Part shown: positions 1 to 34,134 of the stretch, one piece after another
Layout: each line of letters begins with the position of its first letter
How positions within the stretch are numbered: position 1 is the stretch's first letter
Virus record (IMG/VR): IMGVR_UViG_3300028394_000017
Coordinates: 1-34,134 of that record
Source of the DNA: a virus
DNA: 34,134 nt
Reading direction: 5' to 3' (one strand)
Position numbers and translations under genes: made by a program
Notes under the pieces: model-generated
Told to the model about the DNA's origin: nothing
The model's database searches: none
Seen by the model: the letters and a program-made list of their open reading frames with translations, nothing else

Positions 1-123
1 ACAATCAACTGGCGCAACAAGTACAGCAGCTCACGCAACACATCACGCAGAGCCAGTACGAGGCACAGAAACAGAATGAAAACAGAGCACTCTCTGTAAT
101 CCAGCAGTTTGCGAGCGACCCCG
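1..123. repeat. Terminal direct repeat, left copy
   Basis: Bases 1-123 are identical to bases 34012-34134 at the other end of the window. The repeat lies inside one reading frame, which continues in phase through the join. This is the usual sign of a circular or terminally redundant phage genome assembled as a linear contig. The unique length is then about 34,011 bp. The repeat length may reflect only the assembler overlap and need not be a physical terminal repeat. Confidence 0.95.
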
Positions 124-443
124 CAAATGCACACTTTGAAGCAGTCCAAGACCGTATGTTGTCGCTTCTCCAAGCGCCGCAGGTACTAGGGGACACCAGT
201 AATATGTCAGAGCGCGAGAAATTGCAAGTGGCATATGACACCGCTGTAAGACTTGATCCACAGTTGGCACAAAGTTTATATGCTCAACAGCAACAAAACT
301 ATGCCGCACAGAATCAGGTACAGAAAGCAAAATTAGCGGCTGTACAGGTAAGGGGAGCGCCAGGCGGCGCAATCTCTGGCCCAGTAAGTCAAACTGACCG
401 CCGAGCTGTTATCGCAAATGCGTTACGGCAGGCAAACTTTTAA
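1..443 (+). CDS. Scaffold-like protein, C-terminal part (gene continues from window end)
   Basis: The frame is open from the first base (first full codon at base 3) to TAA at 441-443. Joined through the 123-bp terminal overlap to the segment starting at 33399 it forms one gene of 1056 bp, 351 residues. This part is rich in Gln, Ala, Glu and Lys, is predicted to be largely helical or coiled coil, and ends in a short basic tail (TDRRAVIANALRQANF). Position between portal-side genes and the major capsid gene, acidic Pro-rich N-terminus and helical C-terminus fit an internal scaffolding protein that guides procapsid assembly. That role is inferred from context. A GTAAATC stretch with AAGGGG follows and serves the capsid gene. 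Confidence 0.75.
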   Translation, partial: NQLAQQVQQLTQHITQSQYEAQKQNENRALSVIQQFASDPANAHFEAVQDRMLSLLQAPQVLGDTSNMSEREKLQVAYDTAVRLDPQLAQSLYAQQQQNYAAQNQVQKAKLAAVQVRGAPGGAISGPVSQTDRRAVIANALRQANF

Positions 444-454
444 AGGGGTAAATC

Positions 455-1435
455 ATGGCATACGCCAATAGCAATTACTCAGACGTTTTAGCCACTACCA
501 TTGAATCACGCTCGGGCATCGTTGCCGATAACGTGACCAAAAACAATGCGTTGCTGACTCGCCTGCGTGAGAAAGGCCGTTACAAGCCTTTCACAGGTGG
601 TTCGACCATTCTGCAAGAATTGTCATTCCAAGCAAACTCAACAGCCATGTACTACTCAGGCGCTGAAGTATTGAACATCTCCCCAGCGGACGTGATCAGT
701 GCAGCTCAGTTCCCGATTAAACAGGCAGCCGTAGCAGTCACTATCAATGGTTTGGAAATGCTCCAAAACAGTGGCGAAGAACAGATTATTGACCTGTTTG
801 ACGCACGTTTGGACGTTGCCGAGGCATCCATTGAGAACTTGATCTCTACTGGTATTTATTCTGACGGTACAGCCAACAACGGCAAGCAGGTCACTGGTCT
901 GCAAGCTATGGTGGTTGCGTCTCCATCCACTGGTGTGGTTGGCGGCATCGACCGTGCCACTTGGTCATTCTGGCAAAACCAGACTTTCGACTTTTCTACC
1001 GATCTGGGCGCTTCTGCATCCAGCTCAAACATCCAGACTGGTTTTAACCGCCTGTATGCAAAGACAAGTCGCGGCTCTGATGTAGTCGATTTGATCTTGT
1101 TGGATAACAACCTGTGGGGCTTCTTCATGTCGTCTCTGCAAAACATTCAGCGTTTCCCTGGCTCGAGCAAAATGGCTGAACTCGGCTTTGTTGCTTCCAA
1201 GTACATGAATGCAGACGTTGTTCTGGACGGTGGTATCGGCGGTAACATTCCCGCAAGTACTGGCTATTTCTTGAACACAAAATACATTTTCTTCCGTCCT
1301 CATGCAAATCGTAACTTTGTTCCGATTGGTGATGAGCGTATGTCCACCAACCAAGATGCCATCGTGCGCTTGATCGGCTGGGCTGGCAACATGACTGCCT
1401 CGGGACTCCAGTTCCAAGGCGTAATGACTGAATAA
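455..1435 (+). CDS. Major capsid protein
   Basis: A 326-residue protein that probably builds the icosahedral head shell. It follows the scaffold gene by 11 bases with a strong ribosome site (AAGGGG, 7 bases before ATG) and precedes a decoration-type gene, the classical order. The N-terminus (AYANSNYSDVLATTIESRS) and the pattern of short strands and a long central helix, followed by a C-terminal segment with RFGxxKMAELGF-like and GWAGNMTASGLQFQG stretches, resemble capsid proteins of small podoviruses with the HK97 fold. I recognise it by context and general sequence character rather than a single diagnostic motif. No protease gene or cleavable propeptide is evident. Confidence 0.85.
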   Translation: MAYANSNYSDVLATTIESRSGIVADNVTKNNALLTRLREKGRYKPFTGGSTILQELSFQANSTAMYYSGAEVLNISPADVISAAQFPIKQAAVAVTINGLEMLQNSGEEQIIDLFDARLDVAEASIENLISTGIYSDGTANNGKQVTGLQAMVVASPSTGVVGGIDRATWSFWQNQTFDFSTDLGASASSSNIQTGFNRLYAKTSRGSDVVDLILLDNNLWGFFMSSLQNIQRFPGSSKMAELGFVASKYMNADVVLDGGIGGNIPASTGYFLNTKYIFFRPHANRNFVPIGDERMSTNQDAIVRLIGWAGNMTASGLQFQGVMTE

Positions 1436-1446
1436 GGAGCACAAAA

Positions 1447-1980
1447 ATGGCTGATTACGTCACCGATGGAAAAATTGGTATTGATCTGACCGCTACTTAT
1501 GCGAGCACATCTGCTGGTTCAACTTCATTGTTCCCTGTTACCCCTGGTACTCGGGTGAACACTTCAAACAACGGCGTGTATATGTTTGTCCGCGCCGAAT
1601 CCGACATTGCTGCATATGACGCGGTGATCATGAGCACATTTGCAGACTCAGCGAGCTTGACTCCTGTTATGCGAGCAGTGCCTGTGACCACTACCAATGC
1701 TGCTGCATTGGGTTACAACATGGTTGGCTTTGCACAAAACGCTATTGCTTCTAGCTACTACGGCTGGGTTGGCATTAACGGTCTGCTCAAGGTTAACTTG
1801 TTAATTGCTTGCAATCCTAAAGTGCCTTTGTACACCACTGGTACTGCGGGTAAGCTAGACGATACAACCGTGTCTGCTGGTTACATCCAAGGTATTGTGG
1901 CTAATACATCTGCCACTTCTGCATCTGCACCATACTGCATGGTCAACAATGCAGGCTTGATGACATCTAATCCTGTCTAA
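1447..1980 (+). CDS. Capsid decoration-like protein
   Basis: A 177-residue, Thr/Ser/Ala/Val-rich, low-charge protein directly behind the major capsid gene (GGAG ribosome site, 11-base gap). The composition predicts beta structure. The arrangement VYMFVRAESDIAAYDAVIMS, then a GF.QNAIA..YYGWV segment, resembles small head-decoration or DUF2190-type proteins that bind the outer shell and stabilise it. Function is inferred from position and fold type. A hairpin with a T-run follows 8 bases after its stop, so it probably ends the high-expression capsid transcript. Confidence 0.6.
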   Translation: MADYVTDGKIGIDLTATYASTSAGSTSLFPVTPGTRVNTSNNGVYMFVRAESDIAAYDAVIMSTFADSASLTPVMRAVPVTTTNAAALGYNMVGFAQNAIASSYYGWVGINGLLKVNLLIACNPKVPLYTTGTAGKLDDTTVSAGYIQGIVANTSATSASAPYCMVNNAGLMTSNPV

Positions 1981-1987
1981 GCTAGAT

Positions 1988-2017
1988 GCCCTCTCCCCAT
2001 AAAGGAGGGGGCTTTTT
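1988..2017 (+). terminator. Intrinsic terminator that also contains the next gene's ribosome site
   Basis: Bases 1988-1996 pair with 2004-2012 in a 9-bp stem with one G-U pair and a 7-base loop, followed by five T (2013-2017). The downstream ATG is at 2019 and its GGAGG ribosome site (2004-2008) is the 3' arm of the stem. The element can therefore both end capsid transcription and mask translation of the sugar-enzyme cassette. Confidence 0.75.
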
Positions 2018-2018
2018 A

Positions 2019-3650
2019 ATGAGTTCTGTTCCCCTAAAAATAGTTGGTAAATGTGTCGCAGAAGACGAGACACTGTTTGCCCACATGGATGCAGCTATTG
2101 CCCGAGGTTATCCACAGGTCAAGCAAGCCGAGTTAGCACATACTGGGTCTGTCCTGTTAGTGGCAAGTGCGCCGAGCGTTAGGGGTCAATTAGAGGTCAT
2201 TAAAAAGTTAAAAGCAGCGGGGTCGCCCATTGTGGCGATCAAGGGCGCACACGATTGGCTTATTGCTCACGGCGTGATCCCAGACTATGCCCTAGCCATT
2301 GACCCACAAGAGCACAGAATTGCGTTTTACAAGCCGCATAAAGATGTGCATTACATGATTGCCAGCCAGTGCCATCCTGCAATGTTTGACAACCTCGCAG
2401 GGCATCAGGTCACGATATGGCATCCATACGTTAAAAAGGGGCAGAACCGGCCTCGAAACTGTATGCTGATAGGTGGCGGCACAACCTCTGGTTTGAGGGC
2501 TATATCGTTGTTTTACGTCCTTGGCTACCGTCAGTTTGAGCTGTTTGGCTTTGATTCTTGTAACACCGGCAATATGCTCAGGGTCAACGGCGAGGGTTTG
2601 AAAGACGGTGACGATTTGGTTGAGGTCAGGATTGATCCAGATGGCGAGACCTTTTACTGCAATACGGCAATGGCCTTGCAGTCTGAGCATTTTCAGACCT
2701 ATTACGACTATTTGCCAGATGCTACGTTTAACGGGCATGGGCATGGATTGATTCAAGCCATTATTAAAAAACGCCAGCAAAACATGATGGAGCTGGGCGG
2801 CATCATTGATGTTAAGGCAAACCTAAACGACCGCACTTCATTTATCCATTGGGGCAATAAAGATGCAGCAAGCTGGCGCTATCGAGCCAAGATACCGGCA
2901 GCAGATTGGGCAAGTCTGAACGACCTGACTGCTGACACGTTGGTGTTTTCCAAGCCTCAAGCGCCTGAATTGATGGACATGGCTCGGGCAAAGGCTCGGG
3001 GCGCATGGGTGGTGGTGGACTTTTGTGATGATCATTTCGACTGGATGCACTACCAAGAGGCGCTACGTCTGGCTGATGCGGTGACTTGTCCGACCACCGA
3101 AATGGCAAAAAGAATTAAAGAACTGGGCAAGGATGCTATTGTCATTCCTGACCCTTATGAGTACCCCGAGATGCCACCGCACTGTAATGGGGTCAATTTG
3201 CTATGGTATGGGCATCATGTCAACCGTGAAAGCCTAAAACGCATACTGCCTGAGATTGAGGGTTATCCCTTGCGGGTGGTGTCAAACTTTGATGGTGCAA
3301 TTCCTTGGTCACATGAGACCATGCTGAAAGAATTTGCCCAAGCCGATATTGTGGTGATCCCTGCCACAGCTCCTTACAAGAGCGCAAACAGGGCAATTGA
3401 GGCAATTCGCCAAGGGTGTTATGTGGTTGCAGAGCCGCATCCAGCTTTGGAAGATTTCCCCATTTACATCGGCAACATCAAAGAGGGCATCGAATGGACA
3501 ACACAGCAGAACATGAACGAACTCATTTCCAAGGCGCAGAGGTTCGTGAGGGAAGAATTCTCGCCAGCAACACTGATCAACAAGTGGAAGACAGCTACGA
3601 GACGGCCTACAACCTTGGATGCGGATCAAAGAAATGGGACGGTTGGATAA
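2019..3650 (+). CDS. DUF115 (Maf/MptE-like) domain fused to a GT-B glycosyltransferase-like domain
   Basis: A protein of 543 residues. Residues about 40-250 resemble DUF115: a nucleotide-site-like VASAPSVRG, GAHDWLIAHGVIPDYALAIDP at about 76-96 (DP motif), and IGGGTTSGLRAI near 151-162. DUF115 occurs in archaeal MptE and in bacterial Maf flagellin glycosylation factors. Residues about 270-525 look like a GT-B fold, with YGHHVNRE near 395 and EAIRQGCYVVAE near 462, which resembles the donor-site E...G motif of GT4 enzymes. ATG at 2019 is preferred over 1986 because GGAGG lies 10 bases upstream and the first 11 codons fall in the terminator stem. The C-terminal tail after about residue 525 overlaps the next gene. 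Likely a glycan-modifying protein; substrate unknown. Confidence 0.75.
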   Translation: MSSVPLKIVGKCVAEDETLFAHMDAAIARGYPQVKQAELAHTGSVLLVASAPSVRGQLEVIKKLKAAGSPIVAIKGAHDWLIAHGVIPDYALAIDPQEHRIAFYKPHKDVHYMIASQCHPAMFDNLAGHQVTIWHPYVKKGQNRPRNCMLIGGGTTSGLRAISLFYVLGYRQFELFGFDSCNTGNMLRVNGEGLKDGDDLVEVRIDPDGETFYCNTAMALQSEHFQTYYDYLPDATFNGHGHGLIQAIIKKRQQNMMELGGIIDVKANLNDRTSFIHWGNKDAASWRYRAKIPAADWASLNDLTADTLVFSKPQAPELMDMARAKARGAWVVVDFCDDHFDWMHYQEALRLADAVTCPTTEMAKRIKELGKDAIVIPDPYEYPEMPPHCNGVNLLWYGHHVNRESLKRILPEIEGYPLRVVSNFDGAIPWSHETMLKEFAQADIVVIPATAPYKSANRAIEAIRQGCYVVAEPHPALEDFPIYIGNIKEGIEWTTQQNMNELISKAQRFVREEFSPATLINKWKTATRRPTTLDADQRNGTVG

Positions 3651-4096
3651 ACGTTGACCTGCATTCAGACATTGCAGACATCCAGTGTGACCTTAGAAAA
3701 CTAGAACTGGCAACCGATTCAGCCGATGCGGTGGCTGCAATCCACGTTCTAGAACATTTCTACGAGTGGGAGGTTTACGACCTGCTGACCGAATGGAAGC
3801 GGGTTTTAAAGCCAGGCGGCAAGATGATCTTAGAGTTGCCCTGCATGGATAAGGTGTTTGCCTATGTCCACAATTGTGTGGTTAACAAAGAGCCATTACA
3901 GCCGTTTATGACCACCTTTGCCCTGTGGGGTGACCCTAAACACAAAGCCGAGGCAATGTGCCACCATTGGGGTTGGTTTCAGCGTCCTTTGAGGGATATG
4001 CTGGAGACCGTAGGAATGCAAGAAATCACATTCTGCGAACCTAAATACCATTTTCCATTTAGAGATATGAGGGTGGAATGCTTAAAGGGGTCTTGA
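3494..4096 (+). CDS. SAM-dependent class I methyltransferase
   Basis: A 200-residue protein with motif I as NLGCGSKKWDGWINVD (residues about 40-55, Gly-rich SAM loop and acidic D55), D66 in the following strand, HVLEH at 84-88 and RVLKPGGKMILELP near 103-116. This is the short Methyltransf_11-type family found beside glycosyltransferases. ATG 3494 has AGAGG 7 bases upstream but implies a 157-base overlap with the preceding gene. A GTG at 3584 would start just before motif I, as most relatives do, with no clear ribosome site. The target is unknown; a sugar or small-molecule acceptor is plausible from the neighbours. The frame is -1 relative to the upstream glycosyltransferase gene. Confidence 0.82.
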   Translation: MDNTAEHERTHFQGAEVREGRILASNTDQQVEDSYETAYNLGCGSKKWDGWINVDLHSDIADIQCDLRKLELATDSADAVAAIHVLEHFYEWEVYDLLTEWKRVLKPGGKMILELPCMDKVFAYVHNCVVNKEPLQPFMTTFALWGDPKHKAEAMCHHWGWFQRPLRDMLETVGMQEITFCEPKYHFPFRDMRVECLKGS

Positions 4097-4815
4097 CCAA
4101 CGACGAGCGCCATGAGCAGATGTCAAAAGCAATTCACTTGCCGCTGCTCAAGAAAAAAGGCAAATTCAACAACCGGCGCATGACCATTGCGTGTTACGGG
4201 CCAAGCCTTGCCGATACGTGGAAACAGCTCCAGCGCCCAATAATGACGGTCTCAGGGGCGCACGATTATCTAGTGGAAAGGGGCGTAATTCCTGATTTCC
4301 ATGTGGATTGTGACCCCAGACCGCACAAAGCTCAGATGCTGAAAAAGCCTCAGAAAGAAACAAAGTACCTGATGGCCTCAGTTTGTCATCCAGACTTTTG
4401 GGAAACCCTCAAAGGAAAAAATGTTAAGGTATGGCATCTGGTGAACGGGAACGATTTTGAAACGGTGGCATGGGTCGCCCAAAATCACCCGCAGGGAATG
4501 GAAAGCCTGATAGGTGGCGGTTCAAGCGTGGGAATGCGTGCAATGAATGTTTCGGCGGCTTTAGGGTTTCGCCGGTTTGACATCCACGGCATGGATTGCT
4601 CATTTGTAAATAACCGCCACGCAGGTGCTCATACTGGCAAAGATCAGACTAAAATCATGGTCAGAGTTGGTTTGAGAACTTTCCAAACGACACAGCAGAT
4701 GCTCCAAGCAGCGATTGAAATGGAAAATTTCATAGAGACGCAGGACGCTGAAGTGGTGTTTTATGGTGATGGTCTAATGCAGGAAACTGCTTTCAAACTC
4801 AGGGAATTAGCATGA
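4078..4815 (+). CDS. DUF115 (Maf/MptE-like) protein, stand-alone paralogue
   Basis: A 245-residue protein containing only the DUF115 part: IACYGPSLADTW at 37-48, SGAHDYLVERGVIPDFHVDCDP at 59-80, IGGGSSVGMRAMNVSAALGF at 145-164 and DIHGMDCSF at 168-176. It aligns by eye block for block with the N-terminal half of the gene at 2019, so the two are paralogues flanking the methyltransferase. The GPS and DP motifs are better conserved here than in the first copy. It overlaps the methyltransferase stop by 19 bases, with GAGGG before ATG 4078. Probably a nucleotide-sugar or pterin-type transferase fold. The exact reaction cannot be read from sequence. Confidence 0.72.
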   Translation: MLKGVLTNDERHEQMSKAIHLPLLKKKGKFNNRRMTIACYGPSLADTWKQLQRPIMTVSGAHDYLVERGVIPDFHVDCDPRPHKAQMLKKPQKETKYLMASVCHPDFWETLKGKNVKVWHLVNGNDFETVAWVAQNHPQGMESLIGGGSSVGMRAMNVSAALGFRRFDIHGMDCSFVNNRHAGAHTGKDQTKIMVRVGLRTFQTTQQMLQAAIEMENFIETQDAEVVFYGDGLMQETAFKLRELA

Positions 4816-5399
4816 AAAACGAAGTAGCAGGTTGGACAAACGAAAGCTGGATGGAAGACAACCGAGGCAAGATGGCGGTGTTTTTCTACACTAAACAGGT
4901 GCAAAACTCATTTAAGACGGCGCAGGAAAACCGCCCGATTTTTGATGAAAAGATTTTTTTAAAGAAACTTGTGCCTGGTGACTCTACATTGGTGGTCGAC
5001 CGTCCAATGCGTCCGACCGATGTTGAGGATTACCCAATTGAATGGGCGCGGTTTGAGCAAAAGAAAGAAAACCGTGTCTCTGGTACTCCGCTAGATGCTT
5101 GGTCTATTTTGAGCGACACCCAAAAAGCCGAATTTAATGCTTTGCACATTTTTACGATTGATCAGTTTGCACAGCTTCCTGACTCAGTTGGCAACAAGAT
5201 CATGGGTTTTAATGATTTGCGCGACAAGGCTCGCACGTTCATTTTGGCGGCAAAAGACTCTAAGTTGATGGACAACGTAAGGGCTGAGACTGAGAAAGTC
5301 ATGCAGACTCAGGCTGCTGAAATTGCTCAGTTGCGTGAAATGATTAACGATTTGACTGCCAAAAAAGGCAGACCACGAAAAGAAACCGTAGAGGAATGA
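4812..5399 (+). CDS. Hypothetical protein with helix-hairpin-helix-like segment and coiled coil
   Basis: A 195-residue protein that begins inside the stop of the preceding gene (ATGA overlap). Residues 108-144 (FNALHIFTIDQFAQLP...LRDKARTF) have the spacing of a helix-hairpin-helix fold, and residues 150-185 form a likely coiled coil, ending in a basic KKGRPRKE tail. The N-terminal 100 residues have no motif I recognise. Placement directly before the head-to-tail connector genes suggests a virion or assembly protein, perhaps one touching DNA. I cannot assign a function. Confidence 0.6.
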   Translation: MKNEVAGWTNESWMEDNRGKMAVFFYTKQVQNSFKTAQENRPIFDEKIFLKKLVPGDSTLVVDRPMRPTDVEDYPIEWARFEQKKENRVSGTPLDAWSILSDTQKAEFNALHIFTIDQFAQLPDSVGNKIMGFNDLRDKARTFILAAKDSKLMDNVRAETEKVMQTQAAEIAQLREMINDLTAKKGRPRKETVEE

Positions 5400-5400
5400 C

Positions 5401-6318
5401 ATGAGCTACACACTGTTGCAGTTGGTCGATCAGATGTCGGCAGAGCTGGGTCTAACCCAACCAGCGACAGTGATTGGCTCATCGAATAACCAGACCATCC
5501 AGATTCTTGCTTTGGCTAACCGGCTGGGCAAGGATTTGGTCAGAGACTTTGAGTGGCAACGTCTGGTTCAAGCATACATCTGGCAAACACAAGTTGCTGT
5601 GAGCACCACGGGAAATATTACGTCTGGATCAAGGGTCATCACAAATATCCCTACCACGGCAGCGTTGGCGGTTGGCAATGTGGTTACTGGCACTGGACAG
5701 ACACCTTATGCTGAGATTTTGACAATTGACAGTAGCACGCAGGTCACGCTGAATGCGCCAGTTGCTACGTCTACATCCTCGGTTTCTATGACATTTGCCA
5801 AGCAGGACTACGACCTGCCAGGCGGGTATGACCGCATGATCTCGGATACTAACTGGGACAGGACAGACCATTGGCGCAATCTTGGCACAAAGTCATCTCA
5901 GGATTGGCAGTTCTTGCAGGGTGGCATTATCTCCATTGGCCCACGTGAACGGTATCGGATTTACAACAACAAATTCCGCATTTTTCAAGCATTGACCACG
6001 GTTTATAACTTCTCTTTTGAGTATGTATCAAACTGGTGGGTATGTGCCACAGGATCAGATCAAGGCTCAAAAGCAGCGTTTACGGCAGACACAGACACCT
6101 GTGTATTTCCTGATGACCTGATGCTTGCCGGTTTAAAGTTTTATTTTTTGAAAGCCAAGAAACTGGACTATTCAATTGAGCTGGGTGAATTTATGCGGTC
6201 GCTTTCATACTGTAAGGCGCAAGATGTCCCAGTGTCTGCAATGTCTTTAGCGCCAGTGGGCATGAACCAACTGGTTGGGCCTTGGAGCGTACAGGACGGC
6301 AACTGGCCGAGCGTTTAA
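5401..6318 (+). CDS. Head-to-tail adaptor-like protein
   Basis: A 305-residue protein starting 2 bases after the previous stop. The N-terminus (LLQLVDQMSAELGL, then IQILALANRLGKDLVRDFEWQRLV at about 30-55) is an alpha-helical pattern seen in podoviral tail tubular or adaptor proteins, followed by a beta-rich insertion (residues about 65-130) and a Trp/Tyr-rich C-terminal half. It lies directly before the gp10-like tail gene, matching the adaptor then nozzle order in podoviruses. It probably forms the ring under the portal. The assignment rests on context and N-terminal pattern. Confidence 0.6.
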   Translation: MSYTLLQLVDQMSAELGLTQPATVIGSSNNQTIQILALANRLGKDLVRDFEWQRLVQAYIWQTQVAVSTTGNITSGSRVITNIPTTAALAVGNVVTGTGQTPYAEILTIDSSTQVTLNAPVATSTSSVSMTFAKQDYDLPGGYDRMISDTNWDRTDHWRNLGTKSSQDWQFLQGGIISIGPRERYRIYNNKFRIFQALTTVYNFSFEYVSNWWVCATGSDQGSKAAFTADTDTCVFPDDLMLAGLKFYFLKAKKLDYSIELGEFMRSLSYCKAQDVPVSAMSLAPVGMNQLVGPWSVQDGNWPSV

Positions 6319-7865
6319 TGTTAAGTTCATTTGCAAAAATACCCCGCCAGCAGTCTGCCCAGACGGTGACGGTTGCTGCGCCAATTGGTGGCTGGAATGC
6401 TCGGGATGCTTTGGGCGCTATGGATGCTTTAGATGCGGTGACTTTGCAAAACTTTTGGCCTGGCACAAATTCTGTACTTTTAAGGAACGGATACACCAAG
6501 CACGCAACTGGTTTGCCTGGCACAGTCCAGACATTGATGGCATACAGTTCAGGCACATCAAATAATTTATTTGCTGCGGCTAGTACAAGTATTTATGACG
6601 TTACCTCGCCTGGCGCTGTTGGAGCTGCGGTAGTTACTAGTTTGACAAATGCTAAGTTTCAATATATCAATATGACCACCACGGCGGGGTCTTATCTGAT
6701 GTGTGTAAATGGCGCAGATAAGCTCAGAATATATAACGGTACATCTTGGTTTAAAGATGGCGATGGCGTGCCTTACAACATTACTGGCGTAGATACGGCA
6801 ACTTGTTCAAACATCACTTTGTTTAAAAATCGGGTGTGGTTGATTGAAACAGGCACATTAAAAGCATGGTATTTACCAATCAATTCAATTGGTGGGGCGG
6901 CAACTAGTTTGGATATGTCAAGCCTTGTACAACAGGGCGGCTACATCATGGCGGGGATGACTTGGACGCTAGATGCTGGATACGGAATGGACGATTATTT
7001 GGCGTTCATTACCTCAACTGGTGAGTTGGTGGTCTGGCGCTTAACCGATCCAACGACCCCATCTGGCATTTCTATGATTGGTGTTTACTCTATTGGCGCA
7101 CCCATTGGGCGCAGATGTTGGACAAAATTCGGTGGAGACTTGCTGATCATTACACAAGATGGCGTAGTGCCTATGAGTGGTTCATTGCAGTCATCTAGGC
7201 TTGATCCAAGGGTTTCCATTACAAATAAGATTCAGTACGCCATGAGCGTGGCTATATCGACCTACGGGGCTAATTTTGGGTGGCAGTTGTTGTATTACCC
7301 TAAAGAAAATCAATTAATTTTAAATGTGCCAATTCAGACGGGACAAGAGCAGCAATATGTGATGAACAACATTACAAAAAGCTGGTGTAATTTTACCGGC
7401 TGGGCTACAACGTGCTGGGAATTGCACCTTGATGACCCCTATTTTGGGGGCGATGGGTTTGTGGCGCAGGCATGGGATGGCAACACAGATGACACATCTA
7501 ACATTAATGCGTTTGGTTTACAGAGCTTTCAAACGTATGGCACAGCCTTGCAAAAGCAATGCAAGATGATTCGTTACCACCTCCAAACAGATGGTTCGCC
7601 AGCAGTGTTTGGCAATGTTAATGTGGATTACAACTTAGCAGACGAATCAGCTCAGCTTAACTTTTCTACATCTCAATACGGGATATGGGATACAGGAACA
7701 TGGGATGCTTCAGTATGGGGCGCTGGACTTGTGCCAAGCGCAGATTGGCAAGGGGCTACAAGTATTGGATATTCGTTTGCTCCGCTGATCAAAACAGCCA
7801 CGCAGGGCATACAATTGCAGTGGGTCGCAACCGATCTGGTATTCGAGGGTGGCGGTGTCCTTTGA
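6318..7865 (+). CDS. P22 gp10-like tail hub / DNA stabilisation protein
   Basis: A 515-residue beta-rich protein. The opening VAAPIGGWNARDALGAMDALDAV..QNFWPGTNSVLLRNGY is typical of phage proteins related to the P22 gp10 stabilisation or nozzle family, where a short Asp/Ala segment precedes a beta-propeller-like body. It has repeated Trp and Gly-rich blades throughout. ATG 6318 is chosen because it overlaps the upstream stop as TAATG, implying translational coupling. An in-frame TTG at 6282 would lengthen it by 12 residues without homology-like content. It should close the tail channel and retain packaged DNA. Confidence 0.7.
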   Translation: MLSSFAKIPRQQSAQTVTVAAPIGGWNARDALGAMDALDAVTLQNFWPGTNSVLLRNGYTKHATGLPGTVQTLMAYSSGTSNNLFAAASTSIYDVTSPGAVGAAVVTSLTNAKFQYINMTTTAGSYLMCVNGADKLRIYNGTSWFKDGDGVPYNITGVDTATCSNITLFKNRVWLIETGTLKAWYLPINSIGGAATSLDMSSLVQQGGYIMAGMTWTLDAGYGMDDYLAFITSTGELVVWRLTDPTTPSGISMIGVYSIGAPIGRRCWTKFGGDLLIITQDGVVPMSGSLQSSRLDPRVSITNKIQYAMSVAISTYGANFGWQLLYYPKENQLILNVPIQTGQEQQYVMNNITKSWCNFTGWATTCWELHLDDPYFGGDGFVAQAWDGNTDDTSNINAFGLQSFQTYGTALQKQCKMIRYHLQTDGSPAVFGNVNVDYNLADESAQLNFSTSQYGIWDTGTWDASVWGAGLVPSADWQGATSIGYSFAPLIKTATQGIQLQWVATDLVFEGGGVL

Positions 7866-8295
7866 GTTAATTACCGATCATTCAGCAGGTCATTGGACGG
7901 CTGAACAGACAAAAGGTAAGTATTTTGAGGCAAACAGCCAATCAATCGGATTGAAACAAAACGGCGAGTTTGTTGCCGGTGTGATTTACGAGAATTGGAA
8001 TGGACGGTCAATCATTTGCCACATTGCCATTTCTGGTCGGTTGACACCGAGATACTTGGCGGTGATTTTTGACTATCCATTCAATGCTTGTGATGTCAAA
8101 AAAATTATTGTTCCAGTAGATGCAACAAACTTAAAAAGTGTCATCTTGGTTGAGAAAATGGGTTTTACAGAAGAAGCCCGAATCAAGGACGGCATGGCTG
8201 ATGGAGACATGATTTTGTACACATTGGCAAAAGAAAATTGCAAATATTTGGGGGAACGATATGGGAAAAACTGTAAGCCAACCAGCAGCACCTGA
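7855..8295 (+). CDS. GNAT-like acetyltransferase-fold protein
   Basis: A protein of about 146 residues with the strand-helix order of a GNAT fold: FELITDHSAG.., a central strand pair (FVAGVIYENWNGRSIICHIAIS), a helix (RYLAVIFDYPF) and the late motif NLKSVILVEKMGFTEEARIKDG, which is the classical GNAT motif B ending (..KMGF.EEA). Such genes often sit among structural genes of environmental podoviruses. The start is GTG 7855 (GAGGG 5 bases upstream) or GTG 7849. Acetyl acceptor unknown. It overlaps the tail gene before it by 11 bases and the next gene by 35 bases. Confidence 0.62.
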   Translation: MSFELITDHSAGHWTAEQTKGKYFEANSQSIGLKQNGEFVAGVIYENWNGRSIICHIAISGRLTPRYLAVIFDYPFNACDVKKIIVPVDATNLKSVILVEKMGFTEEARIKDGMADGDMILYTLAKENCKYLGERYGKNCKPTSST

Positions 8296-9340
8296 TTATG
8301 TAGGCGCAGCCAAAGAACAAGGTGTGGCAAACTTAGAATCTGCCAGAGCTACGGCAAAGCTATCCAATCCAAATACCTACACGCCATATGGTACTCAAAC
8401 AGTAACTTATGAGGGCGATATTCCTACAGTTACGCAAACGCTGACACCTACGGCACAAAAGACTTTAGAGGCGCAGCAAGGCGTTCAATACTCACTTGCC
8501 AACCTTGGACAACAAGGTGCAGACACTGCCAGCAATGTGCTAGATAAACCGTTTGACTTTGGTGGGCCTGCGGTACAGACCTCATTGGATACTAGCAATG
8601 TTGCCAAGATGCCGGTCAATGCAGGCATGACTGGGCAAGAAGCAATCATGCAGCGGCTTGAACCATCGTTGGCAAGACAGCGAGTAAGTACAGAAACTCA
8701 ATTGATTAACCAAGGGTTACGACCAGGCACTGAGGCTTACAACAACGCTATCCAGCTCCTTGGACAGCAAGAAAACGATGCAAGAACACAAGCGGTTACC
8801 CAAGGTCTTAACCTTGATATTGGCGCAAATGCTCAAGGCTTTAACCAAGCGGTTCAGCAAGGTCAGTTTGGCAACACTGCACAGCAGCAGGCTTTGGCTG
8901 AAGCGATCACACAACGTCAATTGCCGCTGAATGAGATCACGGCGCTAATGTCTGGCTCACAAATTCAAAATCCGCAATTTGGTGCTTACCAAGGCGCTAC
9001 GGTACAACCAGCGCCATTGTTTGAAGCAACCAAAGCTCAGGGTCTGTTTGACGCAAATACATATAACCAACAGGTTGCACAAGCTAATGCTGCTACAACA
9101 GGTATGTATTCATTGGGTGGTGCTGCATTGGGTGCGCCCAAAGGTACATTCTCTGACCGCAGATTGAAATCAAATATTGTCAGAATTGGCACTCACCCAA
9201 TAGGCGTGGGAATTTACGAATACGACATTTTTGGTGGTCGTCAGATTGGCGTAATGGCGCAAGAGCTGATGGAAGTAATGCCAGAGGCAGTACACCAGCA
9301 TTCAAGCGGTTACTTAATGGTTGATTACGGGAGACTTTGA
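8261..9340 (+). CDS. Virion protein with C-terminal S74 intramolecular chaperone domain
   Basis: A 359-residue protein. Residues 1-290 are Gln/Ala/Thr-rich, with a TPYGTQTVTYEGDIPTVTQTL segment near 40-60 split by a turn, and RVSTETQLINQGLRPGTEAYN near 140-160, a pattern typical of phage internal or tail proteins. Residues about 297-359 are a peptidase S74 domain: FSDRRLKSNI (Ser of the self-cleavage site, then R/K), a YEYD strand, GVMAQELMEVMPEAV and a final YLMVDYGRL. S74 domains help trimerise fibres and cleave themselves off. Here the domain is attached to an ejection-type body. GGGGAAC gives the ribosome site before ATG 8261. Confidence 0.75.
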   Translation: MGKTVSQPAAPDYVGAAKEQGVANLESARATAKLSNPNTYTPYGTQTVTYEGDIPTVTQTLTPTAQKTLEAQQGVQYSLANLGQQGADTASNVLDKPFDFGGPAVQTSLDTSNVAKMPVNAGMTGQEAIMQRLEPSLARQRVSTETQLINQGLRPGTEAYNNAIQLLGQQENDARTQAVTQGLNLDIGANAQGFNQAVQQGQFGNTAQQQALAEAITQRQLPLNEITALMSGSQIQNPQFGAYQGATVQPAPLFEATKAQGLFDANTYNQQVAQANAATTGMYSLGGAALGAPKGTFSDRRLKSNIVRIGTHPIGVGIYEYDIFGGRQIGVMAQELMEVMPEAVHQHSSGYLMVDYGRL

Positions 9341-10599
9341 TGGTTGATGTAAATTTATCCCCATACACCGCTGAACAGCAGGCAATGGATCGCCGCCGCA
9401 AAATGGCAGAAGCGATGCAACAACAAGCCGTTGCCCCAATTGAAATGCCGACTGTGCCAGGTGCAAAAGTTAGCCATTTACAAGGGTTGGCAAAGTTATT
9501 GCAAGGCTACATTGCTGGTAAAAATCTTGATAGAGCAGATCAAGAACAAAAAGATTATGAAAATCAAGTGTCAAGAGAGACGGCACACTTGTTGAGCAAT
9601 TTGGGTCAGTATGAGACTGTAAAAGGAGAGCAAACTTCTCCTGCTGTATCTGCTGAAATTATTCCTGCTGTAGAAAATCAAGAAAACCTTGATAGAAAAA
9701 ATCTTATTCTTTATAACGTTTCACATAGAACAAATCAAACTCCCAGTATAGGAATGGTAAACAATGGCACAAGATTAGACGAAAGCGGTGAAAATACATT
9801 TATGCCGTCTAGCGTTACTGGTCAACAAATAAGGGACGCAAATGATTTGCCTAGATATACATCCGAAGAACAAATTAAAACCCCAGCAAAACCAGCTACA
9901 TATGCTGCAGATCGCCAAGAACCTGTATTAAATGCAAGTTATTTAGACCCTACTAATCGTAATGCTTATAAAACTGGACAAGTCAAACAAATGCTAATGC
10001 AAGTTTTGATGCAGCAAGAAGCACAAAAGCAAGCTGCGGCATTAAGAAAGCAAGAAGCAGAGCAAGCAATTCATGCGTTTAATCCAGAGCAAAATGTTGG
10101 CACGATTGTTAATAGTAGATATGTGCCGCTTATTGAAGGCAAACCAAAAATAGAATATACGAAAGTCGAAACGCGTGATCCTGTAACAGGGCAACCAATT
10201 ATTAAATATGTTGATAAAACTCAATTAGGCGCATTAGGAAATATTTTAGCGCCGTACACTGGCATGATTGCTGATTTAATGCAGGCTCAAGATTTACCTG
10301 CCGCAATAAAAAATAACCCAGATGCATTGAGGTTAATTGGCGGTTTCTTAGGTAAACAAGGTGGGGATGTTACGGCTGCTGATTTTGCTAAAGTGATGAT
10401 TAGCTTAGACGAAACCAATGCTCGACTGAGATATGAAGGCATTTCTCCAGTATCAACTAATATTGTAAAAGGCAAAAATATCATGATCCCATCTGTGGAT
10501 TTACCACCTAAAGGAACTCCATTAGAAATTGGCAAGGTATACAACACTTCTAAAGGGCAAGCTCGCTGGAATGGGAATAAACTCGTTACCATAGATTAA
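9340..10599 (+). CDS. Putative virion-interior (ejection-type) protein
   Basis: A 419-residue, Gln/Ala/Asn-rich, mostly helical protein without Cys or clear motifs. The N-terminus contains AEQQAMDRRRKMAEAMQQQ, typical of phage internal proteins. A central coiled coil (KQMLMQVLMQQEAQKQAAALRK) precedes a C-terminal globular part ending in KGQARWNGNKLVTID. ATG 9340 overlaps the previous stop as TGATG, with GGGAG 6 bases before. Position in the row of genes between tail connector and fibre matches the ejection-protein block of P22-like phages. Function inferred from position. The gene is clearly more AT-rich than the packaging genes. Confidence 0.55.
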   Translation: MVDVNLSPYTAEQQAMDRRRKMAEAMQQQAVAPIEMPTVPGAKVSHLQGLAKLLQGYIAGKNLDRADQEQKDYENQVSRETAHLLSNLGQYETVKGEQTSPAVSAEIIPAVENQENLDRKNLILYNVSHRTNQTPSIGMVNNGTRLDESGENTFMPSSVTGQQIRDANDLPRYTSEEQIKTPAKPATYAADRQEPVLNASYLDPTNRNAYKTGQVKQMLMQVLMQQEAQKQAAALRKQEAEQAIHAFNPEQNVGTIVNSRYVPLIEGKPKIEYTKVETRDPVTGQPIIKYVDKTQLGALGNILAPYTGMIADLMQAQDLPAAIKNNPDALRLIGGFLGKQGGDVTAADFAKVMISLDETNARLRYEGISPVSTNIVKGKNIMIPSVDLPPKGTPLEIGKVYNTSKGQARWNGNKLVTID

Positions 10600-10608
10600 G
10601 GATTAAAC

Positions 10609-11346
10609 ATGGCTGAATTTACTTTAGAAGAAGCATATGGTATGCCAACGGAAAAACCAAAAACAAAGGTTAATCCTGCGTTGGTCAAAGCATTAATTCC
10701 CGCAAATCAACCTATTGTTGCAAATGATTTGCCTACCGCTGGAATGTCGCCCAAAGATCAAGCGGCATATCGTTTGAATGAAGCTAACAGAAAAGCAGCG
10801 GCTCAAAGCGAATCGGAAAAAATAAAACCTATTCCAGAAAAAATGAGTTCAGCAATTTTGCAGAATCATCAATCTATAAATAAGTTAGATGATGCACTTG
10901 ACCTATTGGAAGCAAACAAAAATGCTGTAGGGTTAAAAGGTAATTTAGGACAATTTTTATTAAATAATTTAGACCCTAAAGGAATTGACGCAAGAGCTGC
11001 TATTGCTGATATTGGATCAATTGTTTTGCATGATCGAAGTGGTGCGGCTGTATCAAATACGGAAGGTTCTCGACTTCTTCCATTTATACCCACGCCATCA
11101 GATACTTATGAAGCGGCAAAAAATAAATTAACAAGAATGCGTAAATATGCCGCTGAAGAACAGGATGCTTTAAAAACTACGTATAGCAAAGAACAAGGAT
11201 ATAAAGAACTTCCTAATTTACCGGCAAGAGTTGGAATAAATAAACCGCCAGTTGGTGCGCCACCTGAAGCCAAAAAAGCCCCAGATGGCAAATGGTATTC
11301 GCCTGATCCAAGCAGACCTGGCAAATATTTACAGTGGGGACAATGA
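10609..11346 (+). CDS. Putative virion-interior protein, 245 aa
   Basis: A helical protein with a disordered Pro/Lys-rich N-terminus and a short C-terminal KKAPDGKWYSPDPSRPG motif. The central block AAIADIGSIVLHDRSGAAVSN followed by RLLPFIPTPSD recurs in phage proteins I associate with ejection or virion-interior genes, so it is probably a real conserved family. AAGGATTAA precedes ATG 10609. It sits between two other ejection-type genes and shares their low GC. No enzymatic motif is seen. Confidence 0.55.
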   Translation: MAEFTLEEAYGMPTEKPKTKVNPALVKALIPANQPIVANDLPTAGMSPKDQAAYRLNEANRKAAAQSESEKIKPIPEKMSSAILQNHQSINKLDDALDLLEANKNAVGLKGNLGQFLLNNLDPKGIDARAAIADIGSIVLHDRSGAAVSNTEGSRLLPFIPTPSDTYEAAKNKLTRMRKYAAEEQDALKTTYSKEQGYKELPNLPARVGINKPPVGAPPEAKKAPDGKWYSPDPSRPGKYLQWGQ

Positions 11347-11347
11347 T

Positions 11348-12925
11348 ATGGCTGGCAAACCTGTCGAACATGACCCTTTTGTTACGCAATCAGGCGGCAT
11401 ACCTGTTGAGCATGATCCTTTTGCGCCTCAAAAACGATCATGGATGGATGTTGCTGGAGAATCGTTAACTAATATACCTACAAGTGCTGCGGCATTAGCT
11501 GGCAATCTTTATGACGTAGCAACAGACCCAATTCAAGCCGCAAGAGGCATGGGAAGAATGATTGTTGGCGGCACAGAAAAATTGATGGGTGAGCCTTATT
11601 TTGATACCTCAAGTGGTCGAGCAGTTCGTGAACAAGGTAAAGCGGCATTAAGCAACGCTGGAGAATATTTTAAAAACCGTGCTGGTAGTGAAGAAGCAAT
11701 TAAAAATACACTAGCTACCGACCCTGTGGGCGCTGCGGCTGATTTGTCTGCGTTATTAAGTGGCGGCAGTACGTTGGCGGCAAGAATGCCTATGTTGGCA
11801 AAAGCTGCGCCTGCATTAAGAACATGGGCAAGTGTGACTGATCCTTTGAATTTGGCGGCTAAAGCTGGCGGCAAAATGTATGACCTTGCTGGCGTATTGA
11901 CCAAACAAGGTTTGGGTCTAAAAACAGGCGTAGGAACAGAACCAATAACTCAAGCAGTGCAAGCTGGTCGAGAAAATAATCCTGCGTTTATTAAAAATTT
12001 GCGCGGTGATGTGCCTGCAATTAATGTTTTAGAAGATGCTAAAGCTAACCTTGCACAAATAAATGCTGACAAACAGCAAGCCTATCGGTCTGGCATGGTT
12101 AACATTAAAAATGATAAGTCTGTGCTTGATTTCATAGGAATTGACAAAGCATTAAAAGACGCTGAGGGTGCGGCTTACTTTAAAGGTAAAGTTATTGACG
12201 AAACTTCTGCATCTGTATTAGATAAGATGAAAGCCAAAGTAGCAAATTGGAAAAATTCAGACCCTGCTGAATACCACACTCCAGAAGCTATGGATAAATT
12301 AAAACAAAGCCTTTGGGAAGATTTTGGCAAATTAGGCCAAGAAGAAAAAGAAGCATATTCATTGGGTAAGCAAATTTATGATTCTGTTAAAACAGAAATT
12401 AGTAAACAAGCGCCTGAGTATGCAAAGGTAATGAAAGAATATACCGATGCAAGCGATTTAACTAAAGAAATTGAGCGTTCATTGTCTCTTGGCCATAAGG
12501 CATCTGCTGACACCGCAATGCGTAAACTTCAATCGTTAATGAGAAACAACGTAAACACAAACTACGGTCAACGACTCAATCTTGCCCAACAATTAGAAAG
12601 CGCCGGTGGCAGAGATTTAATGCCTGCTTTGGCTGGTCAGGCTATGGGTGATTGGACACCAAGGGGCATCCAAAGGGCTGCGGCAGGACTTGAGGGCATG
12701 GGTGCTTATGCAATTGGTGGCCCCGCATTGGCGGCTTTAGATGTAGCATCGTCATCACCAAGATTAATGGGTGAGGCATCATACAAATATGGTCAACTTG
12801 CAAATGCTTTAAATCAAGGCAAAAAAGCAGTTTCTAATGCAGTGCCAATGACGGCAAAACAAGCTAGATTAGCGGCTCTTTTAGGGTCACAATCTAATCC
12901 ATACGCAATTGGGGGACAGCAATGA
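11348..12925 (+). CDS. Putative DNA ejection protein, Ala/Gly-rich
   Basis: A 525-residue protein. A duplicated PVEHDPF motif lies at residues about 5-11 and 18-24. Long Ala/Gly-rich amphipathic stretches (about 45-90, 130-190 and near 450-475, GLEGMGAYAIGGPALAALDV) could insert into membranes. The middle is charged and helical (KDAEGAAYFKGKVIDETSASVLDKMKAKV split over residues 265-300). This is the profile of proteins ejected with phage DNA to form a trans-envelope channel. The ATG at 11348 lies 1 base after the previous stop. The stop TGA at 12923-12925 is also the left edge of the homing element, and probably once overlapped the ATG of the fibre gene. Confidence 0.6.
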   Translation: MAGKPVEHDPFVTQSGGIPVEHDPFAPQKRSWMDVAGESLTNIPTSAAALAGNLYDVATDPIQAARGMGRMIVGGTEKLMGEPYFDTSSGRAVREQGKAALSNAGEYFKNRAGSEEAIKNTLATDPVGAAADLSALLSGGSTLAARMPMLAKAAPALRTWASVTDPLNLAAKAGGKMYDLAGVLTKQGLGLKTGVGTEPITQAVQAGRENNPAFIKNLRGDVPAINVLEDAKANLAQINADKQQAYRSGMVNIKNDKSVLDFIGIDKALKDAEGAAYFKGKVIDETSASVLDKMKAKVANWKNSDPAEYHTPEAMDKLKQSLWEDFGKLGQEEKEAYSLGKQIYDSVKTEISKQAPEYAKVMKEYTDASDLTKEIERSLSLGHKASADTAMRKLQSLMRNNVNTNYGQRLNLAQQLESAGGRDLMPALAGQAMGDWTPRGIQRAAAGLEGMGAYAIGGPALAALDVASSSPRLMGEASYKYGQLANALNQGKKAVSNAVPMTAKQARLAALLGSQSNPYAIGGQQ

Positions 12926-12930
12926 GTTAC
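12923..12930. repeat. Left copy of 8-bp direct repeat flanking the HNH element
   Basis: TGAGTTAC here matches 13539-13546. The left copy overlaps the stop codon of the ejection gene and is preceded by A, giving ATGAGTTAC, the presumed original start of the fibre gene (Met-Ser-Tyr). Confidence 0.8.
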
Positions 12931-13484
12931 GCCCTTGTTGCTTTGTTTTTAATCCTTGAAATATGAGATTGATTTACGCCATATTTAGCAGCAAGTACGG
13001 ATTGTATTTCCGTGCTGGCGCAAATCATGGCAATGTCGTCATCAGTCAATCTTCCATTCCAATGATTCAGTCCATAGTTATGACGGCGTTTTTTTGCGGT
13101 GTCTGCGTTGTTTTCGGCTTTTGTGCCTATTTGAAGATGGTCGGGGTTTACGCATGGCGCGTTATCGCATTTGTGCATAATTATTTTGCCATCAGGTATT
13201 TGACCTACATAAAGCTCATAAGAATAACGATGAGCTCTAACAGTTTTGCCGCCAGCAATCATAAAAATTCCATACCCATAACCATTTTTAGTCCCTTTCC
13301 AAACCCAGCATTTGTCGGTTTTTTGAATTTTTGCCTCAAAAGCATCTTTTTCAGATACCCCCAAATGATCGTGCAAAGTTTTAGAATGCCAGGCTTGTTT
13401 GTAATGTTTGCTACAAAGTTGGCGAGCCACAGATGGCAAGGCGCAAACAGAACACAAAATCACCGTTTTTACTTGATGGCCCAT
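12927..13484 (-). CDS. HNH homing endonuclease with zinc ribbon and C-terminal HTH
   Basis: A 185-residue protein on the strand opposite to all structural genes. Zinc-ribbon-like CSVC (11-14) and CSKHY (24-28) come first. The HNH core follows: [20 protein letters not shown] (H86), then [14 protein letters not shown] (H104, C106, C111, N113, H116). Residues 147-183 form a helix-turn-helix ([18 protein letters not shown]) typical of free-standing phage homing enzymes. Start ATG 13484 has AGAGG a few bases upstream and lies 22 bases after a TATAAT box; ATG 13523 would precede that promoter and is rejected. It cuts an intron-less target site to spread itself. Confidence 0.88.
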
Positions 13485-13506
13485 AAATCCTCTTGTAAAA
13501 ACATCA

Positions 13507-13535
13507 ATTATATGCCCTTTCAATGGAGGTGGCTA
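13507..13535 (-). promoter_or_regulatory. Promoter of the HNH gene
   Basis: Read on the minus strand: -35 TAGCCA (13535-13530), 17-base spacer, perfect -10 TATAAT (13512-13507). Transcription would start near 13500, about 16 bases before the HNH start codon. The promoter lies wholly inside the inserted element, so the element is self-sufficient. Confidence 0.6.
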
Positions 13536-13537
13536 CT

Positions 13538-14980
13538 GTGAGTTACAATGGTTCGGGAACATTCCAAATAAACACATCTGGTCAACCAGTAGTCACAGGC
13601 ACGGTCATATCCTCGACCGCTTTTAACGCCCTTACAGCAGACTTGGCAACAGGTCTGTCCACGGCTATCACAAAAGACGGTCAGACGGCTACAACGGCTC
13701 GCATACCGTTTGCTGCGGGTATCAGCTCTACACTGGTCACAGATTCATCTAGCACGGGTACAGGATCAATTATTACGGCTGGTGGGGTAGGTATAGCCAA
13801 GGCGCTGTATGTGGGTACTACGGCTAACGTGGCGGGTGCTGTGACCCTTGGCGGCGTGGCGACCTTTAGCGCACAACCGATATTTTCTAGTTTGACGGCA
13901 TCAACGGCAGTGGCAACAGATGCGTCCAAAGGTCTTGTTAGCGTCACCAATACAGGCACTGGCAATAACGTGCTGGGGACTGGGCCAACAATATCTTTGC
14001 CTGTCATTGACAACATTAAGATGGGTTACGCCACCACTGCTACGGCGGCGGGTACGACTACTTTGACCGTGGCAAGTAACTACCGTCAATTCTTTACAGG
14101 TTCTACTACGCAAACCGTTGTTTTGCCTGTAACTAGCACTTTGGTGACTGGCATTGCTTATGAAATTGAAAACAATTCGACTGGGTTGCTAACGGTTAAT
14201 TCGTCTGGTGGTAATTTGGTGGGAACAATACCCGCAGGCGTTTGTGCTCATGCGGTTTGTATTGGTACTACGTTAACCACTGCCGCCGATTGGGATTGGG
14301 ATTACATCTCAAACACATCAATCACTGGCACAGGCTCTGCTGTATTGGCTACTTCGCCAACAATCACAACGCCAACCATTGACACTATTACATCAGCCGC
14401 AGCAACTGCGCTGACATTAAAAAGTGCTGGTACAACAGCTCTCACAATAAGCACAAGTCAAGCGGCAACTTTTGCAAGTACGGTGGCTGATTCGGTGGCA
14501 ATTTTAAGGCCATTGGTTTCTGGCACTGCGGTTGCATCTACCAGTGGGACGAGTATTGACTTTACAAGCATCCCATCATGGGTGAAGCGTATCACTGTGA
14601 TGTTTAATGGTGTCAGTACAGGTAGCAATTCAAATTTTTTAATTCAAATAGGCTCTGGTTCAATTGTAACTACTGGTTATGTATCGGGGGCGGTCACAGT
14701 TCAATCAGCCGCAATTAGCTCTGCGGCAGTAACAAGCACTACTGCTTTTGTTGTTGCAACTGCTGGTAATGTGGCATATTTATGGACTGGAACAGTTCAG
14801 TTGGTCAATCTTACTAGTAATACTTGGGTTGAATGCGGTATGTTGGTTAATACAACTGGAGATCGAAGTACCAATAGTGGTGGAACACTTGCTCTTGGTG
14901 GTGCGCTTGATCGAGTTCGTATTACTTCTGTAACACCAGATACTTTTGATGCCGGAAGTGTAAATATCTTATATGAATAA
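13538..14980 (+). CDS. Tail fibre or tail tip protein
   Basis: A 480-residue, Thr/Ser/Gly/Ala-rich beta protein. The opening SYNGSGTFQINTSGQPVV..GTVI....FNALTADLATGLS..ITKDGQ is the standard N-terminus of many phage fibre proteins that attach to the tail. The body has repeated strand-turn units (TTATAAGTTTLTVASNYRQ, TATSPTITTPTIDT-like). The C-terminal 150 residues resemble a receptor-binding jelly roll (SWVKRITVMFNGVSTG...VRITSV). The start is GTG 13538 with GGAGG 8 bases upstream, supplied by the homing element; ATG 13523 would add five residues and overlap that ribosome site. Likely binds a host surface glycan. Confidence 0.7.
   Translation: MSYNGSGTFQINTSGQPVVTGTVISSTAFNALTADLATGLSTAITKDGQTATTARIPFAAGISSTLVTDSSSTGTGSIITAGGVGIAKALYVGTTANVAGAVTLGGVATFSAQPIFSSLTASTAVATDASKGLVSVTNTGTGNNVLGTGPTISLPVIDNIKMGYATTATAAGTTTLTVASNYRQFFTGSTTQTVVLPVTSTLVTGIAYEIENNSTGLLTVNSSGGNLVGTIPAGVCAHAVCIGTTLTTAADWDWDYISNTSITGTGSAVLATSPTITTPTIDTITSAAATALTLKSAGTTALTISTSQAATFASTVADSVAILRPLVSGTAVASTSGTSIDFTSIPSWVKRITVMFNGVSTGSNSNFLIQIGSGSIVTTGYVSGAVTVQSAAISSAAVTSTTAFVVATAGNVAYLWTGTVQLVNLTSNTWVECGMLVNTTGDRSTNSGGTLALGGALDRVRITSVTPDTFDAGSVNILYE
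13539..13546. repeat. Right copy of 8-bp direct repeat flanking the HNH element
   Basis: TGAGTTAC, identical to 12923-12930. Preceded by G it forms the present GTG start and the Ser-Tyr codons of the fibre gene. Confidence 0.8.
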
Positions 14981-14989
14981 GGAAACATC

Positions 14990-15166
14990 ATGACACACAG
15001 AATCGTGGTTAACGTAGAAACAGGCGTAGTCACTCAAGTTGAATACACACCTGAAGAGCAAGCAGTGCATGATGCGGCAGTGGCGGCGCAAGAAGCTGCG
15101 GCGGTTGTGATAACGCCGCCCGTTGAGCCCGTGGTTGAGACACCACCAACTGAGCCTGCACCATGA
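14990..15166 (+). CDS. Small protein, 58 aa, fibre-adjacent
   Basis: A short gene with AAGGAAA before ATG 14990, 9 bases behind the fibre stop, ending at TGA 15164-15166, where it overlaps the next ATG. The product starts THRIVVNVETGVVTQVEYTPEE and continues into an Ala/Glu helix and a Pro/Val-rich tail. Small proteins with the I.VN.ETGE....PYTPEE pattern commonly follow phage fibre genes. The role is unknown; a fibre-associated or assembly role is a guess from position. Confidence 0.65.
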   Translation: MTHRIVVNVETGVVTQVEYTPEEQAVHDAAVAAQEAAAVVITPPVEPVVETPPTEPAP

Positions 15167-15360
15167 GTGACGAACTTGAATTAGATTTTGCGGTGCATGA
15201 GGCCATCTGCGCCCAGCGGTATGAAGCCATTCAAAAGACTTTGGCTGACGGCGACAAGCGCATGACCAAGATTGAATACTTGCTGTATGCACTGATGGTT
15301 TGCGTTTTGTTTGGCCCTGGCGTTGCCGGTGAGTTTGTCAAAAAGCTATTGGGGCTGTAA
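15163..15360 (+). CDS. Small single-span membrane protein in lysis cassette
   Basis: A 65-residue protein with an acidic soluble N-terminus (SDELELDF..HEAICAQRYEAIQKTLADGDKRM) and one hydrophobic span at residues 38-55 (YLLYALMVCVLFGPGVAG), ending in KKLLGL. It overlaps the previous gene as ATGA. It resembles small holin-associated proteins of environmental podoviruses in length and topology. Holin, antiholin or lysis accessory are all possible. Its TAA stop is directly followed, in the same frame, by the open start of the next gene. Confidence 0.6.
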   Translation: MSDELELDFAVHEAICAQRYEAIQKTLADGDKRMTKIEYLLYALMVCVLFGPGVAGEFVKKLLGL

Positions 15361-15900
15361 ATTGATCCTTTTACACTTGCACTTGCCGCCATTGCTGCAA
15401 TCAAGCAAGGTGTGGCGCTGTACAAGGATGCAAAGTCGGTCGCTAAAGATGTCACCTCCATCACAATGGAGATTTCTGGTCACATCGGTAAATTCTTTGA
15501 TGCCCATGAGCAAGTCAAAGCCGCAGCAATTGAACAAAAGAAAAACCCGCCAAAGGGTAAATCACTAAAGGCACAGGCATTAGATAACATTTTTCAAGAG
15601 ATGGAGTTAGAGCGCCAAGCCACTGAGTTGAGAGAATTGTTAATTTACGGCGTAGACCCAGCTTTAGGGGCGGTATGGTCAAGGTTTCAGGATGAGTTTG
15701 AAAGATTGCAAGCTGAACAGGAAAAGGAAAGGTTAGCGCAAGAGGCCAAGGAAAGGGTAGCGTCATGGCAACGGCGAAGAATGCTAAACCAACTACAAGA
15801 CAGGGCGCTAATAATCGGGGCGGTGGCGATAGTTTTTATATACCTCCACCTGATGTTTTACGCAATCAGCCAGATGAGGATAGCGAAATGGGGTTCTTGA
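15361..15900 (+). CDS. Lysis-cassette coiled-coil protein with C-terminal membrane span; probable ATT start
   Basis: A 179-residue frame opening directly after a TAA. Residues 1-18 (IDPFTLALAAIAAIKQGV) are the DPFT..A..AAIK.G N-terminus I know from lysis-linked phage proteins, yet no ATG, GTG or TTG lies before GTG 15412, which would remove them. So ATT at 15361 is the likely start, with GGGG about 6 bases upstream. A helical middle (ALDNIFQEMELERQATELRELL...) and a coiled coil rich in Glu/Lys lead to a C-terminal span at about 155-172 (ALIIGAVAIVFIYLHLMF). Function unknown; the neighbours are holin and spanins. The last 136 bases are also coded by the next gene. Confidence 0.65.
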   Translation: MDPFTLALAAIAAIKQGVALYKDAKSVAKDVTSITMEISGHIGKFFDAHEQVKAAAIEQKKNPPKGKSLKAQALDNIFQEMELERQATELRELLIYGVDPALGAVWSRFQDEFERLQAEQEKERLAQEAKERVASWQRRRMLNQLQDRALIIGAVAIVFIYLHLMFYAISQMRIAKWGS

Positions 15901-16067
15901 TTTCTCTAATTGCAATGGTGGCTGTGTTTGGTGTGCTTTTACCTTTGATGGCAATGTTGTATTTTGACATTTTGGAAGTTAGAGAGCAGACCAAACACCA
16001 GCAACAAGTCATTCAAAGAATGATCAACGAAGCAAAGGACAAACGTGATGCAAATAGACCCGAGTGA
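15765..16067 (+). CDS. Small single-span membrane protein overlapping two neighbours
   Basis: A 100-residue protein starting at ATG 15765 inside the preceding gene (136-base overlap, another frame), with a GAAAGGG ribosome site upstream. Residues 1-41 are polar and Gly/Pro-rich; one strong span follows (residues 43-65, GFLISLIAMVAVFGVLLPLMAML), then a charged helix (EVREQTKHQQQVIQRMINEAKDK split across 70-93). Topology resembles a small lysis regulator or an i-spanin-like anchor. The function is not recognised. The stop overlaps the holin candidate by 20 bases. Confidence 0.55.
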   Translation: MATAKNAKPTTRQGANNRGGGDSFYIPPPDVLRNQPDEDSEMGFLISLIAMVAVFGVLLPLMAMLYFDILEVREQTKHQQQVIQRMINEAKDKRDANRPE

Positions 16068-16311
16068 TACAACCGCCAAACACTTTATTTATTATTTTGC
16101 ATGGTTCTGGTCGGCAACCTCAGTTATTTACTTTTTTTGCGTGACGTTCATCCCGTTGCCAGAGGGCGGTCGAGACTTTGCCAACATCATCCTTGGATTC
16201 TTGCTGGGTACGGCGGTCGCAACGATTATTTCGTTCTTTTACGGTTCAAGCAAGTCAAGCAAGGACAAAACTGAAGCAATGATGAAAGCAGATGATGTTA
16301 AACCTGTTTAA
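16048..16311 (+). CDS. Holin candidate (two membrane spans)
   Basis: An 87-residue protein with two hydrophobic segments: HFIYYFAWFWSATSVIYFFC (about 12-31) and FANIILGFLLGTAVATIISFF (about 45-65, split here by no charge), ending in a Ser/Lys-rich tail SSKSSKDKTEAMMKAD. Two spans, a charged C-terminus and position just before spanins and endolysin fit a class II holin that permeabilises the inner membrane. ATG 16048 is favoured over GTG 16045 by AAAGGA about 9 bases upstream. Confidence 0.65.
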   Translation: MQIDPSDTTAKHFIYYFAWFWSATSVIYFFCVTFIPLPEGGRDFANIILGFLLGTAVATIISFFYGSSKSSKDKTEAMMKADDVKPV

Positions 16312-16783
16312 CCCGTGGATATGGATTGGTGTATTGTTTGTAATCTTGGGCGCGGCTACGGCTGGATACTCAAAGGGTGAGAATGATGAACTCATGCGCC
16401 AGCAAGCTGAGATTGCCGCATTAAATGCCGAGGCTAGACAAAAAGAGCAGGCGCTGATTGCTGCGGTTAATGTCCAATCAAACCAACTACAGAAAGCAAA
16501 TCAAAATGCAAAACTTTTACAGCAAAAGCACAATGCTGATATTGAGTCTGGGATGCTCAAGTTGCGGATTGCTGTCAAAGCCTCCGACTGCCCCGTACCA
16601 ACCTCCGCAGATGCCAGCGTTACCAGTGGAGCTGACCTCAGAACCGCCACAGCCGAACTTGACTCAGAGACTTCTAAAGCTCTTATCGCCCTCACCAGCG
16701 AAGGAGACACCGCCATTAGAAAACTTGCAACCTGTGTCGCCCTCTATAACGAAGCCCGTGAAACCTTAAAAGGCCAAAAATGA
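16292..16783 (+). CDS. Rz: Inner-membrane spanin (Rz-like)
   Basis: A 163-residue protein with an N-terminal membrane anchor (residues 9-25, IWIGVLFVILGAATAGY) and a long periplasmic coiled coil rich in Gln, Ala and Glu (ENDELMRQQAEIAALNAEAR from about 30), ending in a Cys-containing helical region. This is i-spanin architecture. It overlaps the holin gene by 20 bases and its stop overlaps the endolysin start. A second gene is nested in another frame at 16506-16769, exactly as Rz1 is nested in Rz. With that partner it fuses inner and outer membranes at the last step of lysis. Confidence 0.8.
   Translation: MMLNLFNPWIWIGVLFVILGAATAGYSKGENDELMRQQAEIAALNAEARQKEQALIAAVNVQSNQLQKANQNAKLLQQKHNADIESGMLKLRIAVKASDCPVPTSADASVTSGADLRTATAELDSETSKALIALTSEGDTAIRKLATCVALYNEARETLKGQK
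16506..16769 (+). CDS. Rz1: Outer-membrane lipoprotein spanin (Rz1-like), nested in Rz
   Basis: An 87-residue frame lying wholly inside the Rz-like gene, +1 relative to it. A short signal sequence (STMLILSLGC) ends in a lipobox-like cysteine, with CSSC just after, and the mature part is very Pro-rich (KPPTAPYQPPQMPALPVEL). This is the o-spanin signature. ATG 16506 or ATG 16533 may start it; the second gives the shorter signal MLILSLGC. The -3 lipobox position is Ser rather than Leu, a mild deviation. Confidence 0.8.
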   Translation: MQNFYSKSTMLILSLGCSSCGLLSKPPTAPYQPPQMPALPVELTSEPPQPNLTQRLLKLLSPSPAKETPPLENLQPVSPSITKPVKP

Positions 16784-17208
16784 ACCTTACGCCAAACTTT
16801 ACTCTTGAGGAATTAATCCACACAGACCATCGTCAGTTTGACAATATGCCTGATGCTGATGAATTGGTTAATCTGTACCGGCTGGCTGACTTTTTGGAGC
16901 AGGTCAAGGTCGTGCTGGGTGGCAAACCCATAATTATCAATTCTGCATTTAGGTCAAAAGCCGTTAATGATGCCGTAGGATCGTCTGACAAGTCACAGCA
17001 TAGGCGTGGGACAGCTTGCGATTTTAGAGTGCCAGGCATGACCCCTGATGAGGTTGTCAAGGCTATTATTGAATCTGACTTAGCTTACGATCAAGTAATT
17101 AGAGAGTTTGACCGCTGGACACACGTTTCAATCCCCAATATTGAAAATGCTGAACCCCGCAACATGGCGCTGATCATTGATAAACAAGGCACAAGGATGT
17201 TTGCTTAA
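16780..17208 (+). CDS. Endolysin, peptidase M15 family
   Basis: A 142-residue protein with the M15 zinc-peptidase motifs: NSAFRSKAVND (54-64), SQHRRGTACDF (72-82; H74 and D81 bind zinc) and RWTHVSIP (112-119; H115 third ligand). M15_3 family enzymes cut peptide cross-links in peptidoglycan (D-Ala or L-Ala-D-Glu bonds). No signal peptide is seen, so holin-dependent release is expected. ATG 16780 overlaps the spanin stop (ATGA). It is the last rightward structural/lysis gene and meets the leftward early operon tail to tail, the two stops overlapping. Confidence 0.9.
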   Translation: MNLTPNFTLEELIHTDHRQFDNMPDADELVNLYRLADFLEQVKVVLGGKPIIINSAFRSKAVNDAVGSSDKSQHRRGTACDFRVPGMTPDEVVKAIIESDLAYDQVIREFDRWTHVSIPNIENAEPRNMALIIDKQGTRMFA

Positions 17209-17297
17209 TCGGCAAAAATGTAAAGCAACAGGACAATCCCGCCAATGCCAATAAGTGCGCCGACCGCCATGACTAGGATGGTAATAAACACTTCCAT
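17205..17297 (-). CDS. 30-aa single-span membrane peptide
   Basis: A minus-strand frame from ATG 17297 to TAA 17207-17205 encodes a peptide that is one hydrophobic span (EVFITILVMAVGALIGIGG then IVLLLYIFAD). The ATG overlaps the stop of the upstream gene as TAATG, implying translational coupling, and the stop abuts the endolysin stop on the other strand. It is the last gene of the leftward operon. Membrane peptides of this size are often missed. Function unknown. Confidence 0.5.
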   Translation of the reverse strand: MEVFITILVMAVGALIGIGGIVLLLYIFAD

Positions 17298-17605
17298 TAC
17301 GTGTTTTTATCCTTGAGTTTGGCTTCAATGGCTTGCCCGTATTCATTCCATCCATGATGTAGTGTTACAAGTTCACTACGCTCCTCCCCCGTCAGTCCTA
17401 CCCACGTGCGCTGTGGAGGGGTGACTCTTACCATGTGCTTTAGCCAATCAGCCTGAAACCACTCATCTTGCCCGTTAATCCTGACACATAAGTCTGTGTG
17501 ATGTGCGTGCTTCAGACGATCAATCAAGCGTTGAATGGAATCCACTTGAAGCGAGTTAATGTTTTTGTCAGTCAACAGCCACGCTACAGGCTCTTGCTGT
17601 GTCAT
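17297..17605 (-). CDS. Phage hypothetical protein, 102 aa
   Basis: The product begins MTQQEPVAWLL, the common opening of small phage proteins of unknown role, and has a Trp-rich middle (NGQDEWFQADWLKHMVR) and a charged helical C-terminus. ATG 17605 has GGGAG upstream; an in-frame upstream start would overlap the preceding gene more deeply. It overlaps the next upstream gene as ATGA. No enzymatic motif. It lies at the distal end of the early recombination operon. Confidence 0.6.
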   Translation of the reverse strand: MTQQEPVAWLLTDKNINSLQVDSIQRLIDRLKHAHHTDLCVRINGQDEWFQADWLKHMVRVTPPQRTWVGLTGEERSELVTLHHGWNEYGQAIEAKLKDKNT

Positions 17606-17913
17606 ATCAACTCCCGTTGAATAGGCACAAACCGCCATTCACGCTCTGCCCTGCCAGACTTTGACTTGGTGTTATTGCCGGTCAGCTCCACCATACCCAA
17701 TCTGGCAAGCTCAGGCAGCCGCCTGGCTACCTGATTCCCATCTAGGCCGGTAAGCTCTGCAATACCGTCCTTTCCTCGCACACCAAATCGCTGTAGGCAA
17801 TCCACAATCTGCTCAAAGTGCTGATCAGCAAACGTGACCTGAGCTGCGGCGGCGTGGCTAGTCACTGGATCAAGTGACCGTGCTCGATTAAAAAGGGATA
17901 CTGGTGTCATCAT
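17602..17913 (-). CDS. Winged-helix DNA-binding protein, 103 aa
   Basis: After a short FNRARSLDPVTSHAAAAQV lead, the sequence IVDCLQRFGVRGKDGIAELTGLDGNQVARRLPELARLGMVE (about residues 37-78) is a clear winged helix: helix, helix-turn-helix with Gly-Leu turn, then a wing with ...GRAEREWRFVP. Such small proteins are common in phage early operons and may act as regulators or replication accessories. ATG 17913 is chosen because GAGGG lies 5 bases upstream; a longer frame reaches 17982 but has a poor, basic N-terminus. It overlaps the upstream gene by 26 bases. Confidence 0.65.
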   Translation of the reverse strand: MMTPVSLFNRARSLDPVTSHAAAAQVTFADQHFEQIVDCLQRFGVRGKDGIAELTGLDGNQVARRLPELARLGMVELTGNNTKSKSGRAEREWRFVPIQRELI

Positions 17914-18127
17914 ATTTACCCTCTGGCTTATTTGTCTTTTCCTCCAAGTCATAGCAATTTGCCCATCCTGTCCAGCCACCATCTGCCAAAGGTATGGTGT
18001 CTAACTTAATTTTAAAATTTTCGCCATCTTCAAACAAGCTGCCAATGGTCTGGTAGCGTTTCTTTTCCTGACCGTCTTTGTTGGTGTATGTGCCAGTTAT
18101 GACAACAATGTTTTTAATCTTTTTCAT
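17888..18127 (-). CDS. Small conserved protein, possible ssDNA-binding/OB-type
   Basis: A 79-residue protein: MKKIKNIVVITGTYTNKDG, then KKRYQTIGSLFEDGENFKIK, then LADGGWTGWANCYDLEE. Alternating beta strands with a basic, aromatic face suggest an OB-like fold, and the gene lies next to the YqaJ exonuclease and near Erf, where phages often keep a single-strand DNA-binding protein. That function is inference; the sequence is short and I recognise no signature. It overlaps its upstream neighbour (ATGA). Confidence 0.5.
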   Translation of the reverse strand: MKKIKNIVVITGTYTNKDGQEKKRYQTIGSLFEDGENFKIKLDTIPLADGGWTGWANCYDLEEKTNKPEGKYDDTSIPF

Positions 18128-18729
18128 GGAAGGCTTTCAAGTTGTTGAATTTTTAGGTCTACGTCACCCAAGAATTGGATAACTGAATTCTCAAGCAGAT
18201 TAACCATTTCGGGGTCATAGTTAATACGCTTGATGAATAGCTGATGTTTTTCTGGTAATCGAGGATCGAAACTTACAAAGTCAGACCAAGGGCGGTCGGC
18301 ACAGGCCATTTGCCACATCATTTGCGTAATGTATTTGGCTGGCACAGTTCGACTTAACAGCGTTTCAATGTGCGTAGCAGTGTTTGGGCATTTGATCTCC
18401 ACCATTCCCTCATTAGCCAGGCCATCAGGAGAAGCGCCACACATGGGAATCCAAGGGTGGTCTATAAACCCCACCTCTGTTACCAAGATGTCCATTCTGG
18501 CCTCATAAGCGGCGCGGGCAAATTCTTCCTGATCCGTTCCCCAAGACATTGCTGCGTTACTGAAAGACTCGGCAGGCTTACCTGTTAACCTTTCACAAAC
18601 CAATTGGGCTAGGTAGTTCTCGCGGCTGGCGCTTGGCCCTGATTTGGTTTTGGCAATGATGTCTGCTACACGGCTTGCGGTGACCTTGCCGCATCGGGCG
18701 GCAAACCATTCTTCAGTTCGTTGTTCCAT
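18124..18729 (-). CDS. YqaJ-like phage exonuclease (recombination nuclease)
   Basis: A 201-residue protein with the YqaJ/lambda-Exo layout: QRTEEWFAARCGKVTASRVAD (3-23), WGTDQEEFAR (63-72; conserved Glu), GASPDGL (98-104; D102) and VEIKCP (110-115; E111 and K113 of the D...EXK site), then a helical C-terminus. It would resect double-stranded ends 5' to 3' and hand 3' single strands to the Erf annealase encoded nearby. ATG 18729 is selected by AAAGGA 6 bases upstream; ATG 18735 sits inside that ribosome site. The active-site residues are intact. Confidence 0.85.
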   Translation of the reverse strand: MEQRTEEWFAARCGKVTASRVADIIAKTKSGPSASRENYLAQLVCERLTGKPAESFSNAAMSWGTDQEEFARAAYEARMDILVTEVGFIDHPWIPMCGASPDGLANEGMVEIKCPNTATHIETLLSRTVPAKYITQMMWQMACADRPWSDFVSFDPRLPEKHQLFIKRINYDPEMVNLLENSVIQFLGDVDLKIQQLESLP

Positions 18730-18949
18730 TTTCATCCTTTGTAATTGAATATCTTTCTTTAAGCATGGCAAATGCTATTGCATACGAGCAACCCGCATAC
18801 TCATCAAACTCCATATCTGTTTCATCTAATGACACTAAGGCTTGCATAGCTTTTGCCGCAAAATAATCCATCAACGTCATGCCTGTCAGGTCTGACTTGT
18901 GTGGATTAGGAAATGCGTGTGGGTTGGTTGGTTTGTTAAATTCATTCAC
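18713..18949 (-). CDS. Phage hypothetical protein, 78 aa
   Basis: The N-terminal half carries LTGMTLMDYFAAKAMQAL, a motif found in many small phage proteins of unknown role, followed by an acidic stretch (DETDMEFDEYAG) and AIAFAMLKERY. It lies between Erf and the nuclease, overlapping the nuclease start by 17 bases and the Erf stop as ATGA. No catalytic or binding motif is visible. The conservation of the motif in phages makes it a real gene. Confidence 0.65.
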   Translation of the reverse strand: MNEFNKPTNPHAFPNPHKSDLTGMTLMDYFAAKAMQALVSLDETDMEFDEYAGCSYAIAFAMLKERYSITKDENGTTN

Positions 18950-19548
18950 TTGGCTAACTCCTTAGACAATGAGGCTTCTAATTGCGCTTTTTTAGCGTCT
19001 TTTTTGGCAATGACTTTAGCTTGCCATGCCTGTTCGCCGTTTGTGGCCTTGTAGGCCGCCTTATAGGTTTCTTGAAGCTCTTTAACCGTGGTCACTTCAT
19101 CCATTGCCGCCATCAGGTCAGCAATTTGGTTTTCGTTGACCGTGGACTTGATTTCGGTGCGGCGGCTGGCTGCTACACCGTCATCATCAACCGTGGCAAG
19201 ACCGGTGGCGGCAAGCAAACTGTATCTCCGCGCATAAGTCAACGCACTACCAAAACCCATTGCATCATGTTTGCTAGCAGGAACGTGCAGCATTCCGCAT
19301 TCCATGACTTCGCCACTTTCGTGGACAAACACGGTCTCCACCATCACGCCATCTTTGCATTCAAAGGTACGCTGCATGAGGGCTATGCCATTGGCGTTTA
19401 AAGCGTCTACAACAGCTTCCACGCAATTAGCCAGGTCAGCGTACTTGGATTTGAAATGCGGGTTTGTGGACGTTTTGAGCGCAGGGCCAAAGGCACGTTG
19501 AGCTTTGACAAAGGCCGCGGCAATGTTTTTTCCAATTGGTGTTTCCAT
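18946..19548 (-). CDS. erf: Erf-family single-strand annealing protein
   Basis: A 200-residue protein with the Erf signature: NPHFKSKYADLANCVEAV (29-46), FVHESGE (74-80) and KHDAMGFGSALTYARRYSL (93-111), then ATGLATVDDDG (114-124). Erf (from P22) binds single-stranded DNA, forms rings and anneals complementary strands for phage recombination and circularisation. Residues after 130 are a Lys/Ala-rich helical tail. With the YqaJ nuclease downstream it makes a complete two-component recombination system. Confidence 0.9.
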   Translation of the reverse strand: METPIGKNIAAAFVKAQRAFGPALKTSTNPHFKSKYADLANCVEAVVDALNANGIALMQRTFECKDGVMVETVFVHESGEVMECGMLHVPASKHDAMGFGSALTYARRYSLLAATGLATVDDDGVAASRRTEIKSTVNENQIADLMAAMDEVTTVKELQETYKAAYKATNGEQAWQAKVIAKKDAKKAQLEASLSKELAK

Positions 19549-19557
19549 GATTACCTC

Positions 19558-19791
19558 TTAATAAAATTTTGGGCCACAGGTCACATCCACCAGCGTCTCG
19601 GCGGTGTAACCATTAATTTTGCGTTTACCGTAAATCGTGATGGCTCGCAGGCCATTCTTTTCGCATTGTTTGATTGCGTCTATGACTTCATTCCTGCCCA
19701 TTGGCTGAATGTTTTTGTCCATGACCAGTTTTTGGTCTGTTTCTGGGTCAAAGGCGCAAGCTGTCATCAACAGTAAAAATAAATATCGCAT
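19558..19791 (-). CDS. Small putative lipoprotein, 77 aa
   Basis: ATG 19791 starts MRYLFLLLMTACAFDPETDQ: a short basic start, a hydrophobic segment and a Cys in lipobox-like position (LMTAC; Met at -3 is unusual). The mature part is small, mixed charge, with a second Cys (VDVTCGPKFY). GGAG lies about 6 bases upstream and the ATG overlaps the stop of a 38-residue membrane peptide (TGATG). Early-expressed phage lipoproteins often block superinfection or receptors, as in T5 Llp; that role is only inferred here. The TTG at 19803 is rejected as start. Confidence 0.6.
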   Translation of the reverse strand: MRYLFLLLMTACAFDPETDQKLVMDKNIQPMGRNEVIDAIKQCEKNGLRAITIYGKRKINGYTAETLVDVTCGPKFY

Positions 19792-19907
19792 CAGGGTCTC
19801 CAAATAAAAAGGTCAAGCAAAACCACCACAATGGCGGCGGCTGAAACAACCCACAAGGCAATTTGTGACCAGTCTGTCGGTTTGGTGTATTTTTCAATGT
19901 CAAACAT
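19791..19907 (-). CDS. 38-aa single-span membrane protein
   Basis: The frame from ATG 19907 to TGA 19793-19791 codes MFDIEKYTKPTDWSQIALWV and then a hydrophobic span VSAAAIVVVLLDLFIWRP. An AAGGAATAACC ribosome site lies before it. It is translationally coupled to the lipoprotein gene through a TGATG overlap. The pair looks like one functional unit at the inner and outer membranes. Function unknown. Confidence 0.55.
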   Translation of the reverse strand: MFDIEKYTKPTDWSQIALWVVSAAAIVVVLLDLFIWRP

Positions 19908-19916
19908 GGTTATTCC

Positions 19917-20147
19917 TTATACGCACAAAGGTGCAAATTCACGTTCAAGGGCTGATATAACGGTGGCTGACAGCACGTTATAGAGTTCTGTTGTGCCAAG
20001 GTAGGCGTGCCACAAATTGCCGGTAACTGGGCAAAAGTAGCAATCTAGGGGTTTGGTTAAGTCGCCATGTTCAACAACAAGGTGCTCAAGACCTTGGTCA
20101 ATCATGATGCGTGCGTCTAAGGCGGGAAGGGTTGCAATGTGTTTCAT
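19917..20147 (-). CDS. Hypothetical protein, first gene of the leftward operon
   Basis: A 76-residue protein with a TAGGAG ribosome site 7 bases before ATG 20147. The sequence has ARIMIDQGLEHLVVEHGDL, then DCYFCPVTGNLWHAYL, with two Cys near His residues but no full metal-binding motif. It is the first gene transcribed from the leftward early promoter, a position where phages often carry host-takeover proteins. I recognise no family. Confidence 0.55.
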   Translation of the reverse strand: MKHIATLPALDARIMIDQGLEHLVVEHGDLTKPLDCYFCPVTGNLWHAYLGTTELYNVLSATVISALEREFAPLCV

Positions 20148-20193
20148 ATTTACTCCTAAAAGACCCTATGCGAAATTGCTGGGGCATGGGTGC

Positions 20194-20222
20194 ATTGTTA
20201 AGGATAATTAACAACCATGCAA
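20194..20222 (-). promoter_or_regulatory. Leftward early promoter (putative)
   Basis: On the minus strand: -35 TTGCAT (20222-20217), 17-base spacer, -10 AACAAT (20199-20194). Transcription would start near 20187 and reach the first gene at 20147. The perfect inverted repeat 20195-20214 covers the spacer and -10 box. The -10 match is 4 of 6. Confidence 0.45.
20195..20214. promoter_or_regulatory. Operator 1: perfect inverted repeat 7-6-7
   Basis: TTGTTAA (20195-20201), six-base spacer, TTAACAA (20208-20214). It overlaps the leftward promoter. A related half-site TTGTTAA stands alone at 20228-20234. Likely bound by the Cro-like protein encoded at 20293. Confidence 0.6.
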
Positions 20223-20261
20223 GCAATTTGTTAAGTACCTGACTGTTTTGTGGGGACTATG

Positions 20262-20281
20262 TTGTTTATTTGCCTTAACAT
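20262..20281. promoter_or_regulatory. Operator 2: imperfect inverted repeat 7-6-7
   Basis: TTGTTTA (20262-20268), six-base spacer, TTAACAT (20275-20281). It has the same architecture and spacing as operator 1, differing at two positions. It abuts a TACAAT box (20281-20286) just before the regulator gene, so the regulator probably controls itself. Confidence 0.5.
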
Positions 20282-20286
20282 ACAAT
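20281..20286 (+). promoter_or_regulatory. -10 box of regulator promoter, possibly leaderless
   Basis: TACAAT at 20281-20286 lies six bases before ATG 20293, which places +1 at or next to the A of the start codon. No ribosome site precedes the ATG. No good -35 is seen at 16-18 bases (ATGTTG at 20259-20264 is the best), so the promoter may be weak or activated. Confidence 0.4.
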
Positions 20287-20292
20287 ACTGCT

Positions 20293-20448
20293 ATGACAAA
20301 AGATCAATTAGTCCATCTCGCAGGCTCACAGACTGAGCTTGCCAAAATTCTTGGCATCAATCGGGCGGCGGTCTGCCAGTGGAAGACTGTGCCAGAGCTG
20401 AGATTGCGGCAATTGAAAGATTTGCGACCACTGTGGTTTGTGGTGTAA
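20293..20448 (+). CDS. Cro-like HTH regulator, 51 aa
   Basis: A 51-residue protein consisting of one helix-turn-helix: SQTELAKILGINRAAVCQW (residues about 12-30), with the turn LGIN and the recognition helix RAAVCQWK, then VPELRLRQLKDLRP. This is the Cro/YdaS type of small phage repressor in which a Trp follows the recognition helix. It is the first gene of the rightward early operon and faces the leftward operon across two operators. No CI-type partner with a dimerisation domain is present. Confidence 0.75.
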   Translation: MTKDQLVHLAGSQTELAKILGINRAAVCQWKTVPELRLRQLKDLRPLWFVV

Positions 20449-20547
20449 GATTGTTTGAAACGTGGCTAGGGTAGCTCCCGAAAAGACGATTCTTCACCGT
20501 CCTGCCAATGTTTCTCATGTGAAGATGACCAATGAAGTAAGGTTGTT

Positions 20548-21318
20548 ATGCACTTTTATCAATTTCATATTGGCGACTACAAATCGCATACCCACCACTT
20601 AAATTTGTTTGAGGACTTGGCTTTTCGCCGGTTGCTTGATTACTATTACTTGCATGAAATACCGATAAAACAGCGGGACATTGCTCGCCAGATTGGTATG
20701 CGTGACAACGAACAGGAAGTTCTGAGTGTGCTTAACGAGTTCTTTGTTTCTACCGATGTGGGTTTTATAAACCCCCGTGCTGACGCGGAAATTGTTAAAT
20801 ATCGCAAGTTTTCAGACGATGGGAAAAAAGGGGCGGCAAAGCGGTGGCATAAGGATACCAATGGGGAGGCTAATAGCCCCCCTAATGCCACCCCAATAGC
20901 AACCAATAACCAAGAACCAATAACCAATAACCAATTAAAAACATATATATGTCCACCTGACGGTGAACCTGATTCACCAAAAAAGTTACCAGGCTGCGAC
21001 CACAAGGCAGTCATTGAGCTTTATCACCAGAACCTGCCCACAATGCGTAGGGTAGAAGTTTGGAACGAAACAAGGGCTGGTTACCTGCGACAGCGATGGC
21101 GGGAAGTGGCGGCAGAGCTGGCGCAAGCAAACGACATTGATGCCAATGATGTGCTTAACTGGTGGGGACAGTTTTTCCAATCTGTCAGCAAATCCAGATT
21201 TTTGACTGGCAGGGTCAACGGCAAAGATGGTCGGGCATTTGTTGCCGACTTGGAATGGATTTTAAAACCAAGCAATTTTGCAAAAATCGTGGAGGGAAAA
21301 TATCATGGCAATAACTAA
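20548..21318 (+). CDS. DUF1376 replication initiation-like protein
   Basis: A 256-residue protein. Residues 1-100 are DUF1376 (YdaU type): HFYQFHIGDYKSHTHHLNLF, LLDYYYLHEIPI and a winged-helix-like part ending in DDGKKGAAKRWHK. A low-complexity Asn/Gln/Pro linker (about 105-135) follows, then a C-terminal helical domain with RQRWREVAAEL and NWWGQFFQSVSKSRFLTGR. This layout matches phage O-type replication proteins that bind the origin and recruit host helicase. The linker DNA carries iterated repeats that look like the origin. TAAGG lies before ATG 20548. Confidence 0.78.
   Translation: MHFYQFHIGDYKSHTHHLNLFEDLAFRRLLDYYYLHEIPIKQRDIARQIGMRDNEQEVLSVLNEFFVSTDVGFINPRADAEIVKYRKFSDDGKKGAAKRWHKDTNGEANSPPNATPIATNNQEPITNNQLKTYICPPDGEPDSPKKLPGCDHKAVIELYHQNLPTMRRVEVWNETRAGYLRQRWREVAAELAQANDIDANDVLNWWGQFFQSVSKSRFLTGRVNGKDGRAFVADLEWILKPSNFAKIVEGKYHGNN
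20893..20951. other. Candidate replication origin: iterons plus AT-rich stretch
   Basis: Three perfect copies of AACCAATAAC (20901-20910, 20915-20924, 20922-20931) with degenerate copies at 20893-20900 and 20929-20936, followed at once by an AT-rich run (20934-20951). It lies inside the linker of the DUF1376 gene, as the lambda origin lies inside O. Confidence 0.55.
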
Positions 21319-21505
21319 TTTCACCCAGCAAAAAGATGATTCTTTTGATGAAATTCAGCGTTTAATGTGTTCAGTATACGGCTGCCCAAATCGCTGGTCA
21401 GTTCATTCTGACGGCGATAAACCGAAATGTTCAAAGCACCAATGGCAAAGAATTGAGAAAAAACCTGCTGTCCAAAGTTGGCATGAGGTTGGGGAGGAGT
21501 TTTGA
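21305..21505 (+). CDS. Small zinc-finger-like protein, 66 aa
   Basis: Begins at ATG 21305, overlapping the end of the replication gene by 14 bases, with GGAGGGAAA upstream. The product has a likely zinc site made of C22, C27, C42 and H45 (MCSVYGCPNRWSVHSDGDK followed by CSKHQW). Small proteins of this type are frequent next to phage replication genes. A nucleic-acid-binding role is plausible but not shown. Its TGA stop lies inside the overlapping starts of the methyltransferase locus. Confidence 0.6.
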   Translation: MAITNFTQQKDDSFDEIQRLMCSVYGCPNRWSVHSDGDKPKCSKHQWQRIEKKPAVQSWHEVGEEF

Positions 21506-22428
21506 ATGAGTTGGCTCTTTTCGCAGGCGCTGGTGGAGGAATACTTGGCGGCAAGCTCCTTGGATGGCGAACAGTCTGCGCCGTTGAGTGGGAAGCCTAC
21601 CCCGCAAGCGTACTGTGCGCCCGACAAAATGACGGTCTTCTCCCGACTTTCCCGATTTGGGATGACGTTTGCACCTTTGACGGACATCCTTGGCGAGGAA
21701 TTGTCGATGTTATCAGTGGTGGCTTTCCATGTCAGGACATTAGTGCCGCAGGAAAAGGCGCAGGAATTGATGGAGAACGATCAGGAATGTGGGGAGAAAT
21801 GGCAAGGATCATTTGTGAAGTACGACCCAGATACGTCTTTGTGGAAAACTCACCAATGCTTACTTCTAGGGGACTTGGAAGAGTTCTTGGAGACTTGGCC
21901 TCAATGGGGTTTGATGCGAAATGGGGAGTGCTGGGAGCAGCAGACGTTGGAGCGCCGCATCAGCGGGACAGAATCTGGATTGTCGCCAAATGGTGTAAAC
22001 AGCTTCCACACACCCAACACAACAGGATTAGACGGTGGGAGCAACAGCAGGAAAGCCCTAAAAAAGAAAATGGACTTGTGGCCAACCCCTGTGCATTCGG
22101 AAGCCAGACAGGGCTTGCAGATACGCAGAGAGGGCAAAAAAGGGACGCAGACAAGTCTCAGCACAGCAGTTCTGACCTGGCCAACCCCAAGAGCAGCGGA
22201 CTTCAAGGGAGCAACAAGTGCGGAAGCCATGAGCAAAGCAGCAGCAAGGGGATTCAGTCCGAATTTGCCAGAAGCTACGGCAGCGTCAGTAGGTGGTGGT
22301 CATCTGAACCCAACGTGGGTCGAGTGGCTGATGGGGTGGCCGCTAGGGTGGACAGACTTAAAGCCATTGGGAATGGACAAGTCCCTTTGTGTGCGGCAAC
22401 AGCATGGAGAATCCTAAGTGAATCATGA
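21502..22428 (+). CDS. C5-cytosine DNA methyltransferase
   Basis: A 308-residue frame with all key motifs: motif I LALFAGAGGGILGGKLLGW, motif IV GGFPCQDIS (catalytic C77), motif VI VENSP (114-118; ENS where many have ENV), motif VIII QRDRIW (154-159) and motif X AIGNGQVP (288-295). The region between, about 165-280, is a poor-complexity, short target-recognition part. It would methylate a cytosine in phage DNA against host restriction. The start is TTG 21502 (4 bases after GGAGG) or TTG 21511. Almost the entire gene is also open in the +1 frame as a 303-codon ORF. Confidence 0.85.
   Translation: MNELALFAGAGGGILGGKLLGWRTVCAVEWEAYPASVLCARQNDGLLPTFPIWDDVCTFDGHPWRGIVDVISGGFPCQDISAAGKGAGIDGERSGMWGEMARIICEVRPRYVFVENSPMLTSRGLGRVLGDLASMGFDAKWGVLGAADVGAPHQRDRIWIVAKWCKQLPHTQHNRIRRWEQQQESPKKENGLVANPCAFGSQTGLADTQRGQKRDADKSQHSSSDLANPKSSGLQGSNKCGSHEQSSSKGIQSEFARSYGSVSRWWSSEPNVGRVADGVAARVDRLKAIGNGQVPLCAATAWRILSES
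21506..22417 (+). CDS. Overprinted ORF inside the methyltransferase gene (SWLFS family)
   Basis: A 303-codon frame in +1 relative to the methyltransferase, with the better start of the two: ATG 21506 lies 8 bases after GGAGG. The product begins SWLFSQALVEEYLA and has FSRLSRFGMTFAPLT (45-59), KYDPDTSLWKTHQC (105-118), two WPTP motifs (192-195, 225-228) and a Trp-rich LNPTWVEWLMGWPLGW near 267-282. From memory, this set of motifs recurs in proteins annotated next to or over phage C5 methyltransferases, so the frame is probably expressed. I know no defined function. It may be a partner of, or modulator of, the methyltransferase. Confidence 0.6.
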   Translation: MSWLFSQALVEEYLAASSLDGEQSAPLSGKPTPQAYCAPDKMTVFSRLSRFGMTFAPLTDILGEELSMLSVVAFHVRTLVPQEKAQELMENDQECGEKWQGSFVKYDPDTSLWKTHQCLLLGDLEEFLETWPQWGLMRNGECWEQQTLERRISGTESGLSPNGVNSFHTPNTTGLDGGSNSRKALKKKMDLWPTPVHSEARQGLQIRREGKKGTQTSLSTAVLTWPTPRAADFKGATSAEAMSKAAARGFSPNLPEATAASVGGGHLNPTWVEWLMGWPLGWTDLKPLGMDKSLCVRQQHGES

Positions 22429-22697
22429 ACGACTTGTTGCAAACTCCATCCTTGCCCGACTCAAAGACGGCGAAGAATTTAGCCAGTCTGTCATCCGAAC
22501 AGCGTTACGAGATGCTGGAGACCTTGCGCCAGACCGAGGCCAAGGACTGGATCAGGCGGTACAGGAAGAAGATACGGGAACACGGCAAAGCCGCAGCATC
22601 AGCTTGGTGGCTGCAAACCTTATCAGACGTAGTAGAGCGGCGTGGGCAGAAAGCTGCTGATGACTTACGGAGACGCATGAATGCGATACGCAGCTAA
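22425..22697 (+). CDS. Small basic helical phage protein, 90 aa
   Basis: ATG 22425 overlaps the methyltransferase stop (ATGA). The second half (EHGKAAASAWWLQTLSDVV then ERRGQKAADDLRRRMN) follows a pattern common to small phage early proteins: a helix, a Trp pair, then a basic ERRG..AA..LRRRM helix. The first 40 residues are less convincing and are overlapped by another open frame from GTG 22418. Function unknown; DNA or RNA contact is possible from the charge. Confidence 0.55.
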   Translation: MNDLLQTPSLPDSKTAKNLASLSSEQRYEMLETLRQTEAKDWIRRYRKKIREHGKAAASAWWLQTLSDVVERRGQKAADDLRRRMNAIRS

Positions 22698-22947
22698 GGT
22701 GGACAGTAATCAAGATGCCATTGTGAGCACGTTAAGGGCTGCTGGCGCTTATGTTTGGATCATTGGCTTGCCGGTTGATCTTTTGGTGGGGTATGGCAAC
22801 CATACATTCCTTGTGGAAATCAAACGTACCGCTAAAAGCCGTTTTACACCGTTACAACGAGACTTTTTTGAAAGTTGGTGCGGAGGTACTTTGGCAAGGA
22901 TTGACAGCCCTGACGGGGCTTTAAAAATGATTGGGGTGCTGAAGTGA
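22681..22947 (+). CDS. VRR-NUC-type PD-(D/E)XK nuclease, 88 aa
   Basis: Compact nuclease fold: AKVDSNQDAIVSTLRAAGA (5-23), LPVDLLVGYGN (30-40; D33) and HTFLVEIKR (41-49; E46 and K48), then TPLQRDFFESWCGG and a final strand. D...EXK with a following Q matches the minimal VRR-NUC family, which cuts branched or flap DNA. In phage early operons such enzymes probably resolve replication or recombination intermediates before packaging. It overlaps the upstream gene by 17 bases and the NinB gene by 4. Confidence 0.75.
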   Translation: MRYAAKVDSNQDAIVSTLRAAGAYVWIIGLPVDLLVGYGNHTFLVEIKRTAKSRFTPLQRDFFESWCGGTLARIDSPDGALKMIGVLK

Positions 22948-23222
22948 GAAGCCTTGAGCAAAACCGACTAATGTGGGCAAACCTTGAGGACATTGCCCAG
23001 CAAGTAATCTGGCACGGTTTAAAGTTGGACAAGCACGAATGGAAAGACGTATTGACGGCGGGACTAAAAAAACAAAAGATTGTGCCAGGCATCGAGGGCG
23101 GTTTTGTGGTCATTGGCGCAAGAACCAGCAAAATGACCGTGGCAGAAATGAACGAGCTGATTGAATTAGCCGTAATGTTTGGCGCACAGCAAGGCGTTAA
23201 ATTTCGAGCTTTGGAGGAATAA
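22944..23222 (+). CDS. ninB: NinB-family recombination protein
   Basis: A 92-residue protein starting at GTG 22944 (GTGA overlap with the previous stop). The sequence RSLEQNRLMWANLEDIAQQV, then WHGLKLDKHEWKDVLTAGLK, then GGFVVIGARTSKMTVAEMNEL follows NinB closely. In lambda, NinB (Orf) binds single-strand DNA and SSB and replaces host RecFOR in recombination. It is shorter than lambda Orf (146 aa), as are many phage relatives. Its place between the VRR-NUC and YbcO-like nucleases fits a nin-type block. Confidence 0.88.
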   Translation: MRSLEQNRLMWANLEDIAQQVIWHGLKLDKHEWKDVLTAGLKKQKIVPGIEGGFVVIGARTSKMTVAEMNELIELAVMFGAQQGVKFRALEE

Positions 23223-23249
23223 AAAAAGGGATCGGCACAAGGCCGACCC
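23221..23249 (-). terminator. Hairpin with T-run on the minus strand
   Basis: GGG/CCC plus TCGGC/GCCGA stem (23228-23249) with a bulged A and a 5-base loop. On the minus strand it is followed by seven T (23227-23221), a proper intrinsic terminator for leftward RNA. On the plus strand there is no T-run. No leftward gene lies to its right. Confidence 0.45.
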
Positions 23250-23300
23250 AAAGTGATCACCGCAAGCATAGAAAATCGGCAACCAAAAAGAAGTTTACCC

Positions 23301-23654
23301 ATGTTTCAAAAACATCAATACGTAAGGTCAAAAAAGCTGTTAAAGCTGGTGGCGGGGCTTGAATGCCAGTCCTGTGGGTCGGGCAACATGGTGCAAGCCG
23401 CACACGCAAATTGGGGCGGCGGCAAAGGGCGAGGGATTAAGGCTGATGACAATCTGGTGGCTGCGCTATGCCTGAAATGCCATTACGAGATCGACCAAGG
23501 CAAGGATTTGACCAAAGAACAGCGTCAACAAAAGTGGTTGCTTGCCCATGTAAATACGGTAGCCAGACTGCAAGAATCTGAACAATGGCCTGTTGACGTA
23601 CCGACTCCTACGTTTACAATAGAGGCGCAGTTGTCTCCTTTAGAGGGTCTGTGA
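23301..23654 (+). CDS. YbcO/DUF1364-like HNH-type nuclease, 117 aa
   Basis: Zinc or metal site residues CQSC (22-25), QAAHANWGGGKGRGIKADDN (32-51; H35) and CLKCHYEIDQG (57-67; C57, C60, H61). The AAH.N..GKGRG.KADD..VAALC..CH pattern is that of DUF1364/YbcO, a structure-specific nuclease family in lambdoid nin regions. ATG 23301 is chosen; GTG 23253 would add 16 poorly conserved residues and partly overlap the hairpin before it. It is the last early rightward gene; its stop is inside a strong terminator. Confidence 0.82.
   Translation: MFQKHQYVRSKKLLKLVAGLECQSCGSGNMVQAAHANWGGGKGRGIKADDNLVAALCLKCHYEIDQGKDLTKEQRQQKWLLAHVNTVARLQESEQWPVDVPTPTFTIEAQLSPLEGL
23593..23620 (+). promoter_or_regulatory. 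Strong sigma-70-like promoter just before a terminator
   Basis: TTGACG (23593-23598), 16-base spacer, TACAAT (23615-23620), inside the end of the YbcO-like gene. Transcription would start near 23627 and meet the terminator at 23642-23666, giving an RNA of about 40 bases unless antitermination occurs. It is the likely late promoter. Confidence 0.55.
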
Positions 23655-23666
23655 CCCTCTTTTTTT
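23642..23666 (+). terminator. Intrinsic terminator at end of early rightward operon
   Basis: A perfect 8-bp stem, AGAGGGTC (23642-23649) with GACCCTCT (23653-23660), a 3-base loop and a T-run to 23666. The stop codon of the YbcO-like gene lies in it. The 170 bases that follow to 23838 hold no gene that I can support. Confidence 0.88.
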
Positions 23667-23838
23667 GGAGCTAACACGCATGGGGATTGCTCACTGTTTA
23701 AGCTGATGAGGCCAACCAGTCCCCATACTTGTTGGAATGTTAAGCCTGCATTCAAGGATGTTGACGCAAAATGTTTTCTGGCTTTCCATTTTGCTTTGTT
23801 GAAAACCAAATTGAGTTCCAGCAGCCATAAGGAATAGT

Positions 23839-24195
23839 ATGAAAAAAGACGTTGCCGACTTTATTTCCACAATGTTTCACAGCTCTACCGTGACGCATTT
23901 CATGCACTTAGCCACTGACTCATTTTCAGTTCATATGGCGCTGGGGGCTTACTACGTTGAGATTGTTGACCTGGCTGACCAGTTCGCCGAGGCTTACGCA
24001 GGGTGCTACGAAAAAATCAAGGACTTTCCTGAAAACTTTCACAACGCCAAAGACCCTGTTAAGTACCTGACCAGTATCAAGGAATACGTTTACAAGAACC
24101 GAGAGGCATTGCCAGACGACACCCAGCTCCAGAACATTGTGGATGAGATAGCGGCGCTGATTGACACAACCCTGTACAAGTTGACCCTCAAATGA
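23839..24195 (+). CDS. Helical phage protein, DUF5856-like, 118 aa
   Basis: First gene after the early/late boundary, AAGGAA before ATG 23839. The protein is all helical: DVADFISTMFHSSTVTHFMH, HMALGAYYVEIVDLADQFAE, then FPENFHNAKDP and a final DEIAALIDTTLYKL. The HxxH...Y..I.DL.D.FAE pattern resembles a ferritin/Dps-like four-helix bundle, seen in small phage proteins classed as DUF5856. The function of that class is unknown. It overlaps the glycosyltransferase gene by 4 bases. Confidence 0.65.
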   Translation: MKKDVADFISTMFHSSTVTHFMHLATDSFSVHMALGAYYVEIVDLADQFAEAYAGCYEKIKDFPENFHNAKDPVKYLTSIKEYVYKNREALPDDTQLQNIVDEIAALIDTTLYKLTLK

Positions 24196-24872
24196 TCAGG
24201 ATATTTGCCGGTTACGACCCAAGAGAGGCTATTGGCTACCATGTGTTTTGCCAGAGCCTGATTGAGCGCAGCAGTGAGCCGGTCGCCATAACACCGTTGT
24301 ACGGTACACAGAGAGACGGCACAAACGCATTTACCTATCAGCGGTTTCTTGTACCCTACTTCACCAAGTTCAGCGGCAAGGCAATATTCCTTGACGCAAG
24401 CGATATGCTGATGCTGGCAAACATTGACGACCTAAGCAAACTATTTGATCCGACCAAGGCGGTGCAGGTGGTCAAGCACGAATATCAGACCAAGCACCCA
24501 AGGAAATATATCGGTACACCAATGGAAGCAGCGAATCGGGACTATCCCCGAAAGAACTGGTCAAGCTTAATACTTTGGAATTGCGAACACCCAAGAAATA
24601 AAGTGCTGACACCTGAATTTGTGGATGACCACAGCGGCTCAGACCTGCACCGATTCGGTTGGCTGCCAGATTCACTTATCGGTGAGCTACCGAAAGAATG
24701 GAACGTACTGGTGGGCGAGCAGGACAACAAGAATGCCAAGATAGCGCACTACACGCTGGGCATACCTGAGTTTGAGCACTATGAAGATTGCGACTTTAGC
24801 CAGCAATGGTTTAATACCAAGAGCAGGATGCTCAACGGCTTAATCAAGATGAGGGAGCTAGAACATGGATAA
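24192..24872 (+). CDS. Glycosyltransferase-like protein (GT-A type)
   Basis: A 226-residue protein. IRIFAGYDPREAIGYHVFC (2-20), then DGTNAFTYQRFLVPYF (42-57), then GKAIFLDASDMLML (62-75; D68-x-x-D71 at the usual DxD place), KHEYQTKHPRKYIG near 95-108, and KNWSSLILWNC. This is a family common in aquatic phages and related to GT8-type glycosyltransferases that use UDP-sugars. ATG 24192 overlaps the previous stop. It sits at the start of the late operon, far from the DUF115 cassette. Acceptor unknown; phage or host surface glycan is likely. Confidence 0.78.
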   Translation: MIRIFAGYDPREAIGYHVFCQSLIERSSEPVAITPLYGTQRDGTNAFTYQRFLVPYFTKFSGKAIFLDASDMLMLANIDDLSKLFDPTKAVQVVKHEYQTKHPRKYIGTPMEAANRDYPRKNWSSLILWNCEHPRNKVLTPEFVDDHSGSDLHRFGWLPDSLIGELPKEWNVLVGEQDNKNAKIAHYTLGIPEFEHYEDCDFSQQWFNTKSRMLNGLIKMRELEHG

Positions 24873-25422
24873 AGAAGAAATGGCTAGAGCCTTGGTTAAT
24901 TTAGACACCAAAGGGCAAAAAGAACAAGAGCTATACACCCAAAACATGATGGATCAGCTCAACCGCATGAAAAGCAATCAAGTTGAGCAATTGGGCGTAG
25001 GTAATGAGTTAGGTTATGCAGATTTAAGGGCATTTAAAAATCCTAATGCTTTGCAGGGAACGCTTGGAACAGACACGCCAATTGGCAATTTGGAATATGC
25101 AAAAACAGCTAACCCTATGGGTTTGGAAAACACTGTATCGTTGAGCAACCAAATGCCTGTTGGCGGTGGAATGGCGCAAGTTGATTTGCTAAAAAGCCTA
25201 AATACGCCAGAGCGCACAGCAACCCTTGGCTATAACGCACCAATGGGTCGCGGTCAATTTCAAGCAAGGGCAATGACAGGTCAAGATGCTGAACGTCAAA
25301 AAATAAAAGAAATGCAGATGCAATACCTGCAACAACTTAACAAAAACATGGGAGTTGGCGTTTACGGCAAGAAAACACCTTATGACCAAAGCATAGGGTT
25401 ACAACTTCAAGGTAGATTCTGA
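24865..25422 (+). CDS. Hypothetical Gln/Met-rich protein, 185 aa
   Basis: The protein is polar, Gln, Asn and Gly-rich, with a helical N-terminus (EEMARALVNLDTKGQKEQEL) and C-terminus (DAERQKIKEMQMQYLQQLNK) around a Gly/Pro-rich middle (MPVGGGMAQVDLLKS). This composition is typical of phage virion-interior proteins. It lies upstream of the terminase genes and overlaps both neighbours (8 and 1 bases). No function can be assigned. Confidence 0.55.
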   Translation: MDKEEMARALVNLDTKGQKEQELYTQNMMDQLNRMKSNQVEQLGVGNELGYADLRAFKNPNALQGTLGTDTPIGNLEYAKTANPMGLENTVSLSNQMPVGGGMAQVDLLKSLNTPERTATLGYNAPMGRGQFQARAMTGQDAERQKIKEMQMQYLQQLNKNMGVGVYGKKTPYDQSIGLQLQGRF

Positions 25423-25577
25423 TGCCAAGCTACTCTAAAAAACAAGCCCAATTTATGCAAGCTGCGGCGCATAACCCAGAGTTCGCCAAGAAAGCCGACA
25501 TTTCTGTTAAGGTTGCCCAAGACTATGCGGCTGCCGACAAAAAGATGGCAATGGCAAAAGCCTTAGCGAGGAAATAA
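25422..25577 (+). CDS. Small conserved phage protein, 51 aa
   Basis: ATG 25422 overlaps the previous stop (TGATG) and the TAA at 25575-25577 overlaps the next ATG (TAATG). The product PSYSKKQAQFMQAAAHNPEF then AKKADISVKVAQDYAAADKK follows the widespread pattern S.KQ..FM.AAAHNP.FAKK..I...VA.....ADK. Such proteins are common near phage head genes; the role is unknown. The strict coupling on both sides supports expression. Confidence 0.75.
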   Translation: MPSYSKKQAQFMQAAAHNPEFAKKADISVKVAQDYAAADKKMAMAKALARK

Positions 25578-25969
25578 TGCCTAAAAAATATGGTGATTAC
25601 AAATTATTAGCCCAAGCAATTAGCCGACAGCCTGGCCTTGCACCTTATGGCATGAGATATTTGGAGGAGGGGCAAGGTCTTACAGATGCCACACCCAAAG
25701 GCAAAGGTTACTTTGGGGAAATACCTGTAAAAAAAGGAGGCATTATGGGAGAAATGTCTAGCGCTTACGAACAAGACGGCAAGCTGGTGTCTCACCCATT
25801 GATCGTGCCGACCTTAACAAAACAAGAGATTGACCTGTTAGGGATGGGACTAGAGCCAACCCCTGAGATATACAAAAAAGCACAAGACTATGCCCAGCAA
25901 CGAATTGCCGCAGGTCAAAGCCCATTTGCAACAGGGCAAGAGTTAAGATACCCTGTCCCAACAGAGTAA
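25577..25969 (+). CDS. Conserved phage protein, 130 aa
   Basis: The sequence carries KGKGYFGEIPVKKGGIMGEM, then HPLIVPTLTKQEIDLL, then YKKAQDYAQQRIAAGQSPFA near the C-terminus. This order (KG.GYFG, PLIVPTLT, KA...A..R...G.SPFA) recurs in podoviral proteins encoded near head genes. Function unknown, probably virion or assembly. It is coupled to the small gene before it. The 14 bases after its stop hold no clear ribosome site for the terminase small subunit. Confidence 0.65.
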   Translation: MPKKYGDYKLLAQAISRQPGLAPYGMRYLEEGQGLTDATPKGKGYFGEIPVKKGGIMGEMSSAYEQDGKLVSHPLIVPTLTKQEIDLLGMGLEPTPEIYKKAQDYAQQRIAAGQSPFATGQELRYPVPTE

Positions 25970-25983
25970 CATAATGCTTTATT

Positions 25984-26301
25984 ATGAATAACGAAACTAA
26001 AGTAGTTAAAACTAGAAAGAAAGCTGGCGGTCGCATTGTAGGTACGCCTAATAAGGTCACAGCACAGGCTAGAGAGGCCATAGCGATGTTTGTGGATGGG
26101 AATGCCCACCGACTTGCACAGTGGCTTGACGAGGTTGCTACGGGTGTTCCTGAGCATGACATAAAACCCAATCCTGCCAAAGCCTTTGAGTTATTCCAAT
26201 CGGTGGTTGAATATCATGTGCCTAAGCTGGCAAGGACAGAAATTACTGGTAAGGACGATGGCCCAGTAGAAATGGTGGTGACATGGGGCGGCGTGAAGTA
26301 A
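25984..26301 (+). CDS. terS: Terminase small subunit
   Basis: A 105-residue protein: basic N-terminus TRKKAGGRIVGTPNKVTAQAR (10-30; the GR..GTPNKVTA..RE motif of phage TerS), then a helical region and FELFQSVVEYHVPKLARTEI (oligomerisation part). It overlaps the TerL gene by 19 bases. TerS recognises the packaging site and regulates TerL. No strong ribosome site lies before ATG 25984. The match rests on motif plus position. Confidence 0.85.
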   Translation: MNNETKVVKTRKKAGGRIVGTPNKVTAQAREAIAMFVDGNAHRLAQWLDEVATGVPEHDIKPNPAKAFELFQSVVEYHVPKLARTEITGKDDGPVEMVVTWGGVK

Positions 26302-27602
26302 TCCTGCCATACAGCCCAAGGGCGGCTTTTATGCCGTTTCATCTAAGGACAGAGCGATGGTCATGCCTACTCGCCCACCGTAGAGCTGGAAAGACCGTAG
26401 CGGCAATCAACGACCTGATCAAACGAGCAATTACTGAGGGCGGTCGGGGCGCACAGTATGCGTACATAGCCCCGTTCAGAAGCCAAGCCAAGCGGGTGGC
26501 ATGGGATTACATCAAGCATTACGCCGCGCCAGTAACCAAAGCCACAAACGAAGCCGACTTGATGGTGGAGCTGGTGAACGGCGCAAAGATCATGCTATTT
26601 GGAGCAGACAACGCTGACGCTATGCGGGGCATGGGCTTTAACGGCGTTTACATGGACGAATACGGTGACTTTAGACCAAGCGTTTGGGGAAACATCATCA
26701 GACCGTGTTTGAGTGATCGGCTCGGCTGGGCCGTGTTTGGGGGTACGCCAAAAGGCAAAAACCAGTTCCACGACATCTACAAGGTCAGCCAAGTTGTGCC
26801 AGATTGGTTTCTGCTGCGCCTACCAGCTTCGGTGTCTAAGCTGTTGCCAGACACGGAATTGCAGGCGGCTCGGTCTCAGTTAAGCCAAGACCAGTACGAT
26901 CAGGAATACGAGTGCAGCTTTGATGCCGCCTTGCTGGGAGCGTTCTTTGGTCAGGAAATGCGCCAGGCTGATGCCGAGGGCAGAATTTGTGAGCTACCGT
27001 TTGAGCCAGAATCCCCAGTATTTACCGCATGGGACTTAGGTTATCGAGACGACACCGCCATTTGGTGGTATCAGGTGGTCAGGGGCGAAATCAGGGTAAT
27101 GGACTATTACGCTGTAAGCGGCGCAAGCATTGAGGAAATAGCCGATGTGGTCATAGCCAAGGGCTACCGATACACCCGCCACTATTTGCCGCATGATGCT
27201 CGAGCCAAAACCTTGGCAAGCGGTGGAAAGTCTATTGTTGAGCAGTTGGCGGCACATTTGGGCGGCATGAGCAAGCTGGCAATAGTGCCTGAGATTGGCA
27301 TACAAGACGGCATCCAAGCGGTGAGGATGATCCTGCCTATTTGTTATTTTGACTCCAGATGCGATGAGGGGCTGGAAGCGTTAAGGCAATATCAGCGTGA
27401 ATATGATGAAGATAAGAAAACTTTTCGTCAAACTCCGCGCCACGATTGGTGCTCACACCCAGCAGATGCGTTTAGAATGCTTGCAGTAGCTTATAGACAA
27501 GAAGCAAAAGATCAGACACCGCCCAAGGGCAAGACCCTGCAAACCATCACATTAGATGAGCTGTGGGACTTTGAGATGCAACATAAAGAGGAACGAATAT
27601 GA
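26283..27602 (+). CDS. terL: Terminase large subunit
   Basis: A 439-residue packaging motor. Walker A HRRAGKT (32-38), Walker B VYMDEYGDF (122-130), a coupling motif GGTPKGKN (153-160), the SQDQYDQEYECSF region (201-213), and a nuclease domain with AWDLGYRDD (249-257; D251), then HDARAKT and a late HPADAFRMLAV with the last acidic residue. All catalytic sites look intact. ATPase pumps DNA into the procapsid and the nuclease cuts the concatemer. The next gene overlaps the stop (ATGA). Confidence 0.95.
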   Translation: MGRREVILPYSPRAAFMPFHLRTERWSCLLAHRRAGKTVAAINDLIKRAITEGGRGAQYAYIAPFRSQAKRVAWDYIKHYAAPVTKATNEADLMVELVNGAKIMLFGADNADAMRGMGFNGVYMDEYGDFRPSVWGNIIRPCLSDRLGWAVFGGTPKGKNQFHDIYKVSQVVPDWFLLRLPASVSKLLPDTELQAARSQLSQDQYDQEYECSFDAALLGAFFGQEMRQADAEGRICELPFEPESPVFTAWDLGYRDDTAIWWYQVVRGEIRVMDYYAVSGASIEEIADVVIAKGYRYTRHYLPHDARAKTLASGGKSIVEQLAAHLGGMSKLAIVPEIGIQDGIQAVRMILPICYFDSRCDEGLEALRQYQREYDEDKKTFRQTPRHDWCSHPADAFRMLAVAYRQEAKDQTPPKGKTLQTITLDELWDFEMQHKEERI

Positions 27603-27877
27603 GCCAACCAGTAGCAGAAGTCGGTGGATATAAAAACATCACCGCCACAGGCGCAGTCAGCACAGGCCCTTGCCAGTTGATTGGTTTCTACGTCAATAAC
27701 ACGACCGCAGGCACATTGGTGCTGCGTAACGGCGGGTCAGGTGGTGAGGTGATGAGTGGCACGATCACGCCATTGATTGGCTTTCACCGATTCCCTGCCA
27801 ACGTGGGTGTCAGTCTGTACGCCACGATTGCAGGCACTGGATTGGATGTGACATTCTTCTTTGCCGCAGGTAGTTAA
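27599..27877 (+). CDS. Small beta-rich virion-associated protein, 92 aa
   Basis: The product YKNITATGAVSTGPCQLIGF, then YVNNTTAGTLVLRNGGSGGE and HRFPANVGVSLYATIAGTG is a compact beta sandwich, as in small phage proteins located between terminase and portal. A decoration or head-completion role is possible. It is coupled to TerL by an ATGA overlap and is 2 bases from the portal gene. Confidence 0.6.
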   Translation: MSQPVAEVGGYKNITATGAVSTGPCQLIGFYVNNTTAGTLVLRNGGSGGEVMSGTITPLIGFHRFPANVGVSLYATIAGTGLDVTFFFAAGS

Positions 27878-27879
27878 TC

Positions 27880-30180
27880 ATGACTGAAAACGGCGCATAC
27901 GAGGGCGAAGACCCAGGCCCGTACTGGCATGACCAGATTGAAACCGCCATCAAGATATTTGATAAGTGGGAAAAGCGTGGGCAAAAGGTAGTCAAGCGGT
28001 ATCGGGATGAGCGTGATGCCATTGAGATGCCGAGGATGAAGTTCAATATCCTTTGGTCAAACATCCAAGTCCTGTTCCCTGCCCTTTACGGTCGCCAAGC
28101 TAAACCCGAAGTTTCACGCCGGTACATGGATCAAGACCCTGTAGGTCGCTTGGCCTCCACAATGCTTGAGCGTGTCATGGAATACGAGACCATGCAATTT
28201 GGTGACTTTGACGCTGCGATGTCTGGTGCGGTGCAGGACAGATTGCTGCCTGGTCGCGGTACAGCGTGGATTCGTTACGAGCCGGTTATTGTCAACGAGC
28301 AGCCCGAGGCAACCGAAACCACAGGGCAGATGGAAGAACCCACCGAGCCGCAGGTTAGTACCGTGGTGGAAGACCCCACAGAGCGCATTGATGCAGCTCA
28401 CAGCCCGATTGATTACGTCTACTGGTCAGACTTCCTACATTCACCTGCTCGCACATGGGATGAGGTTTGGTGGGTAGCTCGAGCGGTTTATATGACCAAG
28501 GACGAGGGTGTAGAGCGCTTTGGTGACGTATTCAAAAACGTTAGCCTGACCAGCTCAAACACCGACATGGACGGCAAAAATCCATTGACCGCCAAGATGA
28601 CCTACGACAAAAAGGCGATGGTCTATGAGATTTGGAACAAGCGCAGCGGTAAGGTTTGCTGGATTGCCAAAGGTTATCCACAGGCATTAGACGAGCGTGA
28701 TGACCCGTTAGAGCTGGAAGAATTCTTTCCATGTCCTAAGCCGTTGATGGCGACCACCACCACTGGCACAATGATCCCTGTACCTGACTACTGTGAGTAC
28801 GAAGATCAGGCGCAGGAGCTAGACAACCTAACGCAACGCATTTACCTGCTGACTAAGGCTTGTAAAGCTGTCGGTGTGTTTAATGCTGAGTTCAAAGAGC
28901 TGGCGCGGATGTTTAGTGAGGGCGTGGACAACAAGCTATTCCCAGTGACTGCATGGGCGGCAATGTCGGAAAAAGGCGGCTTAAAGGGCGCTATCGACAT
29001 GATGGACACATCGCAGATCATTGTGACTTTGCGAGAGTTGTACCAAGCCCGAGAGCAAGTCAAGCAGTCGATTTACGAGATCATGGGCATATCGGACATC
29101 CTGCGCGGATCGTCTAAGGCTCAGGAAACCCTCGGGGCTCAACAGCTCAAAGCCAACTTTGGTAGCCTGCGGTTAAAGAGTAGCCAAGGCGAAGTGGCAA
29201 GGTTTGCGACTGACATCTTTAAGCTCAAAGCACAGATTATTTGTAAGTTTTACCCGCCTGAGCTGATTGTTGAGATGTCAGGTGTGATGAACACACCGGA
29301 CGGTCAAGACCCGCAGATGTTGCAAGCGGCGATTCAGATGCTGTCCAACAGCACAATTCGAGATTTCCACATTGCGGTCGAAGCTGACAGCCTAGCTCAG
29401 ATTGACGAGCAGGCAGAAAAGCAAGGCGCACAAGAAGCGATTCAAGCTATCGGTATGTTCTTGCGTGAGGCAATCCCCATGATTGCCCAAGCGCCCGAGA
29501 CTTTGCCAATGGCCTCTGAGATGCTGTTATTCCTTGTACGCCGATTCAGAGCTGGTCGGGGATTGGAGAGCGCGGTTGAAAGGGCAATGAAAGCCCTGCA
29601 AGACAAGGCAGACGCTGCCAAACAGCAACCGCCTGGCCCACCGCCAGAGATGATGCAAATGCAAGCTGAACAACAGGCCGAGCAAATGCGGATGCAGGCA
29701 CAGGCTCAGACTGAGCAGATGAAAGTGCAAGCGCAAGCCCAGATTGAGCAGGGTAAGGCGCAACTTGAGATGCAAATGCACCAGGCTAAAACTCAGGCAG
29801 AGATGCAATTGGCGCAGATGAAGGCCGAGTTTGAAACCGCAAAACAAAATAATGAGATGCAGATTAAAGCCAGAGAAATGGCGGGAAGGGAAGAATATGA
29901 GCGATGGAAAGCAGAACTTGATGCAGCGACTAAAGTCCTTGTGGCTCAAATTGGCGCAAAAGCTGGGCTTGATCAAGCCGCAATGAGCGCACAACTGGCG
30001 GCATCTGAGGAAGTTGACTCTACTTTGGGTGACGGCATGAGCGAGGCAATCAACCGATTAGCTGATATGCACGGTCAGACATTGGGACAAATTACAGGCG
30101 TGATGCAAGCCATTAGCGCACCCAAACGCATTATTCGTGGGCCAGACGGTCGGGCGGCGGGTGTTGAGATTGCTACATGA
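27880..30180 (+). CDS. Portal protein (P22-like, with coiled-coil barrel)
   Basis: A 766-residue protein, the length of P22-like portals (725 aa in P22). The N-terminal part has WHDQIETAIKIFDKWEKRG and RMKFNILWSNIQVLFPALYG, a strong portal signature; a clip/stem region follows (NLTQRIYLLTKACKAV; ISDILRGSSKAQETLGAQQL near 405-425). Residues about 587-675 are a long Gln/Met/Glu-rich coiled coil, matching the barrel that projects into the capsid and senses DNA fill. It forms the dodecameric ring through which TerL pumps DNA. Confidence 0.93.
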   Translation: MTENGAYEGEDPGPYWHDQIETAIKIFDKWEKRGQKVVKRYRDERDAIEMPRMKFNILWSNIQVLFPALYGRQAKPEVSRRYMDQDPVGRLASTMLERVMEYETMQFGDFDAAMSGAVQDRLLPGRGTAWIRYEPVIVNEQPEATETTGQMEEPTEPQVSTVVEDPTERIDAAHSPIDYVYWSDFLHSPARTWDEVWWVARAVYMTKDEGVERFGDVFKNVSLTSSNTDMDGKNPLTAKMTYDKKAMVYEIWNKRSGKVCWIAKGYPQALDERDDPLELEEFFPCPKPLMATTTTGTMIPVPDYCEYEDQAQELDNLTQRIYLLTKACKAVGVFNAEFKELARMFSEGVDNKLFPVTAWAAMSEKGGLKGAIDMMDTSQIIVTLRELYQAREQVKQSIYEIMGISDILRGSSKAQETLGAQQLKANFGSLRLKSSQGEVARFATDIFKLKAQIICKFYPPELIVEMSGVMNTPDGQDPQMLQAAIQMLSNSTIRDFHIAVEADSLAQIDEQAEKQGAQEAIQAIGMFLREAIPMIAQAPETLPMASEMLLFLVRRFRAGRGLESAVERAMKALQDKADAAKQQPPGPPPEMMQMQAEQQAEQMRMQAQAQTEQMKVQAQAQIEQGKAQLEMQMHQAKTQAEMQLAQMKAEFETAKQNNEMQIKAREMAGREEYERWKAELDAATKVLVAQIGAKAGLDQAAMSAQLAASEEVDSTLGDGMSEAINRLADMHGQTLGQITGVMQAISAPKRIIRGPDGRAAGVEIAT

Positions 30181-32627
30181 GCTTAGTTCTTGCTGATAGG
30201 GTCAGGGAGACCACCACTTCCACAGGCACAGGCACGATAACCCTTGGTGGCGCAGTTTCAGGGTTTCAATCGTTTAGCGTCATTGGCAACAACAACACAA
30301 CCTATTACACAATCTCAGGCGGGACTCAATGGGAGGTAGGAATTGGGACGTATTACGGCGGGACTTTAGCCAGAACAACCGTAATTTCCTCATCCACAGG
30401 CTCAAAACTTGATCTTGCGGCGGGTAGTAAAGATGTATTTGTTACTTATCCTGCGGAAAAGTCAGTTAATCAGGATGCCAATAATCGTGTTTTGATACCT
30501 TACACATCAGGAATAACTGACACAGGTTCTTTAAATGTCGGCAGCGCCACATTACATACAGACTCGGGCGTGATTGCGGGGTTTACCGCTAGTGAACCGT
30601 TATATCTTTACACCAGCTTGCAAAACACCGATTCAGGGGCAACATCGTATGCCAGTTATGCGGTCAATGATGGCGGTCATACGGCTTACGGCGAGCTGGG
30701 AATAAATAACGCAAATTACAGTTATTCAGCAGCAGGGTTTCCCAATAATGGGTTTTCTACGCCATTGGCAAGTTTTGTGGAATCGTATGGTGGCCCATTA
30801 GTTTTAGGTAGTTGGGACAATCAAAAAATCAGTTTTATTGTCAATGGTGCATACAGTACAACAGACGTAATGACCATTAACACCAATGGATCGGTGGCAT
30901 TTAATGGTCAAGTGGGGACTGCGGGGCAGGTTTTGCAAAGCAATGCCACAAGCGCACCGACATGGGTTACCCCAGCTTCGGGCGGCACAGTTACAAGCGT
31001 AAGCGGTACAGGTACGGTCAGCGGTTTAACCTTAACAGGCACGGTAACCAATAGCGGGAATCTAACCCTTGGCGGCTCAATCACAGGATTTGCAACAAGC
31101 GGGGCTAATACCAACCTGACATCTGTGGCGCTGACAACAGGCACGGTTTCAACCGCACCCAGCTCAAGCACCGATATTGTCAACAAGTCCTATGCCGATT
31201 CAATTGCATCTGGCGTTAACTTTCATGCTGCGGCGCAATATGCAACGACAGCGGCTTTATCAGCAAACACATACAACAACGGTTCAAGCGGGGTCGGCGC
31301 AACATTAACTGCTGTGGCAGTTGGTACGCTGATTATTGACAGTTACACGCTAGTTATTGGTGATGTGGGTAAGCGTTTACTGATAAAGAATGAGGCAATT
31401 CAAGCTAATAACGGTGTATATACACTGACTCAAGCGGGGACTGCGTTATTACCGTACATCCTGACAAGGGCAACCGACTATGACACAAGTGGCGCGGGAA
31501 CAAACGAAGTAGATCAAGGTGATTACATACTTGTAATTAGCGGAACAGTCAATGCTAATACATCATGGGTACAGCAAACACCGTTACCGATCACGATTGG
31601 CACGACAAGTATTGTTTTTATTGAGTTTGCCGCAAGTCAAACATACACCGCTGGCACTGGTTTAACCTTAACAACCAATCAGTTTTCGATCACTAACGTG
31701 GGAACAGCGGGGACTTATGGAGCAGCGGCAACCGTCCCAGTCATCACAACAAACGCCCAAGGGCAAGTCAGCTCAGTCACAAACACCGCTATTGCTATTG
31801 CTGGTAGTGCTGTTACTGGGGATATTACTGGTAATGCTGCCAACGTAACAGGTACTGTTGCAATTAATAAAGGTGGAACAGGTCAAACAACACAACAAGC
31901 GGCATTAACAGCACTTTCTGGCACACAAACAAGTGGTCAATATTTACGTTCAAATGGAACAAATACTCTGTTATCTGGAATTCAAGCCGCAGATGTACCA
32001 ACGCTAAACCAAAACACAACAGGAACGGCAACCTTAGCCAAAAGCACTTCAGCATTTACAACTGGCACAGCACAAACCTATACCGCACCTGCAAATACTC
32101 AGTGGGTTAAGGTCACGGTGGTCGGCCCAGGCGGTAACGGCGGCGCGGCAACTGGACAAAGAGCGACAGGCGGCGGTGGTGGCGGTGTGGCAATCAAATG
32201 GCTATCCATGACCGCAGCACAAACCTTGGTCTACACGGTAGGCACAGCATCTGGCACAGCATCTACCGTGGCATCTGGCACGTTAACCATCACCACAATA
32301 ACGGCAAACTCAGGTACAAACGGCACAGGCACTGCTTACGCTAACTCAATTACGGCTGGCGGCGCAGGTGGCACGGCAACTAACGGCGATGTCAACATCA
32401 CTGGTGAACAAGGTGGGTATTCTTACGGTTCAGGCACAACAGTTCAAACTAACTTTGGCGGCAAGGGCGGGGATTGTCCTGGCTTTGGCTCTGGTGGCCC
32501 TGCCGTGGCAATTGTGGCAACCGCAGGCGTACAAGGTCAAGGTTTTGGTGCTGGTGGCGGTGGCGCTCACGGCAACGCAACATCCGCAGCAGGTCGAGGT
32601 GGGATTATTATCTTTGAGGCGTATTGA
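30177..32627 (+). CDS. Tail fibre protein with Gly-rich C-terminal domain
   Basis: An 816-residue protein, Thr/Ser/Gly-rich, mostly beta. The N-terminus (MSLVLADRVRETTTSTGTGT, then GGAVSGFQSFS) is a common fibre attachment module. Middle modules carry repeated strand pairs and SYADSIASGVNFHAAAQYAT followed by DVGKRLLIKNEA, a known phage fibre module. Residues about 640-816 are a Gly-rich domain (GPGGNGGAA, GGGGGGV, GGGGAHG), like the polyglycine adhesin tips of some fibres. Unusually it sits between portal and scaffold genes, and overlaps the portal stop (ATGA). Confidence 0.8.
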   Translation: MSLVLADRVRETTTSTGTGTITLGGAVSGFQSFSVIGNNNTTYYTISGGTQWEVGIGTYYGGTLARTTVISSSTGSKLDLAAGSKDVFVTYPAEKSVNQDANNRVLIPYTSGITDTGSLNVGSATLHTDSGVIAGFTASEPLYLYTSLQNTDSGATSYASYAVNDGGHTAYGELGINNANYSYSAAGFPNNGFSTPLASFVESYGGPLVLGSWDNQKISFIVNGAYSTTDVMTINTNGSVAFNGQVGTAGQVLQSNATSAPTWVTPASGGTVTSVSGTGTVSGLTLTGTVTNSGNLTLGGSITGFATSGANTNLTSVALTTGTVSTAPSSSTDIVNKSYADSIASGVNFHAAAQYATTAALSANTYNNGSSGVGATLTAVAVGTLIIDSYTLVIGDVGKRLLIKNEAIQANNGVYTLTQAGTALLPYILTRATDYDTSGAGTNEVDQGDYILVISGTVNANTSWVQQTPLPITIGTTSIVFIEFAASQTYTAGTGLTLTTNQFSITNVGTAGTYGAAATVPVITTNAQGQVSSVTNTAIAIAGSAVTGDITGNAANVTGTVAINKGGTGQTTQQAALTALSGTQTSGQYLRSNGTNTLLSGIQAADVPTLNQNTTGTATLAKSTSAFTTGTAQTYTAPANTQWVKVTVVGPGGNGGAATGQRATGGGGGGVAIKWLSMTAAQTLVYTVGTASGTASTVASGTLTITTITANSGTNGTGTAYANSITAGGAGGTATNGDVNITGEQGGYSYGSGTTVQTNFGGKGGDCPGFGSGGPAVAIVATAGVQGQGFGAGGGGAHGNATSAAGRGGIIIFEAY

Positions 32628-32980
32628 TGTTTGGCTATACCTCATTTGCTGAGTTACCGTTTGCCACAATCGGCGTTACGGTAACCCCAGCGCCAGAAGT
32701 CTTACTTGGTGGACACTTTGGCTTTGATGAGCGTGATAAGCATTGGGAAGAAGAAAAGCGGCAAGAGGAAAAGCGCAGGGAGAAAATCAAGACCGCCTTG
32801 TTTGGCTTACCGCCAGAAAAGCGTGAGCAGATCACCACAGCGCCAGCCCAAACAATAGATATTGCGGCACAAACAGTAATCACTTATGATGCGATCATGG
32901 TTCAGATTGAGACGCTAAGAAAGCGGATTGAATTTGAACAAGATGAAGAAGATTTTGAGACATTATTGGAGTTTCTTTGA
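32627..32980 (+). CDS. Small protein following fibre, 117 aa
   Basis: The start FGYTSFAELPFATIG is a motif frequent in small phage proteins encoded next to fibre genes (phage .F..AFS...FA.IG type). A charged helical middle EEEKRQEEKRREKIKTALFG and an acidic C-terminus (EFEQDEEDFETLLEFL) follow. ATG 32627 overlaps the fibre stop (TGATG); TTG 32624 is an alternative. The role is unknown. Confidence 0.6.
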   Translation: MFGYTSFAELPFATIGVTVTPAPEVLLGGHFGFDERDKHWEEEKRQEEKRREKIKTALFGLPPEKREQITTAPAQTIDIAAQTVITYDAIMVQIETLRKRIEFEQDEEDFETLLEFL

Positions 32981-33399
32981 AAACAACATGGGTTTTTCCA
33001 TCTGACGGTAGCGAGCCATACGAAAAGACCAGTGGACGGTCTGGTGAATACACCACCGTAATGGGCGACATAGCCCCATTCATGTCCCCTGATGGCAAGA
33101 TGATTGAGGGTAGAAAGCAGTGGCGTGACCATTTAAAGCGCACCGATTCCATTGAGATGGGGCATTCAGATGTTAAGTATGCTCAAGAACAGTGGAACAA
33201 GAAAAAAGAAGTTCACCGCGACCGGCTGCGTGGACAGTTGGCAACCGTGCAAGAGTTTGACCGACCAGGCGCACCGATTTCCCCTGTTAAGATGTCTAAC
33301 CTAAACGTAGAGATGGCAAACCGCCTACACAACCGTCCCATGCCTGAGCGCAAGGAGATGATCAAAATGACCCTCGATCAAATGAAAAGGATGAAGTGA
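32977..33399 (+). CDS. Conserved phage protein, 140 aa, TTG start
   Basis: The only sensible start is TTG 32977 (TTGA overlap with the upstream stop), with GGAG 5 bases upstream. The product has MGDIAPFMSPDGKMIEGRKQ then WRDHLKRTDSIEMGHSDVK (about 30-68), which resembles a family found between portal and scaffold genes of podoviruses, and a basic helical C-terminus (ERKEMIKMTLDQMKRMK). Possibly a head-assembly factor. The function is unknown. Confidence 0.65.
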   Translation: MKTTWVFPSDGSEPYEKTSGRSGEYTTVMGDIAPFMSPDGKMIEGRKQWRDHLKRTDSIEMGHSDVKYAQEQWNKKKEVHRDRLRGQLATVQEFDRPGAPISPVKMSNLNVEMANRLHNRPMPERKEMIKMTLDQMKRMK

Positions 33400-34134
33400 T
33401 GGAAAACGAAGTTGTCGCACCCGACACAGTAGAAACACCAGCACCCGAAACCCCAGCGGTTGAAGCGCCCCAAGCGCCAGCAGAACCGCAAAGCAGAGCC
33501 GATACGATTCGTGAGGCACTGACAAAGACACCTACAAACCGTGGCAAGCACGCTGCCACCCAGCCCCGTGAGGGTGGTAAGTTTGCCCCTAAATTCCCGA
33601 CCGACCAGACCCAAGCACCTCAAATGGCTGAAAAGCCAAGAGCCGAGATGCCCAAAAGCCTGCGCCTTGAGCTGAAAGAACATTGGGAAAAAGCCCCGCC
33701 TGAGTTACAACAAGCCTTTGCCCAGCGGGATGCCGATTACGAAAAGGGCATCACCTCATATAAACAAAGGGACGCAGAGGCACGGGCGATAACCGAACAA
33801 TTTGCACCGTATGAGTGGATTTTAAGGAACGAGAACTCAACACCTGCTCAGGCCATTGGCCCATTGCTACAGACGGCGGCATTGCTTAGAACTGGTACAC
33901 CGCAGCAGAAATCGCAAGCGGTTGCTCAAATGATTCAGCAATTCCAGATTCCTTTAGAGCAAGTGGCTGCTTACTTTGGCGGCGAAGCACCACCACAGCA
34001 AGATTCCCACTACAATCAACTGGCGCAACAAGTACAGCAGCTCACGCAACACATCACGCAGAGCCAGTACGAGGCACAGAAACAGAATGAAAACAGAGCA
34101 CTCTCTGTAATCCAGCAGTTTGCGAGCGACCCCG
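33399..34134 (+). CDS. Scaffold-like protein, N-terminal part (continues at window start)
   Basis: ATG 33399 overlaps the previous stop (TGATG). The open frame runs to the window end and continues in phase at base 3 of the window start, ending at 443: 351 residues in total. The N-terminus is acidic and Pro-rich (APDTVETPAPETPAVEAPQA), followed by KHAATQPREGGKFAP and a long helical region with KSLRLELKEHWEKAPPELQQ and ITSYKQRDAEARAITEQF. This profile is that of a scaffold or capsid-assembly protein next to the major capsid gene. Confidence 0.75.
   Translation, partial: MENEVVAPDTVETPAPETPAVEAPQAPAEPQSRADTIREALTKTPTNRGKHAATQPREGGKFAPKFPTDQTQAPQMAEKPRAEMPKSLRLELKEHWEKAPPELQQAFAQRDADYEKGITSYKQRDAEARAITEQFAPYEWILRNENSTPAQAIGPLLQTAALLRTGTPQQKSQAVAQMIQQFQIPLEQVAAYFGGEAPPQQDSHYNQLAQQVQQLTQHITQSQYEAQKQNENRALSVIQQFASDP
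34012..34134. repeat. Terminal direct repeat, right copy
   Basis: Identical to bases 1-123; see the left copy. The scaffold frame is continuous across it, so one copy must be removed to restore the genome. Confidence 0.95.

Follow-up and report, generated by a model that had tools for sequence, protein, structure and literature searches.

The DNA between positions 2019 and 4815 of the window (the whole 34,134-nucleotide stretch of viral DNA analyzed here) carries a cassette that is very probably a sugar-modification module, and the best explanation, in which we place moderate confidence, is a phage glycan-building module that modifies the particle as it is assembled. What was observed comprises the identities of the domains, the folds predicted for them, the conservation of placement and partners, and purifying selection; catalytic activity, donor sugar, acceptor, step order, and benefit are what we infer. 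The cassette, which an earlier note had placed among virion genes, proved to be real, with Pfam and PHROGs matches locating it between the capsid/decoration genes and the virion genes that follow. The features concerned are:

455–1435, + strand: major head protein, upstream flank (phrog_9953, E = 9.1e-105; 51% identity to Mx8)
1447–1980, + strand: decoration-like head gene (phrog_29386, E only 5.8e-5; position of Mx8 p49)
1988–2012, + strand: terminator-like hairpin with a T run in the gap between the decoration gene and the cassette, immediately 5' of ATG 2019
2019–3650, + strand: fused Maf-type (DUF115/PF01973) and GT4-like GT-B protein (Pfam, model, structure comparison, family alignment)
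about 2061–2771, + strand: Maf-type domain of the fused protein (PF01973 and predicted structure)
about 2826–3614, + strand: GT4-like GT-B domain of the fused protein (predicted structure)
3494–4096, + strand: SAM-dependent methyltransferase, about 200 aa (PF08241; conserved M)
4078–4815, + strand: stand-alone Maf-type (DUF115/PF01973) protein, 245 aa (PF01973, E = 1.2e-17; model; motif)
4812–5399, + strand: Mx8 p50 homologue of unknown function, downstream flank (phrog_20268, E = 1.2e-11; order in named relatives)
21502–22428: DNA methyltransferase gene of the same phage
24192–24872, + strand: GT8-like transferase, GT-A type by homology (homology model; PF01501 below cut-off)

The PHROGs scan, which covered 28 window ORFs, also identified a tail protein downstream of the cassette (phrog_6013, E = 6.3e-43), while the p50 homologue is termed connector-side by position only. 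The cassette probably starts at ATG 2019, as in the earlier note, within an ORF that opens at 1986, and the methyltransferase probably at ATG 3494 (the ORF opens at 3416), judging by a methionine kept in the family alignment; the methyltransferase gene overlaps the 3' end of the fused gene in a different frame. The hairpin and T run were present in 37/44 distinct upstream stretches (a raw count, without a shuffled control), and three of five consensus pairs of the hairpin were changed on both sides. Terminator-like sites in the region numbered 9 compared to 9.5 in shuffles, i.e., there was no enrichment. Median pairwise dN/dS against the window was 0.112 for the fused gene, 0.056 for the methyltransferase, and 0.060 for the stand-alone gene (25 non-independent pairs each), indicating purifying selection on all three.

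The earlier note had described two Maf/MptE-like (DUF115) domains, a GT-B domain fused to the first, and a SAM methyltransferase between them, and each of these assignments was borne out. Both DUF115 proteins scored above the cut-off for PF01973, which in the fused ORF (1986–3650) matched residues 55–194 (E = 3.5e-16, 59.9 bits; cut-off 34.6); the profile search, set beforehand as a refutation test, thus left them in DUF115. A PDB search with single DUF115 sequences returned no match, and an alignment profile of the DUF115 proteins was needed to reach Maf, its top-ranked PDB match. In the AlphaFold model of the fused protein (mean pLDDT 85.7), residues 26–262 are Maf-like (Z = 21.0 to 5mu5) and residues 281–543 are predicted to adopt a GT-B fold (Z = 21.3 to BshA and 21.1 to PimA, both GT4 enzymes); the model of the stand-alone protein (pLDDT 95.0) matched 5mu5 with Z = 20.9 over 217 residues. 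The methyltransferase ORF (3416–4096) matched PF08241 with an E value of 2.1e-10. The glycosyltransferase match of the fused protein to PF13524 fell below threshold (E = 0.0034, 17.8 bits vs. a cut-off of 25). In the 245-aa protein, D79, H120, and H185 are conserved. An AGxH motif near residues 182–185 is kept in the group of the stand-alone copy and is absent from the fused Maf-type domain. This absence, together with the Pfam scores of the GT8-like and GT-B proteins below their cut-offs, was counted against the glycan-building interpretation.

A further member of the set, overlooked by the earlier note, lies outside the cassette. The gene at 24192–24872, ~10 kb from the capsid gene, was matched at 289.7 bits by a homology model built from DUF115-neighbouring genes of distant phages, and it belongs with the cassette set; it reached 16.2 bits against PF01501, below the cut-off of 24.3, and is hence filed as GT8-like only (the homologue in locus L391 scored 20 bits). 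GT8-like homologues were present in 31/44 DUF115 sequence clusters among the matches listed, often beside DUF115. A methyltransferase was likewise found in 31/44 of these clusters, usually fused to or beside DUF115, and GDP-mannose 4,6-dehydratase adjoins DUF115 in two loci (L321 and L357), again among the matches listed.

These 44 clusters derive from scans of viral contigs seeded with the DUF115 domain, so virion neighbours are to be expected and the informative part is the fixed position. Among the matches listed, the order MCP/decoration genes, DUF115, p50 homologue held in 27/27 clusters containing both flanks, and the association with virion genes was therefore kept in the gene-order check, which had also been set in advance; the window's own clade is included in both the 44 and the 27, and many of the loci overlap, being cut from the same contig. 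In six further listed clusters, DUF115 adjoins portal genes of other module types, and five of the 44 had no firmly assigned virion context (L307, L457, L334, L328, and L458, the last with a tail-fibre-like gene as neighbour). All three cassette genes were present in 63/67 distinct MCP-to-p50 stretches; the remaining four (L372, L376, L391, and L393) come from distant relatives, each having just one DUF115 gene.

The cassette was absent from the six named relatives viewed, Mx8 included. In 86 comparison loci that share the virion module but lack DUF115, neither the modelled methyltransferase nor the GT8-like gene was found; the DNA compared there reaches only about as far from the capsid gene as the GT8-like gene lies in the window (~10 kb), and one insert among these loci encodes a methyltransferase of another type. 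Because the 86 loci form one part of the capsid tree, phylogeny confounds the comparison and the missing partners are not an independent control. Searches of 50,697 phage records with the DUF115 proteins and the window methyltransferase gave no tblastn match at 1e-5, and a DNA-level search of named phages also gave none, although records near the window may be missing from both. A search of a genome collection yielded two MAG contigs with the domain: L306, which is a phage contig given its portal and capsid genes, and L307, from a Myxococcota MAG, in which the neighbours are a helicase and a primase.

The DUF115 copies share 31% identity across 192 residues, and the earlier note had proposed that one arose from the other by duplication in place. 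This proposal did not survive phylogenetic analysis. The copies form separate clades, the fused copy grouping with the L307 sequence and the stand-alone one with other phages' DUF115 genes, and a constraint joining them costs 53.9 log-likelihood units and was rejected (p-AU = 8e-5; the groups for the AU test were fixed before its tree was seen, and L307 was excluded). A more ancient duplication, predating the radiation of the phages, may account for the pair.

In the proposed mechanism, the Maf-type domain or domains, the GT-B domain, and the separate GT8-like enzyme would transfer sugars from host-made nucleotide sugars, and the methyltransferase would cap a sugar with a methyl group, side-chain methylation being less likely. 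The likeliest acceptor would be a surface-exposed head protein, with the decoration protein directly upstream as first choice, and the particle could benefit by being masked or by a change in its adhesion. We regard the virion as the somewhat likelier target than the host surface; that the acceptor is specifically the decoration protein (1447–1980) is a tentative suggestion. The Ser+Thr content of this protein averaged 0.238 in carriers of the cassette (n = 70) compared to 0.169 (n = 24), and 0.207 (n = 20) compared to 0.167 (n = 14) after thinning at 60% identity (p = 0.003). In the thinned set, it was also raised in p51 (p = 0.006) and p54 (p = 0.04) of carriers, with no clear excess in MCP or p52 and none in p50 or the portal. 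However, a capsid tree of 55 loci shows only two changes in the cassette label and yields two independent pairs, a number that permits no test, and because the excess is confounded with phylogeny in this way it was not counted as support.

One alternative is that the target is the surface of the host: late in infection, its lipopolysaccharide, capsule, or flagella would be altered by the enzymes, for instance to prevent re-adsorption of progeny, and the late-operon siting would be incidental. Genes expressed late are still able to affect the host, comparable sets of glycosyltransferase and methyltransferase genes, GT8-like included, lie away from virion genes in the named phages Mosig and DLP_6, and cellular Maf works on flagellin (PMC11339370). 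The fixed site right after the head genes in all 27 listed clusters with both flanks argues against this alternative, as does the occurrence of DUF115 next to portal genes where the module is of another type. Furthermore, the three cassette proteins and the GT8-like protein have no long hydrophobic segment, making cytoplasmic action plausible. On balance, we consider modification of the host surface unlikely, but still a serious competitor.

Two other explanations are far less probable. Glycosylation of modified bases in phage DNA by the GT-B domain and its partners would fit the appearance of T4 AGT (1xv5, 1y8z) among the GT-B matches (Z = 18.7–18.9) and the DNA methyltransferase gene at 21502–22428, but many GT4 enzymes are better structural matches, the PHROGs scan of 28 window ORFs revealed no hydroxymethylase or other base-hypermodification gene, and no Maf-type domain is known to act on DNA; we therefore judge it very improbable. 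Marginally less probable still is that the DUF115 proteins are MptE-like pterin pyrophosphokinases. Although PF01973 carries that Pfam name and the fold matches 8sd5 (Z = 14.6), Maf is the better match both by profile (E = 3.7e-8 vs. 7.5e-4) and by structure (Z = 20.9), and the partner genes encode glycosyltransferases, methyltransferases, and GDP-mannose dehydratase.

Returning to modification of the particle, the observations can be joined in a broader proposal, for which the prospects are somewhat short of even. Many uncultured phages might hold a self-contained protein-glycosylation system, composed of Maf-type (sialyltransferase-like), GT8-like, and methyltransferase enzymes and long kept between the capsid/decoration and connector-side genes, that covers the head in a methylated glycan, possibly of ulosonic acid or a deoxysugar. 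Related phages would instead use this site as a docking point for lectin-like, Ig-like, or sugar-cleaving proteins, and it could be a general slot for the outer surface of the particle. Phage-encoded sugar modification of particles has been proposed for few systems so far, and the open-access literature yielded no report of a DUF115 or Maf-type gene within the virion operon of a phage. If the proposal is correct, the constant position of a Maf-type enzyme next to the capsid genes in a large group of uncultured phages would point to a new way of coating a virion with sugar, and the group would be a source of compact protein glycosyltransferases. The proposal would also give a function to a phage gene whose Pfam label is 'pterin diphosphokinase MptE-like' and could shed light on the ways in which phages mask or adjust their exterior, an idea that the conserved partners make directly testable.

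Among known systems, the Maf flagellin glycosyltransferase of Magnetospirillum magneticum (5mu5) shares the PF01973 domain and fold with the phage proteins. In Maf, an N-terminal Rossmann-like and a C-terminal helical-bundle domain flank the central domain (PMC11339370). Both outer domains are missing in the phage, where the 245-aa protein is a single domain and the fused copy has GT-B (281–543) instead; moreover, Maf transfers nonulosonic acid onto Ser/Thr residues of flagellin, whereas the phage genes lack a flagellin context and neighbour virion genes. MptE and the archaeal HPPK (8sd5) share the same family and fold but are weaker profile and structure matches than Maf, and no pterin context was seen around the phage genes. 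The virion module of Mx8 (p44–p54) has the head and tail gene order of the window, with an MCP 51% identical, but there p49 is followed directly by p50 with no cassette. CcrColossus (gp126–gp131) and DLP_6 (AAY80_199–204) resemble the window set in that a sialyltransferase-type gene is accompanied by GT8-like, methyltransferase, and additional glycosyltransferase genes; however, CcrColossus gp126 reaches only 31.8 bits to PF01973 (cut-off 34.6) and its set comes after tail genes, while DLP_6 has a GT29-type gene instead and its set lies away from virion genes. TayeBlu is reported to have a phage sialyltransferase gene in another setting (PMC12772287), and flagellin methylation is reported for Aeromonas caviae (PMC9290775). 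In Corndog (mycobacteriophage cluster O; PMC4351075), an O-methyltransferase and glycosyltransferases (gp35–gp38) in the structural operon are proposed capsid modifiers, so that both phages have methyl- and glycosyltransferase genes within a virion operon; the Corndog set sits between the portal and protease genes, and the passages describing it mention no Maf-type enzyme. Likened in this way by gene content and placement, the window cassette is best explained as working like the Corndog capsid-modification genes, but with a Maf-type transferase at its core.

The window, an entire IMG/VR virus record of 34,134 bases, has a virion module akin to that of Myxococcus phage Mx8, with genes in the order terminase, portal, major head protein (MCP), decoration-like, p50-, p51-, p52- and p53-like. 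Three genes lie between the decoration-like gene (end 1980) and the p50 homologue (start 4812), which corresponds to phrog_20268 and is labelled connector-side from position alone. The features of this interval are:

1988-2012, terminator-like hairpin and T run between the decoration gene and the cassette, directly before the start codon
2019 (ATG) to 3650, fused gene with a PF01973 (DUF115) domain and a glycosyltransferase (GT)-like C-terminal half
3416-4096, ORF of a SAM methyltransferase, start likely at 3494
4078-4815, second PF01973 gene, 245 aa

Pfam detected PF01973 twice and the SAM methyltransferase, which, together with the GT-like half of the fused protein, bears out the coordinates and domain calls of an earlier note describing a DUF115/GT/methyltransferase/DUF115 cassette among virion genes. 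Downstream, the p52-like gene (6282-7865) carries the PHROGs label 'amidase' (phrog_5107), as opposed to 'head closure' or 'phage stabilization' in named relatives, and the former label is probably wrong. It is followed, as in Mx8-type phages, by a GNAT-like acyltransferase gene (7849-8295; phrog_4470, E 1.9e-32). An AT-richer stretch (9337-13541) holds four large ORFs (9337-10599, 10609-11346, 11252-12925 and 12963-13541) that matched neither PHROGs (E 0.01) nor Pfam (E 0.1); going by position, these perhaps encode ejection or tail proteins.

Relatives in IMG/VR share a fixed order of decoration gene, fused transferase, methyltransferase, second DUF115 gene and p50 homologue wherever the contig extends far enough. 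All three cassette genes are present in 63 of 67 distinct MCP-to-p50 stretches, and the remaining four come from distant relatives with one DUF115 gene each. Median dN/dS against the window, from 20-25 non-independent pairs per gene, was 0.112 for the fused gene, 0.056 for the methyltransferase, 0.060 for the second DUF115 gene, 0.057 for a GT8-like gene, 0.042 for the MCP and 0.174 for the decoration gene. The GT8-like family member lies at 24192-24872 (+) in the window and was found in at least 23 of the 35 close relatives whose sequence covers 9.9 kb or more upstream of the MCP, a lower bound because the gene sits at the edge of the DNA covered.

Scans seeded with domain alignments, combined with earlier loci, yielded at least 615 DUF115 domain instances, many from overlapping loci, which were grouped at 65% identity into 44 clusters (loci and their clusters are cited by L-number). 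An Mx8-type MCP or p50 gene occurs in the locus of 33 clusters, and DUF115 lies between the MCP/decoration gene and p50 in all 27 for which the locus covers both. Six more (L461, L365, L410, L319, L375 and L412) adjoin a portal gene of another type; in L461, DUF115 is preceded by terminase and portal and followed by a phrog_334 major head protein. The last five comprise L458, with a tail-fibre-like neighbour, L307, with helicase and primase genes nearby, and L457, L334 and L328. In L458, a tryptophan halogenase gene (6260-7879; phrog_2928, E 1.7e-151) lies immediately upstream of the DUF115-methyltransferase gene.

A methyltransferase detected by either of two models, often on the same polypeptide as DUF115, occurs in the locus of 31 of the 44 clusters, and Pfam placed Methyltransf_24 in or beside four further ones (L361, L357, L321 and L359). 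The GT8-like gene is likewise found with 31 of 44, often directly adjoining DUF115, and GDP-mannose 4,6-dehydratase with L321 (E 5e-117) and L357 (E 1e-118). L307, from a Myxococcota MAG, holds the window's set close together: DUF115, a GT-B homologue (missed by Pfam but detected with the window family model), methyltransferase and GT8-like gene.

The MCP also identified 11 named records, including BUCT555, ppBjS10J-1, Mx8, Mx9 and ctMlz233. Judged by gene order and family models, the cassette is absent from all six named relatives examined, and lysis-type genes occupy its site in BUCT555. DUF115, the GT8-like gene and the modelled methyltransferases were all absent from 86 comparison loci (the six named records plus 80 from IMG/VR with relatives of the Mx8 capsid protein). 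In 75 of these loci the MCP-to-p50 gap measures between 4 bases and 6.4 kb, and in a Pfam scan of 34 inserted ORFs at E 0.01 most matched nothing, with the few domains matched, some below curated cut-offs, being Ig-like, laminin-G, arabinofuranosidase, pectate-lyase-like, GDSL lipase and one methyltransferase. In the DUF115-less loci L226-L305, this site contains unrelated inserts, such as L300 11587-12942, L265 2588-3757, L280 7040-11320 and L287 8675-10558, and it resembles a general slot that takes up surface-related genes. Across a capsid tree of 30 carriers and 25 non-carriers (55 loci), DUF115 presence changes only twice, which makes it a stable trait, as opposed to an insert that is exchanged rapidly.

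The model of the 245-aa protein (mean pLDDT 95.0, alignment of 55 sequences) matched Maf best (5mu5; Z 20.9, 217 residues, 3.1 A), followed by MptE/HPPK (8sd5, Z 14.6) and SteA (9.8), with Z 9.0-9.7 for the best GT29/GT42 sialyltransferases. In the fused protein (mean pLDDT 85.7), residues 26-262 matched Maf (Z 21.0 over 219 residues) and residues 281-543 GT4-type GT-B enzymes (Z 21.3 to BshA). In a PDB profile search, Maf again came first (E 3.7e-8), with MptE next (E 7.5e-4). Published work describes pfam01973 as the central Maf_flag10 domain of Maf, similar to Cst-II (PMC11339370). Maf has two further domains that the phage proteins lack, and we therefore call the latter Maf-type, not Maf. 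The AGxH motif is kept by the group of the 245-aa protein and is absent from the fused Maf-type domain, so the latter may be inactive, structural or of different specificity.

On a tree of 51 DUF115 domains, a single long branch (100/100) unites the fused copy, its kin and L307; the 245-aa copy groups with DUF115 genes of other phages (97/88). Forcing the two copies together was rejected (p-AU 8e-5), ruling out a fresh duplication; these results indicate that the cassette is a composite of two DUF115 lineages. The earlier note's observation is confirmed and its interpretation supported in part: the domains and the virion-gene placement held, and the derivation of one copy by duplication was not supported.

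Terminator-like sites show no excess in the region (9 versus a shuffle mean of 9.5); support for the hairpin at 1988-2012 comes from conservation. In 37 of 44 distinct upstream stretches (249 loci), the folding energy is under -8 kcal/mol and the 11 bases preceding the ATG include five or more T, a count with no shuffled control. RNAalifold, applied to 29 of 34 distinct stretches, yielded a consensus of five pairs. Both sides vary in three of these, and one pair is broken or gapped in 8 of the 29 stretches. The hairpin may hold enzyme levels below capsid levels, and because its 3' arm in the window contains a Shine-Dalgarno-like AAGGAGG, it could act on translation too.

The cassette is most economically read as a sugar-transfer and methylation module with the virion as putative acceptor. 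This reading is favoured by its site next to the capsid genes, the folds of the glycosyltransferases, the partners that recur and a sugar-nucleotide gene present in two relatives. The raw numbers show a Ser/Thr excess in the carriers' decoration protein, though not one independent of phylogeny. It is possible that the cassette instead modifies the host surface, all the more so because GT8-like and methyltransferase genes sit away from the virion region in phages DLP_6 and Mosig. What merits follow-up is how widely, and at how fixed a site, a Maf-type transferase accompanies phage capsid genes.

The DUF115 proteins of the set had no tblastn match at 1e-5 among 50,697 phage records, unlike its GT8-like and methyltransferase genes: two GT8-like queries matched 16 and 18 named-phage records, and a methyltransferase-DUF115 fusion query matched 21, every time in the methyltransferase part. 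In ctDrO704, GT8-like and methyltransferase genes lie between the capsid and stabilization-protein genes; adjoining them (L471 11541-13118, - strand) is a 525-aa protein whose sole recognised domains are TPR repeats. CcrColossus has both genes after its tail genes, plus a GT9 gene and one annotated alpha-2,3-sialyltransferase (PF01973 31.8 bits, cut-off 34.6). DLP_6 has a GT29-type gene in place of the PF01973-like one, its set being flanked by a tRNA cluster and an endolysin gene, and in Mosig the GT8-like gene accompanies annotated methyltransferases near ribonucleotide reductase genes. CcrColossus and DLP_6 therefore share a combination of sialyltransferase-type, GT8-like and methyltransferase genes, of which the sialyltransferase-type gene was not identified in ctDrO704 or Mosig. 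For a module acting on the virion, the nearest precedent is Corndog, in which genes within the structural operon encode an O-methyltransferase and glycosyltransferases suggested to modify the capsid (PMC4351075).

Follow-up and report, generated by a model that had tools for sequence, protein, structure and literature searches.

A phage C5-cytosine methyltransferase gene overlapped along its length by a second selected frame, probably encoding two subunits of one split enzyme

The C5-cytosine methyltransferase (C5-MTase) gene of the phage analyzed here contains a second frame, in the +1 register, that lies entirely within it and is open well beyond chance. Across the whole gene, each of the two frames is under purifying selection, given the other. 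We propose, with a probability of about 85%, that frames 1 and 2 each encode one subunit of a single split C5-MTase. In this proposal frame 1 (alpha) would supply the catalytic large domain with motifs I, IV, VI, VIII and X, and frame 2 (beta) would supply part of the small domain, comprising motif IX and a variable region with WPTP modules that is a candidate for the target-recognition domain (TRD). The paired starts (of the ATGAATG type, 4 nt apart) and their common Shine-Dalgarno (SD) sequence would lead to co-translation and to similar amounts of both subunits; because the starts nearly coincide, our proposal is that both are made from one ribosome-binding site. We infer that beta is translated and that alpha and beta physically assemble, to produce what would be an orphan MTase marking the phage DNA. 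Such methylation would act most simply against host restriction, and the enzyme probably guards the phage DNA in this way, as an orphan MTase.

The locus and its two frames

The window, that is, the whole stretch of DNA that was analyzed, is a complete virus record of 34,134 bases. It belongs to a tailed phage, with genes for a portal, a major head protein, an amidase, a terminase, Erf and YqaJ. The order from 5' to 3' is a DUF1376 replication gene, a 75-aa ORF and the C5-MTase ORF with the +1 frame inside it; no restriction enzyme gene was recognized adjoining the MTase. The features of the two overlapping frames are as follows.

21493-21497, + strand: Shine-Dalgarno core GGAGG, 8 nt from the frame-2 ATG and 4 nt from the frame-1 TTG
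21502-22428, + strand: alpha, the C5-cytosine methyltransferase frame (frame 1), TTG start, 308 aa, with motifs I-VIII and X and without motif IX
21506-22417, + strand: beta, the overprinted +1 frame (frame 2), ATG start, 303 aa
21520-21537, + strand: alpha motif I (FAGAGG), invariant or nearly invariant columns in the alpha alignment
21718-21735, + strand: alpha motif IV with the catalytic Cys (GGFPCQ), invariant columns in the alpha alignment
21818-21859, + strand: beta conserved block KYDPDTSLWKTHQC, with W113, T115, Q117 and C118 nearly invariant in the beta alignment
21844-21852, + strand: alpha motif VI (ENS), invariant columns in the alpha alignment
21890-21925, + strand: beta conserved block ETWPQWGLMRNG, with P132 and G140 invariant and T130, W134, G135 and M137 nearly so
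21961-21984, + strand: alpha motif VIII (QRDRIWIV), mostly invariant columns in the alpha alignment
21980-22291, + strand: beta variable region with WPTP modules, candidate TRD, under purifying selection in frame 2 and exchanged between relatives
21988-22287, + strand: alpha residues 163-262, a linker of low complexity that is neutral in the alpha frame and constrained in frame 2
22298-22357, + strand: putative beta motif IX (GHLNPTWVEWLMGWPLGWTD), from the canonical motif IX profile and profile-profile comparison
22363-22386, + strand: alpha motif X (AIGNGQVP), conserved in the alpha alignment and found on the frame-2 protein in L017, L030, L034 and L248

Judged by its sequence, frame 1 encodes a genuine C5-MTase. 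Motifs I, IV (PCQ), VI (EN), VIII and X are all present in order, and the protein matches the PHROG family phrog_363 (E=1.2e-71) and PF00145 (E=3.9e-32), the latter match being confined to residues 4-199, up to motif VIII, with motif X following. Beta matches phrog_1008 (E=1.7e-32). The coordinates, start codons, lengths and motifs given by an earlier, sequence-only reading of this DNA were confirmed, as were its GGAGG spacing and the SWLFSQ, two WPTP and WVEWLMGWPLGW motifs that it had listed for frame 2.

The ORF just upstream of the MTase (21278-21505, + strand) encodes a CxxxxC...CxxH-like pattern, and its TGA shares bases with the MTase TTG and directly precedes the frame-2 ATG (TTTTGAATG). 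Three genes (this ORF, the MTase and frame 2) meet here within 7 nt, which suggests translational coupling. An int-alpA RNA (Rfam RF02996; 39.6 bits, gathering threshold 35.8) lies at 20459-20525 on the + strand, immediately 5' of the DUF1376 gene.

Openness, selection and distribution of the second frame

We looked for stops in frame 2 among close relatives, using 80 viral contig loci that were picked by similarity of the MTase (frame 1) alone, which avoids the bias of a search with frame 2; the set includes the window virus itself (L084) and some near-duplicate contigs. The +1 frame is without an internal stop in 80/80 of these loci; the +2 frame has 14-29 stops. Permutation of synonymous codons within genes, carried out on 113 non-redundant loci, gave an expectation of 5.7 stops per gene on average and of 2.7 for the lowest locus, and stop-free permutations amounted to about 0.1% overall and 1% for the window gene. 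Two stops found among the 113 loci are natural ends of frame 2 where frame 1 continues.

Openness and similarity of this kind could be the passive outcome of a conserved MTase sequence and its codon usage, with no gene in frame 2 at all. Some similarity does come free, as the +1 frame of MTases with permuted codons still reaches a median score of 116-117 bits, and for this reason raw +1 homology is not trustworthy at face value. The real scores go further: with a profile built from viral sequences only, the +1 frame scored above all 30 synonymous permutations of its own gene in 67/67 prophage MTases, and this result holds separately for the N-terminal part and the remainder of the frame. The same test was passed by 9/9 distant phages, with a profile from a wider frame-2 set that possibly includes L001 and L003, and by 1/17 control C5-MTases without beta (20 against 16 bits). 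Third bases of fourfold codons in the MTase are 64-75% identical at 50-80% amino acid identity, far above the 34-45% of other ORFs at the same loci when compared at matched divergence. Passive overlap is also at odds with the stops that permuted genes acquire, with about a dozen loci in which frame 1 is broken and frame 2 is intact, and with a middle third that is unconstrained in the MTase frame (see below). It is rejected by the synonymous-permutation and substitution tests, and we give it almost no weight.

Substitutions were counted in disjoint close pairs and classed by their effect on each frame. Over the whole gene in the viral set, dNN/dNS for frame 2 is 0.41 (0.37-0.46) and dNN/dSN for frame 1 is 0.31 (0.28-0.35), or 0.36 and 0.32, respectively, if the sequences are aligned by frame 2; an independent prophage set gave 0.51 for frame 2 and 0.37 for frame 1. 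The constraint differs by region. In the first 160 codons the MTase is strongly constrained (0.14) and frame 2 moderately (0.60). The middle third is neutral in the MTase frame, with a dNN/dSN of 0.96-1.02 (0.91-1.16 for the value of 1.02) and of 1.14 in prophages, and is constrained in frame 2, with a dNN/dNS of 0.24-0.31 and of 0.39 in prophages; this pattern repeats in two data sets and with alignment by either frame. At the gene end both frames are constrained. The MTase alone does not explain the substitutions, as the middle third is constrained only in frame 2. The sequence-only reading had claimed that the gene is dual coding over its full length and that both frames are selected, and the permutation and substitution tests strongly support it.

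The start of frame 2 is conserved as well. Its ATG is kept in 79/79 viral loci, the prophage starts are 71 ATG and 3 GTG (n=74), and the Asn2 codon of the MTase is AAT in 110/111 cases and never AAC. An SD core lies 4-14 nt 5' of 58% of the frame-2 ATGs (111 loci), against 9% for any ATG. The geometry of the starts varies, since the MTase may start 4 nt before frame 2, or 13 nt before it with GGAG between, or frame 2 may come first; frame 2 retains its own start under each geometry. Overlapping AUGUG and GUGUG start sites have been shown to support initiation in E. coli (PMC9841429). Frame 2 might instead be reached mainly through programmed ribosomal frameshifting from the MTase, which would give an alpha-beta fusion and no independent beta. 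Single-chain and frame-split versions both occur in mycobacteriophages, so frame switching has taken place in evolution, but frame 2 starts at a conserved ATG or GTG of its own, before which SD cores are enriched, and selection acts on its N-terminal 160 codons although a frameshift product would have no need of them. We regard frameshifting as the main route to frame 2 as very improbable.

The statement in the sequence-only reading that SWLFS proteins occur over phage methyltransferases proved to be correct. Frame-2 homologues, with 27-72% identity and not confined to direct nucleotide relatives, lie in the same register over phage and prophage MTases in every lineage examined. They were found in 73 phage records, at least 599 viral contig stretches and 80 bacterial-genome loci, and also on a Leptospira plasmid. 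The hosts of the phages include Acinetobacter, Microcystis, Salmonella, Vibrio, Synechococcus, Paenibacillus, Lacticaseibacillus, Microbacterium and others, and the genome loci come from Pseudomonas, Acinetobacter, Pantoea, Akkermansia, spirochaete bins and more; the arrangement spans many bacterial phyla, in their phages and prophages alike. The register is +1 in 80/80 genome loci and in every overlapping locus examined. Because the genome loci were retrieved by frame 2, they are unusable for counting losses of beta. No standalone beta (a copy away from an MTase) was found among the 80 genome loci or at any other locus examined. The 'Mte8-like' gene of L175 was considered as a standalone frame-2 gene and rejected, as an MTase overlaps it in another frame. 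The window gene is not an isolated overprint of a complete MTase; the arrangement is widespread, frame 2 is the constrained one in the middle third, and naturally split C5-MTases are known (M.EcoHK31I and M.AquI).

Motif IX, the variable region and natural rearrangements

The motif list that had been drawn up for frame 1 (I, IV, VI, VIII and X) was correct, and the missing motif IX appears in frame 2. A motif IX profile was made from canonical C5-MTases and a short segment of M.HhaI. At E<1 it matched 56/112 frame-2 proteins, the other 56 falling short of this threshold, together with 0/112 frame-1 proteins and 2/112 shuffled sequences; motif IX profiles had no significant match among the 112 frame-1 proteins. 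A profile-profile comparison with hhalign related the beta motif to canonical motif IX (probability 86, E 4.8e-6), with LNPTWVEWLMGWPLGWT aligning with RRLTPLECERLQGFPDGWT, and the profile of the frame-2 motif matches motif IX of the canonical MTases L323 and L329. Sequence searches of the PDB gave no significant match to frame 2 or to its profile, nor to the 22-residue profile of the beta motif, which retrieved no C5-MTase. Between motifs VIII and X of the alpha chain, where residues 163-262 are neutral, we found neither a motif IX nor a conserved TRD. The evidence from the motif by itself is moderate, and it is the natural rearrangements described below that make the case for assigning motif IX to beta. 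Frame 2 had been described as having no known role; a role as the motif IX/TRD subunit can now be put forward, as a proposal.

The middle region of frame 2 is only 11-35% identical, and differs in length, between relatives whose flanks are 76-91% identical; in these pairs the N-terminal part is at least 85% and the C-terminal part about 76-90% identical. We consider it a candidate TRD because it is exchanged between relatives with conserved flanks, as TRDs are. In single-chain MTases the homologous LPTP region follows motif VIII and precedes motif IX. AlphaFold modeling of beta by itself gave a poor model, with a pLDDT of 49.8 and a pTM of 0.22.

At four loci the product of the frame-2 ORF has motif IX followed by motif X (LKAIGNGQVP) within a single chain, and frame 1 stops after motif VIII and decays beyond it.

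L248, 2501-3670: frame-2 ORF with motif X
L017, 2501-3808: frame-2 ORF with motif X
L030, 2501-4006: frame-2 ORF with motif X
L034, 2501-3730: frame-2 ORF with motif X

By their motif order, these four loci would represent a natural step from an M.EcoHK31I-like to an M.AquI-like architecture. The same split, with IX and X on the second polypeptide, is present in at least eight further loci (L282, L287, L289-L291, L293, L295 and L319). At 29 loci, mostly from mycobacteriophages, motif IX lies within the chain that has motifs I-VIII. The single-chain protein DillTech15 gp66 matches phrog_363 over its length and phrog_1008 over its C half, and the predicted fold of another single-chain enzyme (L297) matches M.HhaI with an E of 8e-13, its variable region being modeled without confidence. 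The motifs assigned as IX and X shift between the frames as one enzyme would require.

Seven loci (L189, L195, L202, L217, L253, L063 and L121) have one in-frame stop in frame 1 (TGA, TAG or TAA) and an open frame 2; they could be pseudogenes, cases of recoding or sequencing errors.

The rearrangements also bear on whether frame 2 might be a separate protein, for example a regulator, a chaperone or an anti-defence factor, that was overprinted by chance and acts outside the enzyme. The N-terminal half of frame 2 is without a counterpart in known MTases, and some of it is retained in the +1 frame of single-chain MTases, as such a protein might be. Against this, motif IX is in frame 2 and missing from frame 1, motifs IX and X have been joined or exchanged between the frames, the C half of single-chain MTases and frame 2 fall in one PHROG, and every copy examined accompanies an MTase. 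We find a separate protein unlikely and favor the split enzyme. Within the split enzyme, a pure role as a donor of motif IX explains neither the constraint on the N-terminal half of beta (dNN/dNS 0.60) nor the retention of part of it in single-chain mycobacteriophage MTases.

Over the first 215 MTase codons of L256-L280 and L297 there is a conserved +1 segment (for example EYDPDTRSWKMW...SETWPKTGYMSDGRAYELP), despite the presence of motif IX in the MTase chain. This segment of the single-chain mycobacteriophage genes scores above all of its own permutations in 18/18 cases (61 against 23 bits), and it is possible that it is a further small overlapping gene.

We lean towards a wider reading, in which this is a very old and widespread dual-coding gene whose products are obligate partners of one enzyme that share their DNA. 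The constraint would be split by region, with alpha in the first half, beta in the middle and both at the end. Frame 2 would hold the specificity determinant, swapped as a cassette and neutral in the catalytic frame. Single-chain and M.AquI-like enzymes would have arisen by moves of motifs between the frames, and the overlap would offer phage methyltransferases a way to shuffle domains.

Significance and comparison with known systems

To our knowledge, DNA genomes rarely contain same-strand overlaps of 900 nt in which selection acts on both frames, and overprinted frames can seldom be assigned a function; the second frame described here is given a testable job. Frame 2 stays hidden where a gene caller accepts only a single gene per stretch, and existing records annotate either frame, or both as 'DNA methyltransferase'. 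The PHROG family phrog_1008 is misleadingly named 'DNA methyltransferase', its members being frame-2 proteins without catalytic motifs and the C halves of single-chain MTases. If the split-enzyme reading is true, the annotation and cloning of phage C5-MTases would change, as alpha expressed alone would have no activity or the wrong specificity. Many naturally split MTases would become available for targeted-methylation tools, and there would be a clean case for how two frames share constraint.

Our search, largely outside subscription journals, found no publication on a phage-wide overlapping-MTase arrangement. Both frames are annotated publicly, in the same +1 register, in Paenibacillus phage Diva (gp49/gp50, 'g49 internal gene') and in E. 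coli phage K1ind1 (ORF29/ORF28, 'Mte8-like'); these differ from the window in that the beta start lies inside alpha, and neither record gives a function or a selection test or connects beta with motif IX. DillTech15 gp66 resembles the window system in its C half (LPTP modules and motif IX), which is homologous to frame 2, and differs from it in that a single chain, read in one frame, holds every motif.

M.EcoHK31I (YGGCCR), to which M.EaeI is reportedly similar, has the gene of its small polypeptide inside that of the large one, in another frame, with a beta of about 176 aa. The window likewise has a putative second polypeptide read in another frame within the first gene. The relevant passage of PMC3404938, citing Lee et al. 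1995, describes M.EcoHK31I as a two-polypeptide C5-MTase in which motifs I-VIII and X are on the large chain and motif IX is on the small one. The window shares this distribution, with a large subunit that has motifs I-VIII and X and a putative motif IX on the second polypeptide. Unlike M.EcoHK31I, whose predicted TRD is in the large subunit, the system described here has the constraint and the module exchange in frame 2; its beta is about 300 aa, with an overlap from the alpha start, and it is phage-borne, with no adjoining restriction enzyme recognized. M.AquI (CYCGRG) is naturally split into an alpha with motifs I-VIII and a beta with motifs IX-X and part of the TRD (PMC3404938). Its motif distribution is that of L017, L030, L034, L248 and L289; the window, as most members do, keeps motif X on alpha, and the two polypeptides of M.AquI, as described, split the variable region and do not overlap over their full length. 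What is new relative to M.EcoHK31I and M.AquI is the full-length overlap, the candidate TRD in the second frame and the breadth of the arrangement.
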